This document shows, in pieces, positions 1-64,000 of a DNA stretch of 64,000 bases. A model generated the notes under the pieces. It searched no databases. It was not told the DNA's origin and worked only from the letters and a program-made list of their open reading frames with translations. This stretch comes from Flavobacterium sp. GSB-24 (GTDB lineage Bacteria; Bacteroidota; Bacteroidia; Flavobacteriales; Flavobacteriaceae): the NCBI RefSeq assembly GCF_027924665.1, contig NZ_AP027043.1, positions 4,650,001-4,714,000 of the forward strand, read 5' to 3'. Each line of letters starts with the position of its first letter. Positions within the stretch are counted from its first letter, which is position 1. Position numbers and translations under genes: made by a program.

Positions 1-1
1 G

Positions 2-55
2 AACAATTTCACAACTGCTCAAAATCAAAAACATTATATCTTATTTCAATCATGA
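2..55 (+). CDS. 3' end of an upstream gene (partial)
   Basis: The second frame is open from the window edge and ends ...HYILFQS at a TGA that overlaps the rsmD start codon as ATGA. This four-base overlap suggests translational coupling and an operon with rsmD. Only 17 residues are visible, so no family can be assigned. In flavobacteria the gene before rsmD is often a DUF3822 protein, but that is memory of gene order, not something seen here. Confidence 0.45.
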   Translation, partial: NNFTTAQNQKHYILFQS

Positions 56-657
56 GAATCATTTCAGGAAAATATAAAGGACGCAGAATTTTTCCGCCAA
101 AAAATCTACCTGTAAGACCAACGACTGATATGAGTAAAGAAGCATTGTTTAATGTTTTGAATAATCATTTTAGTTTTGACAGCTTAAAGGTTCTGGATTT
201 ATTTTCGGGAACTGGCAATATTAGTTATGAATTCGCTTCACGCGGAAGCGCGCCAATTACGTCTGTTGACGGCGATTTCGGATGCGTTAAATTCATCAAG
301 CAAATTTCATCAGAATATGATTTTGATATTGCTGCGACTAAAAGTGATGTTTTTAAATTTCTGGAAAACTGTAAAACGACTTATGATATTATTTTTGCCG
401 ATCCGCCATACGGATTGGACCAGGCTACGTTCGAAAAAGTTGTTTTAACGGTTTTTGAAAAAGGTTTACTAGAAGATGACGGCATGATGATTATCGAGCA
501 TTCAAAGTATACTAAAATGGATCATTTGAGTAATTTTTCTTTTCAAAAAAGTTACGGCGGTTCGTTTTTTAGTTTCTTCGAACTAAATTCAACCGATGAT
601 GATGAAGAACTGCCACATGACAGTTCTAAAAAAGATACTGAAGAAGACGAAGGATAG
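52..657 (+). CDS. rsmD: 16S rRNA (guanine(966)-N2)-methyltransferase RsmD
   Basis: This 201-residue protein is an RsmD-type SAM-dependent methyltransferase that modifies G966 of 16S rRNA in the 30S subunit. It starts MRIISGKYKGRR, the conserved RNA-binding N-terminus of the family. The SAM-binding loop VLDLFSGTGNISYEF lies near residues 47-61, and the N6/N2-amino methylase motif DPPYG near 117-121. The last 25 residues form an acidic, probably disordered tail (DDDEEL...EEDEG), longer than in E. coli RsmD. The ATG overlaps the stop of the preceding gene. A strong hairpin terminator follows the stop codon. The assignment is secure from the motifs. Confidence 0.95.
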   Translation: MRIISGKYKGRRIFPPKNLPVRPTTDMSKEALFNVLNNHFSFDSLKVLDLFSGTGNISYEFASRGSAPITSVDGDFGCVKFIKQISSEYDFDIAATKSDVFKFLENCKTTYDIIFADPPYGLDQATFEKVVLTVFEKGLLEDDGMMIIEHSKYTKMDHLSNFSFQKSYGGSFFSFFELNSTDDDEELPHDSSKKDTEEDEG

Positions 658-674
658 TTTTTTTTAAAAGATAT

Positions 675-702
675 AAAAAGAGTCTAAAATTAGACTCTTT
701 TT
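675..702 (+). terminator. Terminator after rsmD (probably bidirectional)
   Basis: A near-perfect inverted repeat (AAAAAGAGTCTA, loop AAAT, TAGACTCTTTTT) with T-runs on both strands lies just past the rsmD stop. It can end rsmD transcripts on the plus strand. It can also end transcripts arriving from the convergent TonB-receptor-like gene. Confidence 0.85.
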
Positions 703-726
703 ACGTTTATCTCTAAACGAAATGAC

Positions 727-752
727 TGTTTCGACGAAAGAGAAATCTCCGC
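727..752. repeat. Short intergenic repeat of the TTTCGACGAAAGA type
   Basis: The segment TTTCGACGAAAGAGAAATCTCC is one arm of a repeat. A related paired copy (CATTTCGACGAAAAACAAATC and its complement) sits near 8.3 kb and a third variant near 34.2 kb. All lie between genes. It looks like a dispersed miniature palindrome, not a regulatory site of one gene. Confidence 0.5.
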
Positions 753-773
753 AAATAATTACACGCAATCGAG

Positions 774-2888
774 CTATCGAATCCTGCTCTCATTTTCATT
801 CACACTTTTTTCTTTAAATTCACTTTCTTTTATTTTTCCAAAAGAATAACGAAGTGTAATTGAAACTTCATTCGCATCAACCAAATATCTCGCTCTAGAT
901 CCTATATCATTGATTGTGAATCGCTCTGTATAAATCGTGTTTTTAAAAATATCATTATAGCTTAAAGTACAATTCCAGTTTTTACCGAAAGATTTTGCGA
1001 GAGACATATCAAAAATCAACTTTGCATTTCGTTCAAAAACACCTTCTTTTTGCTTGGTTGCTCCCCAAAAAGACAGAACAAATGTAAAATCTTTTGGAAG
1101 TTTAAAACTATTGTTAGAGTAATAATATATATAAGGTTTAGACGAATTGAATAATGCATTTTCATCTTCAATTTTGTTTTTAGTAAAAACTAAAGAGTTT
1201 GTATTGGTCCAAAACCTATAGGTAAAAGGCACTGTTAATTCAATATTAAACCCTGACTCTTTTTGAAAATTTTTCTCCGTAAAAGTCAGCACATTATTCT
1301 GATTGTCAAAAACAAAATCTTGATAAACAGGATTTTTGTTTTGATATAAAGTTAGTTTTAAAGACTTATCATGATACTGAAAAACCGTCGAAATAACATC
1401 CATAAAAGTGGGTCCTAAATTGATATTGCTGCCATAAATAAAATACGGATTTATGTAAGTTGCAATCATACTTAACGAAGAATAATTGGGTCTCGAAATG
1501 CTTTTAGAATAATCGACACTTAAACTTTTAGTACTGTCTATCGCATAAGAAAGCTGTGCTTTTGGAAAAAGATTAGTATAATTTTTATCAATCAAAAAAG
1601 AATTATCTGTGCTGTATTTTCCGCTGACATTGGTATTTTCAATTCTAAGTCCAACCGAGAATGCTGCTTTTTTAATTTTTCCAGAAAGCTGGGAATATGC
1701 TGCTAAATTGGCTTCTTTAAAATTATAATCAAAAGTGGTGTTTCCATTTTTACCATAATCAAAAACATCATAATTAGATTTAGATTTTGCGGCAGAATAA
1801 AGTCCGCCGTATTCTAAATTCATTTCGTTTTTAAACTTTTTTTCTAAATCAATTCGTCCCGAAAAAGCATCAACATTAAATTTTTGATCACGGTTTTGAG
1901 ATAGTTCCAATTCGGTTTCATTGTAATTATTCTGCACCAAACTCCACAAATGCTGATTGAAATTGGAATACTGAAAACCTGCAAAAAGCTTAGTATCGAT
2001 TGCTTTTATTTTTTTTGAATAATTGACAAATGAATTGATAAAATTCTTTGAGCTAGAATTATCGCTAAAAGTATAAACGTTGTTTTCGTCGTTCATATTT
2101 TTATTAAAAGTAAAGGTATTAATATCAAAATTATCGCCCTGACTTTTACCATTTATGTTCACCGAGAAGTAATCTTCTTCATTTATTTTATAAAATAAAC
2201 CTCCTCCAAAAATATATTGATTTCTTTTGGTAACAGCCGAAACATCATAATCTGAAATTATTCCCGCTTGAGGAATTTGATACGCAATACTATGATTTTC
2301 CCACGGTTCGAGTTTATTGTAATTCAAATTAGCTTTCCATTCCAGTTTATTTTTTTTGAAACTCGAATTGAATCCTAAGTAATTATTATAATTTTTCTTA
2401 AAGGAAGCTGTTTCACTAATTTCAGTTCTAAAACTATCTTTTTTACTCAATTTTCTGGTAATCAAAATTACGGCACGTCCTTCAGCTTCATATTTTGAAG
2501 ACGGATTTTGAATGATCTCAATCGTTTTGATATCAGCGACAGCTAAAGCATTTAACTCATTCATTCCTACTCTTTGATTGTCGATATAAATAAGCGGATT
2601 TCCTTTGCCTACAATTGAAACGCTTTCACGGTTTGGGCTTACCTGCACCAATGGAAGTCTGGAAAGCAAATCAACAGGATTCGGAATTGCATTGTAAATT
2701 GAGTTGACAACATCCACTTTTATGTTTCCGTTTGAATTGGTAAAAGTCTTTTTGTTTTGGGTAATAACGACTTCGTTTAGTTTTTGCGAGATGGAATCTT
2801 TAGGAGTTTCATTTTGAGCGTTTGCCATAAATGAAAGACAAAAAAGCATAAAAGCTATCAAAAGTTTTAACGGCAGGTAAATATTCAT
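774..2888 (-). CDS. TonB-dependent receptor-like outer membrane beta-barrel protein
   Basis: A 704-residue outer membrane protein of the OMP beta-barrel type related to TonB-dependent receptors. I start it at the internal ATG giving MNIYLPLKLLIAFMLFCL..ANAQ, a good signal peptide; the longer open frame adds 18 residues that would spoil the signal. Residues about 30-140 form a plug-like domain (LNEVVITQNKK, ...PLIYIDNQRV, IEIIQNPSSKYEAEG). The remainder alternates polar and aromatic strands typical of a 14-22 strand barrel. There is no N-terminal carboxypeptidase-like domain and no SusD partner, so a glycan PUL role is unlikely. It diverges from a histidine kinase/response regulator pair, which may control it. 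The substrate is unknown. Confidence 0.8.
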   Translation of the reverse strand: MNIYLPLKLLIAFMLFCLSFMANAQNETPKDSISQKLNEVVITQNKKTFTNSNGNIKVDVVNSIYNAIPNPVDLLSRLPLVQVSPNRESVSIVGKGNPLIYIDNQRVGMNELNALAVADIKTIEIIQNPSSKYEAEGRAVILITRKLSKKDSFRTEISETASFKKNYNNYLGFNSSFKKNKLEWKANLNYNKLEPWENHSIAYQIPQAGIISDYDVSAVTKRNQYIFGGGLFYKINEEDYFSVNINGKSQGDNFDINTFTFNKNMNDENNVYTFSDNSSSKNFINSFVNYSKKIKAIDTKLFAGFQYSNFNQHLWSLVQNNYNETELELSQNRDQKFNVDAFSGRIDLEKKFKNEMNLEYGGLYSAAKSKSNYDVFDYGKNGNTTFDYNFKEANLAAYSQLSGKIKKAAFSVGLRIENTNVSGKYSTDNSFLIDKNYTNLFPKAQLSYAIDSTKSLSVDYSKSISRPNYSSLSMIATYINPYFIYGSNINLGPTFMDVISTVFQYHDKSLKLTLYQNKNPVYQDFVFDNQNNVLTFTEKNFQKESGFNIELTVPFTYRFWTNTNSLVFTKNKIEDENALFNSSKPYIYYYSNNSFKLPKDFTFVLSFWGATKQKEGVFERNAKLIFDMSLAKSFGKNWNCTLSYNDIFKNTIYTERFTINDIGSRARYLVDANEVSITLRYSFGKIKESEFKEKSVNENESRIR

Positions 2889-3089
2889 TTGTGAAATAAA
2901 AGTTTTGGTTAATGACAATGCAAAAGTGCTTTGAAAAACCAATTCCGAAAGTTAATTGAAGGTTAATGCGGGGTTAATCTCCAGATTGTCTTTTAAAAGC
3001 ATTATTTTTGAATCGAAAAATCGAACGCAATTTTTTATAGATCAGCGTGCGAATTTCACAAAAAAAGCAGCTTAATCGTCGTGTTATAA

Positions 3090-4448
3090 ATGAAGCAAAG
3101 AATCAATTTATTAATCGCATTTTCTGTCCTTGCATTAATTGTTTTAATGACGGTACAATGCTATTTGGTAAAAACCGCTTACGAATATAAAGTGGCGCAG
3201 TTTCATACGCAGATTAAAAATGAAATTGCACAGATTAGTAATAACTACAGCGATATTGATTCGGCGTTGGTTGCTCGAAAAGAAGCACTTTATAAAAGTC
3301 TATCTGAGAATTATCTTAAAGGAAAAAAATCCAAACTGGATATTAAAAATGGAATTCTAGAAAATGAATTCGAAAATGCATTAACACAGAAAATTAAACG
3401 AAAATTTGAAAGGGATTTGCCTAATTTCGAAATTGATTTTGCGATTGTTCTCAATAAATTTATACTCTACAAAAACGCTGCAAAAGCTGACACCATTTTC
3501 TCTGAAAAACCTTTTATCCAAAATAAATTATACGGTAATCTGACTTCGTTAAACAATGCTTTTTTGGTGAGAAGTTATGTTGGAACCACAAACGGAAACT
3601 TTGATAATCAAGAATATAAATTACTGACAGAAGATTCGATGTACGTCTCGGTTATCGATTGGGAAATGATTATTTTAAGACGAATGACATTTATTTTGGT
3701 TTTGTCCTTATTATCGATTCTCACGCTGATCACACTTTTTGTAATTGCGCTAAAAGCATTAATTAAACAGAAAAAAGTAAGTGATGTTAAAACCGATTTC
3801 ATCAATAATATCACACACGAACTCAAAACGCCTTTGGCAACTTTAGGAATTTCAACAAAAATTTTGGAGCAGAAGAACATTCGTGACAACGATGAAAATT
3901 TCAATGCAATTGTCAATACAATTTCGCGTCAGAACAATCGCCTTCAAAGTTTGATTGATCAGGTTATGGCTAATTCTCTGGCTGAAAATGAATTGGAATT
4001 ACAAAAAGAAAAAATCGAAACAGAAGATTTTCTGCTTTCTATTGTAAATGATTTTAAAATTACGTTTCCAAACATCAATTTAAAAACCGATTTTCAAACC
4101 CAGAAAACGATTTTAGTTTTAGATAAATTCCACTTGACAACTGCTTTTTTGAATGTGTTGGAAAATGCCGTAAAATATGGTTCCAGTACGATTACTATCA
4201 AAACAAGAATAGTTGAAAATCAGTTTGCGATAAGCATTGAAGATGATGGAATTGGGATTGCTAAAAACAAACAATCGTTTCTGTTTGACAAATTCTATCG
4301 CGTAGAACAAGGAAATCTTCATAATACAAAAGGTTTAGGTTTAGGTTTGTATTATGTTTCTCAAATTATAAAAGCACATCAGGGCTCTGTTAACGTTGTG
4401 AGTGAGTTAGGAAAAGGAACACAGTTTACTATTTTATTAAAAGTTTAA
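3090..4448 (+). CDS. Sensor histidine kinase
   Basis: A 452-residue inner-membrane histidine kinase. One membrane helix lies at residues 8-27 and another at 198-222, framing a periplasmic sensor domain of about 170 residues with no recognisable fold. The cytoplasmic part has the H-box NNITHELKTPLA with the phospho-acceptor at His243. It also has the N-box (LNVLENAVKYG), DDGIGIA, the F-box (FLFDKFYRV) and GLGLGLYYV of the HATPase domain. The response regulator gene follows after 10 bp, so the two form an operon. The divergent barrel-protein gene is the obvious candidate target. The signal cannot be told from the sequence. Confidence 0.92.
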   Translation: MKQRINLLIAFSVLALIVLMTVQCYLVKTAYEYKVAQFHTQIKNEIAQISNNYSDIDSALVARKEALYKSLSENYLKGKKSKLDIKNGILENEFENALTQKIKRKFERDLPNFEIDFAIVLNKFILYKNAAKADTIFSEKPFIQNKLYGNLTSLNNAFLVRSYVGTTNGNFDNQEYKLLTEDSMYVSVIDWEMIILRRMTFILVLSLLSILTLITLFVIALKALIKQKKVSDVKTDFINNITHELKTPLATLGISTKILEQKNIRDNDENFNAIVNTISRQNNRLQSLIDQVMANSLAENELELQKEKIETEDFLLSIVNDFKITFPNINLKTDFQTQKTILVLDKFHLTTAFLNVLENAVKYGSSTITIKTRIVENQFAISIEDDGIGIAKNKQSFLFDKFYRVEQGNLHNTKGLGLGLYYVSQIIKAHQGSVNVVSELGKGTQFTILLKV

Positions 4449-4458
4449 TTCCCTTATT

Positions 4459-5148
4459 TTGAAAAAATTACTTTTAGCTGAAGACGATTTTGATTTTGCA
4501 GCAATTTTAAAACAATACTTAGAACTGCATCAATTTGAAGTAATCTGGGCAGAAAATGGCGAAATAGCTTTGGAGTATTTCAAAAACCAGACTTTTGATA
4601 TTTGTGTTTTTGATGTCATGATGCCTAAATTGGACGGATTTTCATTGGCTGAAAAAATAATTACGATCAATCCTGAAATTCCATTTATTTTCCTGACGGC
4701 AAGAAAGTTAAAAGAAGACAAAATCATTGGATTAAAATTAGGCGCGGACGATTATATCGTAAAACCTTTTGAAGTCGATGAGCTGGTTCTCCGTTTGCAG
4801 AATATTCTAAAAAGAATCGAACAAAAAAGAAGTCTGGAAGGAAACAATATTATTGAAATTGGTTCTTATATTTTTGATAATGAAAGATTAACACTCAACA
4901 ATAAAAATCACGTACAACAGCTTACAGAGAAAGAAGCTTCTCTTATTGAATATTTATATCTAAACCATAACCAGTTATTAAAGAGAGATCAAATTTTAAT
5001 GTCTGTTTGGAAAAAAGATGATTATTTTTCAGGCCGAAGCATGGATGTCTTTATCAGCAGGCTTCGAAAATATTTTAATTCAGATCCAAAAATCAAAATT
5101 GAAAGCGTTCGTAATATCGGCTTAGAATTTAAAATAGAAAAACCTTGA
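4459..5148 (+). CDS. OmpR/PhoB-family response regulator
   Basis: A 229-residue two-domain regulator. The receiver domain (1-120) has the acidic pair ED at residues 8-9, the phospho-acceptor Asp52 in FDVMMPKLDG, and the conserved KPF near 103. Residues about 130-229 form a winged-helix DNA-binding domain (ending RNIGLEFKIEKP). The frame begins with TTG (TTG AAA AAA TTA CTT); there is no ATG nearby and the protein starts exactly where receivers do, so TTG is the likely start. It is the partner of the kinase just upstream. The stop codon lies inside the terminator hairpin. Confidence 0.9.
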   Translation: MKKLLLAEDDFDFAAILKQYLELHQFEVIWAENGEIALEYFKNQTFDICVFDVMMPKLDGFSLAEKIITINPEIPFIFLTARKLKEDKIIGLKLGADDYIVKPFEVDELVLRLQNILKRIEQKRSLEGNNIIEIGSYIFDNERLTLNNKNHVQQLTEKEASLIEYLYLNHNQLLKRDQILMSVWKKDDYFSGRSMDVFISRLRKYFNSDPKIKIESVRNIGLEFKIEKP

Positions 5149-5162
5149 CGTATCAAGGTTTT
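5139..5162 (+). terminator. Terminator overlapping the response-regulator stop codon
   Basis: AAAACCTTGA, loop CGTA, TCAAGGTTTT is a perfect 10-bp stem followed by T-rich sequence. The TGA stop of the regulator gene lies within the left arm, so the last three codons are part of the terminator. Confidence 0.8.
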
Positions 5163-5179
5163 CTTTGTTTATTTGAAAA

Positions 5180-5728
5180 TTATTTTCCAATAACCCAGCC
5201 TAAAGTAAAGTTTCCAATAGGAGCAAATTCAGTGTCACATCTATCAAAATTTACACCTGCTCCTAAATGTACCTCTATATTGAATCTTCCCTTATATGTA
5301 CGCTGAAATCCCCAAAGCGGTGCTATCGTAAAAGAAGGAACGTATTCTCCGTACTTTTCGTTTGTAGAAAAAGATTTAAAATTATAATAGGCAGACGCCG
5401 CGATAAAATTACCAGAATTACGGGCTGTTCTTTTTCCTTTCGAAGCCCTCTTTTCTAAATTGTAATAGTGACGAAACTGCTCATTAATCATAGGAAAAAA
5501 ATAAAAATTTTCTTCATCATAATAACTATTATACCGATAACCTAATCCCAAACTAGCTTCAGAATACAAAGTGTTTTTGGCTGAAAAACCATGTTCGTAA
5601 ACAAAGCCTGGAAATAATAAATTAACCTTAAACTGATTTTTTTCAACACTTACAGGAGCGTCATCCTGCGCATGGATTGTAGTAATAGAAATAATAAATA
5701 AGATTGCTAAGAGGTAATTTTTCTTCAT
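5180..5728 (-). CDS. Secreted or outer-membrane protein of unknown function
   Basis: A 182-residue protein with a clear signal peptide (MKKNYLLAILFIISITTIHAQ). The mature part is rich in aromatic and glycine residues with alternating strands (FKVNLLFPGFVYEHGF, ASLGLGYRYNSYY, IEVHLGAGVNFDR, FTLGWVIGK), which suggests a small outer membrane beta-barrel of about eight strands. I do not recognise a named family. It converges on the two-component operon and has its own upstream region, so it is probably monocistronic. Confidence 0.7.
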   Translation of the reverse strand: MKKNYLLAILFIISITTIHAQDDAPVSVEKNQFKVNLLFPGFVYEHGFSAKNTLYSEASLGLGYRYNSYYDEENFYFFPMINEQFRHYYNLEKRASKGKRTARNSGNFIAASAYYNFKSFSTNEKYGEYVPSFTIAPLWGFQRTYKGRFNIEVHLGAGVNFDRCDTEFAPIGNFTLGWVIGK

Positions 5729-5874
5729 TGTTTATCAATTGGTTAGTTGAGACAAAAATAGCAATTGAACAATGTAAAACTTTAAAACCTTATTTTATTT
5801 TCTCACAAGTTCTTGCTTGTAATCATATAATCTTTCACCAACAATTGTATAACAACTTTTGTCTATTTCAATTA

Positions 5875-5882
5875 TACATTTG
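5875..5882 (+). promoter_or_regulatory. -7 promoter element (TAnnTTTG)
   Basis: TACATTTG matches the Bacteroidota -7 box TAnnTTTG exactly and lies 26 bp before the ATG of the small membrane protein gene. I see no good TTTG -33 box at the usual 19-21 bp spacing. Confidence 0.45.
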
Positions 5883-5908
5883 AATAAGAACTTTTAAATC
5901 TAACAATC

Positions 5909-6103
5909 ATGAACCTAAAAAGATTTTTCGGAGGATTATTGACAATCCTAGGAATAGTAGGACTTATATATACTGCTGTAATTTTTGCCAGCACATCTGG
6001 AGAAACGAGAGATATCAAATCATTAATTATCTACGGTGTACTAGGAATCGTTTTTTTTATGTCAGGAATCAGTTTGGTTCGTGCTACAAAAGATGAGGCT
6101 TAG
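5909..6103 (+). CDS. Small two-helix membrane protein
   Basis: A 64-residue protein made almost wholly of two hydrophobic helices (about residues 7-27, FGGLLTILGIVGLIYTAVIF, and 38-58, LIIYGVLGIVFFMSGISLV). A short polar loop (STSGETRDIKS) separates them and the tail is charged. It resembles small inner-membrane proteins common in Flavobacteriia with no assigned role. A TAnnTTTG -7 box precedes it. Confidence 0.7.
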   Translation: MNLKRFFGGLLTILGIVGLIYTAVIFASTSGETRDIKSLIIYGVLGIVFFMSGISLVRATKDEA

Positions 6104-6130
6104 TTTCTTTTAAAGTAACATTTAAAGTAA

Positions 6131-6204
6131 CAAAGGTTCAGAGGTGCAGAGGTTCAAAGGATTTAAAAACTTTGTCCCTTCGTGACTCTGAACCTTTGAA
6201 CCTT
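6131..6204. repeat. Inverted intergenic repeat (CAAAGGTTCAGAG type)
   Basis: CAAAGGTTCAGAG pairs perfectly with CTCTGAACCTTTG about 43 bp further on, and inner direct copies of GGTTCAAAGG extend the structure. It lies between two converging genes and could fold as a bidirectional terminator. Related strings (CTTAGAACCTT) occur near 29.2 and 57.7 kb. Confidence 0.6.
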
Positions 6205-6211
6205 AAAAAAT

Positions 6212-7462
6212 CTACTCTTCTAAAACTGGATCAAGATTCAATTCTGTAAAATCTCTTTCAGTTTTAGAAATTATAATGGTTGCTACTGTATTTCCTATCA
6301 AATTTGTAATTGCTCTGGCTTCGCTCATAAATTTATCAACTCCTAATAAAAAGGCCAAACCTTCAACGGGAATTTTATGAAGCGCCGTTAATGTAGATGC
6401 TAAAACAATAAAACCGCTTCCGGTAACTCCCGCCGCACCTTTCGAAGTAATCATTAAAATTCCGATAACGGTTAGGATTTCGAAGAAACTCAAATGTACA
6501 TCGTATAGCTGTGCTAAGAAAATTACTGACATCGAAAGATAAATCGAAGTTCCATCGAGATTGAAAGAATATCCAGTCGGAATTACCAATCCTACAACCG
6601 ATTTACTGCAGCCCATTCTTTCTAGTTTTACCATAATACTCGGCAAAGCAGCTTCTGAAGAGGAAGTCCCTAAAACCAATAAAAGTTCTTCTTTGATATA
6701 TTTTAAAATCGAAAGAATACTGATTTTATAATACCGCAGAATACTTCCTAAAATTACAAACACAAAAAGTGCCATGGTTAAATATACACAAAGCATTAAT
6801 TTCCCAAGCGGAATTAAAGTTGCTAATCCAAACTTTCCAATTGTGTAAGCCATTCCGCCAAAAGCTCCAATAGGTGCGAGATACATTACATATTTTAAAC
6901 AGGTAAAAACAACTTTAGAAAAACGTTCCAGAACAAAAATAGTTTGTTCTCTTTTTTTATAAAAGTTCAGGGCAATTCCACAAATAATTGCTGCCAGCAA
7001 AACCTGCAGCGTAAAATTGGAAAAGAAAAATTGAATCCACGAAAAGTTCTCTGCACTCGAATTTGTATATTGACTTGCATCTCCGAGAGTTAATCCCGAT
7101 TTATCAATTTTTCCTGGTTGAAATAAATAAGCAACTGCAACGCCAATTGCCAATGCTATTGTAGAAACTACCTCAAAATAAGCAAGAGCTTTTATCCCAA
7201 TGCGTCCTACTTTCTTTAGATTTCCCATTCCAGAAATTCCCAAAACAATTGTTAGGAAAATAATTGGTCCAATAAAAAGCTTGATAAGATCAACGAATCT
7301 TTTACCCAAAATTTCCATTTTTACTCCATTTTGAGGAGAAAAATGTCCAAGCAGAATCCCGGCAATAATTGCAATTAAAACCCAAAAAGTCAAATTGGTA
7401 ATTACAGTGCGGAAAAGACTTTTCTTAGTTTTGGAAGAAGGATTTGGAGTAGAAATATTCAT
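6212..7462 (-). CDS. Dicarboxylate/amino acid:cation symporter (DAACS family)
   Basis: A 416-residue inner-membrane symporter of the GltP/DctA family, which couples uptake of C4-dicarboxylates or acidic amino acids to Na+ or H+. About eight hydrophobic helices are visible. The family signatures are present: the serine-rich re-entrant loop GTSSSEAALPS, the NLDGTSIYL motif, and the C-terminal substrate-site stretch GVDKFMSEARAITNLIGN. Length matches the family. The gene stands alone. Substrate choice between glutamate and dicarboxylates cannot be settled from these motifs. Confidence 0.92.
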   Translation of the reverse strand: MNISTPNPSSKTKKSLFRTVITNLTFWVLIAIIAGILLGHFSPQNGVKMEILGKRFVDLIKLFIGPIIFLTIVLGISGMGNLKKVGRIGIKALAYFEVVSTIALAIGVAVAYLFQPGKIDKSGLTLGDASQYTNSSAENFSWIQFFFSNFTLQVLLAAIICGIALNFYKKREQTIFVLERFSKVVFTCLKYVMYLAPIGAFGGMAYTIGKFGLATLIPLGKLMLCVYLTMALFVFVILGSILRYYKISILSILKYIKEELLLVLGTSSSEAALPSIMVKLERMGCSKSVVGLVIPTGYSFNLDGTSIYLSMSVIFLAQLYDVHLSFFEILTVIGILMITSKGAAGVTGSGFIVLASTLTALHKIPVEGLAFLLGVDKFMSEARAITNLIGNTVATIIISKTERDFTELNLDPVLEE

Positions 7463-7500
7463 GAAGCAGGTTTAGATAGTTTCACAAATATATAAAAAAT

Positions 7501-7833
7501 GCAGACCTATAAGCCGGATTCTGTTCTTGTCTCATTTTACAACGAGACAATACCTTATCATTTATCTAGATCATGCATTACTGCATGACTCAAGCTACCT
7601 ACCCTTCAGCAACGGACGAGAAGCCCTTAAATGCTGATATACTTGGTATTTCACCGCATAGAGTTTACCTGTTTTCACTACAGCATTACCTGTACATACT
7701 TTCTGCTGCACTTGTCCTAATCCCGATCCCGAGACTTCGGGACGAGACCGACGGGTGTTACCCGCTATGCTTCTCTGTGGTGTCCGGACTTTCCTCCCTC
7801 CCAATAAATTGGAACGACGATAAGGCGGTCTGC
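7501..7833 (-). ncRNA. rnpB: RNase P RNA (type A)
   Basis: The catalytic RNA of RNase P, which trims tRNA 5' ends. Reading the minus strand, the universal P4-region sequence GAGGAAAGTCCGGAC is followed by a GGTAACACCC hairpin (P8-like), then GTGCAGCAGAAAG. The 3' end is AATCCGGCTTATAGGTCTGC. The 5' GCAGACC pairs with 3' GGTCTGC to close P1, which fixes both ends. A TACTTTTG -7 promoter box lies immediately upstream (7838-7845) and a T-rich stretch follows the 3' end. The helix after P8 (probably P9) contains TCCCGAAGTCTCGGGA, a variant of a palindrome dispersed in intergenic regions. Open frames crossing this segment are not genes. Confidence 0.95.
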
Positions 7834-7959
7834 GCGGCAAAAGTACAATTTTATCACTTAACTATATTGGTTTTAAATTTCCGATTTTATGAGTTCATCA
7901 TAACTTTTTAATTTTAAATTAGTTATCTTTAAAAATCTATTAATTTAAATTCAGTTATC

Positions 7960-8253
7960 ATGAAAAGAATGTATCATTACGCAACTGTCTCAAAGGCTTT
8001 AGATCAATTGAATGAAAAAGGATTTACATGCGATTTTAATCGAAATGCAGACATGATTAAAAAGAATCCTGAGAAATTTGAAATTGTTCATGTGTATCGA
8101 TACGAAGGGGAATCAGACCCAGCGGATGAGGCAGTTGTATACGGAATTAAATCTACTAACGGCAAAAAGGGCGTGTATGTAGCTGGTTTTTCAGCCGATT
8201 CAGATCAGGAAACAGCTAAATTTTTATTTGATTTAAGTATTAGAGGAAGGTAG
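7960..8253 (+). CDS. Conserved small protein of unknown function
   Basis: A 97-residue soluble protein: [17 protein letters not shown], then [12 protein letters not shown] and [19 protein letters not shown]. The pattern YRYEGxSDPxDE is typical of a small Bacteroidota family sometimes labelled phosphoribosylpyrophosphate synthetase. It has no PRPP-synthetase domain and I would not use that name. There is no signal peptide or membrane segment. It looks monocistronic and is followed by a long inverted repeat. Confidence 0.75.
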
Positions 8254-8268
8254 TTTATTAACTTTTGT

Positions 8269-8336
8269 CATTTCGACGAAAAACAAATCAACTAAAATGC
8301 TGTAAAGTAAAATGCGATTTGTCTTTCGTCGAAATG
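8269..8336. repeat. Long inverted intergenic repeat (CATTTCGACGAA type)
   Basis: Two 21-base arms (CATTTCGACGAAAAACAAATC and GATTTGTCTTTCGTCGAAATG) pair with one mismatch around a 26-base loop. Variants lie near 0.73 and 34.2 kb. It sits where the toxin gene of the neighbouring orphan antitoxin would be expected. It is probably a dispersed MITE-like or REP-like element. Confidence 0.7.
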
Positions 8337-8439
8337 AAATAAATGGAAAGAATTATTGTAAAAATGTGTTAGTTTTAACCTTAAAAACTGATTCAAAACA
8401 TTAAAAACTTACTTTTTTAAATCCATTTTTTTCTTTGCT

Positions 8440-8664
8440 TTAACTTTTAAGATGTTTTATTGGATCAAAGTTTTCTGCACGACCACTGTATTGTCCTTCT
8501 TCAACAGCTATTTTCAATATTAATAATTTATTTTCTTCTTCTTCCAAAAGACGCAATCCAGCTCTCACAACTTCACTTGCATTTTTATATCTTCCTTCAG
8601 AAAGTCTATTTTTAATAAAATTTTCAAAATGATTTCCTAATGATATAGAAGTATTTCTTCCCAT
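8440..8664 (-). CDS. Orphan ParD-type antitoxin
   Basis: A 74-residue ribbon-helix-helix antitoxin of the ParD/CopG type (NTSISLGNHFENFIKNRL, then the helix pair SEGRYKNASEVVRAGLRLLEEEE). The C-terminal toxin-binding tail ends early at FDPIKHLKS. In the intact pair at 33.3 kb the antitoxin continues about 10 more residues and overlaps parE. No toxin frame follows here: the next 190 bases have only stops and an inverted repeat. It is likely a decayed toxin-antitoxin module that kept its antitoxin, or an anti-addiction copy. Sequence resemblance to the second ParD is obvious (ASEVVRA.LR..EEEE). Confidence 0.82.
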   Translation of the reverse strand: MGRNTSISLGNHFENFIKNRLSEGRYKNASEVVRAGLRLLEEEENKLLILKIAVEEGQYSGRAENFDPIKHLKS

Positions 8665-8756
8665 GCTTAATTTTTAGAATTATAAAGTTACTAAAAATTG
8701 GTAATTCCTTCTACTTTCTTTTAATACAACGTCTTTTTACTTTAAATATGCTCCAC

Positions 8757-8789
8757 AAAAAAAGCCCGTCAATAAAACGGACTTTTATG
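8757..8789 (-). terminator. Terminator after the LysM gene
   Basis: On the minus strand AAAGTCCGT, a short loop, and ACGGGCTTTTTTT form a stem with a strong T-run about 20 bases past the LysM gene stop. Confidence 0.85.
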
Positions 8790-8807
8790 CAAAAAGCGTA
8801 ATTTAAT

Positions 8808-9179
8808 TTACGCCGTTGGTATTTTCAATTTCCAACCAGGTTGAATTAAGTCTGGGTTTGAAATAACATCTTTATTAGCTTCAAAGATTGTCTGCCAGGA
8901 AACTCCAAATTCTTTTCCAATTTTAGAAAGCGAATCACCGCTTTTTACAGTATAATCTGTTGTAGGTCTTGCGGCAACTTGAATATTCATTACCACATCG
9001 CCAGATCTATAATCTGGATCAATTTTAGCATAAGAATTCCAAAGTTTTTCTTTGTCCTCAGCAGATTTTGCTTCTCCGTCAATATATAAAACGTTATCCT
9101 GCTCTCTTAACTGCAAATTGGCGATTCCTAATTCAGCTGCCAAACTTGTCAATTCTCTATATTTATCTAGTAAACTCAT
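8808..9179 (-). CDS. BON-LysM domain protein (Kbp/YgaU-like)
   Basis: A 123-residue soluble protein. The N-terminal 70 residues resemble a BON-type fold (ELGIANLQLREQDNVLYIDGEA). Residues about 75-121 are a LysM domain (YTVKSGDSLSKIGKEFGVSWQTIFEANKDVI, NPDLIQPGWKLKIP). The same BON plus LysM order occurs in E. coli Kbp, a small potassium-binding protein; whether this one binds K+ is inference. There is no signal peptide. It lies 6 bp downstream of a BON-domain lipoprotein gene, so the two are co-transcribed and end at a strong terminator. Confidence 0.88.
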   Translation of the reverse strand: MSLLDKYRELTSLAAELGIANLQLREQDNVLYIDGEAKSAEDKEKLWNSYAKIDPDYRSGDVVMNIQVAARPTTDYTVKSGDSLSKIGKEFGVSWQTIFEANKDVISNPDLIQPGWKLKIPTA

Positions 9180-9185
9180 GATTCT

Positions 9186-9665
9186 TTATTTAATAGTTAA
9201 TTTGTTATCAACTTTTTTGGGTTTCAATTCCTGTATGCTTTGTAATAGAGGCTGTAATTTATCTCTTTTAATTTCTCCCGAAAGTGTTACAACACCTCCT
9301 ACAACAGTTGCACTTACGCCATCGTAAGCATCTACTACTTTATGTATCGATTTATCTAATTCAGCATCTGAATTGATTACCACAGTTGCTGCAGCAGGTT
9401 CTTGATTAGCTCTTGCAATTTCGCAGGTATTCACTACGGATTTTACACCTTTCGTTGCTCTAACACTTTTTTCGATATTTTTTTTGAAAATTTCGTCGTC
9501 GCAAGTTCCAGTAATTGTTGCGACACCTTCATGCACAGTAACTTGTATGTTTGGTGTGTCACTTAATTTTTCGCTGATTGCTTTTTCTATATCTGCATCT
9601 TTAGGAGCGCATGCTGCAAGTGAAAGAAAAAGACCGATTCCCAATAAAATTGATTTGATTTTCAT
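9186..9665 (-). CDS. BON-domain lipoprotein
   Basis: A 159-residue lipoprotein. The signal MKIKSILLGIGLFLSLAAC gives a lipobox with Cys19. Two BON-like repeats follow: residues about 25-85 (IEKAISEKLSDTPNIQVTVHEGVATITGTCDD) and 95-158 (DAELDKSIHKVVDAYDGVSATVVGGVVTLSGEI). BON domains bind phospholipid or membrane surfaces, and OsmY-type proteins of this kind act in envelope stress. It is the first gene of a two-gene operon with the LysM protein. Confidence 0.87.
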   Translation of the reverse strand: MKIKSILLGIGLFLSLAACAPKDADIEKAISEKLSDTPNIQVTVHEGVATITGTCDDEIFKKNIEKSVRATKGVKSVVNTCEIARANQEPAAATVVINSDAELDKSIHKVVDAYDGVSATVVGGVVTLSGEIKRDKLQPLLQSIQELKPKKVDNKLTIK

Positions 9666-9985
9666 AATAATAAAGTTTTAATAATTAACTATCTAAAATT
9701 AAACAGTTTAAATATCAAAACATTATAGGATATGCTCGTGGGTTTTATATCTTTTCCAGTAAAAAGAATTTTTCAATTTTAATTAAACACAATCTTTATT
9801 ATTTTACAAGGTTTTTCTCCACAATGTTTTACTATATATAATAATCAAAAAATTACTTTTCCAATAAAAAATAACGTTAGGAACTCAAACTCAATCCACT
9901 CAAAAAACCTTTAAAAGTTTTATGATTTTCAGATTTGTGATTTGGTAATTTTCAGCCTATATTTGCTATCGAATAAAAACAGAAT
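9666..9985. other. Gene-free stretch between divergent genes
   Basis: About 320 AT-rich bases with no plausible reading frame. The dnaX promoter lies at its right end. The left half should carry the promoter of the BON lipoprotein gene, but I find no convincing box there. Confidence 0.5.
9934..9965 (+). promoter_or_regulatory. dnaX promoter
   Basis: TTTG, 20 bases, then TATATTTG: both boxes fit the Bacteroidota primary sigma consensus (TTTG -33, TAnnTTTG -7). The -7 box ends 20 bp before the dnaX ATG. Confidence 0.8.
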
Positions 9986-11763
9986 ATGGAACAATTTGTA
10001 GTATCGGCTCGTAAATACCGCCCGCAGACCTTTAAGGATGTTGTGGGGCAAAAAGCCATTACCAACACTTTGTTGAATGCTATTGACAGCAATCACCTTG
10101 CTTCTGCACTTTTGTTTACGGGACCACGTGGAGTTGGAAAAACTACCTGTGCGCGTATCTTGGCCCGCAAAATAAACCAGCCTGGATATGACGATCCAAA
10201 TGAAGATTTTGCTTTTAACGTTTTTGAGTTAGATGCTGCTTCAAACAACTCAGTTGATGACATTCGAAGCTTGATTGATCAGGTTCGAATCCCGCCGCAA
10301 ACTGGACAATACAAAGTATATATCATTGACGAGGTTCATATGTTGTCTTCGGCTGCTTTTAATGCTTTTCTTAAAACTTTAGAAGAACCGCCAAAACATG
10401 CTATTTTCATTTTAGCAACAACAGAAAAACACAAAATTATCCCGACGATTTTATCTCGCTGTCAGATATTTGATTTTAAAAGAATTACAGTAAAAGATGC
10501 TAAAGAACATTTGGCTGAAGTTGCAAAAAGTCAAGGAATCAATTTTGAAGATGATGCACTGCACATTATTGCTCAAAAAGCAGATGGTGCAATGCGTGAT
10601 GCTTTGTCTATTTTTGACCGTGTGGTTTCGTATTGCGGAACTAATTTAACACGTCAAGCCGTAACCGAAAACCTAAACGTTTTAGATTACGAAACTTACA
10701 TTTCGATTACCGATTTGATTTTGGAAAATAAAATTCCAGATCTTTTATTAGCATACAACGATATTCTTGCAAAAGGTTTTGACGGACATCATTTTATTGC
10801 TGGATTGGCTTCTCATTTTAGAGATTTACTAGTCAGCAAAACGCCTTCTACCATTGCTTTATTAGAAGTGGGAGAACAAGCACAGCAAATGTATGGCGCT
10901 CAGTCTCAAAAATGTTCTCAGGAATTTTTATTGAAAGGAATTGATATTGCAAACGACTGCGATTTGAAATACAAATTGAGTCAGAATCAGCGACTTTTAG
11001 TAGAATTATGTTTGATGCAATTGGCCTCTATCAACTTTGATGGAGAAAAAAAAAAGTTGAGCAATTCATAATTCCGCCTACTTATTATAAAAATGGAAGC
11101 TTCTCTATAACGGAAGTTAAAACCCCAGATTTAAAATCCCAAAATCCAAATACGGAAGAAAAAATCAATATCGATGTCAATCAAAATGGCAGTGAAAACG
11201 ATAATTCTAACGTTCCAAAAACTGGAAATAGTACTCCATCTGTAGAAGTTCCAAAAGTTCAAACTGCGGAAACTCCGAAAACAGAAACAAGCAATACGCC
11301 TAAGGTTTCTGCATTTTCATTGGCAAGTATCCGAAAAAAGAAAGAACTTGAGGCAAGCAGTAAATCTTACGTAAAACCTTCATCTGTTTTACCTACTGAA
11401 GAATTTACAGAAACTGAAATGTTATTGCATTGGAACAAATATGCAGAACGTTTAGGTCAAAAAGGATTCAAAATTATGGAATCTATCCTATTGATCAACG
11501 ATCCTGTTTTGGATGGTACAAGAATTCTTTACGAACTGCCAAACGAAGGTTCAAAACTAGAGTTTGAAAGTCAGATTAATGGATTATTAGGGCATTTAAA
11601 AGGACATTTACACAATCATGATATTACTATTGAAGTAATTGTAAATGAAAAAGTAGAAGCTAAAAGAAGTTATAACAATCAGGACCGTTACAATCGTTTC
11701 TTAGAGATCAATCCAAACATCGAACTTTTGCGTTCAACATTTGGATTAGATTTGAAAGATTAA
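9986..11763 (+). CDS. dnaX: DNA polymerase III gamma/tau subunit, expressed through a -1 frameshift
   Basis: The clamp-loader ATPase of DNA polymerase III. The zero frame gives 361 residues: Walker A GPRGVGKT at 46-53, Walker B DEVH at 115-118, sensor region ILATTEKHKI, and domain III to about 355. It then ends at TAA (11069-11071). Immediately before lies A10G (11046-11056), read as xxA AAA AAG, the classic dnaX slippery heptamer. A -1 shift there continues as KVEQFIIPP... through a Pro/Glu/Thr-rich linker into a tau-type C-terminal domain ending at 11763, about 592 residues in all. The -1 part has no ATG start of its own. So a short gamma-like and a long tau-like form are likely. The zinc-binding cysteines between Walker A and B in E. 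coli DnaX are absent here. A homopolymer sequencing error is the alternative. Confidence 0.88.
11046..11056 (+). promoter_or_regulatory. dnaX slippery frameshift site (A10G)
   Basis: Ten A then G, in phase A AAA AAG with the zero frame. The zero-frame stop comes four codons later. Both -1 ribosomal slippage (as in E. coli dnaX) and RNA polymerase slippage (as in Thermus dnaX) act on such runs. A GGAG lies directly upstream. I see no strong stem-loop directly downstream. Confidence 0.75.
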
Positions 11764-11778
11764 TTTTTTTGTTTCTGC

Positions 11779-12357
11779 TTACAGATTTCTAATTCCGAAA
11801 TTATAAACTTTATCAAGCCATTTTTTTCTCTGCTTTTCTTCAGAACCTTTGATAACTCCTATATAACTGACTCTTACAGGTTTTATACCGCAAAATTCTA
11901 GAGTAGATTTTTTTAACTGATTAACACTTGGTCTTCCGTAAACAAATCTATAATACCAGCTCGGCTGATCTAAAGTTGTAATTATGTGTGCAGTCTTTCC
12001 TTTTAGCAGTTTATCCCACCAAACTGAATTTTCTCTGTACTGAAAAGCCATTCCTGGAAGAAATAAACGATCGATAAAGCCTTTTGTTATAGCTGGAAGT
12101 CCTCCCCACCAAACGGGATGTATCCATACCAAATGATCTGCTCTTTTGATTTTATCCCAAGATTCCAACAAATCGGGTTCTAATTCGGTTCGTTTTTGGT
12201 AACCAAATTTTAAATTGGGATTAAAATCTAGAGATGCAATTGTAATAGTTTCTATTACAGCGCCAGAAGCTTCGGCTCCATTTTTATAGGATTCTGCAAT
12301 GCCAAAATTAAAGCTGTCAGGATTTGGATGCCCGTTTATAATCAGTATTTTTTTCAT
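11779..12357 (-). CDS. NAD(P)H-dependent oxidoreductase, flavodoxin fold (MdaB/KefF-like)
   Basis: A 192-residue flavoprotein of the NAD(P)H:quinone reductase family. The FMN phosphate-binding start KILIINGHPNPDSFN, the WIHPVWWGGLPAITKGFIDRLF core and the GMAF(Q)Y loop are typical of the two-electron quinone reductases. These reduce quinones without forming semiquinones. There is no signal peptide, so it acts in the cytoplasm. Upstream on the same strand, 160 bp away, is a Crp-type regulator that could control it. The exact substrate is unknown. Confidence 0.87.
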   Translation of the reverse strand: MKKILIINGHPNPDSFNFGIAESYKNGAEASGAVIETITIASLDFNPNLKFGYQKRTELEPDLLESWDKIKRADHLVWIHPVWWGGLPAITKGFIDRLFLPGMAFQYRENSVWWDKLLKGKTAHIITTLDQPSWYYRFVYGRPSVNQLKKSTLEFCGIKPVRVSYIGVIKGSEEKQRKKWLDKVYNFGIRNL

Positions 12358-12440
12358 ATTGTTCTTTTTTCAAAAATACTATTCGACTTATTTCTTTTAC
12401 TGGACAAATGTCCTGAATATTGAAATTGCTTGATTTAATT

Positions 12441-12505
12441 TTCTAGCAGATTTTTTATCTGAAGAAACGATTGAAAAAATCTGCGTAATCTGCAAAATCT
12501 GTGTA
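12441..12505. repeat. Intergenic repeat with AATCTGCGTAATCTGC strings
   Basis: GCAGATTTTTTATCTG and AAAAAATCTGCGTAATCTGC form an imperfect inverted repeat, followed by AAAATCTGTGTAAA. The strings resemble those in the perfect inverted repeat near 13.7 kb, so it is probably the same dispersed family. Confidence 0.45.
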
Positions 12506-12517
12506 AAACAAAAAATA

Positions 12518-13078
12518 CTATATCGCTGCTTTTCTGATTCGGCTTAGATGTCTTGGTGTTATTCCTAAATAGGAAGCTAAATATTGCAACGGAATTAACT
12601 CCAAATATTTTTTCTGATTTTTGTAAAGTTCTTCATAACGCTGTGCGCCTGATAATTTCTGAAAAGAAATCATTCTCTTTTGAAGGTTTACAAATTCTAG
12701 TTCTGTTAATTTCCTGCCCGTTTCCTGCCAGTTGAAACTTGATTTATATAATTCTTCCAGGCTTTTTCGATCTAAAACCTGTAATTCTGTATCTGCTAAG
12801 GCCTGAATGCTTTCTTCTGCTTTTTCTTCTGTTATAAAGCTGGCAAACGAAGCCATAAATTCATTTTCAAAGGCAAAGCAATTGGTGATTTCATCTCCTT
12901 TATGATTGATAAAAAAGGAACGAAGAATTCCTTTCTTTATAAATACAATTTCATTGCAAACCTGATTCTCTGTTAATAAAAGTTCGCCTTTTTTCAGTGT
13001 TCGAAATGTGATTAAATCATCTAAAAGATCTAATTCTTCCTGAGAAAAATCTTGAATGGACTGGAAAATTGACCTCAT
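12518..13078 (-). CDS. Crp/Fnr-family transcriptional regulator
   Basis: A 186-residue regulator. Residues about 20-110 form a cyclic-nucleotide-binding beta-roll (LKKGELLLTENQVCNEIVFIKKGILRSFF), without the arginine/glutamate pair needed to bind cAMP. The C-terminus (LEL IPLQYLASYLGITPRHLSRIRKAAI) is a truncated winged helix-turn-helix typical of Bacteroidota Crp-like regulators. It probably senses something other than cAMP. It lies 16 bp downstream of the TMEM175-like gene on the same strand, so they are likely co-transcribed. Confidence 0.88.
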   Translation of the reverse strand: MRSIFQSIQDFSQEELDLLDDLITFRTLKKGELLLTENQVCNEIVFIKKGILRSFFINHKGDEITNCFAFENEFMASFASFITEEKAEESIQALADTELQVLDRKSLEELYKSSFNWQETGRKLTELEFVNLQKRMISFQKLSGAQRYEELYKNQKKYLELIPLQYLASYLGITPRHLSRIRKAAI

Positions 13079-13094
13079 TTATTAAATATCAACT

Positions 13095-13667
13095 TTAAGA
13101 AAAAACTCTTTCAATTCTTTTATCAGGAATAAGCCATAGCATTGCTACTATAAAATAAGCAGCTCCTGAGATCCATTCGTTATAAAATGAAGCTATTATT
13201 CCTATTATATACAAAACTGCAGAAGCTTTTCCTTTTAAATCTTTTCCTAATGCTTTAGCCAAGAGCGAATCTTTTCCTTCTGTATCAACAATTATTTTTT
13301 GAAGAATTACAAAAGCTATTGCGCACAACAACAAAATGACTCCGTATAATGCCATTGCTGCTTTTGAGAAATTATGTTCTCCCATCCATCCTGTCGAAAC
13401 TGGAATTAGGGATAACCAAAACAATAAATGCAGATTGCTCCACAAAATTTTTCCGTTTACTTTAGATAAACCGTGCAGTAAATAATGGTGATTGTTCCAG
13501 TAAATTCCAACGTAAATAAAACTCAATATATAACTTAAAAACTTAGGTATTAATGGTTTTAGATCTGCAAACTCGTTTCCTTCCGGCACTTTAATTTCTA
13601 AGATCATAATGGTTATTATAATTGCCAAAACACCATCACTAAAGGCTTCAAGTCTAGTTTTATTCAT
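13095..13667 (-). CDS. TMEM175/DUF1211 family membrane protein
   Basis: A 190-residue membrane protein with about six helices. It begins MNKTRLEAFSDGVLAIIITIMILEIKVP, the FSDGVxAI motif in the first helix of the bacterial TMEM175 family, which forms K+-permeable channels as tetramers of six-helix subunits. WNNHHYLLH in the second or third helix also fits the family. It is followed after 16 bp by a Crp-type regulator. Channel activity here is inferred from the family. Confidence 0.88.
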   Translation of the reverse strand: MNKTRLEAFSDGVLAIIITIMILEIKVPEGNEFADLKPLIPKFLSYILSFIYVGIYWNNHHYLLHGLSKVNGKILWSNLHLLFWLSLIPVSTGWMGEHNFSKAAMALYGVILLLCAIAFVILQKIIVDTEGKDSLLAKALGKDLKGKASAVLYIIGIIASFYNEWISGAAYFIVAMLWLIPDKRIERVFS

Positions 13668-13711
13668 TTACTAAGATTTAAGTTTTCAACTTATAGGTTA
13701 AAAAAGTCTGT

Positions 13712-13785
13712 CACGAATTCCACAGATTTACACGGTTTTTTTATGCTTTGTAAAATATAACTTGTGTAAATCTGTGGAATTCGTG
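13712..13785. repeat. Perfect 22-bp inverted repeat
   Basis: CACGAATTCCACAGATTTACAC and its exact complement GTGTAAATCTGTGGAATTCG.. are separated by 30 bases. It lies between ppx and the TMEM175 gene and can form a long hairpin on either strand, possibly ending the polyphosphate operon. A degenerate relative lies at 61.7 kb. Confidence 0.8.
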
Positions 13786-13805
13786 GCAAAAAAAGTTATT
13801 GTACT

Positions 13806-14696
13806 TTAAATTTTTCCGTAATACATCGCTTTTACGATTCCGTCAGAAAGTCCAATTTTTGGAACGTAAATCTGGCGTGCGCCGCTCCACTTCATCGCAT
13901 TTAGGTAAATACGGGTAGCGTGAATAATAACGTCGGCACGGTCAGAATTCAGACCTAATTCGGCAATTCTTTGCTCGTAAGACAATGAATTTAAGAACGC
14001 ATATTGTGAATTAATATAAATGTATGAAAGCGGTTTTTCTTGCTGCTTTCCAGACATTTTAAATAATTTATTAATATTCCCCCCAGAACCAATCAAGGTA
14101 ACTTCCTCGTATCCAGCTGTATTCGTTTTGATCCATTTTTCGATTTCGTCCCAAACCACATCATGAACCATATTGTTCAGCAAACGAACGGTTCCAGCTT
14201 TAAAAGATCTTGAATTTATCATTTTTCCATCAGAGAATAATGTAAATTCAGTACTTCCACCTCCCACATCTACAAAAAGATAGGTTTCGTCTGTTTTTAA
14301 TAAATGATGTAAATCTGTAGAAGCAATAATTGCAGCTTCTTTTTTACCGTCGATAATTTCAATTTTAATGTCGGCTTTTTTCTTAATCAAAGCCACCACT
14401 TCTTTTGCATTATAGGCTTCACGCATTGCAGAAGTTGCAAATGCCATATAACGCTCTACTTTATGTACTTTCATCAAAAGGTTAAATGCTTTCATAGCAT
14501 CAACCATTCGGTCTATATTTTCTGGTGAAATTTCTCCAACTGTAAAGGCATCTTGCCCTAAACGAATTGGTACACGAACAAGGGAACTTTTGTTAAACTG
14601 TGGTTCTTTCCCATCTTGTTCCACAACGTTGGATATCAGAAGCCTCATGGCATTTGAACCGATATCTATCGCTGCAAACTTCCTTATATTAATCAT
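13806..14696 (-). CDS. ppx: Exopolyphosphatase (Ppx/GppA family)
   Basis: A 296-residue actin-fold phosphatase that hydrolyses terminal phosphate from polyphosphate or acts on pppGpp. I use the ATG giving MINIRKFAAIDIGSNAMRLL; the longer frame adds two codons from a GTG. The phosphate-1 motif AAIDIGSNAMRLL, the YLFVDVGGGSTEFTLF phosphate-2 loop and TLIGSGGNINKL are all present. It is shorter than E. coli Ppx (about 510) and matches the compact Bacteroidota form lacking the C-terminal HD domain. It is the last gene of the sixA-ppk1-ppx operon. Confidence 0.9.
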   Translation of the reverse strand: MINIRKFAAIDIGSNAMRLLISNVVEQDGKEPQFNKSSLVRVPIRLGQDAFTVGEISPENIDRMVDAMKAFNLLMKVHKVERYMAFATSAMREAYNAKEVVALIKKKADIKIEIIDGKKEAAIIASTDLHHLLKTDETYLFVDVGGGSTEFTLFSDGKMINSRSFKAGTVRLLNNMVHDVVWDEIEKWIKTNTAGYEEVTLIGSGGNINKLFKMSGKQQEKPLSYIYINSQYAFLNSLSYEQRIAELGLNSDRADVIIHATRIYLNAMKWSGARQIYVPKIGLSDGIVKAMYYGKI

Positions 14697-14727
14697 GCTC
14701 ACTATATGATTTGAAATTGTTTTATTA

Positions 14728-16806
14728 TTAATTTACTTTTTGAGGAACCTCATCCAGCATTGCTATTTTATTCTGATAATACTTATAGGTCTCAAATTGT
14801 GCTCTAAATGGGGCATGATGATTTTTAGGTTTATATTTATTATCTAATTTATACGAATGATATCTTACTTTTACGTTTCCTTTCCAGGCAATGTTGAAAT
14901 TATCTATCAGTTCTTTTTTAATTTCAAGGTCATAGATCGGACACGTTACTTCAACTCTTCCGTCAAGATTTCTGGTCATGAAATCGGCAGATGAAATGTA
15001 AACTTCTGTTAAACCTGCATTTCCAAAAATATAAACTCTTGAATGTTCCAAATAATTATCAACGATACTTATGGCTTCTATGTTTTCACTCATTCCCGGA
15101 ATTCCAGGAATTAAAGAACAAATTCCTCTCACTTGAAGCTGAATTTTCACACCGGCATTACTGGCTTCGTATAATTTATCGATCATTTTAAAATCAGATA
15201 AACTATTCATTTTTAATTTAATATGTGTCTTTCTACCCGCTAAGGCATGAAGAATTTCACGATCAATTAGTTTTATAAATTTTGTTCTGGTATAATGCGG
15301 CGATACAATTAAATGTTTGTATCTATGAACTCTATAATTGATGTCAAAAAATTCAAATATTTTTGATGTGTCTTTTAAAATTCCCTGATGGCAGGTAAGA
15401 AGCGTAACATCGGTATAAATTTTTGCTGTCGATTCGTTGAAATTTCCAGTTGAAATAAATCCGTAACGTCGGTTTTTATCTTCTTCTGTCCTTTCAATAA
15501 CACATATTTTACTGTGTACTTTAAGACCTTTCATTCCAAAAATCAGTTCGATACCTTCTGTCTGCATTTGTTCTGCATAGGAAATATTCGAAGCTTCATC
15601 AAAACGCGCCTGAAGCTCGATTTGAACCACTACTCTTTTTCCATTCTTAGCAGCATTAATCAGCGAACTGATAATCTGTGAATTTTTTGCTAAACGATAT
15701 AAAGTAATTTTAATACTTGTAACTTTAGGATCTAAAGCTGCTTCGCGCAAAAACTTTGTCAAATAAGAAAAAGACTGATATGGTGCATGTACCAAATAAT
15801 CTTTTTTACTGATTTTTTCTAAAATACTTCCTTCTAAACTTAAACCCGGAACCGGAAGCGGCTCATTTGGCTTATACAATAAATCGTAACGTCCTAAATT
15901 TGGAAAGCTCATATAATCACGTCGGTTGTGATATCTTCCTCCTGGAATAATACTATCTGTTTCGACGATTTTCATTTTATCTAGGAAGAAACGCAGCGTA
16001 TCTTCTTCGATTAAACTATCATAAATAAAACGAACTGGTTCTCCTATTCGGCGGTCTTTTACAGATGTAGCAATTTTTTCGAGCATACTTTTACTCAAAT
16101 CACTATCAATGTCCAATTGCGCATCACGAGTAATTTTGATCATGTGCGCCGAAACAGTCTTATAATCAAATATATTGAAGATGTTTTTCAGTTTAAAACG
16201 AATAACATCATCGATTAGAATTACATATTGTTTTTCATCTTCTGAAGGAAGAACGACAAATCTGTTTATGTTTTTCGGAATTTCGATTAAAGCATATCGA
16301 ACCTCATCATTTTTCAATTCCAAACGTACTGCCAAATAGCCTAAAGTATCTTTTAATACTGGAAAAACAGCCAAATCATTCAGAATAATTGTTACTAATT
16401 CTGGACTTAATTTTTGGGTGAAAAAATCTTTTAAAAAGCATTCCTGCTTTGGCGTGATCTGATCTTCGTTGATAATAAAAATGTTTTCAGATTCAAGCTC
16501 TGCTTCGATATTTCCTAAAATACGTAAACTTTCAGACTGCTGCTGAATTACGATTTCTGTAATATCTTTAATTAATTGATGGGCAGAAATACCTCCCAAA
16601 TATTTTTCGCCAGAAATTCCAGAGAGACTTAATCTACGAATGGCTGCATACCGAACTCTAAAGAATTCATCTAAATTGTTTGAAAAAATTCCAACAAAAC
16701 GCAGTCTGTCTAAAAGTGGAACCGTGTTGTCTGCTGCTTCTTGAAGCACTCTTGCATTAAACGCTAACCAGCTTTTTTCTCTATCGATATATTTCTGTTC
16801 GTACAC
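14728..16806 (-). CDS. ppk1: Polyphosphate kinase 1
   Basis: A 692-residue PPK1 that reversibly makes polyphosphate from ATP. The N-terminal domain YIDREKSWLAFNARVLQEA is diagnostic. The catalytic phospho-histidine is His431 in GLKVHSKICVIER, in the first phospholipase-D-like domain, with TGNFNESTAKIYTD following. The C2 domain carries DGRVEVTCPI. The apparent start is GTG (VYEQKYIDREK), preceded by no better in-frame ATG. It lies 5 bp after the SixA-like gene and 31 bp before ppx, so synthesis and degradation of polyphosphate are encoded together. Confidence 0.96.
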   Translation of the reverse strand: MYEQKYIDREKSWLAFNARVLQEAADNTVPLLDRLRFVGIFSNNLDEFFRVRYAAIRRLSLSGISGEKYLGGISAHQLIKDITEIVIQQQSESLRILGNIEAELESENIFIINEDQITPKQECFLKDFFTQKLSPELVTIILNDLAVFPVLKDTLGYLAVRLELKNDEVRYALIEIPKNINRFVVLPSEDEKQYVILIDDVIRFKLKNIFNIFDYKTVSAHMIKITRDAQLDIDSDLSKSMLEKIATSVKDRRIGEPVRFIYDSLIEEDTLRFFLDKMKIVETDSIIPGGRYHNRRDYMSFPNLGRYDLLYKPNEPLPVPGLSLEGSILEKISKKDYLVHAPYQSFSYLTKFLREAALDPKVTSIKITLYRLAKNSQIISSLINAAKNGKRVVVQIELQARFDEASNISYAEQMQTEGIELIFGMKGLKVHSKICVIERTEEDKNRRYGFISTGNFNESTAKIYTDVTLLTCHQGILKDTSKIFEFFDINYRVHRYKHLIVSPHYTRTKFIKLIDREILHALAGRKTHIKLKMNSLSDFKMIDKLYEASNAGVKIQLQVRGICSLIPGIPGMSENIEAISIVDNYLEHSRVYIFGNAGLTEVYISSADFMTRNLDGRVEVTCPIYDLEIKKELIDNFNIAWKGNVKVRYHSYKLDNKYKPKNHHAPFRAQFETYKYYQNKIAMLDEVPQKVN

Positions 16807-16811
16807 TGTAA

Positions 16812-17297
16812 TTATTTTAAATCTTTGGGGAAAATAGTTTTATGTGTTTTGCCTTTATCGATTGTGTTCCAGCTGTCGGCATCAAATTGCAATGAGACAA
16901 AGCCAGATGTTGGAACATTTTCTATAAAAACATCCCCAAATTTATTAACAAAATTTGTAATAGCCTCGTTATGTCCGAAAAGAATAACGCTTTCAAAACT
17001 ATTATCACACGATTTGATAACTTTTTCGAGTTGTTTGTCATCAAAAGTATAAAGGTCATCCTTATAAACGATGCTTTCTATAGGGTAAGAAATGTTTTGT
17101 GCAAAGATTAAAGCTGTTTCTGAAGCTCTTGCTGCAGTACTGCTCCAAATTATATAGGTTTTAGGAAGGTAATCTGAGATATTTAATGACACATCATGCG
17201 CGTCTAAGATTCCTCTTTTCATTAACGGACGATCGAAATCTTTTAATGGTGCTTCCCAACTTGATTTAGCATGACGTATTAAAATAAGATTTTTCAT
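16812..17297 (-). CDS. sixA: SixA-type phosphohistidine phosphatase
   Basis: A 161-residue histidine phosphatase. The start is the ATG of MKNLILIRHAKSSW; the two extra upstream codons depend on TTG. The RHG-type motif is RHAKSSW with the catalytic His8 or so, and the second histidine is in VILFGHNEAITNF. SixA proteins dephosphorylate histidine-phosphorylated proteins such as HPt domains. Here the gene opens an operon with ppk1 and ppx, so its substrate could instead relate to phosphate or polyphosphate metabolism (inference). Confidence 0.87.
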   Translation of the reverse strand: MKNLILIRHAKSSWEAPLKDFDRPLMKRGILDAHDVSLNISDYLPKTYIIWSSTAARASETALIFAQNISYPIESIVYKDDLYTFDDKQLEKVIKSCDNSFESVILFGHNEAITNFVNKFGDVFIENVPTSGFVSLQFDADSWNTIDKGKTHKTIFPKDLK

Positions 17298-17795
17298 AAA
17301 CAATAAATTTAAAAACCTGACTTGCAGACTTATATTTTTAATTAAGTTCTAATTTACAAAAGATATTTTAAACCTTTTCTTTTTTTTATTTGTGTTAACA
17401 TTATATCCAAATTTTAACAAGAATGAATAGTTTATTAATCGTTAACTTTTAAGTATAACATAAAACGCAGATTTTTCTTTTTTATGTACTTCATCTATAA
17501 AATGAGTATTTAGTCGATATTCTTTAAATTTTCAAAATTTTAACTAAATATTTGATTTTTAACAACTTACAATATTTAAAAACGCTCTGTTTTCAACAAA
17601 AAAGCAAAAAAAATGTATTAAAAAAATGGCTTTTTTGTGTTAAAAAAAATGCTTTTTGACGCTGTTTTATATACAAAAAATACATTTCAACGAGTTTTTA
17701 GGTTAGTTACAGACAAAAAAAATCAAAAATAAATAGACCCTATAACTTTGATTCTGTTAAAATTTTATAAATACTTCAAAACAAAGTCTTAAGTT
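17298..17795. other. Long AT-rich gene-free stretch
   Basis: Nearly 500 bases with no credible reading frame, rich in A and T runs. It separates the divergent polyphosphate and surface-protein operons. The only motif I can pick out is TAACTTTG (17743-17750), a -7-like box 45 bp before the next gene, without a clear -33 box. A long 5' leader for the surface-protein operon is possible. Confidence 0.5.
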
Positions 17796-18347
17796 ATGAG
17801 AACTAAATCTACTCTTGAAAAAGCAGTAAAATTTGTTTACAATTGTAAGTTTATTTTTTCGTTCAAAAAGAACATCTTTCAAAAAAACATTTTTTTCGTG
17901 CTGTTTTTTTTAACAACAACTTTTTCATTTGCTCAAAGTGAAAATGTGGATTCGTACTTAACCAACTTAGAAAATTCGGGACAGGATTCTAAGCTTAGTG
18001 ATCTCAAACATCTTCTTTACGATTTACAATCAGCTGTTTATGTTTCTTCTGGAGATATAAATGTTTACGGCGACCAGCCTACTGCTTTGTTCACAGATAT
18101 TAGTTCGGTTAATAGTCTTAATTCTTCTATTGCTACAAAAAGTGACATCGAAATTGTATCGATTAAAATTGAAAAAACGACAGATTTAAACCAATCCATC
18201 GATCTGAATTCTTTCTCCGCTTTCGAAAAATTAAAATACATTTTCATCATTTCAGGAATTGGGACTAATCCTTCTGTTATCAATAATTTGATAAAAAATG
18301 ATACTTCAAAATATGTTCTTCTGTATAAAATTTCTATAGGCGGATAA
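17796..18347 (+). CDS. Secreted protein of unknown function, first gene of a gliding/T9SS-type operon
   Basis: A 183-residue protein of no family I recognise. The N-terminus is unusually long and basic (about 28 residues) before the hydrophobic core NIFFVLFFLTTTFSFAQ, so cleavage is likely near residue 47; no later ATG offers a shorter start. The mature part is small, with LSDLKHLLYDLQSAVYVSSGDINVYG and a final strand KYVLLYKISIGG. It ends 17 bp before the giant surface protein, so the two are co-transcribed and probably work together. Confidence 0.65.
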   Translation: MRTKSTLEKAVKFVYNCKFIFSFKKNIFQKNIFFVLFFLTTTFSFAQSENVDSYLTNLENSGQDSKLSDLKHLLYDLQSAVYVSSGDINVYGDQPTALFTDISSVNSLNSSIATKSDIEIVSIKIEKTTDLNQSIDLNSFSAFEKLKYIFIISGIGTNPSVINNLIKNDTSKYVLLYKISIGG

Positions 18348-18364
18348 TTTAAAAAACTACTATT

Positions 18365-21300
18365 ATGAAAAAAATCTACTCTCAATATTTTGCGGTTTTT
18401 TATTTCTTGTTGATGCTTATCATTGGTACTACTGAAGCAAATGCGCAGGTTATAAAACCGTTTAAAGAAAGAACATCTTCTTATTCTCCTACCAAAACGA
18501 TTTATAAAATTAAAGGAGATTTTACGATGATTGGAAACACTAATCTAACTATGCAGAATTACGACGCTGGTGAAACCAACGGACCTTTCCCGATGGTATA
18601 TGTAGATAAGGATAATAACAATCAAACTGTTAACTCTTCTGCGGCAACTTTGGATTTGCTAAATGACAGCGGAGTAAAATTAACGAACTGCTATAATATT
18701 GTTTATGCTGGATTGTACTGGACTGGGAGAGTTTCTGATGCGGCTTACAGCCCAAACTCTTTTAATGTGACTAAAAATGGCGTGACTAAAACTTTAGATA
18801 AAAGAAAAATTCTGTTTAAAGGGCCTAATGATAGTACTTATGATGAATTTACGGCGACAGATATTTATTTTCCGACAAATGCAGATAACAATATGTTTAC
18901 TGCTTACGCGGAGGTTACGGATTATGTAAGAACAAACGGAATTGGTGAATATTTTGCGGCCAACATCGCGGCAACTGAAGGTGCTGACGGAGGCGCGATA
19001 GGAAAATATGCGGGATGGGGTTTGGTCGTGGTTTATGAAAATTCTAACATGAAAAACAGAGATATTACTGTTTTTGACGGACACGCTTTTGTGCAAAATA
19101 ATATAACCGCAGAACATAGTTTTACTGTTTCGGGCTTTAACTCTGTAACATCTGGGCCAGTCGATGTTAAACTTGGAGTTATGGCCGGCGAAGGTGATGT
19201 GAACTATGAGGGTGATTACTTTCAGATTCAAAAATTGAATACCAACAATTATTTAAGCTTAAGCCGAACTGGAAATTCTGCCAATAACTTTTTTAATTCT
19301 TCTATTAGCACTGGTGGAAACAACAGAAATCCGAATTTGGTTAATAATTCGGGACTTGATATCAGCATGTTTAAACTTCCAAACAGTAACAAAGATATTA
19401 TTGGAAACAATCAGACGTCTACGACTTTTAAATATGGATCTACCGTTGACACCTATACGATTTTCTCGATCGTAATGGCAATTGATGCATACGTACCAGA
19501 AATTGAAGGTGTTCTTACAGCTACAACTATTAACGGAAGTTCTGCTGGTGCTGGTCCTTACACTGTTTTGCCAGGTCAAGAACTTGGCTATAAAATACAA
19601 ATAAAAAATAGAGGTTCTGAAGCGATTCAAAACAGCAAGATTGTTATTCCAATTCCGTACAATGCCACATTTGTTAGCGGAAGTTTAGCTAAAACAGTGA
19701 ATTTCACTCCAGCTCCTTCGCCAAATTTGCTTACTTACGAACCTACAATTGGCGCCAACGGATCTATTGTCTGGAACATTGGCACATTACCTTTACCATC
19801 TGATCCAAATACTGTTTTGGCTGAGCTGACATTCCAATTAAAATCTACAGAAAACTGTGCTTTGCTTAAAAACTCAAACTGCAGTAATGTAATTCAAGTA
19901 AACGGCTCGTTAAGCGGACAAGGTGTAAATTCGACTGTAACAGTAACCGACAAACCTTTAATTTTAGGTTATACAACCTCTGGAAGCTGTACAGGAACTA
20001 CTATATCTGCACCGCTTCAAACCACTATAGATTCTTCAAATTATACAAATGTGAATTGTCAGGCTACTTCACCAACTATTTCTTTTACTTTTTGTAATAA
20101 TGCATCCTCAATTCCAATTACAGATGTAACGGGTTCGTTTCCTTCTGGTTCCACATTTTACAATGCATACCCAGTAGTAGCGGGAACAACAACCCAATAT
20201 ACGATTAACAACCCTTTCCCTGCGACAGTGGGAACATCAACTTATTATGCAATTCCTCCCGGAGCTGCTGCCGGATGTTACTTTCAATTTACGATTAAAG
20301 TTGAAAGCATTACAACAATGCCAACTGTTACAGATCCCGTAAACTATTGTATTGGCGATAATGCGCTTCCTTTAACTGCGGTACCAAGCAAACCCGAGTA
20401 TACATTATACTATTACCAAACTGCCACTTCAACAGGCCAGCAGACATTAACACCTTCTACTGCTGTTGCAGGACAATTTACCTATTATGTTGCAGAAGGA
20501 AAAACCAATGCCTGCATTGGTCCTAAAAAAGCAATTGTAGTCAATATAAATTCAAAACCAACAATAACTATAACCAATCCACTTCCTATTTGTGCACCAG
20601 CAGCAACAGTAGATTTAACCGCTGCAAATATCACTGCTGGCAGCACATCAGGTTTGACTTATACGTATTGGACTGATGCTGCTGCGACTCTTCCGTATGC
20701 CAATTTTAGTACTGCCGTTCCTGGAACTTATTATATCAAAGGAACAAATACTTCTAATTGTTACGATATAAAACCAGTCGTAATTACCAAAAGCACCGTT
20801 ATAGTTACAGAATTAACTGCTTCGCATGTAGATGTAAAATGTTTTAATGAAGCTACTGGCTCAATTACTGTAAATAATGCTTCTGGAGGAGTTGCTCCAT
20901 ACACTTATTCATGGAAAAAGAACGGTTCTGCGTATGCTGGAGCTTCTCAAACTTTAAATAATTTGGGATTTGGAGTTTATGAGGTTGCAGCAACTGATGC
21001 CAATGGCTGCCAAGGAACAATAACAATTAGTATTTTACAACCCAATGCTCCTTTAGCCCTTGCAGTTTCTTCAAAAACAGATGTTTTATGTTTTGGAGAA
21101 AGTACTGGATCTGTAACTGCCGGCATAGTAACAAATGCTGTGGGAACAGTAACGTATTCCTGGAAAAACAGTGCAAATGTTGAAGTAGGAACAACTGCTT
21201 CTGTATCTAATCTTACAGCGGGAACTTATACTTTAACGGTAACCGATTCTTGTTCTTCTCAATCTAATTCGGTTACAATCGATCAGCCAATCGCTGCTTT

Positions 21301-24300
21301 AACTTTGGGAATTTCTTCTAAAACAGATGTTTTATGTTTTGGTGAAAGTACTGGATCTGTAACTGCAGGAACAATTACAAATGCTGTGGGAACAATAACG
21401 TATTCCTGGAAAAACAGTGCAAATGTTGAAGTAGGAAGTACAGCTTCTGTTTCAAATCTGCCTGCGGGAACTTATACTTTAACGGTAACAGATTCTTGTT
21501 CTTCTCAATCTAATACTGTAACAATTTCGCAGCCACAAAATGCATTAAATGCAGTAAAAACACAAACTGATGTTACTTGTGGAGGCGGTAATAACGGTTC
21601 TGCTACCGTAACGGTTTCTGGCGGAACTTCTGGGTATACTTATACTTGGAATACAAATCCTGTGCAGACAACTGCTTCGGCAATTGGTCTTACTGCTGGA
21701 AACTATAGCGTTGTTATCACAGATGAAAATGGATGCCAGCTTTCTGAATCATTTACAATTATTGATGGAGATTCTGTTATACCAATTATAAATCCGCTAC
21801 CACAGACTACTACAATTTATTGTCCAGCAGCGCCTGTTTTTGAACAAGCAACTGCTTCTGATACTAATGGAACTATTTCTTCATTAACCTACGTTGATAC
21901 TATTACGCCAGGAAATTGTGCTGGATCGTATACAACTACAAGAACTTGGACCGCAAAAGATGCTTGTGGAAACATTTCGCTTCCTGTTAGCCAAACCATA
22001 ATGGTACAAGATAATACGGCGCCAACTTGGACAATTCAAGCGGGAACTTTAGATCAAACTATTGAGTGCAGTGACGCATCAGCTTTAACAGCTGCGCAGG
22101 CTTTATTTCCAACAGCGTATGATACTTGTGATGCTGATGTAACCAATATTGTAAAAGTTAGCGGTTCATTTACAGCTTCTGCAAATTGTGCAAATGCTGG
22201 AACTTACACCAATACTTGGACTGTGAAAGATGACTGCGGAAATACTTCTGATACTTTCACGCAGGTGATTACTATTCAAGATACAACTGCACCAATATTT
22301 ACAGGTACTCTTCCTTTGGATATCGAAGCATCTTGTGACGCAGTTCCTGAACCAGCTGAAATGCATGCTTCAGATAATTGCAATGGAGATTTGCCAATTG
22401 TATTCTCCGAAACAAAATCGGATATTCAAAATGGATGTGCTTCTAACTACACTTTAACCCGCACATGGAAAACGAGTGATTGTAGTGGAAACACAGCATC
22501 ATATACTCAAATTCTTACTGTAAGAGATAAAACGGCTCCGACTGGAACAGCTCCTGCGAATGTAAATAATTTAGGCAGTATAGATTTGATTCCTGTCGGA
22601 AGTCCATCAGACATAAAAGATGCTACTGATAATTGCAGTCCTACAGTAAATATAACTGTAGCAGATACCAGTACTGAGTGCGACGGAAATGTTTCTATCG
22701 TAACGAGAACTTACACCTTAATAGATTGCGCTGGAAACATCACTAAATTGGTTCAGACCTTTAGTGTAAATTGTAAAGTTATAAAAGTCATTGTAGCGAA
22801 TGATGATACTGCTGGACCAGTTGCCGGTGTAAATCATAGTACCACAAATGTTTTGAATGTGTTTTCAAACGATACTCTTGAAGGTATCCCAGTAACGCCA
22901 ACCGATGTAATACTGACAACCGTAACACCAAATAATTATTTACAATTAAATCCTAATGGTTCTGTAGATGTATTACCAAATGCGCCGGCAGGAACATTAA
23001 CATTAGTATATCAAATTTGTGAAGCAGGCCAAACAGATAACTGTGATACTGCAACTGTTACAATTACAATTGAAGCACCAAAAATGACGGTTACTGCAAC
23101 ACCTATTTGTATCAACGACGTTCCTTACATTGATTATGTGGTTACTCCTATAAACTTCACTCCTGTGAACGGATTAACAATTACTTGGGCAGACAGTAGC
23201 AATACTATTATTACAACAATGACCGATTTACCCTTAAATGGTCGTGTATTATGGCCTGGAGCTGTTGTCGACGGAACTGGAAAAGGAATTGACTGGCCGG
23301 GATGGATTTTTGAAAATAATAAATGGATTCAAGGTCCTGATGGATTTGAAAAATTACGTCCTGCAGCTAATCTGATAATATCTTTAAATCCAACCGAAAC
23401 TATTACTGTTAATTATCCACCAGCAGATCCCTATTGTACTGCCAGACCAACATTTGCAATTAATGCTAATGACGATAATCCAACACCTATTACAGGACCT
23501 GGAGCAGTTACCAATATTGTAAATGTTCTTACCAACGATACATTAAACAATAGTCCTGCAAATATTAATGATCTAATATTAACCACCGTAACACCAGATC
23601 CTAAAGGAGTTTTAACATTAAATCCAAACGGATCGGTAGACGTTGCTGCCAATGTACCTGCCGGTACTTACATATTGACTTATCAGATTTGTGAGAAAGC
23701 CGATTTCGGAAACTGTGATACAGCTATTGTAACTGTCATAATTCTAGATACTCCTGCTCCGCCTACTCCAGTTGTGGCTAATGATGATAGTTACAACAAT
23801 ATCGGATGTAATACTTTTGGACTTGTCGGCAATGTTTTAAGTAATGATTTCAAAGGGCTAAATCCTGCAACGCTGCAACTAGTAAACTTTACACTTATTA
23901 ACGAAAATAATACTAAAACAGATCCAAACATTACAATTGACGCTTCTGGAAATGTAACCGTTTCTAGTTTGACACCAGCGGGAACTTACACTTATAGTTA
24001 TAGAATTTGTGACAAATTGAGTGCTGAGAATTGTGATACTGCAATTGTCACTATTACGGTAGCTCCAAACGGAATTACAGAAATTAAAAGTACAGCTTGT
24101 ACTGACGATTCAACCCTGATTAACTTAACAACTTTACTCCCAGAAGGCAGTCCGACTACTGGTTCTTGGATTGATAGAAATAATACGAATAGCCTTCAGG
24201 GAAGTGTATTTAATCCGTTTGGTATATCGCTTGGTAATTATTCATTTGAGTATATAATAGCAGATGAAAAATGTCCAAGAAGCATTGTCCTAGATATGGA

Positions 24301-24658
24301 AGTAAACGATGATTGTAAAGTACTAGCCTGTGGCAATGTTTTACCTCATAATGCCTTTTCTCCAAATGGCGACGGAACGAACGATATTTTCAAAATTGAC
24401 AATATTGAAGATTTAACTTGTTATCCAGAAAATACAGTTGAAATATATAACCGCTGGGGAATTCTAGTTTTTGAAACCAAAAATTATAACAATACAACAA
24501 ATGCATTTGACGGTAACTCAAGAGGAAGAACAACTGTAAAGCAATCTGACGGACTCCCAACTGGTACTTATTTTTATATTATTAATTATAAGTCTGTCGA
24601 TGGAAATAATGCTATTCAAGATAACAAACTAGACGGGTATTTATATCTATCGAAATAA
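18365..24658 (+). CDS. Giant T9SS surface protein with SprB repeats and gliding C-terminal domain
   Basis: A 2097-residue exported protein. The signal peptide ends TEANAQ near residue 28. Residues 50-380 form an N-terminal module without a name I know (FAANIAATEGADGGAIGKYAGWG). Residues 380-510 resemble a DUF11 module (PGQELGYKIQIKNRGS). SprB repeats occupy about 816-1137, two of them nearly identical at DNA level with a 246-bp period. Hyalin-repeat-like modules with paired cysteines follow (1140-1475). Three ANDD-starting modules begin near 1477, 1700 and 1803. The C-terminus (HNAFSPNGDGTNDIFKI, VEIYNRWGILVFE, DGLPTGTYFYI) is the gliding-motility-associated type B sorting domain recognised by T9SS. 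PorP/SprF and an OmpA protein follow, as for SprB-like adhesins. The role is probably adhesion or surface coating. Confidence 0.92.
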   Translation: MKKIYSQYFAVFYFLLMLIIGTTEANAQVIKPFKERTSSYSPTKTIYKIKGDFTMIGNTNLTMQNYDAGETNGPFPMVYVDKDNNNQTVNSSAATLDLLNDSGVKLTNCYNIVYAGLYWTGRVSDAAYSPNSFNVTKNGVTKTLDKRKILFKGPNDSTYDEFTATDIYFPTNADNNMFTAYAEVTDYVRTNGIGEYFAANIAATEGADGGAIGKYAGWGLVVVYENSNMKNRDITVFDGHAFVQNNITAEHSFTVSGFNSVTSGPVDVKLGVMAGEGDVNYEGDYFQIQKLNTNNYLSLSRTGNSANNFFNSSISTGGNNRNPNLVNNSGLDISMFKLPNSNKDIIGNNQTSTTFKYGSTVDTYTIFSIVMAIDAYVPEIEGVLTATTINGSSAGAGPYTVLPGQELGYKIQIKNRGSEAIQNSKIVIPIPYNATFVSGSLAKTVNFTPAPSPNLLTYEPTIGANGSIVWNIGTLPLPSDPNTVLAELTFQLKSTENCALLKNSNCSNVIQVNGSLSGQGVNSTVTVTDKPLILGYTTSGSCTGTTISAPLQTTIDSSNYTNVNCQATSPTISFTFCNNASSIPITDVTGSFPSGSTFYNAYPVVAGTTTQYTINNPFPATVGTSTYYAIPPGAAAGCYFQFTIKVESITTMPTVTDPVNYCIGDNALPLTAVPSKPEYTLYYYQTATSTGQQTLTPSTAVAGQFTYYVAEGKTNACIGPKKAIVVNINSKPTITITNPLPICAPAATVDLTAANITAGSTSGLTYTYWTDAAATLPYANFSTAVPGTYYIKGTNTSNCYDIKPVVITKSTVIVTELTASHVDVKCFNEATGSITVNNASGGVAPYTYSWKKNGSAYAGASQTLNNLGFGVYEVAATDANGCQGTITISILQPNAPLALAVSSKTDVLCFGESTGSVTAGIVTNAVGTVTYSWKNSANVEVGTTASVSNLTAGTYTLTVTDSCSSQSNSVTIDQPIAALTLGISSKTDVLCFGESTGSVTAGTITNAVGTITYSWKNSANVEVGSTASVSNLPAGTYTLTVTDSCSSQSNTVTISQPQNALNAVKTQTDVTCGGGNNGSATVTVSGGTSGYTYTWNTNPVQTTASAIGLTAGNYSVVITDENGCQLSESFTIIDGDSVIPIINPLPQTTTIYCPAAPVFEQATASDTNGTISSLTYVDTITPGNCAGSYTTTRTWTAKDACGNISLPVSQTIMVQDNTAPTWTIQAGTLDQTIECSDASALTAAQALFPTAYDTCDADVTNIVKVSGSFTASANCANAGTYTNTWTVKDDCGNTSDTFTQVITIQDTTAPIFTGTLPLDIEASCDAVPEPAEMHASDNCNGDLPIVFSETKSDIQNGCASNYTLTRTWKTSDCSGNTASYTQILTVRDKTAPTGTAPANVNNLGSIDLIPVGSPSDIKDATDNCSPTVNITVADTSTECDGNVSIVTRTYTLIDCAGNITKLVQTFSVNCKVIKVIVANDDTAGPVAGVNHSTTNVLNVFSNDTLEGIPVTPTDVILTTVTPNNYLQLNPNGSVDVLPNAPAGTLTLVYQICEAGQTDNCDTATVTITIEAPKMTVTATPICINDVPYIDYVVTPINFTPVNGLTITWADSSNTIITTMTDLPLNGRVLWPGAVVDGTGKGIDWPGWIFENNKWIQGPDGFEKLRPAANLIISLNPTETITVNYPPADPYCTARPTFAINANDDNPTPITGPGAVTNIVNVLTNDTLNNSPANINDLILTTVTPDPKGVLTLNPNGSVDVAANVPAGTYILTYQICEKADFGNCDTAIVTVIILDTPAPPTPVVANDDSYNNIGCNTFGLVGNVLSNDFKGLNPATLQLVNFTLINENNTKTDPNITIDASGNVTVSSLTPAGTYTYSYRICDKLSAENCDTAIVTITVAPNGITEIKSTACTDDSTLINLTTLLPEGSPTTGSWIDRNNTNSLQGSVFNPFGISLGNYSFEYIIADEKCPRSIVLDMEVNDDCKVLACGNVLPHNAFSPNGDGTNDIFKIDNIEDLTCYPENTVEIYNRWGILVFETKNYNNTTNAFDGNSRGRTTVKQSDGLPTGTYFYIINYKSVDGNNAIQDNKLDGYLYLSK
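21069..21560 (+). repeat. 246-bp tandem duplication of a SprB repeat
   Basis: Two adjacent units (82 codons each) share long identical runs such as AAAACAGATGTTTTATGTTT and ACGTATTCCTGGAAAAACAG. They encode KTDVLCFGESTGSVTAG...GTYTLTVTDSCSSQSN. The near identity within an otherwise diverged repeat array indicates a recent duplication and a point where copy number may vary. Confidence 0.85.
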
Positions 24659-24725
24659 TTCCATTTTGAATAAAAACAACTAACTGATTTTTAAATCATT
24701 AGTAACATTAAATAATATATCTACT

Positions 24726-25637
24726 ATGAGAACAAAATTATTTTTCTTCGTCATTCTGTTAGTTACCTATATGGGGCATGCACAACAAGATGCGCAGTTT
24801 ACTCAATATATGTACAATACCATAAATATCAATCCTGCTTATGCTGGTTCTCGTGGTGCATTAAGCATTTTTGCGCTGCATCGTGATCAATGGGTGGGAC
24901 TCGATGGAGCTCCAAAAACCAATACAATTTCAGTAAATACCCCAATTAATAATAGTAATGTCGGACTTGGAGTGTCTTTGGTAAACGACAAAATTGGTCC
25001 AACAAATGAGAATCAATTTTCTGTAGATCTGTCTTATACAGTTCCAACCTCAGAAACTTGGAAACTCTCTTTTGGTATAAAAGGTACAGCCGATATCTTT
25101 AATCTTGACGTAACAAAACTAAATCCAGAAACTCAAGGAGATCCGCAATTTCAAAATCTGAACAATGACTTTTCGCCCAATATTGGGGCAGGTATTTATT
25201 GGCATTCTGATAACGCTTACATCGGATTATCTGTTCCAAATTTTATACAAACCAATCGTTACGACGACAATGATGTTGCCATTTACAAAGACAAAATAAA
25301 TTACTATTTAATGGGAGGTTATATTTTTGATTTTTCTCAAGAAGTAAAATTCAAACCTGCAGTTTTAACTAAAATGGTCGAAGGCGCACCACTTCAAGTT
25401 GATGTGTCTGCTAACTTTTTATTCTTTGAAAAACTCACCTTGGGTGTTGCTTACAGATGGGATGCTGCTGTAAGTGCAATGGCAGGATTTCAACTCACAG
25501 ACGGACTATATCTTGGTTATGCGTATGATAATGAAACGACTAGATTAAGAAACTACAATTCTGGCTCACACGAAATTTTCCTGCGCTTTGAATTCTTTAA
25601 AAACAACGGTAAAATGACAACTCCTCGTTTCTTCTAA
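24726..25637 (+). CDS. PorP/SprF family T9SS outer membrane protein
   Basis: A 303-residue outer membrane barrel with signal peptide (…TYMGHAQ). The mature start QQDAQFTQYMYNTININPAYAGSRG is the hallmark of the PorP/SprF family. SprF is needed for secretion or surface attachment of the gliding adhesin SprB, and paralogues are found next to other genes with type B C-terminal domains. By that logic this copy serves the 2097-residue protein encoded 67 bp upstream. An OmpA-family gene follows after 13 bp. Confidence 0.95.
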   Translation: MRTKLFFFVILLVTYMGHAQQDAQFTQYMYNTININPAYAGSRGALSIFALHRDQWVGLDGAPKTNTISVNTPINNSNVGLGVSLVNDKIGPTNENQFSVDLSYTVPTSETWKLSFGIKGTADIFNLDVTKLNPETQGDPQFQNLNNDFSPNIGAGIYWHSDNAYIGLSVPNFIQTNRYDDNDVAIYKDKINYYLMGGYIFDFSQEVKFKPAVLTKMVEGAPLQVDVSANFLFFEKLTLGVAYRWDAAVSAMAGFQLTDGLYLGYAYDNETTRLRNYNSGSHEIFLRFEFFKNNGKMTTPRFF

Positions 25638-25650
25638 AAAAAAAAGTATC

Positions 25651-27594
25651 ATGAAAAACTATACACTATATTTCTTCACAATCATAAGTGCTTTTTCATT
25701 TAGCAGTTATGCACAGCAGTCAAAAATAAATTCGGGAGACAAAAAATACGATAATTACGCCTACGTTGATGCCATAAAAACTTATGAAAAAGTAGCCAAT
25801 AAGGGTTATAAATCTGAAGACATGTTTAAAAAATTAGGCAACTCTTATTATTTTAATTCTGATTTTGAAGGTGCCGCAAAATGGTACGGAGAATTATTTG
25901 CCATGAATACTACTGTTGAACCAGAGTATTATTATCGATACGCCCAATCTTTAAAGTCTACTGGAGATATTGCTAAGGCAAATAAAATTTTTGATGAATT
26001 TAATACTCAATCAAAAAACGATACCAGAGCCAAACTTTATAAAAATGATGTCAATTATCTCGATGAAATTAAAGCAAATTCAGGAAGATATAAAATTGAA
26101 GATGCTGGAATAAACAGCAAATATTCAGATTACGGATCTTTTGTTTACGATAATAAAATCTATTTTGCCTCGGCAAGAGATACAGGAAATTTTTCGCAGC
26201 GAAAACACAAATGGACAGGAGAATATTTTACGAATATTTACAATGCAGATCTTAATCCTGAAACAGGAAAAGCTGCAAAAGTAAATAAGTTTAAATCTGC
26301 TATAAATACAAAATTCCATGAAGCTTCTCCAGTTTTTACCAAAGACGGAAAAACAGTTTATTTTACTAGAAATAACTACATCAATGGAAAAAAAGGAAAA
26401 GACGATAATAAGATTACGCTAATCAAAATCTATAAAGCTGAATTGGACAGTAATAACAAATGGACCAATATTGCCGAACTTCCTTTTAACAGCGATAACT
26501 ACAGCGCTGGACATCCAGCTTTAAGTCCAGATGAGAAAACATTATATTTTTCATCAGATATGCCCGGTTCAGTAGGACAATCAGACTTGTATAAAGTGAG
26601 CATTAATTCTAATGGCGGATACGGAACTCCAGAAAATCTGGGAAATACAATAAATACAGAAGGAAAAGAGACTTATCCTTTTGTTACAAATGAAAATGAA
26701 ATCTACTTTTCATCAGATGGGCATCCCGGTTTAGGTGGTTTAGATGTTTTTGTTGCTAATATCGAAGAAAATGGTACAATCACTAATATTCAAAATGTCG
26801 GAGGAGATGTGAATTCCCCTAATGATGATTTTGCCTATATCATTGATCCAGTTTCCAGAAGAGGATATTTTAGCTCTAATAAAGACGGTGGACAAGGTTC
26901 TGATGATATTTATAAATTCTTAGAAACCAAAAAACTAAAATGCATTCAAGAACTGGAAGGCATAATAACAGATGCCGAAACAGGAGCAATTCTCCCTGGA
27001 GCAATAATTACTTTATACAACAATCAAATGGCAGTTAAAAACTCTACTGTTTCTGACGGTTCAGGAAAATATTCTTTTCCTGTAGAATGCGGCAAAACCT
27101 ATAATGTAAGAGCAGAAAAGCCAGAATACACCACAAAAGAAGTTAATGTTACTATTGCCAAAACAAGCGGTAAAACAACTTTACCAATTGCATTAGAAAA
27201 ATCAACCTGCAAAGTTACTGTTGGAGATGACCTCGGAAAATGTTTTGGAATTAAAATGATTTATTTCGATTTGAATAAATACAATATAAGAACAGAAGCT
27301 GCTTTAGATTTAGAAAAAATATTGGTTGTTTTAAACGATAACCCAACAATGAAACTCGATATTCGTTCGCATACAGATAGCAGAGCAACACATCAATACA
27401 ATGAAGTTTTATCTGAAAGAAGAGCAAAATCAACTATAAAATGGCTGATTAAAAATGGCGTAGCCCCAAACCGATTAACCGGCAAAGGATACGGCGAAAC
27501 ACAGCTTGTCAATCAATGTGCTGACGGTGTAAAATGTACCGAAGAAGAACATCAAGCCAATAGAAGAAGTGAATTTATTATTACTGCTTTATAA
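25651..27594 (+). CDS. OmpA-family protein with TPR, PD40 and regulatory-like domains
   Basis: A 647-residue envelope protein that pairs with PorP/SprF proteins. Order: signal peptide (ends SSYAQ, about 1-21); TPR-like helices 29-125; WD40/PD40 beta-propeller repeats about 150-420 (HPALSPDEKTLYFSSDMPG, TYPFVTNENEIYFSSDGHPG); a carboxypeptidase-regulatory-like beta-sandwich 437-520 (ELEGIITDAETGAILPGAIITLY); and an OmpA C-terminal peptidoglycan-binding domain 530-647 (IRSHTDSRATHQYNEVLSERRA). It probably anchors the porP-sprF-linked surface machinery to the cell wall. It is the last gene of the operon and a terminator follows. Confidence 0.93.
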   Translation: MKNYTLYFFTIISAFSFSSYAQQSKINSGDKKYDNYAYVDAIKTYEKVANKGYKSEDMFKKLGNSYYFNSDFEGAAKWYGELFAMNTTVEPEYYYRYAQSLKSTGDIAKANKIFDEFNTQSKNDTRAKLYKNDVNYLDEIKANSGRYKIEDAGINSKYSDYGSFVYDNKIYFASARDTGNFSQRKHKWTGEYFTNIYNADLNPETGKAAKVNKFKSAINTKFHEASPVFTKDGKTVYFTRNNYINGKKGKDDNKITLIKIYKAELDSNNKWTNIAELPFNSDNYSAGHPALSPDEKTLYFSSDMPGSVGQSDLYKVSINSNGGYGTPENLGNTINTEGKETYPFVTNENEIYFSSDGHPGLGGLDVFVANIEENGTITNIQNVGGDVNSPNDDFAYIIDPVSRRGYFSSNKDGGQGSDDIYKFLETKKLKCIQELEGIITDAETGAILPGAIITLYNNQMAVKNSTVSDGSGKYSFPVECGKTYNVRAEKPEYTTKEVNVTIAKTSGKTTLPIALEKSTCKVTVGDDLGKCFGIKMIYFDLNKYNIRTEAALDLEKILVVLNDNPTMKLDIRSHTDSRATHQYNEVLSERRAKSTIKWLIKNGVAPNRLTGKGYGETQLVNQCADGVKCTEEEHQANRRSEFIITAL

Positions 27595-27612
27595 AAATTG
27601 ATCATTTCATTT

Positions 27613-27645
27613 AAAAAAGGCTATCTGTACAAGGCGGCCTTTTTT
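27613..27645 (+). terminator. Terminator of the surface-protein operon
   Basis: AAAAAAGGC, a 15-base loop, then GCCTTTTTT ends the operon about 20 bases after the OmpA-family stop codon. Confidence 0.85.
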
Positions 27646-27653
27646 AATTTAAA

Positions 27654-27686
27654 AAGTCGTTGCAATTCAAAGAATTACAACGACCT
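27654..27686 (-). terminator. Terminator of the CAP-domain gene
   Basis: On the minus strand AGGTCGTTGTAATT, a short loop, AATTGCAACGACT then TTTT forms a long stem with T-run, about 30 bases beyond the CAP-protein stop. Confidence 0.8.
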
Positions 27687-27715
27687 CTAAAAAACCAACC
27701 TGTTCAATATTCGAT

Positions 27716-28219
27716 TTAAATCTTAACAAAAATGTTAGTGTAATATTTTTTTCCTGTGGCAGCGTCTGTCGTTACAGATAATCCGAAGTGCGTATAATCA
27801 CCTTCGATATTCTCTTTGTGACCAGGGCTGTCCAACCAGGCTCTCAAAGCTGCTTCGGGAGTTTTATAGTTGTAGGCAACGTTCTCACCAACTTTTTTAG
27901 CTCCCAAAACATCTGTGAGATTTTTAGATCTTTCAGTAAAATCATTATGGTTTACAACATTATTTTCAATCATATATTTATTATGCTCTTCACATTTATA
28001 AGATATATGATTAATGCGTTCCAAAGCATTTAAACCAATACTCACACGGTATTCGTTTATTAGCTTCATGGTTTGTATTTCTGTATCGTTGTAAGTATAA
28101 TTGGCAACAAGCGTTTCAACAGGAGTATTATCCACGCTTCCTTCGGCAGTCTCAGCAGAACATGAGTTCATTGCGATTAGAATCGCAATGAACAACATGA
28201 TGCGCATAATCTTTTTCAT
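27716..28219 (-). CDS. CAP-domain (SCP/PR1) lipoprotein
   Basis: A 167-residue lipoprotein starting MKKIMRIMLFIAILIAMNSC (lipobox Cys20); an ATG four codons earlier is also possible. Residues about 45-167 form a CAP domain like those of bacterial YkwD proteins. Seen are MKLINEYRVSIGLNALERI, NHNDFTERSKNL, GENVAYNYKTPEAALRAWLDSPGHKENI, with the conserved histidines and glutamates of the CAP cavity (H in HNDF, E in GENVA, H in GHKENI). Bacterial CAP proteins are envelope proteins of poorly known biochemical role. Confidence 0.9.
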   Translation of the reverse strand: MKKIMRIMLFIAILIAMNSCSAETAEGSVDNTPVETLVANYTYNDTEIQTMKLINEYRVSIGLNALERINHISYKCEEHNKYMIENNVVNHNDFTERSKNLTDVLGAKKVGENVAYNYKTPEAALRAWLDSPGHKENIEGDYTHFGLSVTTDAATGKKYYTNIFVKI

Positions 28220-28392
28220 AATCAACAGCATTTAGCGGTTTAAAGTAAATGTTGGGGCAAATCCTTTAAATTTATTTTTGAATAATTATCGTCTGATTTT
28301 CTGTACCAAACATATTCAATTTACCGTTAAACTACAAAATTAATCGATGAACTACATGTGTTTTTTTCTTTTACCTATAAAAAACTTACAAA

Positions 28393-29037
28393 TTAAGAAG
28401 AAAGTCGATCAATCTTCCACGTAAAATCAGATTGACTTGTATAGCGTATTCTGTCATGGAGTCGGTTAGCTCTTCCCTGCCAGAATTCAACTTGCAGAGG
28501 AGTAACTAAATAACCACCCCAATTATCTGGTCGGGGAATTGATTTTCCTTCAAATTCTGATTCTAGTTTTTTCAAGTTTTCTTCTAAGAAAGTTCTTGAC
28601 GGAATCACTTCACTTTGATTAGAAACGATCGCTCCGAGTTTACTTCCTTCTGGGCGGGAATCAAAATAATTATCAGAAATAATTTCAGAAGTCTTTTGTG
28701 CAATTCCTTTTATGATTACCTGACGTTCCATTTCCTGCCAGAAAAAAGACAAACAAACATTTGGGTTCGCTTCTATCGCTTTTCCTTTTTCAGAATTATA
28801 ATTGGTATAAAATATAAATCCTTCTTCAGAGAATTTCTTTAACAAAACAACACGCGATTTTGGAAATCCGTCCAGACCAATTGTCGAAACGGTCATGGCA
28901 TTTACTTCTCCACTTCCACCGAAATCTTCTACTTCATGAAACCATCTATTAAATAAATTAATAGGATCTTCAGGAATGTTAGTTTCCAGTAATTCGCTTT
29001 TTTCGTAGGATCTTCTATAATTACTTAAATCATTCAT
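28393..29037 (-). CDS. pdxH: Pyridoxamine 5'-phosphate oxidase
   Basis: A 214-residue FMN enzyme that oxidises pyridoxamine or pyridoxine 5'-phosphate to PLP, the last step of vitamin B6 synthesis and salvage. Full-length family motifs are seen: the FMN site SRVVLLKKFSEEGFIFYTNYNSEKGKAI, FFWQEMERQVIIKG, the dimer loop RPEGSKLGAIVSNQS, and the C-terminal PxxVEFWQGRANRLHDRI(R)Y signature. The length equals E. coli PdxH. It lies alone, followed upstream by palindromic repeats. Confidence 0.96.
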   Translation of the reverse strand: MNDLSNYRRSYEKSELLETNIPEDPINLFNRWFHEVEDFGGSGEVNAMTVSTIGLDGFPKSRVVLLKKFSEEGFIFYTNYNSEKGKAIEANPNVCLSFFWQEMERQVIIKGIAQKTSEIISDNYFDSRPEGSKLGAIVSNQSEVIPSRTFLEENLKKLESEFEGKSIPRPDNWGGYLVTPLQVEFWQGRANRLHDRIRYTSQSDFTWKIDRLSS

Positions 29038-29106
29038 GATTTTATATTTTAGATATTAGATTGCAGATTTTAGATTTTTTTGTTTCTAGTTTCAAGTTTG
29101 TCAGGC

Positions 29107-29136
29107 TGAGCGATCCCGAAGCTTCGGGATCGCTCA
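29107..29136. repeat. Perfect 30-bp palindrome (GATCCCGAAGCTTCGGGATC core)
   Basis: TGAGCGATCCCGAAG is followed immediately by its exact complement. The preceding text TTTCAAGTTTGTCAGGC recurs near 30.63 kb in front of another version of the palindrome. It is a dispersed intergenic element. Confidence 0.8.
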
Positions 29137-29191
29137 GGCTTCGCGTTCCTAAACTTAGTATCTTAGTACCTCAGCCCCTTAGAACCTTAGA

Positions 29192-30097
29192 TCAAAATTC
29201 AAAACTCACCCCATCATCACCCAAAAGTACATTAGGAAAAACCGTTTTAGCTTCTTCTTTAAAACGTTCAATTTCGTCATAACGTGTTGAATAATGACCT
29301 AAAACCAAATATTTCACATTGGCTTTTAAAGCAATTCTAGCCGCTTCTTTTGCCGTGGAATGCAATGTTTTTAATGCTAAACGCGCTTCAGATTCTAAAA
29401 ATGTAGATTCATGATATAAGACATCTGTATCCTTGATAATCGGAATCACATCTTCGTTATAAACTGTGTCCGAACAAAAGGCATAGCTTTTTGGCGGTTC
29501 GGGATCAAAACTCAGTTTTTCATTTTCAATTACAGTTCCGTCATCCAGAGTAACATTGCCGCCGTTTTTTATCTTTTGATAATAAGCAATATGAACATCG
29601 TAATGCTGAACAGCTTCAACATTCAGCTTGCGTTCTGCAGGTTTTTCTTGAAATAAAAATCCGTTGGTATAAACGCGGTGTTTCAGTGGAATTGTTTTAA
29701 CGATGACTTTATTATCTTCAAAAATTACTTCACTTTCTTTTGATTCCAATTCATGGAAAAACAGGCTGTAAGTTGTCCACGATTCTGTCAATTTTAATTG
29801 AAGCAGAATAAGCTCTTTAATTCCTTTTGGACCATAAATATGCAGATCGGTTGTTCTTCCTAAAAGGGAAAAAGTCGAAATCGTACCAATCAAGCCATAA
29901 AGATGATCTCCATGAAGATGCGAAATAAAAATGTGATTAATCTTTGAGAATTTAATCTTATTTTTTCGAAGCTGAACCTGAGTTCCCTCTCCACAATCAA
30001 TTAAAAATAATCGGCTTTTAATTTCTAAAACCTGCGAAGTTGGGTTGGTAAGCGTTCTGGGAGTTGCGGCATAACAGCCAAGTATAGTCAACTTCAT
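29192..30097 (-). CDS. rnz: Ribonuclease Z
   Basis: A 301-residue metallo-beta-lactamase-fold nuclease that processes tRNA 3' ends. The zinc motif HLHGDH at residues 60-65, GEGTQVQLRK, the flexible exosite-containing middle, CSDTVYNEDV, the HESTF motif and GHYSTRY with its zinc-binding histidine are present. Length matches bacterial RNase Z. A STAS-like gene sits about 105 bp upstream on the same strand; the pair recurs in flavobacteria as far as I recall, but any link is unproven. Confidence 0.95.
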   Translation of the reverse strand: MKLTILGCYAATPRTLTNPTSQVLEIKSRLFLIDCGEGTQVQLRKNKIKFSKINHIFISHLHGDHLYGLIGTISTFSLLGRTTDLHIYGPKGIKELILLQLKLTESWTTYSLFFHELESKESEVIFEDNKVIVKTIPLKHRVYTNGFLFQEKPAERKLNVEAVQHYDVHIAYYQKIKNGGNVTLDDGTVIENEKLSFDPEPPKSYAFCSDTVYNEDVIPIIKDTDVLYHESTFLESEARLALKTLHSTAKEAARIALKANVKYLVLGHYSTRYDEIERFKEEAKTVFPNVLLGDDGVSFEF

Positions 30098-30100
30098 TTT

Positions 30101-30212
30101 AGATTGTTGATATTAGATTTTAGATTGATGAAATATTTTAGAATTGATAAAAGCATTTTAGATTTAGTAACAATCTAAAATCTAAAGTCTAAAATCTGAA
30201 ATCTAAAATCCT
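30101..30212. repeat. TCTAAAATC-type AT-rich repeat array
   Basis: Multiple copies of TTTTAGATT and its complement AATCTAAAA lie between rnz and the STAS-like gene and can pair with each other. Similar strings follow pdxH near 29.05 kb. The array is probably another dispersed element. Confidence 0.5.
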
Positions 30213-30535
30213 AGGTCTCTTTCGATTTCTTCCATTTCGATAATATCGTGCGCTTCTAAAAGAGAAGGAACCACAACCAATTTATCTGAAATAGCATTAA
30301 AATCAAGATCAGAAGCAACAATTACGAAAGATTTTTTTGCTTTTTTGTGAGCTTTAGAAAGCGGTAAAAAAGCTTTTAAATCATTTTCTGACAGCTTAGA
30401 ATCTGATGATAAATCGATTATAATATTTTGTTTTTCAAAGGTTTTAAACTGATGCGTAACTTTTTCAAGGAAAGATTTTACATCTCCTTGTGTATCTTTA
30501 ATAGTAACGGTATGTCCTTTTTGATCTACTTTCAT
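30203..30535 (-). CDS. STAS-like domain protein
   Basis: A 110-residue soluble protein whose pattern suits a STAS fold: alternating strands and helices, with NIIIDLSSDSKLSENDLKAFLPLSKAHKKAKKSFVIVASDLDF. It lacks an obvious DSxG phosphorylation motif of SpoIIAA-type antagonists. It lies upstream of rnz on the same strand and may be co-transcribed with it. The biochemical role is unknown. Confidence 0.65.
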   Translation of the reverse strand: MKVDQKGHTVTIKDTQGDVKSFLEKVTHQFKTFEKQNIIIDLSSDSKLSENDLKAFLPLSKAHKKAKKSFVIVASDLDFNAISDKLVVVPSLLEAHDIIEMEEIERDLGF

Positions 30536-30631
30536 TTTTTAATTTGTGGGGCTTATATAAAAATTGATTTTCTAAGAGCTAAGGTACGAAGTTTTTTTAT
30601 TTTTTTGTTTCAAGTTTTAGGTTTCAGATTT

Positions 30632-30722
30632 CAAGTTTGTCAGGCTGAGCGATCCCGAGGCTTCGGCAGAAGCCACGTTTAGTATTAAAAAAGCACTCTC
30701 CTGAAGCCTCGGGATCGCTTAG
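30632..30722. repeat. Second copy of the GCGATCCCGA palindrome element, interrupted
   Basis: The segment begins GTCAGGCTGAGCGATCCCGAGG, matching the copy near 29.1 kb. It ends CTGAAGCCTCGGGATCGCTT about 65 bases later, so the palindrome halves are separated by an insert that itself holds CTTCGGCAGAAGCC. The rest of this gap between pyrB and the STAS-like gene has nothing I can name. Confidence 0.7.
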
Positions 30723-30792
30723 TGGACATTCTTCCAAAACTGAAAAACGCGATCAAAAAACTGTTACTGAGACTTAAAACTGCGACTAAAAG

Positions 30793-31719
30793 CTACTGAA
30801 TCTTAGAAGCCAGTAAATAAATCACCGCCATTCTAATCGCAACACCATTCTCCACCTGATTTAAGATAACAGAATGATCAGAATCTGCAACTTCAGATGT
30901 AATCTCTACTCCTCTATTGATTGGTCCTGGGTGCATGATTACAATTTCTTTTCCAAGAGAATCCAAAAGCGGTTTATCAACTCCATACTGTTGCGCGTAT
31001 TCGCGTGTTGATGGAAAGAAATTTACATCCATACGTTCATTTTGTACACGAAGCATGTTGGCAACATCACACCATTCTAATGCTTTTCTTAAATTCGGTT
31101 CAACCGTAACACCAAGCGATTCAATATATCTCGGAATCAGCGTTTTTGGTCCGCATACTTTTACTTCTGCGCCCTGCATTTGCAAAGCGTAAATGTTTGA
31201 TAAGGCAACTCTTGAATGCAGGATATCTCCAACGATAACTACTTTTTTTCCGGCAACATCACCCAGCTTTTCTCTAATAGAATAACTGTCTAATAAAGCC
31301 TGCGTTGGATGTTCGTGCGCACCGTCTCCAGCGTTTACAATACTGGCTTTCACATTTTTAGATAAAAAATAAGCCGCTCCGGGATTGGAGTGGCGCATTA
31401 CAACCATGTCAACTTTCATCGAAAGGATATTATTTACAGTATCAATCAGAGTTTCTCCTTTTTTAACCGATGACTGCGCTGCAGAAAAACTAATAACATC
31501 CGCAGAAAGACGTTTCTGCGCTAATTCAAAGGAAAGTTTGGTTCTGGTACTGTTTTCAAAGAAAATATTGGCAATGGTAATATCTCGTAATGAAGGAACT
31601 TTTTTAATTGGTCGGTTAATGACTTCTTTAAAATGATCTGCCGTTTCAAAAATCAGGTTAATATCATTTTCGTTGATATATTTGATTCCTAATAAATGAT
31701 TTACGCTTAATTCTTTCAT
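30793..31719 (-). CDS. pyrB: Aspartate carbamoyltransferase catalytic subunit
   Basis: A 308-residue enzyme forming N-carbamoyl-aspartate from carbamoyl phosphate and aspartate, the committed step of pyrimidine synthesis. The carbamoyl-phosphate site STRT is at residues 57-60 in FFENSTRTKLSFELAQKRL. MRHSNPGAA, HPTQALLDSY and the C-terminal MHPGPINRGVE complete the family pattern. No regulatory subunit gene (pyrI) is adjacent. It lies about 105 bp downstream of pyrR on the same strand, with a hairpin between. Confidence 0.97.
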   Translation of the reverse strand: MKELSVNHLLGIKYINENDINLIFETADHFKEVINRPIKKVPSLRDITIANIFFENSTRTKLSFELAQKRLSADVISFSAAQSSVKKGETLIDTVNNILSMKVDMVVMRHSNPGAAYFLSKNVKASIVNAGDGAHEHPTQALLDSYSIREKLGDVAGKKVVIVGDILHSRVALSNIYALQMQGAEVKVCGPKTLIPRYIESLGVTVEPNLRKALEWCDVANMLRVQNERMDVNFFPSTREYAQQYGVDKPLLDSLGKEIVIMHPGPINRGVEITSEVADSDHSVILNQVENGVAIRMAVIYLLASKIQ

Positions 31720-31773
31720 TTTTATTATTTATTTGTTTATTCTTTGAATTGTTTAATCGTTTTTTTTCAAATC

Positions 31774-31801
31774 GTTTAATCGGTCTTTCTGCCGATTAAA
31801 C
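31774..31801 (-). repeat. Hairpin between pyrR and pyrB
   Basis: GTTTAATCGG, an 8-base loop, CCGATTAAAC is a perfect 10-bp stem. Further copies of GATTAAAC and GGTTAACC flank it. It may be a member of a dispersed repeat family or an attenuator in the pyrR-pyrB transcript. There is no U-run right after it, so simple termination is doubtful. Confidence 0.5.
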
Positions 31802-31824
31802 AATTAACCGGTTAACCGATTAAA

Positions 31825-32364
31825 CTAATTCGTTACTAAGTGAACAACATCTTCACCATCATTTTCTTTCCAGCTCACTTTTACTTTTTCGCCATTAATA
31901 GCATCTACCTGACGGCCTCTATAATCGGGTTGAATTGGTAAATTACGGCTGAAGCGTCTGTCTATTAAAACTAATAATTCAATTTCTGAAGGTCTTCCAA
32001 AAGATTGAATCGCGGTTAATGCAGAACGAATGCTTCGCCCCGTAAACAATACATCATCAATAAAAATGACTTTTTTGTCTTCGACTATAAAATTGATTTG
32101 GGTCTTATTGGCTTCAAGCGGTTTATCAGTACGACGAAAATCATCTCTAAAAAAAGTGATGTCTAGATATCCCAAAGAAATTTCGGGAACCTTGTATTCG
32201 TCTTCTAATATTTGTTTTAAACGTTCAGCTAAAAAAACACCTCTTGGCTGAATTCCCACTAAAATAGTATCGGAGAAATCAAGATGTTTTTCGATTAACT
32301 GACAAGCCAAACGATGGAGTATGATAGTAACTTCTTTTGAATTAAGTAATACTTTTTGGCTCAT
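31825..32364 (-). CDS. pyrR: Bifunctional PyrR: pyr regulator / uracil phosphoribosyltransferase
   Basis: A 179-residue PRTase-fold protein. The PRPP motif VIFIDDVLFTGRSIRSAL and VLIDRRFSRNLPIQPDYRGRQVD match PyrR. In Bacilli PyrR binds pyr mRNA to regulate attenuation and has weak uracil phosphoribosyltransferase activity. Here it precedes pyrB, so local control of pyrimidine genes is likely. Whether it binds RNA in Bacteroidota is not shown by the sequence. Confidence 0.95.
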   Translation of the reverse strand: MSQKVLLNSKEVTIILHRLACQLIEKHLDFSDTILVGIQPRGVFLAERLKQILEDEYKVPEISLGYLDITFFRDDFRRTDKPLEANKTQINFIVEDKKVIFIDDVLFTGRSIRSALTAIQSFGRPSEIELLVLIDRRFSRNLPIQPDYRGRQVDAINGEKVKVSWKENDGEDVVHLVTN

Positions 32365-32616
32365 AAGTAATTGTAATGTTTGGTTTGCAAATATACGGAA
32401 TCTGATTTTATTTGTTGGGGAAATCTAAAGACAAATATTATTTTTTGAAATTACGTTTGTCAAAACTTTCAATAATTGAATCTAATACTTCTTTTATTTT
32501 TTAGCTAGATTAAAATCCACTCCTACAATACTAATCGAGCCGATGACCCTTTTTTTGAAAAATTAAGATTTCCATGATTTTTCTTATATTTGATAAACAC
32601 TGAAATATTAAACATC

Positions 32617-33210
32617 ATGAGAAAAATAATCGTCATATCAATGATTACAATCGATGGCGTAATGCAGGCACCGGGCGCACCTGAAGAAGACACATCAGGA
32701 GGTTTTGAATACGGAGGCTGGGTTGCTCCATTTGGTGATGAAGAATATGGAAAAGTTATGCAGGCACAAATGGCTCCAGCGGATATTCTGTTAGGCAGAA
32801 AAACATTTGATATTTTCGAAGATTATTGGCCAAAACACGTAGAAGGCTGGCCGGGAATTAACGAAGTTACCAAATACGTTTTATCTTCTACCAGAAAAAA
32901 CTCTAATTGGGAAAACTCAGAATTCCTTTCAACTATTGATGACATTAAGAAACTTAAAAATAGTGAAGGTGATGATATTAAAGTTTGGGGAAGCGCAACA
33001 CTAGTACAGCTTTTGCTTCAACATGATTTAGTTGATGAATTGGCTCTAAAAATTCATCCCATAATTTTAGGCAAAGGAAAAAAATTATTTAATGAAAGTT
33101 CAACTCCGGCAGGATTTAAATTAGTTGAAAGTACAGTTACGCCAAGTGGGGTAATTGCTGTAAGCTATAAGCGAGCTGCCGAAGTTAAAACAGGAACTAT
33201 TGGAGAATAA
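32617..33210 (+). CDS. Dihydrofolate reductase family protein (RibD C-terminal domain)
   Basis: A 197-residue member of the RibD-C/DHFR-like fold (YyaP/YwjB type). I start at the ATG of MRKIIVISMITIDGVMQAPG, preferred over a TTG nine codons earlier; a TATATTTG -7 box lies at 32585-32592. GRKTFDIFEDYWP, VWGSATLVQLLLQHDLVDEL and KIHPIILGKGKKLF are typical of this group. It probably binds NADPH, but true DHFR activity is unlikely because the folate-site residues differ. Confidence 0.88.
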   Translation: MRKIIVISMITIDGVMQAPGAPEEDTSGGFEYGGWVAPFGDEEYGKVMQAQMAPADILLGRKTFDIFEDYWPKHVEGWPGINEVTKYVLSSTRKNSNWENSEFLSTIDDIKKLKNSEGDDIKVWGSATLVQLLLQHDLVDELALKIHPIILGKGKKLFNESSTPAGFKLVESTVTPSGVIAVSYKRAAEVKTGTIGE

Positions 33211-33297
33211 GAGATATTAATAATCTTAGCTCTAAAAAAAATATAATCTTATTTGGAAAGAATACCAATTCTTGGTATTTTTGATGAAATTTTAGTT

Positions 33298-33552
33298 ATG
33301 CCAAAGAATACATCAATATTATTAGGGGATTATTTTAATAACTTTATAAGTTCACAAATTAAAACTGGACGATTCTCATCTGCCAGCGAAGTTGTACGTG
33401 CAGCATTAAGAATGTTTGAAGAAGAAGAAACAAAAAAAACTGAATTAATTAAGGAATTAGAAAAAGGAGAGAAATCTGGTTTTGTAAAAGATTTCGATCG
33501 TGTTTCTTTTTTAAACAATCTCGATAAAAAATATTCAGATAATGAATTATAA
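33298..33552 (+). CDS. parD: ParD-type antitoxin
   Basis: An 84-residue ribbon-helix-helix antitoxin. I use the ATG of MPKNTSILLGDYFNNFI and not an upstream TTG that would add 15 hydrophobic residues. The DNA-binding domain SASEVVRAALRMFEEEE is followed by the toxin-neutralising tail GEKSGFVKDFDRVSFLNNLDKKY. Its last 11 bases overlap parE, the usual coupling in these modules. It resembles the orphan antitoxin near 8.5 kb. Confidence 0.92.
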   Translation: MPKNTSILLGDYFNNFISSQIKTGRFSSASEVVRAALRMFEEEETKKTELIKELEKGEKSGFVKDFDRVSFLNNLDKKYSDNEL

Positions 33553-33841
33553 GATTAGTACCGAAGCATCTTATGATTTAGAAAAAATCTGGTTATATAC
33601 TTTTGAAAATTGGTCACGTAAACAAGCTCATAGATATATAGATTTAATTATTGATGAAATTGAATATTTATGTTTAAATCCTAAATCTGGAAATGATGTA
33701 AATCATATTAGAAAAGGTTATTTTAGAAGTAAAGTAAAATCACATTTAATATTCTATAAGATCAACATAAAAGAAAACCAATTAGAAATCATTCGAATTT
33801 TACATCAAATGATGGATATCGAGAGACATTTAAGTAAATAA
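33542..33841 (+). CDS. parE: ParE-type toxin
   Basis: A 99-residue RelE/ParE superfamily toxin: YKISTEASYDLEKIWLYTFENWS, then QAHRYIDLIIDEIEYLCLNPKSG, YFRSKVKSHLIFYKI and IIRILHQMMDIERHL, matching the compact ParE fold. ParE toxins usually inhibit DNA gyrase; RelE relatives cut mRNA. The sequence fits ParE better because it lacks the RelE catalytic set. Autoregulation of the pair by the ParD dimer is expected. Confidence 0.92.
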   Translation: MNYKISTEASYDLEKIWLYTFENWSRKQAHRYIDLIIDEIEYLCLNPKSGNDVNHIRKGYFRSKVKSHLIFYKINIKENQLEIIRILHQMMDIERHLSK

Positions 33842-33937
33842 TCTGAATCAAAATCCTAAAACTTTTTCCAAAAATTCTATAACACATTTCCACTATTGTT
33901 GAAGTAATTTTATTATTGAACTTAAAAACTCAACATC

Positions 33938-34111
33938 ATGCAAAATAAAATACTAAGATTGTTAATGGTATTCGTTATACTATTTTCATTTACAAGCTGC
34001 GAACTAGTAGGAGACATTTTTAAAGCCGGAATGGGATTCGGGATATTTATCGTAATTTTTATTGTTGCGATTATAATCTGGATTTTCGCAAAAATGTTCG
34101 GACGTAAATAA
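33938..34111 (+). CDS. Small lipoprotein with a C-terminal membrane helix
   Basis: A 57-residue protein starting MQNKILRLLMVFVILFSFTSC, so Cys21 sits in a lipobox (FTSC). After a short linker (ELVGDIFKAG) comes a second hydrophobic helix MGFGIFIVIFIVAIIIWIF with a basic end KMFGRK. Similar tiny proteins in flavobacteria carry misleading enzyme names; nothing here is enzymatic. A good terminator follows. Confidence 0.75.
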   Translation: MQNKILRLLMVFVILFSFTSCELVGDIFKAGMGFGIFIVIFIVAIIIWIFAKMFGRK

Positions 34112-34129
34112 ACACAAATAAAAAATTAA

Positions 34130-34173
34130 AAAATCCCAAATTCCAAATTTAAATTGGAGTTTGGGATTTTTTT
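34130..34173 (+). terminator. Terminator after the small lipoprotein gene
   Basis: AAATCCCAAATTCCAA, loop, TTGGAGTTTGGGATTTTTTT makes a long stem with a mismatch and a T-run. Confidence 0.85.
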
Positions 34174-34200
34174 ATGATGTAGAATAAAGTCAATCTTTGC

Positions 34201-34240
34201 GGAGCTTCTCGTGAAGATTTCTCCCTTCGGTCGAATGACA
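34201..34240. repeat. Variant of the TTTCGACGAA intergenic repeat
   Basis: GAAGATTTCTCCCTTCGGTCGAATGACA is the reverse-oriented, diverged form of the repeat found near 0.73 and 8.3 kb. It lies between converging genes. Confidence 0.45.
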
Positions 34241-34301
34241 AAAATGCGCTAATCAACTTTATAATTTATCTTTTATCAAAGCTCGCAAAATTGGAATTTG
34301 G

Positions 34302-34317
34302 TCCCGAAGCTTCGGGA
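34302..34317. repeat. TCCCGAAGCTTCGGGA palindrome
   Basis: A perfect 16-bp palindrome, the core of the element also found near 29.1 and 30.65 kb and, as TCCCGAGACTTCGGGA, inside the RNase P RNA gene. Confidence 0.8.
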
Positions 34318-34338
34318 TTAATATTAGAATTTAAAAAA

Positions 34339-36078
<1,740 letters not shown>

Positions 36079-36086
36079 CTAAGCTT

Positions 36087-36860
36087 TTACAATTTACTTT
36101 CCTTCGCCAGCGCAACTTCCAGACTTTCAAAATTCGGAAGGACTTTAGAAATTAAACCTTCTTTATTAAGAATAAAATGTGTTGGAAATGAATTCAACTG
36201 CAAAGATTCATTCATATATTCTTTCATATCTGGAACTACCGAATATGACAATGGTTTTCTAGCCAAAAATGTTTTTAATTGTTCTGGTGAATCTTCGGCT
36301 AAACTCATAAAAACAATATCTTTTCGATCTTTATATTCTTCAACCAATTTATTGACTTGCGGAAATTCTTTTATACAAGGTGTACAATGAATGTACCAGC
36401 ATTTTATCACTATGATTTTTCCTTTCATGGATTCGTTGGTCACCAAATTTCCATTTAAATCCTTAAAGGAGAATTTCGGAAAAACAGTTCCTTCCATTTT
36501 ATAATTTTTGTAAGCGTCAAAACCAATCTGATTGATTGTCGCTTTTATGCTTGTATCTGTCTTTGGCAGAATTTTGAACAACTTATAATAGTATGTAGAG
36601 TTATCTGATTTTAACCGAATTGGAATAAAATTTCCATTTGCTAATTGATCAAAAAAAGCCTCTTTCGAAATTTCTTTAGAAGAAGAATCAAGAGCTGTAA
36701 AATCTCGCGAAAGCATTATTTTTTTATTCTGATAAACCGACCATTCCATATAGTTTTTCTGAATTTGAATGGGATCAACTTCGGGATTTCCGAATTTGTT
36801 TTGGGCCGAACAGAAATTAAGAATTAAAAGAAAAGTATTTATGTAAATGAATTTATGCAT
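36087..36860 (-). CDS. TlpA-like thiol-disulfide oxidoreductase
   Basis: A 257-residue exported protein. The signal is MHKFIYINTFLLILNFCSAQ. Residues about 25-120 are an N-terminal domain without clear relatives. Residues about 125-255 are a TlpA/ResA-type thioredoxin domain: FPKFSFKDLNGNLVTNESMKGKIIVIKCWYIHCTPC, with the active site CTPC, and PTHFILNKEG with the cis-proline. It acts in the periplasm, reducing disulfides or haem-related cysteines. It diverges from the Lgt-like operon. Confidence 0.9.
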   Translation of the reverse strand: MHKFIYINTFLLILNFCSAQNKFGNPEVDPIQIQKNYMEWSVYQNKKIMLSRDFTALDSSSKEISKEAFFDQLANGNFIPIRLKSDNSTYYYKLFKILPKTDTSIKATINQIGFDAYKNYKMEGTVFPKFSFKDLNGNLVTNESMKGKIIVIKCWYIHCTPCIKEFPQVNKLVEEYKDRKDIVFMSLAEDSPEQLKTFLARKPLSYSVVPDMKEYMNESLQLNSFPTHFILNKEGLISKVLPNFESLEVALAKESKL

Positions 36861-37028
36861 GAGTTTTAATCAGATATAATGAGTTTCAAAAGTACTTAAA
36901 AATCTATGGAGTTTTTAGAACAAAACTTTTACTTTTTTACAACTAAAAATGACAACTTGGCTAATTTTGACAATTTCACTGTGTAAAAAATAAAATTAAA
37001 CAGATTGTCATTCTTTTTTGAAAGTTTA

Positions 37029-37059
37029 TTTAAATGTTAATGTGATTTCCTTATATTCG
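37029..37059 (+). promoter_or_regulatory. Promoter of the Lgt-like/radical SAM operon
   Basis: TTTA, 19 bases, TATATTCG: a close match to TTTG-N19-TAnnTTTG, ending 20 bp before the ATG of the Lgt-like gene. Confidence 0.6.
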
Positions 37060-37078
37060 CAAAAAATTCTGACTAAAA

Positions 37079-37834
37079 ATGACGTTTCCTTTTCAATTTG
37101 AAATTTTTGAAAAAACTTTTTACTGGCATTTTATATTTGAAACGTTAGCTTTTTTTGTTGGAATAAGAATGTATTATTTTTTAAAAAAGAGAACTCAAGA
37201 TTCAATATCAGACACCAATCGTTTAGTTATTATGATCGGAGCAATGGTTGGAGCGTTGATCGGATCGCGATTTATTGCTTTATTAGAAAATCCATCTCAA
37301 ATAACCCATCAAACTTTTTTAACCTTATATCAAAATAAAACGGTTGCAGGCGGGTTTCTAGGAGGATTATTTGGTGTCGAGCTTATAAAAAAAGCGATTG
37401 GAGAAAAATCTTCGTCGGGAGATTTATACGTAATTCCAATAATAACTGCTTTGTTTATTGGACGTATTGGATGTTTTTCGATGGGAATGGCAGAACCTAC
37501 TTACGGGATAGAAACTAACTTTTTTACAGGAATTAATTTAGGTGACGGTTTAAAAAGACATCCTATTGCATTATACGAAATGTTTTTCATGATTCTGCTT
37601 TTCATCTTTTTTCAAAGTATAAAAAATAAAGCTCTGCTGAATGGTGACCGTTTTAAAATCTTTATGATTTTATATTTTCTGTTTCGTTTTTTAATTGAAT
37701 TTTTAAAACCATACGAGCCTTTGCTGCTTAATTTGAGCAGTATACAATGGAGCTCTATCTTAATTTTTGTTTACTATTGGAAATTTCTTTACAGGGAATT
37801 TCCTTTAGCTATAAATAAAAAACGTACTTTATAA
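37079..37834 (+). CDS. Lgt-like membrane protein (divergent prolipoprotein diacylglyceryl transferase family)
   Basis: A 251-residue polytopic protein with about seven helices and the general Lgt outline: IGSRF near 62-65, GGFLGGLFG near 91-99, GRIGCF at 128-133, RHPIALYE near 160-167, and FRFLIEF near the C-terminus. True Lgt transfers diacylglyceryl from phosphatidylglycerol to a lipobox cysteine. Two residues required in E. coli Lgt seem changed: the HGG histidine (H103) aligns with Leu94, and the GRxGNF asparagine (N146) with Cys132. The arginine of GRxG and the FR...E pair are kept. It lies 15 bp before a Tes-like radical SAM gene. I infer a lipid-handling protein that is not the housekeeping Lgt. 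Confidence 0.82.
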   Translation: MTFPFQFEIFEKTFYWHFIFETLAFFVGIRMYYFLKKRTQDSISDTNRLVIMIGAMVGALIGSRFIALLENPSQITHQTFLTLYQNKTVAGGFLGGLFGVELIKKAIGEKSSSGDLYVIPIITALFIGRIGCFSMGMAEPTYGIETNFFTGINLGDGLKRHPIALYEMFFMILLFIFFQSIKNKALLNGDRFKIFMILYFLFRFLIEFLKPYEPLLLNLSSIQWSSILIFVYYWKFLYREFPLAINKKRTL

Positions 37835-37849
37835 CATAAAAATATTTTA

Positions 37850-39238
37850 ATGAAAACTCGCGACTATATATTTTACGATTACACCAAGAGTCTATGTCAT
37901 AAATGTCTGGCACTTGTAGATACAAAAATTGTATTTCAGGACGATAAAGTTTGGATGCTCAAACATTGTAAAACACATGGTGAATCAAAGTCGATGATTG
38001 CGGATGATGTAAATTATTATAAACAATTACGTAATTACAACAAGCAGTCTGAAATGCCCTTAAAATTCAATACAAAAGTGCATTACGGATGCCCTTACGA
38101 CTGCGGATTATGTACAGATCATGAACAGCATTCTTGTCTGACAATTGTAGAAGTTACAGACCGATGTAATTTAGCATGTCCTACTTGCTATGCAAACTCA
38201 GCTCCAAACTATGGAAGACACCGGACTTTAGAAGAAATAGAAAAAATGTTTGATGCTGTTGTGGCTAATGAAGGAGAACCCGATGTTGTTCAGATTTCTG
38301 GAGGAGAACCAACAGTACATCCAGAATTTTTTAAAATTTTAGATATAGCCAAAAGCAAACCAATCAAGCATTTAATGCTTAATACAAATGGTATTCGAAT
38401 TGCAAAAGACATCAAATTTGTAGAAACATTGGCTACGTATATGCCTGACTTTGAAATTTATTTGCAGTTTGACAGTTTTAAACCAGAAGTATTAGAAAAA
38501 TTACGAGGCGAAGACCTAACAGAAGTACGCAAAAAAGCAATAGAAAATTTAAATCAGTTTAATATCTCAACCACACTAGTAATCACACTGCAAAAAGGAG
38601 AAAATGACGATGAGATTGGAAAAATAATTGAGTATGCATTACAACAGAAATGTGTTCGTGGTGTCACTTTTCAACCTACACAGGTTGCAGGCAGAAATGA
38701 CAACTATGATGATATTTCGGGAAGAATAACCTTGACAGAAGTACGAAGAAAAATTTACGAGCAATATCCACTTTTTACACCTCAGGATCTCATTCCTGTT
38801 CCTTGTAATCCAGACGCTTTGTGTATGGCATATGCTCTTAAAATAGATGGCGAAGTTTTTCCAATGACTCATTTAATAAACCCAGAAGATTTGTTAAACA
38901 ACTCAAAAAATACAATTGTTTTTGAGCATGATGAAAAACTAAAAACACATATGCTTAACTTATTTAGTACTGGTATTTCTGTGGATTGTGCAGAAGGAGA
39001 ATTTAATGAATTGATGTGCTGTCTGCCAAGAGTTCAGTCAGATACCTTGAATTATAATAATTTATTTCGAATTTTAATTATGAATTTTATGGATGCCCAT
39101 GATTTTGATGTAAGAGCTGTAAAAAAATCATGTGTTCACATTGTAAGCGATAAAATGAAAATTATTCCTTTCGAAACCATGAATTTATTTTACAGGGATA
39201 ATAAAATTGAAAAAATCCGACAAGAATTAACTGTCTAG
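37850..39238 (+). CDS. Radical SAM protein of the tetraether lipid synthase (Tes)-like group
   Basis: A 462-residue cytoplasmic radical SAM enzyme. N-terminal metal site: Cys16, Cys19, Cys40 and His43 (CHKC...CKTH), reminiscent of the rubredoxin-like iron site of archaeal Tes. Next, CPYDCGLC (Cys81, 85, 88), then the radical SAM motif CNLACPTC (Cys106, 110, 113), GGEPTVHPE (151-159) and IYLQFDS. Further cysteines at 319, 325, 380, 390-391 and 428 could hold an auxiliary cluster. The GLC..H...CL.I.EVT..CN..CP.C layout matches the MJ0619/Tes family, which couples lipid tails through radical chemistry. The gene directly follows the Lgt-like gene, and two tiny membrane proteins come after. The actual substrate is unknown; this is annotation by motif layout. 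Confidence 0.85.
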   Translation: MKTRDYIFYDYTKSLCHKCLALVDTKIVFQDDKVWMLKHCKTHGESKSMIADDVNYYKQLRNYNKQSEMPLKFNTKVHYGCPYDCGLCTDHEQHSCLTIVEVTDRCNLACPTCYANSAPNYGRHRTLEEIEKMFDAVVANEGEPDVVQISGGEPTVHPEFFKILDIAKSKPIKHLMLNTNGIRIAKDIKFVETLATYMPDFEIYLQFDSFKPEVLEKLRGEDLTEVRKKAIENLNQFNISTTLVITLQKGENDDEIGKIIEYALQQKCVRGVTFQPTQVAGRNDNYDDISGRITLTEVRRKIYEQYPLFTPQDLIPVPCNPDALCMAYALKIDGEVFPMTHLINPEDLLNNSKNTIVFEHDEKLKTHMLNLFSTGISVDCAEGEFNELMCCLPRVQSDTLNYNNLFRILIMNFMDAHDFDVRAVKKSCVHIVSDKMKIIPFETMNLFYRDNKIEKIRQELTV

Positions 39239-39255
39239 TTATTTAAATTAGAAAT

Positions 39256-39429
39256 ATGGAAGCATTAATACTTATTGGCGTTATTTTTACAGCAATGTTC
39301 TTGATTGGTCTAATTGGTTTAATTTTTAGAAAAGAAGACAAAAAATTTTATCTAACCTTAATGTTAATTCCTGTTGTCTTTGCTGTAATTGGATTTGGAA
39401 CATGTGCATTAATAATAAGCGGTCTGTAA
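39256..39429 (+). CDS. Tiny membrane protein A with IGFGTCA motif
   Basis: A 57-residue protein with two membrane helices (ALILIGVIFTAMFLIGLIGLIF and LMLIPVVFAVIGFGTCALII) joined by FRKEDKKFYLT. It starts 17 bp after the radical SAM stop. The second helix carries AVIGFGTCA, repeated as FVIGFGTCA in the next gene, so the two are paralogues. The shared cysteine is a candidate site for modification or metal binding (inference). Confidence 0.72.
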   Translation: MEALILIGVIFTAMFLIGLIGLIFRKEDKKFYLTLMLIPVVFAVIGFGTCALIISGL

Positions 39430-39465
39430 CTTTATAATTTAACTCACCTAGAAAAAGATCTAAAT

Positions 39466-39663
39466 ATGGGAGATTTTTTAGCTTCAGCAGGATGTCTAGC
39501 TGCCTTAGCAAGTGTACTTGCTTTTTTTATCGGATTATTCCGTTTGATATTTATATCAGATGACAAAAATACATCATTAAAAATAATCTTGTATTCTGTG
39601 ATTGGTTTTGTAATTGGCTTTGGTACATGTGCTGCAAATTTTTCATTGGGAGGAATGCACTAA
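39466..39663 (+). CDS. Tiny membrane protein B with IGFGTCA motif
   Basis: A 65-residue protein with two membrane helices (CLAALASVLAFFIGLFRLIF and ILYSVIGFVIGFGTCAANF), a loop ISDDKNTSLK, and the tail SLGGMH. It shares topology and the VIGFGTCA motif with the gene 36 bp upstream. A terminator follows at once, so it closes the four-gene operon. Confidence 0.75.
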   Translation: MGDFLASAGCLAALASVLAFFIGLFRLIFISDDKNTSLKIILYSVIGFVIGFGTCAANFSLGGMH

Positions 39664-39667
39664 AAAA

Positions 39668-39692
39668 AACCTGGCAATAAAAATTGCCAGGT
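39668..39692 (+). terminator. Terminator of the Lgt-like/radical SAM operon
   Basis: AACCTGGCAA, loop, TTGCCAGGTT: a perfect 10-bp stem 5 bases after the last stop codon. The following T-run is weak (TTCAT) but an A-run precedes. Confidence 0.7.
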
Positions 39693-39840
39693 TCATAATG
39701 CGCTAGTTGAGGCAAAAACCAAATAACAAATTACCTCAATTCACAGCATTTAAGAAATAAAAATTAGGTTAAAAAATAAATAACCAAACTCAATTTTAAC
39801 CGTCCCAATTTTCTTATTTCTAAATTTTCAATCATTTATA

Positions 39841-42800
39841 TTAGTTTAGAAAGTTCATTACTTTCAATGACTTTTTGTGACCTGATTTATCTGTTACTAT
39901 TACAACAAAAATTTGTTTACTAGCAAAACTCGGGCTATTAAGTAGTACCTCTTTGTTGTTTTGAATATTTCTATGACTTGTAACAGTTTGCCCTATTGTA
40001 TTAAATACGTCAACTTGAGTAATATCTCCTGTTTCATTCGCTACTGATAAGGTATTGTTTTTAAAATAAGCTACTGTCGCATTACTTTCAGCCGAAATAT
40101 CGTCCACCGCTAATGTTTTTGCTGTAGCTTGTGACGCAAAATAAGCCGCGTACGCTTTAGATAATTCAGATGAATTACCGCAAGAAGATGCATCCCAGTT
40201 TACAGACCAAGTCATTAAACCTCTTAAAGAAGGATATGGCCCGCCTGGCTGCAGAGTGTATGTTCTTCCTGAAAAAGTAGTTCCGTTTCTTAAATAATCC
40301 ATAGCATTAATTCCTTCTGTAGGAGTTAAGTAACCGCTGCCTGCTGCGCTCGGACAAGCTGGTAATGCAATAAGAACTTTTGAGGCTGGTAAACCATCAA
40401 AATGCATTCCCGTCGAAGCAATGTTGTACCCTTTTATTATCATATCAGTTAAGGCTGTTACCATGTTTGCTTTCTTAGCCGTTCCATAATATTGACCATC
40501 TAATCCGTTTTCTCCTCCCGTATTATATAACTGTACAGCTAACAAATCCAGTTCATTACGTAAGTTTTGAATGATTGGAAGAAATGATCCGAAAGTATCA
40601 GTATAAGTAGTATATCCTCCTTGTACATATTGTGTTTCTGGAGCTGCGGTTAATAAAAATCCAGGGCCATAGTATGCTTTTAATTCTTTAAAAGCATCTA
40701 CTACGTTTTTCAATCTTGGATAAGCAGAAATACCCGCATACGAAATATCTCTTAAATTTCCTGCACTAAAATTCATCGATCCGCCTTCAAAATCAATATC
40801 AACTCCATCAAATTGATACTCGTCGATAATTGCTTTTAGACCATTAACAAAAATATTTTTTTGAGTTACATTGTCTAAAACAACATGACCATTTTGACCT
40901 CCAATAGAAACAATAACAGGAACTCCGCTGTCTCTTAAGGATTTTATATCGTTTTTCAACAATTGCTTATTGAAAACGCCATTAGTCAAATATCTAGTGT
41001 CATTTGTAGTTAATACTGGTGTATAACCATCACGATTAACTGTTTCTACGAAAGAATAATCCACTACGTTAAACTTACTTCCTACCATTTGAGAAAAATA
41101 TAAAAATGGAGCAGCAGTATTTTCCCAAGAATGTGCATATCCTAAAATAACTTTAGATGGAAGCGGAATGAATCTATTCGTGCTTACTGGAGCAATTTTA
41201 ATGGTATTGTTGAATGTAGTTACCGCAGCTTTATTATCCGTCGCTTTGATTACAACTGGATAATCCTGATATGCAGATGGTGTAAAATTATACGTATAAG
41301 TATTATTTGTACCTGCTGTCATGTTAAATGTACCTCCGTTTATTGTAATTGTAACACCCGAAACTGATCCGTCACTATCAACAGCTGTAACAGAAATTGG
41401 CACAACTTGGAAAGAACTTTGGTTTACAGTTGTGTTCGATGGTGAATTCCAATTAATGACAGGCACTGCATTTGGACAGTTTGCACCTGAACAAGTCAAT
41501 GTAAAACTATATGTTTTTGAATCTGTTGTTCCGTTTGATGCCGTAGCCGTAACCGTTAATGTATGAGAAAGCGCAAACTGATTTGCAGCTGGTGTCCAAA
41601 CCGCTGTATAAGTTCCAGAAGAATTAGTAGCGCTCAAATTTTGTCCGTCTAAACTAAATGCAACAGAAGAAATTGTAGTGGCATCTGCAGCACTTAATCC
41701 AACACTTGCAACAAAATTAATTGATGATCCTAAATTTATAGCAATCGCCGAAGCTGTTGGCGCTGTAATGGCAACCACTGGTTTAGTCGCAACCACCGCT
41801 TGTGTATTGAAGTTATAAACTGTCGGAGTAGTTGGCACAGCAAAGTTTGCTAGATTATTTGGAAAATAAGCTACTTCTCCATTTTGCCATGAATTTAATT
41901 TCAAACTTAAAACCTGTGTATAACCCGCTACAACTGAATTATCAAAAGTATAATTTCCTGATGCATCTGTTGTTGCCAAAACACTTTTCCAGTTATGAGT
42001 ATTATCTGTCCATGGTAAAACCAATTCAACTTTAGCATTTGCTACTGGGGTTGAACCATTTTTCACAGTTCCGCTAATTAAATTTGCAGCCATTGCTAAC
42101 GCTGCTTTAGCTGTTGAACTGGTATTGAAATTATAAACCGTTGGATTGGCAGGAACAGGGAAGTTTGCTAGATTATTTGGAAAATAATTTACTTCTCCGT
42201 TTTCCCAAGTATTTAATTTTAAACTTGTAACTGTTGTATAACCTGCTACAACTGAATTATCAAAACTGTATTTTCCTTGCGCATCGGTTACAGCAATAAC
42301 GCTTTTCCAGTTGTGTGTGCTGTCTGTCCAAGGTAAAACCAATTCTACTTTAGCACCAGCAACTGGAGTTGTTCCATTTTTAACCGTTCCGCTAATTTTG
42401 TTCGTTCCAACTACCACTACATCTTGAGAGAAGTTTAATGTTTTGTTGGCATTCAAATTAGAATAAACTGTCGAAGCCGGCGTATACGTTTGACCTGTTA
42501 AGGCTGCGGTTACTGTATAATTTCCGCCTGACGGTAAACTAAGTGAGTAAACTCCGCTTGCATTTGTAACAGCAGCATAACTTCCTCCTGTAAAAGAAGC
42601 TGTAACAGTTACTCCTGAAACGGGAGTTGTATTGTTTAAAACAGTTCCGCTTACGGTATAATTAACAACTGCTGCACCTTGTGTAAAATTCAACGTTTTG
42701 TTTGCGTCGATAGCATTATAAACTGTTGAAGCTGGAGCATAAGAGAATCCAGTTTTTGCAGCTGTTACTGTAAAGTTAAGTCCTGCTGTTAAACCTGCGA

Positions 42801-44592
42801 TGCTGTAAACGCCGCTTGCGTTTGAAACTGCTGTTAATGTTGTACTTCCTGAAACTGCAGAAACAGTTACGCCAGAAACTGGAGTTGTTCCATTTAAAAC
42901 TGTTCCACTAACTGTATACGTTGGCTGAGTTCCATTAATAACTACTGCAGTTTGATTAACTGTAACGTTTGTTAAAGTTACAGGAGTAAAACTATAAGTC
43001 GTTTTTAAAGCTGTTAATGTATAGTTTTGTCCCGAAGTTAGATTGTTGAATGTAAAATTTCCTCCTGTAGAAACCACAGTTTGAATAACAGTATTACTTG
43101 CATTACGCAATTCAACCGTAACATCTGGAATTAAAGCTGATCCGTTTTTTACAGAACCTGAGATACTTACTGTTCCAGCAACAATGCTTCCGAAAGAAGT
43201 ATCAACCTGTGTTAGTAAAGAATTTGGAACTGAACCTCTGGTATCCTGAGATAATTCCCAAACCATACCTCCAGCTAAATTTCTTGATTTTATATATTGT
43301 ACTTTTAAATCCATTGACTGCTTATCTTCATAAGAGATAAACTGTTTTAGAGTCGAATTGTACAAATAAGGAACTTTGGTTGTATTATCAAAGTAACGTA
43401 CCCAGCCTGCTGAAGCCGCAGCTGGAGTAACTAACATAGTATTTGGATCTAAATAAGGATGAGAATTTGTAACTGGATTTCCGACTAAATCGCAGATTTC
43501 AATACTTCCTGATTTTTCACACGCTGCAGGACCATCCCATGTACCTGTTGGATTTTGCGGATTGGTACATCCAGCAACAATATCTCTTGGTGCAGAAACG
43601 AATAATCCAGGTAAATTTGGATTGGTTCCGTTATTTGCCACATGGTCAAATTTCTTTCCGTAGAAAGGAAGCCCCATGATTAATTTATTTGCAGGAAAAC
43701 CAACTACGTTTAAATATTGATTTGTTAGTTCATCTAATGATTCTGATTGTGTTGCGCCATAAAGCGGATCGTTTGTGTTTCCACTTGAATATAAAGGTGC
43801 GTTGTAGCATGTTTTGTCATACCAGTTCCCGCCAAAATCATATCCAAAATAAGTTATATAATCGCAATACGTCGAAATATCTTCTGTCATTCCGTATTGT
43901 GATCTGTTTGTTGGTCCTAAATATTGCTGTGCTACTTTTCTAACGTTGTTTCCAGCAGCAATTGTAATTAATTTATTTGGCATTGCCTGACGCATTGCTT
44001 TTAATAAGTATACCAAGTTTTTGTTGTCATCAGGACTGTATTTTTGCGGAGGAATTGGAGCTCCGTTAATCACTTCTGTACCATCAGTTCCTCCAGAAAG
44101 AGGATATTCCCAATCAATGTCAAAACCATCAATAAAAGGATAGGTAACAATAAAGTTTGCCATATCTGCAGCCAAAGCAGCTCTTGCCACTGGGCTTGCT
44201 GCAATTGGAGAAAGATCCTGACCTTTCGTCCAACCTCCTACAGAAATTAAAACTTTTAAATGAGGATACTTTTGTTTGAGTTTCATTAGGTCATAAAAAT
44301 TACCTTTAACAGGAGCATCCCACGGAATTCCACCTTCCATATGCTCAAAATCAGCATAGGTATCCAAGCATTGTAATTTTGTATTCTCAGGATGGGCAGG
44401 ATCATAACTTGTGCCATAAAAAGAATAATTCAAATGCGTCAATTTACTTCCATCAATTTTGGGAATATTAAAATCCCTAGCATAGATAGACCATTGTGCA
44501 TAATATCCCACTACTTTTTTTCCGTGAGCTGGTTGTGCCAACGCGAGCATGGGAAACAGTAACAAAAAGAGCAATCTGTAATAATGTTTCAT
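39841..44592 (-). CDS. chiA: Secreted dual-GH18 chitinase with T9SS sorting domain
   Basis: A 1583-residue chitinase like F. johnsoniae ChiA. Signal peptide 1-19 (FPMLALAQ). The first GH18 domain (about 24-470) has DGFDIDWE with catalytic Glu162. Residues about 475-730 hold three or so carboxypeptidase-regulatory-like repeats (GSVKNGSALIPDVTVELR; SGTVLNGTTPVSGVTV). Two nearly identical modules follow (VELVLPWTDSTHNWKSV and its copy), 318 bp apart, possibly chitin-binding. Ig-like domains come next. The second GH18 domain (about 1130-1490) has DGVDIDFE with catalytic Glu1269. The last 75 residues are a type A T9SS sorting domain (VDVFNTIGQTV..., ending KKSLKVMNFLN). Two catalytic domains on one chain suggest endo/exo cooperation on crystalline chitin. 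It is the last gene of the chitin locus, behind a long leader. Confidence 0.96.
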   Translation of the reverse strand: MKHYYRLLFLLLFPMLALAQPAHGKKVVGYYAQWSIYARDFNIPKIDGSKLTHLNYSFYGTSYDPAHPENTKLQCLDTYADFEHMEGGIPWDAPVKGNFYDLMKLKQKYPHLKVLISVGGWTKGQDLSPIAASPVARAALAADMANFIVTYPFIDGFDIDWEYPLSGGTDGTEVINGAPIPPQKYSPDDNKNLVYLLKAMRQAMPNKLITIAAGNNVRKVAQQYLGPTNRSQYGMTEDISTYCDYITYFGYDFGGNWYDKTCYNAPLYSSGNTNDPLYGATQSESLDELTNQYLNVVGFPANKLIMGLPFYGKKFDHVANNGTNPNLPGLFVSAPRDIVAGCTNPQNPTGTWDGPAACEKSGSIEICDLVGNPVTNSHPYLDPNTMLVTPAAASAGWVRYFDNTTKVPYLYNSTLKQFISYEDKQSMDLKVQYIKSRNLAGGMVWELSQDTRGSVPNSLLTQVDTSFGSIVAGTVSISGSVKNGSALIPDVTVELRNASNTVIQTVVSTGGNFTFNNLTSGQNYTLTALKTTYSFTPVTLTNVTVNQTAVVINGTQPTYTVSGTVLNGTTPVSGVTVSAVSGSTTLTAVSNASGVYSIAGLTAGLNFTVTAAKTGFSYAPASTVYNAIDANKTLNFTQGAAVVNYTVSGTVLNNTTPVSGVTVTASFTGGSYAAVTNASGVYSLSLPSGGNYTVTAALTGQTYTPASTVYSNLNANKTLNFSQDVVVVGTNKISGTVKNGTTPVAGAKVELVLPWTDSTHNWKSVIAVTDAQGKYSFDNSVVAGYTTVTSLKLNTWENGEVNYFPNNLANFPVPANPTVYNFNTSSTAKAALAMAANLISGTVKNGSTPVANAKVELVLPWTDNTHNWKSVLATTDASGNYTFDNSVVAGYTQVLSLKLNSWQNGEVAYFPNNLANFAVPTTPTVYNFNTQAVVATKPVVAITAPTASAIAINLGSSINFVASVGLSAADATTISSVAFSLDGQNLSATNSSGTYTAVWTPAANQFALSHTLTVTATASNGTTDSKTYSFTLTCSGANCPNAVPVINWNSPSNTTVNQSSFQVVPISVTAVDSDGSVSGVTITINGGTFNMTAGTNNTYTYNFTPSAYQDYPVVIKATDNKAAVTTFNNTIKIAPVSTNRFIPLPSKVILGYAHSWENTAAPFLYFSQMVGSKFNVVDYSFVETVNRDGYTPVLTTNDTRYLTNGVFNKQLLKNDIKSLRDSGVPVIVSIGGQNGHVVLDNVTQKNIFVNGLKAIIDEYQFDGVDIDFEGGSMNFSAGNLRDISYAGISAYPRLKNVVDAFKELKAYYGPGFLLTAAPETQYVQGGYTTYTDTFGSFLPIIQNLRNELDLLAVQLYNTGGENGLDGQYYGTAKKANMVTALTDMIIKGYNIASTGMHFDGLPASKVLIALPACPSAAGSGYLTPTEGINAMDYLRNGTTFSGRTYTLQPGGPYPSLRGLMTWSVNWDASSCGNSSELSKAYAAYFASQATAKTLAVDDISAESNATVAYFKNNTLSVANETGDITQVDVFNTIGQTVTSHRNIQNNKEVLLNSPSFASKQIFVVIVTDKSGHKKSLKVMNFLN
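41800..42400 (-). repeat. 318-bp tandem duplication inside chiA
   Basis: Two adjacent 106-codon units encode SGTVKNGxTPVAxAKVELVLPW..., ending NFAVPxxPTVYNFNT. They are much closer to each other than to the other linker repeats, so they arose by a recent duplication. Confidence 0.85.
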
Positions 44593-45066
44593 AGTTAATA
44601 AATATTTGATTAATAGAAAATAAATAATTGGGCCGCAGATCTCAAAAGCATCTGGGTTTCGCTCAACTGCAGGTTGGAAGGCTGCTGTCGACTGGGAAAT
44701 AAACTCAAATTACATTCTATAGATAAATATTACTATTACCGATTTTTTATAATCAATAGCAAATAGTAGTGATTGATATTTATTTATAATTTTTAAAAAA
44801 TTAATATTAAATACAAATGATAAATTTGGGACGACTCATCAATCTATACTCTTCTTTTTGTCATGTTTTTTTATTCTTTCTATTTGGTTTTTTAAAGGTT
44901 AATACTCTATTATTGGTTATTTTTTATACTTACTTATGACTTGAATTCATTTTAAAATTCTAATTTGTAATTACCTCTGCCAAATAATTATGGCAGAGAT
45001 AATCACCACTCTTAAAAAAACATTAGCAGCTTTAAAAACGTACTAAATACTAATTCAAATCCAACT
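44593..45066. other. Long gap upstream of chiA with a GC-rich leader
   Basis: No reading frame is plausible. On the minus strand the last 110 bases before chiA include a GC-rich segment (about 44632-44700: CAGTCGACAGCAGCC..., AACCCAGATGC, GAGATCTGCGGCCC) that stands out from the AT-rich surroundings. It can form CAGAT/ATCTG and CAAC/GTTG stems. It may be a structured 5' leader of chiA. Nothing else is recognisable. Confidence 0.4.
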
Positions 45067-47133
45067 TTAAATTAATTTCTTCAAACTCTCATAAACAGAT
45101 AATTCTACATCTGCATGATCTTTTGTGTTGCATTGTTCTATTAAACCTTTTAAATCTGCTGTCTTTAATGTCGATTTATTATCTAAAACCAATAATAATT
45201 CTTGTGACGCATCATTTAATTTTTTTGACAAAGGCAGTAATGGCTGTATCAATGGAGCATTTGCACTTAGTTTTGTTAACTCTTGATGTACTGCAATCCA
45301 TTTTGTGAAATAGGCTGCTACTTTAGCTTTATTATCTGCCGATTTATTTGCTAAATATTGATTTACAGCCGCGTTAAATCCTAAAGCATCTTTGGCATCT
45401 GGTCCGCATGCATCTGCAAATAAGGTAAATGGAGAATACATTTGATATTCCGTTCCGCCTTTGTTACGTGTATATCCTTTTAGTGGTTCAGTAACATTTG
45501 AAAATTCTTCAAGCGCTTTAATATCTTGATTATTGGCAATATTTCTTAAAATCACATCTTTATTTCGAATATGTGTAAGCCCTAATTCTTCCAATCTGAA
45601 AGAAACCGATTCTAAACGTTTACGCATATTCTCTACATCGGCAACATCTTCTGCGGACCAAAGTCTTTCTGCAATTGCAGCTGTTCTTGGCCAAAGTCTA
45701 GAGTCTATTGTTGTAGAGGTTACTAATTCTGTCCACATTGTTGCTTCTCCGCCAAGGATTCTAGCCTTTTCTTCTGCGGTTAAATTCGCTCCTTTTGGCA
45801 TCGGATCATTTAAATAATGACTAGCAATTGGATACATCAAATCGATATAATACCCATTTGATAAAACTGTTTTATAACCTTTTTTTACCGCGTCTACCAA
45901 AGACTGGCCGGCCGCCATTCCTTCGTTTGGACCTCTCCATGAATGTACAATAGCTTCTTTAGATAAATCTTTGGTTAAAATTTCTTCCCATCCCATTAAC
46001 TGTTTTCCGTGTTTCTTTAACATTGGAGCCAGCTGCATCGTGAAATAAGTTTGTAACTCGTGATTGGTTTTTAAGTTGTGTTTCTTTTTAAATTCTTGAA
46101 TTTTAGGGTTTGCATCCCAATCTTTTCCTTCGTTTTCATCTCCTCCAATGTGGAAATAAGCTCCAGGAAATAACGGACAAACCTCATCAAAAACTTCACT
46201 TAGAAGTTGATATGTTTTAGGATTTGAAGGATCTAACGTAGGCGAAAAAATACCAGCATTTCTTTCAATTCCATAGGTAGCGATTGCTGTACCTTGAATA
46301 TTTTTTTCGGATGTTCCTCCTGTCAAAGTAATTACTTTACTTCCTATTTCTGGATAAGCTGTTAAAATTGCTGATCCGTGACCTGGGACATCTATTTCTG
46401 GAACTATTAAAATACCACGCTCATCTGCGTATTTTACGATATTTTTAATTTCCTCTTGTGTGTAATAAAGTCCATCCGAAGCTAATTCGGTAAACTTTGG
46501 GTGTTTTTTCATTTCGATTCTCCAGCCTTGATCATCAACCAAATGCCAATGAAAAACATTCATTTTCATAGCTGCCAAAGCATCAATATTTCTTTTGATA
46601 ACATCAATTGGCTGAAAATGTCTTGAAGCATCAATCATTAAGCCTCTCCATGTAAATCTTGGAAAATCTGAAATTTTTGAAGCTGGAAAATAAAATGAGG
46701 TCGAATTATTTTGAAGTATTTGCAATAATGTCTCAAGTCCATGCAAAGCTCCTAAATCACTCGAAGCATTTAAAATAATTTTATTCGAAGCAATATCTAA
46801 ATGATAACTTTCATCTTCATATAAACCAATTTTACCATTTTTTGTACAATTGATCTGCAATTCTGCATTCGGAACTTCATTTAATTTGGAAATAAAACCT
46901 TGTTCAAAAAATATACCTGTTCTACCATCTAAACGGCGCAAAAAACGAGTTACTCCACCAAAAATTCTTGGATTTGGATTACCAGTAATGTTTACTTTAA
47001 AATTTTTAGTTAAATTAAAATTACCTTCATTAATAACAAAGTTCTGAGGCCAAGGCATAAGATTGAGCTGCTCTTTCTGAATTTGAGCACCTGCAGATAT
47101 ACCTGCAAATAATAGTACAAATAGATATTTCAT
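45067..47133 (-). CDS. GH20 beta-N-acetylhexosaminidase
   Basis: A 688-residue exported enzyme. The signal peptide is MKYLFVLLFAGISAGAQ. An N-terminal GH20b-like domain covers about 25-150, then a TIM barrel (FTWRGLMIDASRHFQPIDVIKRNIDALAAMKMN, HWHLVDDQGWRIEMKKHP). The catalytic pair is Asp332-Glu333 in HIGGDE. A C-terminal helical region ends the chain. It cleaves terminal GlcNAc from chito-oligosaccharides, probably in the periplasm after SusCD import; there is no T9SS domain. It lies between nagB-PIG-L and chiA on the same strand. Confidence 0.96.
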   Translation of the reverse strand: MKYLFVLLFAGISAGAQIQKEQLNLMPWPQNFVINEGNFNLTKNFKVNITGNPNPRIFGGVTRFLRRLDGRTGIFFEQGFISKLNEVPNAELQINCTKNGKIGLYEDESYHLDIASNKIILNASSDLGALHGLETLLQILQNNSTSFYFPASKISDFPRFTWRGLMIDASRHFQPIDVIKRNIDALAAMKMNVFHWHLVDDQGWRIEMKKHPKFTELASDGLYYTQEEIKNIVKYADERGILIVPEIDVPGHGSAILTAYPEIGSKVITLTGGTSEKNIQGTAIATYGIERNAGIFSPTLDPSNPKTYQLLSEVFDEVCPLFPGAYFHIGGDENEGKDWDANPKIQEFKKKHNLKTNHELQTYFTMQLAPMLKKHGKQLMGWEEILTKDLSKEAIVHSWRGPNEGMAAGQSLVDAVKKGYKTVLSNGYYIDLMYPIASHYLNDPMPKGANLTAEEKARILGGEATMWTELVTSTTIDSRLWPRTAAIAERLWSAEDVADVENMRKRLESVSFRLEELGLTHIRNKDVILRNIANNQDIKALEEFSNVTEPLKGYTRNKGGTEYQMYSPFTLFADACGPDAKDALGFNAAVNQYLANKSADNKAKVAAYFTKWIAVHQELTKLSANAPLIQPLLPLSKKLNDASQELLLVLDNKSTLKTADLKGLIEQCNTKDHADVELSVYESLKKLI

Positions 47134-47283
47134 TTTTCTTTTTTTTGGTTTGGATAGTTTTTAAGTATCCTAAATTTATTAAAAAAACAAAACTCAGAGA
47201 GATTTCTGCATTACCTCACTTTTGCGATGAGACCAATCTGAATTTTGTTATTTGATTCATTTTTAAATGAATCGGAAAAAATT

Positions 47284-49221
47284 TTAGTAATCAAAACGTT
47301 TAAAAGCTTCTATTGCCTCATATTCAGCCAAACCTAATTCATCATATAATATGGCTGTATTTTTGTTTCGATCTTCTGCTCTAACCCAGAATTCCCTAGA
47401 ATCATTTCCTTGAAACATAACCCTGTCTTTTTGAGACTGATGGTATAAAATCGCATGACGTTTTAATAAAACTTCAGAAGGGCTTAAAGGAACAGCCATG
47501 TCAATTTCATGAATATCCCATTCGTGCCAAGCTCCTCTGTAAAGCCATAGCCAACAATCGTCCATGTAAGGCTCATGTTTAAGTTCTTTTAATGCAGCGA
47601 ATATCGCATTTAAGCACACCTCATGAGTTCCGTGTGGATCTGCAAGATCTCCAGCAGCGAAAACTTGATGTGGTTTTATTTTAGCAATAATATCTTTTAC
47701 AATGGCAATATCTTCTGGACCTAATGGATTTTTCTTAACCTGTCCAGTTTCATAAAAAGGAAGATCTAAAAAGTGTGTATTCTCATCTTTCAACCCAATA
47801 TATCTTGTTGCAGCATAAGATTCTCTTCTTCGAATAAGTCCTTTTAATTTTCTAACTTCAAGAGAATCAATTTGATTTTCTGATTTATTGTTTAGAAATT
47901 TAATTACTTCTTTAAAATTGATATCAGATTCACCTTTACCAATAAAATCACTGGCAACTTCTGCAAATTTTAATGCTTCGTCATCTGTAACGGCAATATT
48001 TCCTGAAGTTTGGTAAACCACATGAACATCGTGACCTTGCTTGATTAATTTTGAAAATGTTCCTCCCATAGAAATAACATCATCATCGGGGTGCGGGCTA
48101 AAGAGAATTATTCTCTTTTTTGCAGGATTTGCTCTTTCGGGACGATGCGAATCATCTGTGTTTGGTTTTCCTCCAGGCCATCCAGTAATAGTGTGCTGCA
48201 AAATATTAAACATATTAATGTTCATATCATAAGCAGAACCTTCCTGTGCCAAAAGATCAGACATTCCGTTATTGTTGTAATCACGGTCAGTCAATTTTAA
48301 AATAGATTGTTTTGTTTTTTGACACAACCAAACAATTGCTTTACTTTTTAATTCAGGTGTCCAAAGGCATTCTCCAACTAACCAAGGCGTCTTGAAACGG
48401 GTTAATTCTGAAGCTGCAGACTGATCTAAAACGAAAGTTGCGTTTGGATGATTTTGTAAAAATGTTGCTGGAACCTCTGAGCTGATATCTCCTTGAATAG
48501 TTCTCTTAATGATATCGGCTTTGTTCTGTCCCCATGCCATCAAAACAATACGTTTTGATCTCATAATGGTTGAAACTCCCATTGTAATGGCACGTTTTGG
48601 TACATTATCAATACCATTAAAAGCTGATGAAGCATCTACTCTCGTGATATGATCCAGTGTAATAATTCGGGTTCCAGAATTGATATGCGAACCCGGCTCA
48701 TTAAAACCAACATGCCCTGTACGTCCAATTCCTAATAGTTGGAAATCAAGACCGCCTGCATTTTTAATATTCATTTCATAATCGATACAATATTGATTGA
48801 TTTCGTCAATTCCTACTGTACCGTCTGGAATATTAATATTCTCGGGTTTGATATCAATATGATTAAAAAGATGCTGATGCATGAAATAGTGATAGCTCTG
48901 ATTATTCTCTTTAGTCATCGGATAATATTCATCCAAATTAAAAGTAATTACATTGCTAAAACTTAGTCCTTCTTCTCTGTGCATTCTCACTAGTTCCTCA
49001 TAAACTTTAATAGGCGAAGAACCTGTAGCAAGACCTAAAACACAAGATTTATTTTTTTCTTGTTTAGATCTAATTAGCTGCGCAATTTCCTGTGCCACAA
49101 TTACAGAAGCTTCTATTGAGCCTTTGAAAATTTCGTTATGAATTTTCTCAAATCGAGTTTCCTCAAATTTTCCCGCGCTTTTGTAACTGATATCAGGTTT
49201 TATTTCTAAAGCACTTTTCAT
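47284..49221 (-). CDS. nagB: NagB-PIG-L fusion: glucosamine-6-phosphate deaminase with deacetylase-like domain
   Basis: A 645-residue cytoplasmic fusion. Residues about 30-310 are a NagB domain: GLATGSSPIKVYEEL (54-77 region), NLDEYYP with Asp97 (E. coli Asp72), and GIGRTGHVGFNEPGS. In that loop E. coli Asp141 is replaced by Thr168, while His170 and Glu175 are kept. Residues about 370-640 are a PIG-L/LmbE zinc deacetylase domain with HPDDD (377-381) and the paired His530/His533 in DPHGTH. NagB turns GlcN-6-P into fructose-6-P and ammonia. PIG-L enzymes remove acetyl from GlcNAc groups. No nagA is nearby, so the fusion could do both deacetylation and deamination (inference). Long forms like this are widespread in Bacteroidota. 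Confidence 0.9.
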   Translation of the reverse strand: MKSALEIKPDISYKSAGKFEETRFEKIHNEIFKGSIEASVIVAQEIAQLIRSKQEKNKSCVLGLATGSSPIKVYEELVRMHREEGLSFSNVITFNLDEYYPMTKENNQSYHYFMHQHLFNHIDIKPENINIPDGTVGIDEINQYCIDYEMNIKNAGGLDFQLLGIGRTGHVGFNEPGSHINSGTRIITLDHITRVDASSAFNGIDNVPKRAITMGVSTIMRSKRIVLMAWGQNKADIIKRTIQGDISSEVPATFLQNHPNATFVLDQSAASELTRFKTPWLVGECLWTPELKSKAIVWLCQKTKQSILKLTDRDYNNNGMSDLLAQEGSAYDMNINMFNILQHTITGWPGGKPNTDDSHRPERANPAKKRIILFSPHPDDDVISMGGTFSKLIKQGHDVHVVYQTSGNIAVTDDEALKFAEVASDFIGKGESDINFKEVIKFLNNKSENQIDSLEVRKLKGLIRRRESYAATRYIGLKDENTHFLDLPFYETGQVKKNPLGPEDIAIVKDIIAKIKPHQVFAAGDLADPHGTHEVCLNAIFAALKELKHEPYMDDCWLWLYRGAWHEWDIHEIDMAVPLSPSEVLLKRHAILYHQSQKDRVMFQGNDSREFWVRAEDRNKNTAILYDELGLAEYEAIEAFKRFDY

Positions 49222-49327
49222 TTCTTTTCTTTTTTTGTAGTAATTACCATTTTGGTTTTAAGAATGGTATAGACAACTTTCGCCGCCTATACCATACTAC
49301 TAACCAAACTCAATATCTTTGTTTTTT

Positions 49328-50893
49328 TTAGAAGTTTGCTTTATCAACATCCCACCAAAGTCTTGTAGCTCCATTATCTGGACCGCCAAGTTTACTTAAA
49401 CCAGATTCGATACCTTCTTTATTATTGTTAATTTCTGATTGTGAAAAACCTAATCTACGAACTCCTAATTCAGTGCTTATTAAACCACCACTTTTATTAT
49501 TGGTAATTCTAAACAATTTTGGATAACCAGTTCTTCTGAATTCTGACCAGGCTTCCTGACCATCAGGATAAGTCGCAATCCATTTTTGAGTAATAATTTT
49601 CTCAAGATTTTCCTCATTAGTTGCTCCCCACGCGACAGTAACTTTAGAAACAGCTGCTGCGTTGTTGGCTGCATTAAGCGGATCAACATAATCTTTAGGT
49701 TTTTTAGTATTGTCTGCAATATAAGCAGCTGCTCCTTCAACACCATTTTGGTCAAAAGATGCTTTTATACCAGCTTCATATAAATCTTTAGCAGTTCCTC
49801 CCATGTTCCAACCTCTTAAAGCACCTTCAGCTCTTAAGAAATAAACTTCAGATGTTGACATCCATGTAATTTCTCCTGTTTTAGTTCTTGAGGCAGTTTT
49901 AGAAAATTTACCATAAGTCGTTCCTGTTGGATAAACAATACCTGTTCTAACTCCTTTGTATTCTCCTGGAGTAACTTCAGAAGTCTCCCAATATTTAGCC
50001 ATACGAGGATCTTCATACCCGCCTAAAATAGACTCCATATCCGCTCCCATAAATAAACCAGCCCAAGCGTGGCTCATTACATCGATCACATTTAAATCTA
50101 CTGGAGACTTAACTTTCATAAGATCTGCAACCGTTGTGAAAACACCAATAGGATTATTTACTGCTTTTTCTGCTTCTGTTTTTGCTAGTGCAGGATCTAC
50201 TTTTGAGATACGCATTGCCATTCTTAAACGAAGAGAATTCGCATATTTTACCCATTTCTCATAGCTTCCTTCGTAAGTAGATAAATCTGTTTCATCAAAC
50301 GATGTTTTTTCATTAGCCGCAATTCTTTTAGACAATTCCGCAACTGCGAAATCCAGATCTTTAAACATCTGAGTGTAAATTTCCTGCTGAGAATCGTATG
50401 TCGCTACTTCACTTCCAAATTTAGAGTAAACTGCAGGTCCATACATATCCGTAATTCTCTGCATTGTAGCCGCTTTAAATATTAAAGACCATGCATAAAA
50501 CTGATCAAATTTACCTTTAGATCTTTGCTCTACTTTGTATAAATATGCAATAATGTTTACATAAGCATCGTCCCAAGCATAACTGTTCCATCCAACATTT
50601 AGAGCATAATCATGATTATTAAATGCTCCAAAAGGAACTGGTGTAGTCATATAACCAGACCAACCATCTGCCTGCAAACTTTGCTGCAATTGATATTGCC
50701 AAGTTACATCACAAATATACATTCTGTTAAAAGCAGGTTTAAACAAGCTTTTTATACTATTATAATCTTGATCTAATTGCTCTGTTGTAGCCCCAGTGGG
50801 ATTTGTATTAATCTCCTCAAAATTATCTGTACAACCTACAGCTGCTAGTAAAGAGAAGCAAATTGCTGTTTTTTTAAATTTATTTAGTGTCAT
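49328..50893 (-). CDS. SusD-like chito-oligosaccharide-binding lipoprotein
   Basis: A 521-residue surface lipoprotein of the SusD/RagB type (SusD-like 2 group). The signal MTLNKFKKTAICFSLLAAVGC gives lipobox Cys21, followed by TDNFEEINTNPTGATTEQL, the usual start. Tryptophan- and tyrosine-rich TPR-like helices follow (YQLQQSLQADGWSGYM). It starts 10 bp after the SusC gene, forming the SusCD pair that captures and imports oligosaccharide. The locus context says chitin fragments. Confidence 0.95.
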   Translation of the reverse strand: MTLNKFKKTAICFSLLAAVGCTDNFEEINTNPTGATTEQLDQDYNSIKSLFKPAFNRMYICDVTWQYQLQQSLQADGWSGYMTTPVPFGAFNNHDYALNVGWNSYAWDDAYVNIIAYLYKVEQRSKGKFDQFYAWSLIFKAATMQRITDMYGPAVYSKFGSEVATYDSQQEIYTQMFKDLDFAVAELSKRIAANEKTSFDETDLSTYEGSYEKWVKYANSLRLRMAMRISKVDPALAKTEAEKAVNNPIGVFTTVADLMKVKSPVDLNVIDVMSHAWAGLFMGADMESILGGYEDPRMAKYWETSEVTPGEYKGVRTGIVYPTGTTYGKFSKTASRTKTGEITWMSTSEVYFLRAEGALRGWNMGGTAKDLYEAGIKASFDQNGVEGAAAYIADNTKKPKDYVDPLNAANNAAAVSKVTVAWGATNEENLEKIITQKWIATYPDGQEAWSEFRRTGYPKLFRITNNKSGGLISTELGVRRLGFSQSEINNNKEGIESGLSKLGGPDNGATRLWWDVDKANF

Positions 50894-50903
50894 GATAGTA
50901 AGA

Positions 50904-53900
50904 TTAGAATGTTATGTTTAAATTAAGACCGATGTTTCTTGTTGATGGCATTCCAAAAACATCAACACCTTGTAATCCTTCTCCTGTACTAAGCGCCACA
51001 TTTGGATCAAAAGGAGCTTTTTTGTAAATAAAGAATAAGTTTCTTGCAATCAACGAGATTGATGCAGATTGAACAAATGGAATTTTAGATTTGTTAAAAG
51101 TATAACCAATAGAAACCTCTCTTACGTTTACATTTGTAGCGTCATAAATATATTCTCCACTTACTCCATTTCTTCCTCCAACTGTATTGTAATATTCTTT
51201 TGCATCCATTGTAATTACAGGCGTAGTTCCGTCACTAGCTCTAACTCCATTAATTTTAACTCCTCCAGCGTTTCTCGCATCTCCAGAAGCTTTAGAAACT
51301 CCATTTTGATCATTTATAGCTTGAGTTAAACTTAAAACTTCTCCTCCAAAACGTCCATCTATTAAAATGTTTGCTGTAAACGCTCCGATCTTAAAAGTAT
51401 TAGACCATCCTAACATAAAATCAGGATTTGCGTTACCAAGTTCTTCCCAGTCAGTTCTTTGAATTGTATTATCATCATTAACTAAGATTCTTCCTTGAGC
51501 ATCTTTTTTAAAGTTATATCCTTCGATTACTCCAAATGGTCTTCCTTCAACTAGTGAATATCTGTAACTATTAGAACCTGGATCAGTTAAAACAATTCTT
51601 CCTTCTGCATTTTGAGCAGGGATATCGTTTACTTTACTCTTATTTTGAGAATAGTTGATTCTTGATTCCCAATTAAATTTCTCTCCTCTAATGATGTCAG
51701 CAAATAATACTACCTCAAATCCTTTGTTTGAAATGCTTCCTGCATTTATAGCATAATTAGTGTATCCATTCTCGTTTGTAGATTCTGCAGGAACTAACAT
51801 ATATTGATTTTTCGTTTCTGAATTGTAATATGATAATTCAAAACCAAATCTATTATTAAACATTCTCCATTCTGTACCAACCTCAACTTCTGATTTCAAT
51901 TCTGGTTTTAATGTAGTACCAGGTCTTGGTCCAGCTGGTGGATTAATAGGTGTTCCTGCTACGATTGAATATGTCGGATTAGTGATAAAAGCAGCAATAT
52001 CATTACCTACTTGAGCATATGTTGCACGAACTTTTCCATAGTTAATGAATTCTGGCATTGTAGCCATTTCACTTAAGATAGCTGTCGCACCAACAGATGG
52101 GTAAAAATAACTTGCATCATTTGTATTTACTAAAGTTGATGACCAGTCATTTCTTCCTGCTACGTCTAAGAACAAGTAATCTTTATAACCAAATGTTGCA
52201 GCAGCGAATAATGACTGAACTTCTCTTTGATAAGCAGTTTGAACGTTTCCATTATTATTTACGAAGTTTCCTAACGTGAATATATTTGCGTTTGCTAATC
52301 CTCCACCAATTCCGGAGTCAAGAACTACACCAGCACTTTTACCATTATTGATACTTGTACCAAGGGTCGCATTTAAAGAAAAATTATCAGATAATTTGGT
52401 ATTTACTAAAGCCAATAAATCAGCATAGTTTTGAGTTGTAATTAATGTAGAATTAATATATCTTCCTTTAGGATGTACTAATGATGAAGCAGAAGTTGCA
52501 AACATGCGTTTTTGGAAATTACTTTCATTTCTATTATAACTATATCTAGAAGTCAAATGCAACCAATCATTGATTTTATAATCTAAAGCAATAGCCCCGT
52601 TAAAGAAATTGTTATAATCAACAGATTTTTGTTTATTAATCTGCCAATATGGGTTTTCATTGCTTTCATTAATTTGTGCAGTTTCAAAGCCTGGATAATT
52701 TTGAGCCATCCAGTTTTTCGATGGATCATAAACTTCATAGTTTTTCAAATCATTAAGACTGAAAGCTCTTGGATGTGAATAAACACCACTGATTGGATTA
52801 AAGTATAATCCGTTAACAGGTCTGTTATCAATAGTTTGATTAACATAATTACCTGTAACAGCAACATTTAATCTATCATCGAAAAATTTACCTGATTGAC
52901 GAATACCAAAATTGTTCTTCTTCAAATGATTTCCTGGAACAATTCCTGAAGCATCAGTATTAGCATAAGTTAAACTTGTAGCAGAACCTTCAGAGGCTTT
53001 GGAAAAAGCCATAGAAGTAATTTGTGTAACTCCCGTTTCAAAGAAATCTTTTATATCACCTTCAACTTTTTGTTTAGCTCCCCAAGATCTTGAATCCCCA
53101 GGGTCTGAAGTATAATCTGATTGAAATTTAGGTAAGTATGCTGCAGAATCAAATGTAGTAACTGAATTTACATTAAAAGTTTCACTTCCAACTTTTCCTT
53201 TTTTAGAAGAAAGTAAAATTACACCATTAGCTCCTTGAGAACCATACAATACAGATGCAGCAGCTCCTTTTAGAACTGTCATTCCTTCATAATCGTCAGG
53301 ATTAATTAATGAGACAATATCTCCACCGTCACGGTTACCTCCTGCTAAATCACCAAATGTACCATTTGGCTGTGCCGCTCCAGAACTAACCAATGGAATA
53401 CCATCTATTACATATAATGGCTGGTTATTTACAAATGAAGAATTACCACGAATTACAACTTTTGTTGAACCTCCAGCTCCAGAAGAACTTTTAGTTACTG
53501 CAACACCAGCAATTTTACCAGCTACAGTATTAATTAGATTGGCATCTTTAACACGAGTTAATTCTTCGCCTTTCAACTCTTGAGCTGCATATGCTAAAGA
53601 TTTTCTTGTCTTTTTAATACCTAAAGAAGTTACAACAACCTCGTTTAATGCATTTGAAGCTCCTTGAACCAACTTCACATTAATTGTCGCAGCGTCTCCT
53701 ACAACAATTGTCTGAGTTTCCAGCCCTACATAAGTAAAAACTAAGCTCTGACCTTTTTGAACTTCAATCGTGTACAATCCGTCAAAATCGGTGGTTGTTC
53801 CCTTTTGACCTCCTTGTACAGCAACAGAAGCCCCTGGTAATGGCATACCGTCAGAATCTGTAATCACACCCTTGACACTTTTTACTTGTGCAAGCGAAAC

Positions 53901-53945
53901 TTGCGCCGTAAAAACAATCATAAAGATTAAGAAAATTTTTTTCAT
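50904..53945 (-). CDS. SusC-like TonB-linked outer membrane transporter
   Basis: A 1013-residue SusC/RagA protein. Signal peptide (ends VSLAQ, about 1-20); N-terminal carboxypeptidase-like domain 22-105 ([21 protein letters not shown]); plug with [20 protein letters not shown]-type region and the characteristic [29 protein letters not shown]; barrel ending [10 protein letters not shown]. With SusD it takes up chito-oligosaccharides using TonB energy. It is first of the five-gene minus-strand chitin operon. Two operator-like repeats lie about 66-97 bp upstream of the start. Confidence 0.96.
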
Positions 53946-54010
53946 GTTTATTTTATTTTGTTAGTTATGAGGTAAAATTATTCTTAAGACATTGTTAAAA
54001 AAAATAAATT

Positions 54011-54042
54011 AAACCAACGACAACAAAATTTAAACCAACGAC
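54011..54042 (-). promoter_or_regulatory. Paired operator-like direct repeats upstream of susC
   Basis: On the minus strand GTCGTTGGTTTAAATTT is repeated as GTCGTTGGTTTAATTT, with starts 21 bp apart, exactly two DNA turns. This is the geometry of LytTR-domain sites (9-bp direct repeats with about 12-bp spacers), and a LytTR regulator gene is adjacent. A third copy lies before the transporter gene. Confidence 0.75.
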
Positions 54043-54219
54043 ATAAATCATTCAATAATACGCTTTACGAAAACGTTCTAATTAAAAAATAAAACACCAA
54101 TATCGTTTTTTTTCGAAATTTTATTCAAAAAAATTGTCGCTTTGCAGTTAATTGTTTAAAGTTGCACAATATTTCAGTATTGTTAAGAAAAACTAAAAAC
54201 ACAAATAACTTAAAACCAA

Positions 54220-55272
54220 TTGAAAGAAATTAGAAAAGTTAAATTTGATATTAAACTGCAAAATCATATTTGGTTTTGGGGAGTCTATTTTATATTAAAC
54301 TTTTTAAGATGGGGAGCTTACTTTAATGATTATCCGTACGCTTTCAAATCAAATTTGATTGAATTCTCATTGGTTATCCCTTTAGTATATTTGAATTTAT
54401 TTGTTTTGGTTCCAAAATATGTTCTTAAACAAAAATACATTCAATATACTGCATGGCTTTTAGTGAGTCTTTTTGGAATCTATTTATTAAAAACCGCCCT
54501 TACCTATTATATCATTTCCGAAAATATTTGGCCTGAAGCAAACAGAGAATACCATCCGTTTGAAATTAATCACATTGTAGCAGTTTGTATTGGTGAATTG
54601 TATGTTCTTGCAATGGCATCTTCTGTTTATCTTACTTTAACCTGGCTAAGAGAAAGAGAAAGAAACAGATCTTTACGGGAAAATCAATTTAAAATAAAAT
54701 TAAAATATCTTGAAAACCAGATTCAACCGCATTTTTTCTTTAATACTTTAAATAATTTATATGCACTTTCACTAGAATCTTCAAAAAAAGTTCCTGATGT
54801 AATTATCAAACTTTCGAACTTAATGGAATATGTTCTCTACGATGTAAAAGGAACTAAATTTGTTCCGTTAATAAAAGAGATCGATTATATTCAGAATTAT
54901 ATTGAAATCGAAAAACTTCGTTTTGAAAATGTTGAAGTAACCATAAATCTCGAATCGAATATCGAAGATGTTGTTGTACCACCGCTAATCTTTATTTCAC
55001 TAGTAGAAAATGCTTTTAAACATGGAGGCGTAAACAACAAAAATTTGAAGATTAAAATCAATTGTAAAGTGATCGACAACAAAATGCTCGATTTTGAAAT
55101 CTTAAATAATTTTGTAATTTCACAAAATCATAATCCGAAAAGAGGAATTGGTTTAGTAAACACAAAAAAGAGATTAAAACTCATTTACAGAAACAATTTT
55201 AGTCTTAAACATAAAACCAAACTAAATTTCTACATAATCAGATTACAAATACCTACTCAGAATGAAGATTAA
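54220..55272 (+). CDS. LytS-like sensor histidine kinase of the chitin locus
   Basis: A 350-residue kinase of the His_kinase/LytS type. Four hydrophobic segments occupy about residues 17-30, 48-65, 75-98 and 118-140 with no separate sensor domain. The cytoplasmic part has the H-box LENQIQPHFFFNTLNNLYAL (His171), followed by PLIFISLVENAFKHG and GIGLVNTKKRL. The apparent start is TTG (TTGAAAGAAATT); no ATG lies nearby. The stop overlaps the regulator gene by 11 bases. It is divergent from susC. The sensed signal is probably a chitin product or a membrane cue. Confidence 0.9.
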   Translation: MKEIRKVKFDIKLQNHIWFWGVYFILNFLRWGAYFNDYPYAFKSNLIEFSLVIPLVYLNLFVLVPKYVLKQKYIQYTAWLLVSLFGIYLLKTALTYYIISENIWPEANREYHPFEINHIVAVCIGELYVLAMASSVYLTLTWLRERERNRSLRENQFKIKLKYLENQIQPHFFFNTLNNLYALSLESSKKVPDVIIKLSNLMEYVLYDVKGTKFVPLIKEIDYIQNYIEIEKLRFENVEVTINLESNIEDVVVPPLIFISLVENAFKHGGVNNKNLKIKINCKVIDNKMLDFEILNNFVISQNHNPKRGIGLVNTKKRLKLIYRNNFSLKHKTKLNFYIIRLQIPTQNED

Positions 55273-55963
55273 ATGCGTGTTAATTGATGATGAGCCTTTA
55301 GCGATCAAAGTCCTGCAAAATTATTTCACCAATTTTACAGATTTTGAAGTTATAGCAACATTCAATAACTCTTTAGAGGCGCTCGATTTTATTAACAGTA
55401 CAGCTGTTGATGCCGTCTTTTTAGATATCAACATGCCTATGATGACAGGGTTTGAACTTATCAGCCTGATTGAAAGTAAAACCAAAGTTATCATTACAAC
55501 TGCTTTTAGAGAATTCGCCGCCGAAAGTTATGATTTAGATGTTTTAGATTATTTAGTAAAACCTATTCCGCTTCCGAGATTTATTAAATGCATCAATAAA
55601 ATTACTACCGAATACAATCTTAAAAACAATATTAAGGTTGAAACCACAAAAGGTGATTCTCATATTTTTATCAAAGTCGATAAAAAAATGATGAAAATTA
55701 ATATTGAAGAAATTTTATTTGTGGAAGGAATGAAGGAATATATAAAAGTGGTTACACCTGATAAAACCTATATTACACATAAATCTCTTACATCCTTGTC
55801 TGAAGAATTGCCCGCAGATCGTTTTCTCAGAATACATAAATCTTATGTAATTGCGCTAAACAAGGTAAAATCGATAGAGGGAAACCGTGTTCAAATACAA
55901 TCTTACAACATTCCAATAGGCAGAAATTACAGTAAAGAGGTCAAAAATAAAATTTTAGAGTAA
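55262..55963 (+). CDS. LytTR-family response regulator of the chitin locus
   Basis: A 233-residue regulator. The receiver (1-120) has IDDEP (8-12), phospho-acceptor Asp55 in VFLDINMPMMTGFEL, and LVKPIPLPRF. Residues about 135-233 form a LytTR DNA-binding domain (IFIKVDKKMMKINIEEILFVEGMKEYIKV, RIHKSYVIALNKVKSIEGNRV, IPIGRNY). It pairs with the overlapping LytS-like kinase. Probable binding sites (GTCGTTGGT) lie upstream of susC and the sugar transporter, the two transcription units that flank the pair. Confidence 0.93.
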   Translation: MKIKCVLIDDEPLAIKVLQNYFTNFTDFEVIATFNNSLEALDFINSTAVDAVFLDINMPMMTGFELISLIESKTKVIITTAFREFAAESYDLDVLDYLVKPIPLPRFIKCINKITTEYNLKNNIKVETTKGDSHIFIKVDKKMMKINIEEILFVEGMKEYIKVVTPDKTYITHKSLTSLSEELPADRFLRIHKSYVIALNKVKSIEGNRVQIQSYNIPIGRNYSKEVKNKILE

Positions 55964-56022
55964 ATATATTTATGAATTACATTTTCTAAATAGGTTAAAA
56001 TTAACACTTTGTTGAAAAAAGA

Positions 56023-56041
56023 GTGTCGTTGGTATAAATTT
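56023..56041 (+). promoter_or_regulatory. Operator-like site upstream of the sugar transporter
   Basis: GTGTCGTTGGTATAAATTTA matches the susC-proximal repeats (TGTCGTTGGTTTAAATTT) over almost its whole length and in the same orientation relative to the gene. A second clean copy is not visible; AACACTTTGTT 21 bp upstream is at best a degenerate half-site. AT-rich promoter-like sequence follows. Confidence 0.7.
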
Positions 56042-56137
56042 AACATTATTTATACCTTTTTATTTTTTTTTGATAATCCTAACAAATATATTTACGGTCT
56101 TCAAAAAACAATAAAATAAAAAATTAACCTTATTATT

Positions 56138-57607
56138 ATGAGTTCAGAAAATGTGCAAACCAAATGGGGGCAGTTTATCTCTTTGATAATCGTGTTCTTC
56201 TTTTGGGGTTTTGTTGGTTCTGCCAATGACATCCTGATTCCAGTATTCAAAAAAGTATTCACTTTATCTCAAGTACAATCACAATTAGTTGCTTGGGCAT
56301 TTTATGCTGCATACTTCGTAGGATCTATTATTTTCTTTTTAGTATCCTTGAAAATGGACGTTTTACAAAAATTCGGATATAAAAAAACCCTTTCAGCTGG
56401 TTTACTCCTTTCAGCAGTAGGATCATTTTTATTCATTCCAGCTGCAACAATGGAAAGTTTCCCATTCTTTTTAACAGCTTTATTTACTGTTGGTCTAGGA
56501 TTCTCAATACAACAAATTGTAGCTAACCCGCTAGCAATTAAAATGGGAAGCCCTGCAACTGGAGCGCACCGTTTAACATTAGCTGGAGGTATTAACTCAT
56601 TCGGAACAACAATTGGAGCTATCCTTTTAGGAATCGCTTTATTTGGAATGGGAGATAATAAAAACACTTCACTTTCATTAGAAGATATCAAATTACCTTT
56701 CATCATTCTTGGACTAGCATTTATTGTTGTAGCCATTTTTATGAACTTCTCTAAAATAGAAGATCCTGAAAAAGAAGAAGTTGAAGTAGTTAAAACAGCA
56801 CACGAAAAATTCAATATACTAGATTATCCACAACTATATTTAGGAATGTTAGGAATCTTCATTTATGTTGGAACTGAGGTTACTATCATTAGTAATTTAC
56901 CAGCTTTACTTCATACTGCAGAATTCGGAAACGTTCTAGAAGATGCCATTGCTCCATTCATTGCCCTATACTGGGGAAGTTTAATGATTGGCCGTTGGAA
57001 TGGTGGAGTTAACGTTTTCAACACTTCAAATCTTGTAAACACAGCATTGAAATTTATCGTTCCAGCTTTAGCATTTGGGGTTATTATTGGAGCAAATATC
57101 TTTGCTGCGCATGATGTTTCTTCATTCTACATCTACCCAATCTGGATCTTATTATTCATTGCAGTAAGTTTTGTAGGAGGTAAAAACGCAGGAAAAACTT
57201 TAATGCTTTTCGGAATCTCAGGTTTATTAATGATGATCTTAGGATTAGTATGGCCAAACCCAGAAATAGCTAAATTCTTCTTCATTTCAGGAGGATTATT
57301 CTTATCTATTATGTGGCCTTCAATCTTCGATTTAGCAATTGCAGGTTTAGGAAAAAACACAGGAAAAGCATCTTCTTTCTTAATCATGATGATTCTTGGA
57401 GGTGGTGTAATTCCATTAATTCAAGGAAGTATTTGCGACTTTGACATTTCTCACTCAGGAGGAATCTTCGGAATCACTTGGACACATTTCTCTTATATCG
57501 TACCGCTTTTAGGTTTTGCTTACTTAGGATTTTATGGCTATTACTGCCCAAAAATATTAAAAAGACAAGGTATCAACCACGTTGAAGGCGGTGGCGGAGG
57601 TCACTAA
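56138..57607 (+). CDS. nagP: Sugar MFS transporter (FucP/NagP type)
   Basis: A 489-residue inner-membrane transporter with 12 helices of the glucose/galactose-fucose permease group. Seen are FFFWGFVGSANDILIPVFKKVF, GLGFSIQQIVANPLAIKMG, LGMLGIFIYVGTEVTIISNLP and WPSIFDLAIAGLGKNTGKASSFLIM. In chitin loci such transporters carry GlcNAc into the cytoplasm (NagP). The C-terminus ends in a glycine-rich tail (VEGGGGGH). It is divergent from nothing and stands alone behind an operator-like site shared with susC. The terminator follows. Confidence 0.9.
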   Translation: MSSENVQTKWGQFISLIIVFFFWGFVGSANDILIPVFKKVFTLSQVQSQLVAWAFYAAYFVGSIIFFLVSLKMDVLQKFGYKKTLSAGLLLSAVGSFLFIPAATMESFPFFLTALFTVGLGFSIQQIVANPLAIKMGSPATGAHRLTLAGGINSFGTTIGAILLGIALFGMGDNKNTSLSLEDIKLPFIILGLAFIVVAIFMNFSKIEDPEKEEVEVVKTAHEKFNILDYPQLYLGMLGIFIYVGTEVTIISNLPALLHTAEFGNVLEDAIAPFIALYWGSLMIGRWNGGVNVFNTSNLVNTALKFIVPALAFGVIIGANIFAAHDVSSFYIYPIWILLFIAVSFVGGKNAGKTLMLFGISGLLMMILGLVWPNPEIAKFFFISGGLFLSIMWPSIFDLAIAGLGKNTGKASSFLIMMILGGGVIPLIQGSICDFDISHSGGIFGITWTHFSYIVPLLGFAYLGFYGYYCPKILKRQGINHVEGGGGGH

Positions 57608-57631
57608 ACTGTATAAAAAATCCAATTTTTT

Positions 57632-57675
57632 AAATTCCAAATTCCAATTTATAGTAATTGGGATTTGGAATTTTT
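57632..57675 (+). terminator. Terminator after the sugar transporter gene
   Basis: AAATTCCAAATTCCAATT pairs with AATTGGGATTTGGAATTT apart from one G-U pair, followed by a T-run. Confidence 0.8.
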
Positions 57676-57703
57676 ATTTTAACCAATAGTAATCGACATT
57701 AAT

Positions 57704-57735
57704 AACCTTAGAACCTTAGCATCTTAGAACCTTAA
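57704..57735. repeat. CTTAGAACCTTA direct repeats
   Basis: ACCTTAGAACCTTAGCATCTTAGAACCTTA: short direct copies of CTTAGAACCTTA. The same string appears near 29.17 kb. It is a small dispersed intergenic element. Confidence 0.45.
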
Positions 57736-57737
57736 TT

Positions 57738-58232
57738 TCACTTTGCATTAATAATATTGCTAAGATTCTTTTTAAAAACCGCTTTGTTTTCTGCCGTTAA
57801 AGAATAAATAACATCTTTATCAGCATGAACTATAACTTTGTTGATATCTGCCTTTAAAAGAGCATTAGGGTCTTTTATTTTCAATGTGCATGCACCATCA
57901 AAAAAGCCATCATCCTCAATAATCTTTCTGGCTTCAATGACAGATCCATCACTCAGAACTGCAGAAATAGTCATTTCTTTATTTAACGTTTTCGCATAAA
58001 AACCATCCATAACCAAAAGCAGTCTATAACTGTTCTTCATTTCAGGACCTCTAAATTCGTGCCGCGTAATATTGTAACGTAGACCTTTAGCGAGGGTTTG
58101 AAATTTCACAGAAGAATCCAACTCGTAAGTTGCGACGTCGCCTGCATCGTTTACAGAAGTAATAACTTTTGCCTGAGCATTTACTGAAAAGCTAGCTGCA
58201 AAAAAAGACAACAATATCAATATAGCTTTCAT
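57738..58232 (-). CDS. Secreted protein of unknown function
   Basis: A 164-residue exported protein. The ATG of MKAILILLSFFAASFSVNAQ is the start; the longer frame uses TTG. The mature part is beta-rich (VITSVNDAGDVATYELDSSVKF, LRYNITRHEFRGPEMKNSYRLLLVMDGF), followed by DDGFFDGACTLKIKDPNALLKADINKVIVHADKDVIYSL. I recognise no family. It sits downstream of the Fsa gene but a terminator separates them, so it is probably transcribed alone. Confidence 0.7.
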   Translation of the reverse strand: MKAILILLSFFAASFSVNAQAKVITSVNDAGDVATYELDSSVKFQTLAKGLRYNITRHEFRGPEMKNSYRLLLVMDGFYAKTLNKEMTISAVLSDGSVIEARKIIEDDGFFDGACTLKIKDPNALLKADINKVIVHADKDVIYSLTAENKAVFKKNLSNIINAK

Positions 58233-58262
58233 ATTCAACTATTTAAGGTTCATATAAAAGTA

Positions 58263-58302
58263 AAAAAAATCGTCTCTTCTCGTTAGAAAAAAGACGATTT
58301 TA
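58263..58302 (-). terminator. Terminator after the Fsa/transaldolase gene
   Basis: On the minus strand AAAATCGTCT, loop, AGACGATTTTTTTT gives a 10-bp stem with a long T-run about 20 bases beyond the stop. Confidence 0.85.
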
Positions 58303-58322
58303 ATTTTATAAGTATTTGAGAA

Positions 58323-58979
58323 TTATTTATTTCCCTTCTCAAAGTCAGCTACGAACTGCGCTAAACCGATATCAGTTAAAGGATGTTTCAACAATCCGTA
58401 AATTGCAGAAAGAGGTCCAGTCATAACATCAGCGCCAATTTTTGCACAATTTACAATATGCATTGTATGACGTACAGAAGCTGCTAAAATTTGAGTCTCG
58501 TAACCGTAGTTATCATAAACTTCTCTAATTTCCTGAATTAAATTCAATCCATCAGTAGAAATATCATCTAAACGTCCAACAAAAGGAGAAACATACGTAG
58601 CACCAGCCTTAGCAGCTAAAAGTGCTTGTCCTACAGAGAAAACAAGAGTAACGTTTGTTTTAATTCCTTTATCAGAAAAATATTTTGCCGCCATAACACC
58701 TTCTTTAGTCATAGGAAGTTTTACAACGATTTGGTCATGTAATTCAGCCAGCTCCTCACCTTCTTTAACCATTCCGTCAAAATCAAGGGCATTAACTTCA
58801 GCACTTACATCACCTTCTACAAGATTGCAAATATCAACATAATGCTTTAAAATGTTGTTTTTTCCGGTAATTCCTTCTTTTGCCATCAAAGATGGGTTAG
58901 TTGTTACACCATCCAAAACACCTAAAGCTTGTGCTTCTTTAATTTGAGCTAAATTAGCTGTGTCAATAAAAAATTTCAT
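58323..58979 (-). CDS. fsa: Fructose-6-phosphate aldolase / small transaldolase (TalC-FSA type)
   Basis: A 218-residue TIM-barrel enzyme of the short transaldolase family. The start [36 protein letters not shown] is diagnostic. The Schiff-base lysine is in [10 protein letters not shown], and [30 protein letters not shown] and [12 protein letters not shown] complete the barrel. Such proteins act either as transaldolase or as fructose-6-P aldolase; the sequence alone does not decide. A possibly structured leader precedes the gene. Confidence 0.94.
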
Positions 58980-59285
58980 AATTTATATTATTTAAATTGT
59001 GTTGATTAACTGGGCGTGACCACATTTATAAAAGGCGCACTCAGCAGAACGATTACTAAGTACCTTTTTTTAATCTGGCTGGATTATCCACTCCGACTCT
59101 GCGGATCAGCTTCTATCCCTCACGCAAATTCAGCTGCAAAATTACGAAATCAATACCAATAACAATTTCAAAAACCAAATCAATTTGCAAATTTCATTAA
59201 AATTCACAAAATAAATTGCAAACAATAATTTTACTTAATTTTAAAAATCTGGCTTAATGTTTCAAATTCGGCTAAAACGTAATCA
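58980..59285 (-). other. Gene-free leader of the Fsa gene with a candidate structured RNA
   Basis: No reading frame fits. On the minus strand the segment 59125-59014 is much more GC-rich than its surroundings. It is closed by GCGTGA and TCACGC and holds possible inner stems (ATCC...GGAT, GATTA...TAATC, GCAGA...TCTGC). It ends 34 bases before the ATG. It may be an untranslated regulatory leader or a small RNA. I cannot match it to a known riboswitch class. The remaining bases are plain AT-rich sequence. Confidence 0.4.
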
Positions 59286-59492
59286 CTATAAACTCCCCGA
59301 AGAATTTTTTCTGTTTAATTCTTTCAATTCATCTCTAATTTCTTGAAGAACCGCAAGTGTCTCTTCTTTCTGAATTTCAGAATTATTAATCTTATCACTT
59401 AAAGCACTTAAGATCCTGCGAATTACAAACCAAATAAACAGAAAAATTAAAACAGCAAAAATAGTAGGCAAAAACTCTGAAATCTTATCCAT
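59286..59492 (-). CDS. Small single-helix membrane protein
   Basis: A 68-residue protein with one membrane helix (about 8-28, LPTIFAVLIFLFIWFVIRRI). A charged, probably coiled-coil tail follows (NNSEIQKEETLAVLQEIRDELKELNRK). It lies 4 bp after the SDR gene on the same strand, so they form an operon. No function is known. Confidence 0.7.
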   Translation of the reverse strand: MDKISEFLPTIFAVLIFLFIWFVIRRILSALSDKINNSEIQKEETLAVLQEIRDELKELNRKNSSGSL

Positions 59493-59496
59493 AGTA

Positions 59497-60300
59497 TTAC
59501 AATTTATAATGATTCATTAACATTTTTTCGTATATCTTATCTGGAAGAGCACGTTTTAAAACGATCGAAAACTTCTGCATAAAAGCACCAACTTTATAAT
59601 GCACGTTTGGCTTTTTGGTCTGAATAATTTTGTAAACTGCCTCAGCCATTTCATTCGGATTACTTCCTGCGTCAACATGATCATTCATCGTTGCCAAAAC
59701 CTCTCCGTAAACTTTTTCGTAAGCAGAATCTTTAATAACTGGCGCATGATAACGGCCAGCAGCAATATTTGTAGCAAAATCTCCAGGCGCAACATTGGTA
59801 ATTTCAATTCCAAAAGATTTAACTTCCATTCTTAAAGCTTCAGTAATCAATTCTAAAGCCCCTTTTGATGCCGAATAAACACTTCTGTAAGGAAGTCCCA
59901 TATAACCTGCAATAGAAGTAATATTTATAATAAGTCCAGAATTTTGTTTACGCATTTGCGGTAAAGCAGCTTTCATTACTTCAATTGGTCCAAAAAAATT
60001 AGTCTCAAAATTATTTCGGATTTCCTCAGTCGGAATTTCTTCTAAAGGCCCTGTAATTCCAACTCCAGCATTATTTATAACAATATCTAATCTACCAGAA
60101 GTTTCAATAATTTTAGAAACTGCTTTCTGAATAGAATCAGAATTTCGTACATCTAAAGCCACCAAAGGGAAAACTGAATTTAAAACTTTCTCAGGATTTC
60201 TGCTGGTTCCATACACAACAAAACCTTTTTGATGTAAAAATTCACCAATAGATTTTCCAATCCCTGATGATCCTCCAGTAATTAAAACGACTTTATTCAT
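59497..60300 (-). CDS. SDR-family oxidoreductase
   Basis: A 267-residue classical short-chain dehydrogenase. The NAD(P)-binding TGGSSGIG lies at residues 8-15, NNAG near 88-91, the catalytic serine in ITSIAGYMG, and YSASK near 150-154. The pattern TSR after the first strand (VVYGTSRN) suggests NADP(H) preference. The substrate is unknown. The start ATG is preceded by AT-rich sequence, and a small membrane-protein gene follows after 4 bp. Confidence 0.93.
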   Translation of the reverse strand: MNKVVLITGGSSGIGKSIGEFLHQKGFVVYGTSRNPEKVLNSVFPLVALDVRNSDSIQKAVSKIIETSGRLDIVINNAGVGITGPLEEIPTEEIRNNFETNFFGPIEVMKAALPQMRKQNSGLIINITSIAGYMGLPYRSVYSASKGALELITEALRMEVKSFGIEITNVAPGDFATNIAAGRYHAPVIKDSAYEKVYGEVLATMNDHVDAGSNPNEMAEAVYKIIQTKKPNVHYKVGAFMQKFSIVLKRALPDKIYEKMLMNHYKL

Positions 60301-60457
60301 TTTGAAAAATTATGAGTTTTGAGTTATAAGTTATGAGTTGGTTCATTGAGGTAAAATTTCAACCTCTAACTAATAACTTTTAACTTTACGAAGTCCCAAA
60401 AATAAAAAAATCCTCCTGATAAGGAAGATTACAAATTAAATTTATTCTAAAAAAAAA

Positions 60458-60551
60458 TGGCAAGCGACCTACATCGCACCGCTCAACCACGTACCCTTGC
60501 TATGTTCCCATCCTGGGGGAGTCTGCAGGAGCTGGTCGTGTAGGACTTGCC
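60458..60551 (-). ncRNA. ffs: SRP 4.5S RNA
   Basis: The RNA of the signal recognition particle, partner of Ffh. On the minus strand the tip reads CAGG-AUG-GGAA-CAU-AGCA, the exact architecture of the Ffh-binding domain (E. coli CAGG-UCC-GGAA-GGA-AGCA). The ends pair as GGCAAG/CTTGCC and CCTACA/TGTAGG to form one long hairpin. A TATATTTG -7 box (60556-60563) is placed to start transcription right at the 5' GGCAAG. A T-run follows the 3' end. Confidence 0.93.
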
Positions 60552-60555
60552 GGTG

Positions 60556-60580
60556 CAAATATACAACCTTTTTATATTTT
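60556..60580 (-). promoter_or_regulatory. ffs promoter
   Basis: Minus-strand CTTG, 19 bases, TATATTTG: a good Bacteroidota promoter whose -7 box ends 5 bp before the SRP RNA. Confidence 0.7.
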
Positions 60581-60589
60581 TGCAAGACC

Positions 60590-60621
60590 TTTGTTGCTAT
60601 AAAAATATCGTTGTATATTGG
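60590..60621 (+). promoter_or_regulatory. Promoter of the glutaminyl cyclase gene
   Basis: TTTG, 20 bases, TATATTGG on the plus strand, ending 19 bp before the ATG. It is back-to-back with the ffs promoter. Confidence 0.7.
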
Positions 60622-60640
60622 CTTATTCAAATTTTAAACT

Positions 60641-61690
60641 ATGAAAAAATATAACTTCCTAACTTTCATTTTATTAGGAATCACATTAATTGGATGTGGA
60701 GACACAAAAAAAGGTGAAAATTCTTTGTTTACTATCGACGATTCTGCTTTTCCGGCTCATTTTACGCAAAAAGAATCAGTTTCAATTGGAATTTTAAACC
60801 CAAATTCGAAAGAAATTGACAGTATTGCTTACTTTGTAAATGATAAAAGAGTAGGAAGCACAAAAGGTGCTGAGAAATTTAAATTTGATTTAAAAGAACA
60901 AAAACTAGGTTATCAATACTTAAAAGCTACTGCCTATTTTGGCGGCGATTCTTCAGATGCTACTAAAAGAATTGAAGTGATTTCTGATATTGAACCAAAA
61001 CTATTAAAATACAAAGTAGTAAATACTTTTCCCCATGATACTACAGCATTTACAGAAGGTTTAGAATTTCATGACGGAAGACTTTTTGAAAGTACAGGAC
61101 AAAAAGAAGATTCTTATTTTAGAGAAGTAGACTATAAAACAGGAAAAGTGATTAAACAAGTGGATCTTCCTAAAGAATATTTTGGAGAAGGAATCACTTT
61201 TTTCAATGGTAAAATCTACCAACTATCATGGCAGGAAAAAACTGGTTTTATTTATGATGCCAATACTTTTAAGCTAGAAAAAACCTTTAAATACGATAAA
61301 GATATCGAAGGCTGGGGAATGACACATGATGATAAATACATTTATCATTCTGACGGAACAGAAAAAATCTGGAAAATGGATCCAGCTACTCAAAAGTTGA
61401 TTGACTACATAAACGTTTACTCTGGATCTGCAAAAATTAAAGCTATTAATGAGTTAGAACTAATCAACGGAAAATTCTATGTAAATGTTTGGCAGAAAGA
61501 TGCGATTGCTGTTGTAAATCCGACTTCTGGAGCTGTTGAAGGAATATTAAATCTTTCAGATCTGCGCAAATCTATTAAAGCTAAAAATGCAGAAGTCCTT
61601 AATGGAATTGCCTATAATCCTGCTACGAAAACTATTTTTGTTACTGGAAAATACTGGGACAAAATTTTTGAAATAACAGTTTCAGAATAA
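60641..61690 (+). CDS. Glutaminyl-peptide cyclotransferase lipoprotein
   Basis: A 349-residue lipoprotein; MKKYNFLTFILLGITLIGC places the lipidated Cys at 19. Residues about 20-110 form a beta-sandwich module. Residues about 115-349 are a five-bladed beta-propeller of the plant/bacterial glutamine cyclotransferase family: FPHDTTAFTEGLEFHDGRLFESTG, EYFGEGITFFNGKIYQLSWQE and ELELINGKFYVNVWQKD, with the conserved FTEGL and ELE. The enzyme converts N-terminal glutamine to pyroglutamate, which matters in Bacteroidota because signal-peptide cleavage often leaves an N-terminal Gln. Confidence 0.93.
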   Translation: MKKYNFLTFILLGITLIGCGDTKKGENSLFTIDDSAFPAHFTQKESVSIGILNPNSKEIDSIAYFVNDKRVGSTKGAEKFKFDLKEQKLGYQYLKATAYFGGDSSDATKRIEVISDIEPKLLKYKVVNTFPHDTTAFTEGLEFHDGRLFESTGQKEDSYFREVDYKTGKVIKQVDLPKEYFGEGITFFNGKIYQLSWQEKTGFIYDANTFKLEKTFKYDKDIEGWGMTHDDKYIYHSDGTEKIWKMDPATQKLIDYINVYSGSAKIKAINELELINGKFYVNVWQKDAIAVVNPTSGAVEGILNLSDLRKSIKAKNAEVLNGIAYNPATKTIFVTGKYWDKIFEITVSE

Positions 61691-61732
61691 TTTTGAAATA
61701 AAATTTCAAAATTTTAATTTCAAAATCTAAAC

Positions 61733-61785
61733 ATGAATTTCACAGATTTCACGGATTAGTTCGTGATAATTTGTGAAATTTGTGC
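61733..61785. repeat. Degenerate inverted repeat (CACAGATTTCAC type)
   Basis: GAATTTCACAGATTTCAC pairs imperfectly with GTGAAATTTGTG about 25 bases on. It resembles the perfect 22-bp repeat near 13.7 kb. It lies within the possible leader of hutI. Confidence 0.5.
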
Positions 61786-61822
61786 TTTTATAGACTTATC
61801 TAAATATAACAAACTCATATTA

Positions 61823-63061
61823 ATGGTTACTTTAATTACCAACATACAAGAATTACTACAAGTTCGAGAAACTTCAATTGATAAGGTTTCAGGTTCTGAA
61901 ATGGCTCAACTTCCAACAATTAAAAATGCTTTTCTAGTTTTAAAAGACAATCTAATTGCTGATTTTGGTTTAATGAAAGATCTTCCTGAAATTAAAGCTG
62001 ATAAAATTATTGATGCTATGGGCAAAGTTGTTCTTCCTTCTTGGTGCGACAGTCACACGCATATTGTCTACGCAGGAAATCGCGAACAAGAATTTGTGGA
62101 CCGTATTAACGGACTTTCGTATGAAGAAATAGCAAATCGCGGAGGCGGTATTTTAAATTCGGCTAAAAAACTCAACGAAACTTCTGAAGAAGAAATCTAC
62201 AAACAGTCAAAACTTCGCCTGGAAGAAGTTATGCATTTAGGAACTGGTGCTGTTGAAATAAAATCTGGATATGGGCTAACTATTGAAGGAGAATTGAAAA
62301 TGCTTCGTGTTATTAAAAAACTGGCTGAAAATTATCCAATTTCAATTAAAGCTACATTTTTAGGAGCGCATGCTTTTCCAACGCATTATAAAGAAAATAA
62401 AGCTGGATATATTGAAGAAATCATCACTAAAATGATTCCAGAAATTGCTCAAAATAAATTAGCCGAATATGTAGATGTATTTTGTGAAAGCGGTTACTTT
62501 TCTGTGGAAGAAACCGAAAAAATTATGCAGGCAGGAATTCAATTTGGTCTAAAACCAAAAATTCATGTCAATCAATTTAATTCTATTGGCGGCATTCAGG
62601 CTGGTATTAAATTTAAGGCCCTTTCTGTAGATCATCTAGAAGTTATGACATCAGAAGACATTGAAGCTTTAAAAGATAGCGAGACAATGCCTGTAGCCTT
62701 GCCGTCTTGTTCCTACTTTTTAAGCATTCCGTACACGCCCGCACGTGAAATGATTAAAGCAGGCTTACCTTTGGCTTTAGCAACAGATTTCAATCCTGGT
62801 TCTACTCCATCTGGAAACATGAATTTTGTTGTTGCAACGGCTTGTATCAAGATGAAAATGACACCAGAAGAAGCAATTAATGCTGCAACAATAAACGGTG
62901 CTTATGCCATGGGACTTTCAGAAACGCATGGAAGTATTACAAAAGGCAAAAAAGCCAATCTGATTCTAACAAAACCCATTTCTTCTTATTACCAAATTCC
63001 TTATGCCTTTGGAAGCAATCTTATAGAATCTGTTTTTGTTGAAGGAAAAATTCTAGAATAA
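61823..63061 (+). CDS. hutI: Imidazolonepropionase
   Basis: A 412-residue zinc hydrolase of the amidohydrolase superfamily that opens the imidazolone ring, third step of histidine breakdown. The start is the ATG of MVTLITNIQELL; the longer frame adds 20 residues read from repeat DNA. Metal-ligand histidines are in CDSHTHIVYAGNR. EIKSGYGLTIEGELKMLRVI, FLGAHAFPTHYKE, HVNQFNSIGG and LATDFNPGSTPSGNM are family hallmarks. No other hut genes are in the window. Confidence 0.96.
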   Translation: MVTLITNIQELLQVRETSIDKVSGSEMAQLPTIKNAFLVLKDNLIADFGLMKDLPEIKADKIIDAMGKVVLPSWCDSHTHIVYAGNREQEFVDRINGLSYEEIANRGGGILNSAKKLNETSEEEIYKQSKLRLEEVMHLGTGAVEIKSGYGLTIEGELKMLRVIKKLAENYPISIKATFLGAHAFPTHYKENKAGYIEEIITKMIPEIAQNKLAEYVDVFCESGYFSVEETEKIMQAGIQFGLKPKIHVNQFNSIGGIQAGIKFKALSVDHLEVMTSEDIEALKDSETMPVALPSCSYFLSIPYTPAREMIKAGLPLALATDFNPGSTPSGNMNFVVATACIKMKMTPEEAINAATINGAYAMGLSETHGSITKGKKANLILTKPISSYYQIPYAFGSNLIESVFVEGKILE

Positions 63062-63101
63062 ACAATTATTCTTTTTACAAAATAAATCATTCCAAACATA
63101 A

Positions 63102-63121
63102 CCCGTAGTTTCAACTACGGG
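63102..63121. repeat. CCCGTAGT/ACTACGGG hairpin
   Basis: A perfect 8-bp stem with loop TTCA about 40 bases after hutI. It has no T-run, so it is more likely a small intergenic palindrome than a terminator. Confidence 0.55.
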
Positions 63122-63173
63122 AAACTTACAGTTCTCCGAACAGTGACAAAAGCATTCAAATTTACCCATAAAA

Positions 63174-63200
63174 AAAGGCCTGTGAAAATCACAGACCTTT
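63174..63200 (-). terminator. Terminator of the coiled-coil protein gene
   Basis: On the minus strand AAAGGTCTGTGA, loop TTT, TCACAGGCCTTT then more T: an almost perfect stem about 35 bases after the stop codon. Confidence 0.85.
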
Positions 63201-63235
63201 AATATCTAAGTGGTATTATATCCCTTTGGCAGAAA

Positions 63236-64000
63236 TTATCTTAAACTGAAACTAGTTTTAGAAACTAATTCGTCATTATCAAAAATATTGATAAAGTAAG
63301 TTCCTTTAGCAAAATCTTTTCCTGGAAGATCTTCGCTCACGTTTACAGTTTTATTTTCATATTTCACAGTAGTTTTAAAACTGTAAGTCAATGAATTGTC
63401 ACCGAAATTTTCAGTTTTCTTTTCACCTAAAACATTGTTCTTAGCATCGATAACTTGTACATAATACGTTTTATCTCCAGATTTTGCGATTTGATTTTCA
63501 GCAATTGTAAAACTAACTTTTAAAACATCAGCACGACTTGCTTTGTCTGTTTCAATTTGTTTACCAGAGCTTTTCAATTTATAAGCTGAAGTTTTTGTAT
63601 TTAGTACTGATAACTTCGCACCTTTTTCTACTGTTTTAGCCAATTCTTCGTTTTGACCAACTAATACTTCGTTATATTTCTTAGATTCTCCTAGAACTAC
63701 AATAGTACTATCTCTTTGAGTAGTTAAAACACCATTTTGTTTTTTCAACTCATCATTTTCAGCAACTAAAGTTTTCATTTTACTCTGCATTGCCTGAACT
63801 TGAGATCTGTATTTAGAAACATCTCCTTTAGACTTGTTTAAATCATCCATTAAAGCAACTACTTTATCTCTCTCTTGGATTAATTCGTCAGACATAGAAG
63901 TGTTTTCAGCAATTGCAGCATCATAAGTCGCTTTCAGCTCTTGCAAATCTTTCATAACAGATTCTTTCTCTGTCAAAGTTGTTGTAAGTTCTGTTTTAAC
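63236..64000 (-). CDS. Coiled-coil protein of unknown function (5' end outside the window)
   Basis: The frame is open to the window edge: eight further codons (VKTELTTT) precede a TTG that could be mistaken for a start, so the gene is partial with 254 residues visible. About the first 130 residues are a long coiled coil (LQELKATYDAAIAENTSMSDELIQERDKV...LVAENDELKKQNGVL). About 150-254 form a beta-sandwich (VLKVSFTIAENQIAKSGDKTYYVQVID, KGTYFINIFDNDELVSKTSFSL). No membrane segment is in the visible part. Flavobacteria have similar long coiled-coil proteins without assigned function. Confidence 0.75.
   Translation of the reverse strand, partial: VKTELTTTLTEKESVMKDLQELKATYDAAIAENTSMSDELIQERDKVVALMDDLNKSKGDVSKYRSQVQAMQSKMKTLVAENDELKKQNGVLTTQRDSTIVVLGESKKYNEVLVGQNEELAKTVEKGAKLSVLNTKTSAYKLKSSGKQIETDKASRADVLKVSFTIAENQIAKSGDKTYYVQVIDAKNNVLGEKKTENFGDNSLTYSFKTTVKYENKTVNVSEDLPGKDFAKGTYFINIFDNDELVSKTSFSLR

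Follow-up and report, generated by a model that had tools for sequence, protein, structure and literature searches.

A conserved four-gene operon of Flavobacterium sp. GSB-24 suggests a route to a chemically modified lipid anchor

The window (i.e., the whole 64,000-nucleotide stretch of the Flavobacterium sp. GSB-24 genome that was analyzed) carries a four-gene operon at positions 37079 to 39663, which encodes an Lgt-like membrane protein, a Tes-like radical SAM protein, and two small membrane proteins with a conserved cysteine (Table 1). The operon is real and is conserved far beyond this genome. Together with the near-constant cysteine, it suggests an undescribed route to a chemically modified lipid anchor, and no description of such a system was found in the literature that we searched. 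We tentatively put forward, as a possible reading, a dedicated three-component system in which the cysteine of the small protein would be lipidated by the Lgt-like enzyme and the lipid tails altered by the Tes-like enzyme.

Table 1. Positions in the window of the operon genes and of the stem-loop that follows them
Feature	Position	Strand	Basis
Lgt-like integral membrane protein, proposed (diacyl)glyceryl transferase, 251 aa (P0001)	37079..37834	+	PF01790, predicted fold, invariant residues
Tes-like radical SAM protein, 462 aa (P0002)	37850..39238	+	NCBIfam, PDB phmmer, model fit
Small two-helix membrane protein, 57 aa, end VIGFGTC-ALIISGL	39256..39429	+	Such a protein in most related loci
Paralogous small two-helix membrane protein, 65 aa, end VIGFGTC-AANFSLGGMH	39466..39663	+	Alignment A6, genome search
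Stem-loop downstream of the operon with a minus-strand T-run, resembling a terminator of the convergent chitinase gene	39667..39694	.	Terminator scan

The tight spacing of the four + strand genes, claimed in the sequence-only reading of this DNA, was borne out (gaps of 15, 17, and 36 bp). Because all four genes are kept in the nearest relatives (i.e., loci L005 and L013), the set is not a product of chance. The same reading had placed the genes behind one promoter and before one terminator, and the support for both details was weaker than claimed. Sigma-70-like sites occurred at chance level (16 found versus 16.0 expected), and a by-eye check against the flavobacterial consensus found no complete promoter of that type. 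Terminator-like sites numbered three in the scan, against 1.2 expected. Among them, the strong stem-loop that follows the operon scores for the minus strand (i.e., for the chitinase gene), with no T-run behind it on the + strand. A thioredoxin-like gene lies just upstream of the operon on the opposite strand in the window, and such a neighbor was also noted in L005.

The last two genes had been described as encoding short membrane proteins, and the products do have two helices each. They are the only two clear members of their kind in the genome (E = 1.3e-25 for the 65-aa protein and 1.7e-18 for the 57-aa protein). Their conserved residues are Cys50 of the 57-aa protein (39403 to 39405) and Cys55 of the 65-aa protein (39628 to 39630), and the cysteine is invariant in all 17 sequences of alignment A6. 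The typical ending consists of a basic loop, a helix, and then G-x-G-x-Cys. A motif defined after the sequences were viewed (i.e., [GSA]x[GSAF]xC near the C-terminus) was present in 95 of 107 assessable loci (92 of 104 distinct ones), from a set that includes the best 80 of 584 relatives, versus 25 of 983 other small membrane ORFs of those loci, many of which are not genes. L039 and L040 were excluded from this test, as were four further loci whose sequence stops within 400 bp of that gene pair's radical SAM member. The motif replaced an earlier hydrophobicity cut (83 of 111 loci), which had dropped visibly conserved members; the control was the same. By eye, eight of the 12 motif-negative loci have a variant cysteine ending (L008, L030, L033, L034, L037, L038, L116, and L118), L021, L060, and L088 have none, and L110 is doubtful. 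Apart from the cysteine motif, the small protein diverges fast, and the small proteins that were scanned gave no family match.

Across 134 small proteins, lysine and arginine residues number 418 at 17 to 38 residues before the cysteine and 27 after it. From this charge bias we infer a periplasmic location for the cysteine. The median distance from the last lysine or arginine to the cysteine is 17 residues, compared with 14.5 in 14 lipoprotein-like signal peptides. A canonical lipobox was considered and rejected: just two of the 134 proteins fit [LVI][ASTVI][GAS]C, and the cysteine is C-terminal and does not follow an N-terminal signal peptide. Two or more copies of the small protein occur in 35 loci, as expected for substrates, and the small proteins are likely the substrate and not accessories. 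According to the cited part of PMC11980579, the MYXO-CTERM/myxosortase pathway likewise involves a helix at the C-terminus and an invariant cysteine, which the authors propose to be lipidated by an Lgt-like enzyme. However, that cysteine comes before the helix, and the protein has the inverted topology and is cleaved by a CPBP protease, whereas here the cysteine follows the helix and the partner is a radical SAM enzyme.

The Lgt outline attributed earlier to the first gene was confirmed, since P0001 scored 82.5 bits against PF01790 (cut-off, 24.9) and thus belongs to the Lgt superfamily. The sole PDB match of its AlphaFold model (pLDDT, 93.0; pTM, 0.88) at E ≤ 0.001 was E. coli Lgt (5azb; E = 2.7e-5; TM, 0.56). 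Its score against the lgt equivalog TIGR00544 was 32.8 bits, well under the cut-off of 118.9. In addition to the fold, which is predicted here, the protein shares with Lgt (5AZB) the GG at 104-105, G142, G145, G154, and P197, as well as Arg143, Arg239, Tyr235, and Glu202, which are invariant in 67 of 67 aligned members of the Lgt-like family. Arg143 and Arg239, like the other positions given here, follow E. coli Lgt numbering and correspond to R129 and R203 of P0001. Unlike Lgt, it lacks the HGG histidine (His103) and the GRxGNF asparagine (Asn146), an absence that the sequence-only reading had noted for P0001 and that extends to all 67 members. In most of them, V, M, A, or L occupies position 103; position 146 is cysteine in 67 of 67, and Tyr26 is mostly replaced by histidine. 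His103 is described in part of PMC4728403 as essential in E. coli Lgt, which acts in the periplasmic half of its own cavity. Comparable replacements occur in six other Bacteroidota genomes that have one PF01790 match each (Cys at 146 in six of six; Tyr at 103 in five of six); judging from these sequences, therefore, the loss of His103 and Asn146 alone would be no sign of a dead or exotic Lgt. The idea of an inactive relic was rejected because both arginines and most residues of the buried network are invariant, and also in view of those six genomes. This Lgt-like paralogue is accompanied by at least one other Lgt; in Flavobacterium sp. GSB-24, where a separate lgt had been sought, there are two, both scoring above the operon's protein, which is thus not the sole Lgt.

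On the basis of profile, sequence, and fold searches, P0002 is placed with Tes, apart from peptide- or cofactor-maturing families, as had been supposed from its motifs (i.e., CNLACPTC, CxxC...CxxH, and CPYDCGLC), all of which are present. TrsS (NF045646) was its best-scoring curated NCBIfam model, yet at 318.7 bits (residues 12 to 450) it missed the cut-off of 490; the Tes model gave 277.1 bits and missed its cut-off of 450. Tes (i.e., GDGT-MAS, MJ0619; 7TOL and 7TOM) ranked first both by sequence (phmmer against the PDB: 7tol, E = 5.8e-64, nearly full length) and by fold (7tom/7tol: E = 6.9e-32; TM, 0.76; 27 to 28% identity). P0002 comprises an N-terminal rubredoxin-like Cys3His site, an N-terminal auxiliary cluster motif, a CX3CX2C core, and a C-terminal domain, and it retains three of the four Tes metal motifs at the motif level. 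The rubredoxin-like CX2CX20CX2H (C16, C19, C40, and H43) has the same spacing as in Tes (C9, C12, C33, and H36). Also at the motif level, the auxiliary CX3CX2C plus histidine of Tes is represented by C81, C85, and C88, with H91 and H94 conserved, and the radical SAM cluster motif consists of C106, C110, and C113. The labile Met439 of Tes corresponds to M411, which all 48 aligned close members share; L039 and L040 have threonine there. Invariant C319, C390, C391, and C428 are candidate ligands of a C-terminal cluster, in a model whose C-terminal third has block pLDDT values of 31 to 84. In contrast to Tes, where Tyr459 is fully conserved across 1,000 archaeal homologues (PMC9433317, cited in part), P0002 has Ile431, and isoleucine is invariant in 14 of 14 aligned members. 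P0002 further differs in its bacterial host and in its Lgt-like and small-protein partners. Two Tes/TrsS-like loci (L132 and L135) have a methyltransferase neighbor and no annotated Lgt.

Tes draws lipid tails into a hydrophobic pocket, according to the cited part of PMC9433317, and this speaks for the three-component system. In the same paper, Tes acts on free archaeal phospholipids and binds bacterial ones too. Bacterial Tes homologues have been proposed as makers of membrane-spanning lipids (PMC8941075, in part), and iso-C15 chains are abundant in Flavobacterium, there as 3-hydroxy acids (PMC10025309, in part). The reports on free phospholipids, membrane-spanning lipids, and iso-C15 chains would fit a pathway on free lipids, in which the radical SAM protein makes a tail-coupled or altered phospholipid, the Lgt-like protein passes its glyceryl group on to an acceptor that is a lipid or a small molecule, and the small protein, no substrate in this case, docks the soluble enzyme at the membrane or acts as its chaperone. 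We consider this pathway unlikely, as it leaves unexplained both the near-fixed cysteine and the presence of two or more small-protein copies in 35 loci.

Divergent tandem small genes beside a radical SAM gene resemble those of precursor peptides, and the RiPP maturase SkfB is the second-ranked PDB sequence relative of P0002. A RiPP-like maturation, with the radical SAM protein modifying the small protein (e.g., at its cysteine) and the Lgt-like protein as a membrane partner, is nevertheless improbable. The SkfB match covers the core only (E = 2.2e-6) versus nearly the full length and the full fold for Tes, and the cysteine is predicted to lie across the membrane from the cytosolic enzyme. The best peptide-maturase model among the best 25 of 59 families (WgkB) reached 66 of 650 bits, again over the core only. 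Thus, family models, PDB sequence ranking, and fold all disfavor a peptide maturase.

The single cysteine of most small proteins (78 of 130 distinct sequences) and the thioredoxin-like gene could also point to a thiol that bears no lipid and that serves an envelope stress system in redox reactions, sulfur donation, or a disulfide, with the Lgt-like protein turned into a lipid-binding scaffold. We give this explanation a slim chance, because a mere scaffold should have no need to keep the active-site residues of Lgt invariant and the thioredoxin-like neighbor was noted at two loci (i.e., the window and L005).

The radical SAM and Lgt-like genes were found almost always together in Bacteroidota, and the small cysteine protein accompanies the pair in most loci, in keeping with the earlier proposal of a joint operon. 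A same-strand Lgt-like gene is present in 105 of 113 radical SAM loci, and it lies within 300 bp upstream in 91 of the 113; this set includes the best 80 of 584 relatives from a contig search (L041 to L120) and is biased towards close kin. Three locus pairs are identical (L017/L078, L018/L081, and L024/L102), hence 102 of 110 distinct loci. Among 395 sampled Bacteroidota genomes, 31 have the radical SAM gene, 32 the Lgt-like gene, and 31 both (Fisher p = 2.8e-45, with cut-offs set after the scores were viewed); the A2 profile, partly built from linked genes, may miss unlinked, divergent Lgt-like proteins. Both genes are present though unlinked in G072 and G310. In G055, where the radical SAM search gave no match, the Lgt-like gene is present with no recognizable small protein adjoining it. 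No small protein was found near the G072 genes, nor in L060 and L088. The distances between Lgt-like proteins correlate with those between radical SAM proteins at 0.89 over 98 distinct loci, a value to which shared species history contributes.

Carriers include Flavobacterium, Pedobacter, Chitinophaga, and Chryseobacterium species, and the trio recurs with other gene orders in distant Bacteroidota and in Actinomycetota, phyla other than Bacteroidota having been sampled through plasmid records only. A looser small-protein test picked the correct protein in seven of seven distant trios; of four Tes-like loci without Lgt, two yielded no candidate and two yielded a single, unlike ORF each. A single origin of the Lgt-linked lineage is weakly supported in the tree (72/84, long branches). 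Although no Lgt-like gene was within reach in three of the 113 loci (L065, L075, and L088), each with more than 5 kb of sequence ahead of the radical SAM gene, chance neighbors or independent housekeeping functions are hardly credible given the co-occurrence in 31 of 31 genomes and the adjacency in two phyla and three gene orders.

Carriage by viruses or phages was not confirmed: viral contigs gave 104 pattern matches and no confirmed carriers, and a phage collection gave none at E 1e-10. A defense system was rejected as well. The viperin resemblance reported by PADLOC covers the radical SAM core, and its match for P0004 is a weak 2TM one (E = 0.0061).

In the three-component system that we propose, the substrate would be the small two-helix membrane protein, of which this genome has two divergent copies. 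Its second helix may mimic a lipoprotein signal peptide (i.e., a basic cytoplasmic loop, a hydrophobic stretch, G-x-G-x, and a cysteine at the periplasmic face) placed at the C-terminus of a protein already inserted in the membrane. The Lgt-like enzyme would move a (diacyl)glyceryl group from a phospholipid to the cysteine thiol. Before or after this transfer, the Tes-like enzyme would abstract hydrogen from alkyl chains of the lipid and then modify or couple the tails, which might be iso-branched. This would yield a small membrane protein whose lipid anchor is chemically altered and possibly tail-joined.

Several observations run against this reading. The cysteine context is not a lipobox, the histidine essential in E. 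coli Lgt is absent from the entire aligned family, and the Tyr459 position is occupied by isoleucine. The lack of a recognizable small protein at G055, G072, L060, and L088 also counts against it, as does the definition of the motif with the sequences already in view. Moreover, the cytosolic radical SAM enzyme and the periplasmic cysteine are on opposite membrane faces; coupling would therefore need tails that meet mid-membrane or a lipid flip. Of the earlier proposal that the membrane protein presents a lipid or lipoprotein for the radical enzyme to act on its acyl chains, the part that calls this a lipid- or lipoprotein-modifying operon is well supported by the Tes grouping, the co-occurrence, and the further Lgts in the genome; the coupling of chains stays conjectural, with Tyr459 of Tes replaced. 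A stronger version, which we regard as doubtful, would be a new class of modification in which a C-terminal non-lipobox cysteine is lipidated by a dedicated Lgt paralogue and a Tes-type enzyme links the tails with one another or with those of another lipid; the protein would then have a covalent anchor that is macrocyclic or spans the membrane. Such a class would be found in Bacteroidota and Actinomycetota and would include some bacterial Tes homologues now read as brGDGT makers.

Surveys report bacterial Tes homologues as possible, experimentally unproven indicators of brGDGT synthesis (PMC8941075 and PMC11868695, each cited in part), and one such survey, likewise cited in part, used thresholds of E below 1e-50, identity above 20%, and more than 400 aa. 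The Lgt-linked lineage would probably pass these thresholds, with about 28% identity and E = 5.8e-64 versus MJ0619, a query other than that of the survey. Since this Tes-like lineage occurs in the context of a lipoprotein enzyme, counts of brGDGT marker genes may mix two systems. The trio provides a genetically tractable hypothesis, in which an acceptor cysteine and a transferase, both dedicated, act together with a radical lipid enzyme. Whatever the outcome, it would inform the study of lipid biosynthesis or of protein lipidation.

The operon of the window lies in a genome of 5.35 Mb (two contigs), and its four genes proved, as claimed by the sequence-only reading, to be tightly spaced on one strand, separated by 15, 17, and 36 bp. 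The accompanying claim of a single promoter is unsupported (i.e., sigma-70-like sites occur at chance level), and the stem-loop that follows the four genes carries its T-run on the minus strand.

Features of the window, with positions, strands, and sizes or profile scores
Position	Strand	Feature	Size or score	Remark
7494-7836	minus	RNase P RNA class A (RF00010)	189 bits	
7573-7911	opposite to RNase P RNA	Mechanically listed ORF		Doubtful gene because it overlaps the RF00010 RNase P RNA
18365-24658	+	Protein with SprB repeats, HYR-like domain, and type IX secretion signal	2,097 aa	Presumably a gliding-type surface adhesin
33938-34111	+	Single-helix protein with lipoprotein-like N-terminal signal (FSFTSC)	57 aa	Upstream of the operon; by eye, unrelated to its small proteins
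37079-37834	+	P0001, Lgt-like protein	251 aa	First operon gene
37850-39238	+	P0002, Tes-like radical SAM protein	462 aa	Second operon gene
39256-39429	+	P0003, small membrane protein	57 aa	Third operon gene
39466-39663	+	P0004, small membrane protein	65 aa	Fourth operon gene
39841-53945	minus	Chitin-use cluster		Adjoins the operon; GH18 protein (two GH18 stretches, carboxypeptidase-regulatory-like repeats), GH20 hexosaminidase, glucosamine isomerase/PIG-L deacetylase fusion, SusD-like and TonB-dependent proteins
60454-60559	minus	Bacteroidales small SRP RNA (RF04183)	92.6 bits	

The Lgt-like and radical SAM genes form one unit. In 113 loci with P0002 relatives (L004 to L008 and L013 to L120, where L041 to L120 are the best 80 of 584 relatives; 110 distinct), an Lgt-like gene was found on the same strand in 105, being upstream in 103 and no more than 300 bp away in 91. 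In three of the remaining eight (L059, L061, and L074), the available upstream sequence is shorter than 900 bp; two (L021 and L038) carry the gene on a different contig of the same genome, and three (L065, L075, and L088) have no Lgt-like gene within reach of the radical SAM gene. Co-occurrence of the enzyme pair in Bacteroidota was borne out by a 395-genome sample including the window's genome, in which the radical SAM protein is present in 31 genomes (E ≤ 1e-100), the Lgt-like protein in 32 (E ≤ 1e-70), and both in 31 (Fisher p = 2.8e-45; cut-offs chosen after the score gap was seen). The sole exception (G055) has the Lgt-like protein without the radical SAM protein, and an additional, divergent case (G134) has both genes side by side. 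The evolutionary distances of the two proteins are correlated (0.89 for 98 distinct loci, to which shared species history contributes; permutation maximum with duplicates kept, 0.09 for 101 loci).

Among the best 80 of 584 relatives, the named kin closest to P0002 (L041 to L044; 95 to 97% identity) come from contigs of Flavobacterium and Flavobacteriaceae. Two operon versions exist within Flavobacterium, i.e., the window type (L014 and L058; 85 to 87%) versus others that are 67 to 69% identical (L006, L007, L020, L022 to L024, L026, L027, L029, L091, and L102). Pedobacter versions (e.g., L046, L047, and L052; 83 to 86%) are as close to the operon of the window as L014 and L058 are, and the comparison as a whole suggests horizontal transfer. 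In Flavobacterium davisii (L049, about 5289 to 5979), two separate ORFs make up the Lgt-like gene beside an intact radical SAM gene, which may reflect decay of the operon or a sequencing error.

P0002 contains the Pfam Radical_SAM domain and the "HMPTM" zinc ribbon, HMPTM being the older name of MJ0619 (today Tes). Comparison with Tes profiles and structures upheld the proposed kinship: Tes is the top PDB relative both in sequence (7tol, E = 5.8e-64; runner-up SkfB, 2.2e-6; a profile search agreed) and in fold (7tom, matched along the length of the model, E = 6.9e-32, TM 0.76; then MoaA, 1.1e-8), the AlphaFold model (pLDDT 74.7, pTM 0.82) including low-confidence stretches. PMC9433317 describes four metal sites in Tes, of which P0002 retains three with identical spacing. 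Met439 of Tes is kept as M411 (48/48), and Tyr459 is replaced by Ile431 (hand count on the HMMER alignment, allowing 20 positions for the expression tag). The NCBIfam scores fall below the curated cut-offs of both TrsS (318.7 bits; cut-off, 490) and Tes (277.1 bits; cut-off, 450), other families scoring far lower. Because likeness in sequence, fold, and metal sites to Tes is combined with sub-cut-off scores and the Tyr459 change, P0002 represents a separate subfamily of Tes-like enzymes and is no Tes under the curated definition.

The sole significant fold match of the P0001 model (pLDDT 93.0) is E. coli Lgt. A separate Lgt had been expected elsewhere in the genome, and two further PF01790 proteins score higher (222 and 197 bits, against 82 for P0001); at least one additional PF01790 protein is present in 33 of 33 genomes with the Lgt-like gene (32 passing the 1e-70 cut plus G134). 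Residues were compared with complementation data for E. coli Lgt in PMC4728403, where His103 is given as essential. Arg143, Arg239, Tyr235, Gly142, Gly145, Gly154, Pro197, and Glu202 are invariant in 67 of 67 Lgt-like members, with Glu/Asp at position 243 and Lys/Arg at 246. The claimed loss of the HGG histidine and the GRxGNF asparagine holds throughout the family: His103 and Asn146 are missing from all 67 members, Asn146 is always Cys, and Tyr26 is His in 64. These losses are by themselves no proof of an inactive enzyme, because like substitutions occur in six Bacteroidota genomes that each have just one PF01790 match (L141 to L146; Cys at 146 in 6/6, Tyr at 103 in 5/6). In those genomes, the protein is apparently the sole Lgt, although five have Tyr in place of His103, which E. 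coli Lgt requires.

A small membrane protein adjoins the pair, in most cases directly behind the radical SAM gene, and is the third partner; the twin small proteins had been noted correctly, and this role was missing from the claim. Its divergence is so rapid that BLAST comparisons across genera often fail, and seven representatives (five of them from loci other than that of P0003 and P0004) matched no Pfam/NCBIfam family above cut-off. Its one constant is a last helix ending in G-x-G/S-x-Cys plus a short tail (VIGFGTC-AANFSLGGMH in the window; elsewhere LIGLGIC-GTLLS, LVGYSIC-SSMRFPH, and VIGAGAC-AVILSNLTINH). The motif [GSA]x[GSAF]xC was found in 95 of 111 loci (12 negative, 8 of them with a variant ending by eye; 4 unassessable contig ends), or 92 positive, 12 negative, and 4 unassessable among distinct loci. 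As a control, the remaining small membrane ORFs of these loci, a set that includes many non-genes, gave 25 matches in 983. At least two copies occur in 35 loci; in the window's genome, a small-protein profile clearly detected only the two operon copies (next match, E = 0.36). Across 134 small proteins, Lys/Arg total 418 in the segment lying 17 to 38 residues ahead of the Cys, against 27 beyond it, which under the positive-inside rule predicts a cytoplasmic loop and a periplasmic Cys (i.e., on the side where Lgt works). The last basic residue precedes the Cys by a median of 17 residues, versus 14.5 in 14 lipoprotein-like signal peptides of the same loci; a true lipobox is absent (2/134 fit).

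Distant relatives retain the trio. Three loci (L121 to L123; radical SAM protein 38 to 41% identical) have the order radical SAM, Lgt-like, small protein (endings LFGAC-IIGLGG, IFGSC-LSILFNPK, or LFGAC-MVGIGG); an ICMT-type methyltransferase and a DUF4395 protein intervene in L122, and a DUF4395-like protein was seen by eye in L121 and L123. G134 (34%) has the order Lgt, small protein (LLSGGMC-IFLPQPL), radical SAM. Among Actinomycetota (about 31%; endings ILTAGIC-TGLNP, VLSAGYC-TGLNP, and ILSAGIC-TGINP), M. avium pS2b and M. branderi pJCM12687 have the order Lgt, small protein(s), radical SAM, and in Nonomuraea the Cys ending terminates a longer proline-rich protein ahead of Lgt. A looser test recovered the right small protein in all 7 distant trios; in four Tes-like loci without an Lgt neighbor (L125, L126, L132, and L135), it gave nothing in two and one dissimilar ORF in each of the other two. 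The tree fits one Lgt-linked lineage, with weak support (72/84).

We propose that the periplasmic Cys, positioned as in a prolipoprotein, would be the acceptor for the Lgt-like enzyme. That the small protein is its dedicated acceptor has, in our estimate, an even chance, because a near-fixed, predicted periplasmic Cys is encoded together with a paralogue of a Cys-lipidating enzyme. The Tes-like enzyme would act on alkyl chains, yielding a modified lipid anchor; this substrate is moderately probable because the characterized member of the group couples lipid tails held in a hydrophobic pocket. The ends of iso-branched C15 chains match phytanyl ends (PMC8941075), and iso-branched C15 is abundant in Flavobacterium and Pedobacter isolates, there as 3-hydroxy acids (PMC10025309). 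The tail chemistry (coupling or other modification) could come either before or after lipid attachment. The weakest point is that a cytosolic radical SAM enzyme and a periplasmic Cys lie on opposite faces of the membrane.

No paper listed by searches of an open-licence library describes, in its title or the start of its abstract, an Lgt plus Tes-like operon or the small-protein family. Closest in concept comes the MYXO-CTERM model (PMC11980579), in which Lgt-like lipidation of a C-terminal Cys is proposed with inverted topology. Both enzymes are members of known superfamilies; if the proposed product is shown, the system would be categorically new.
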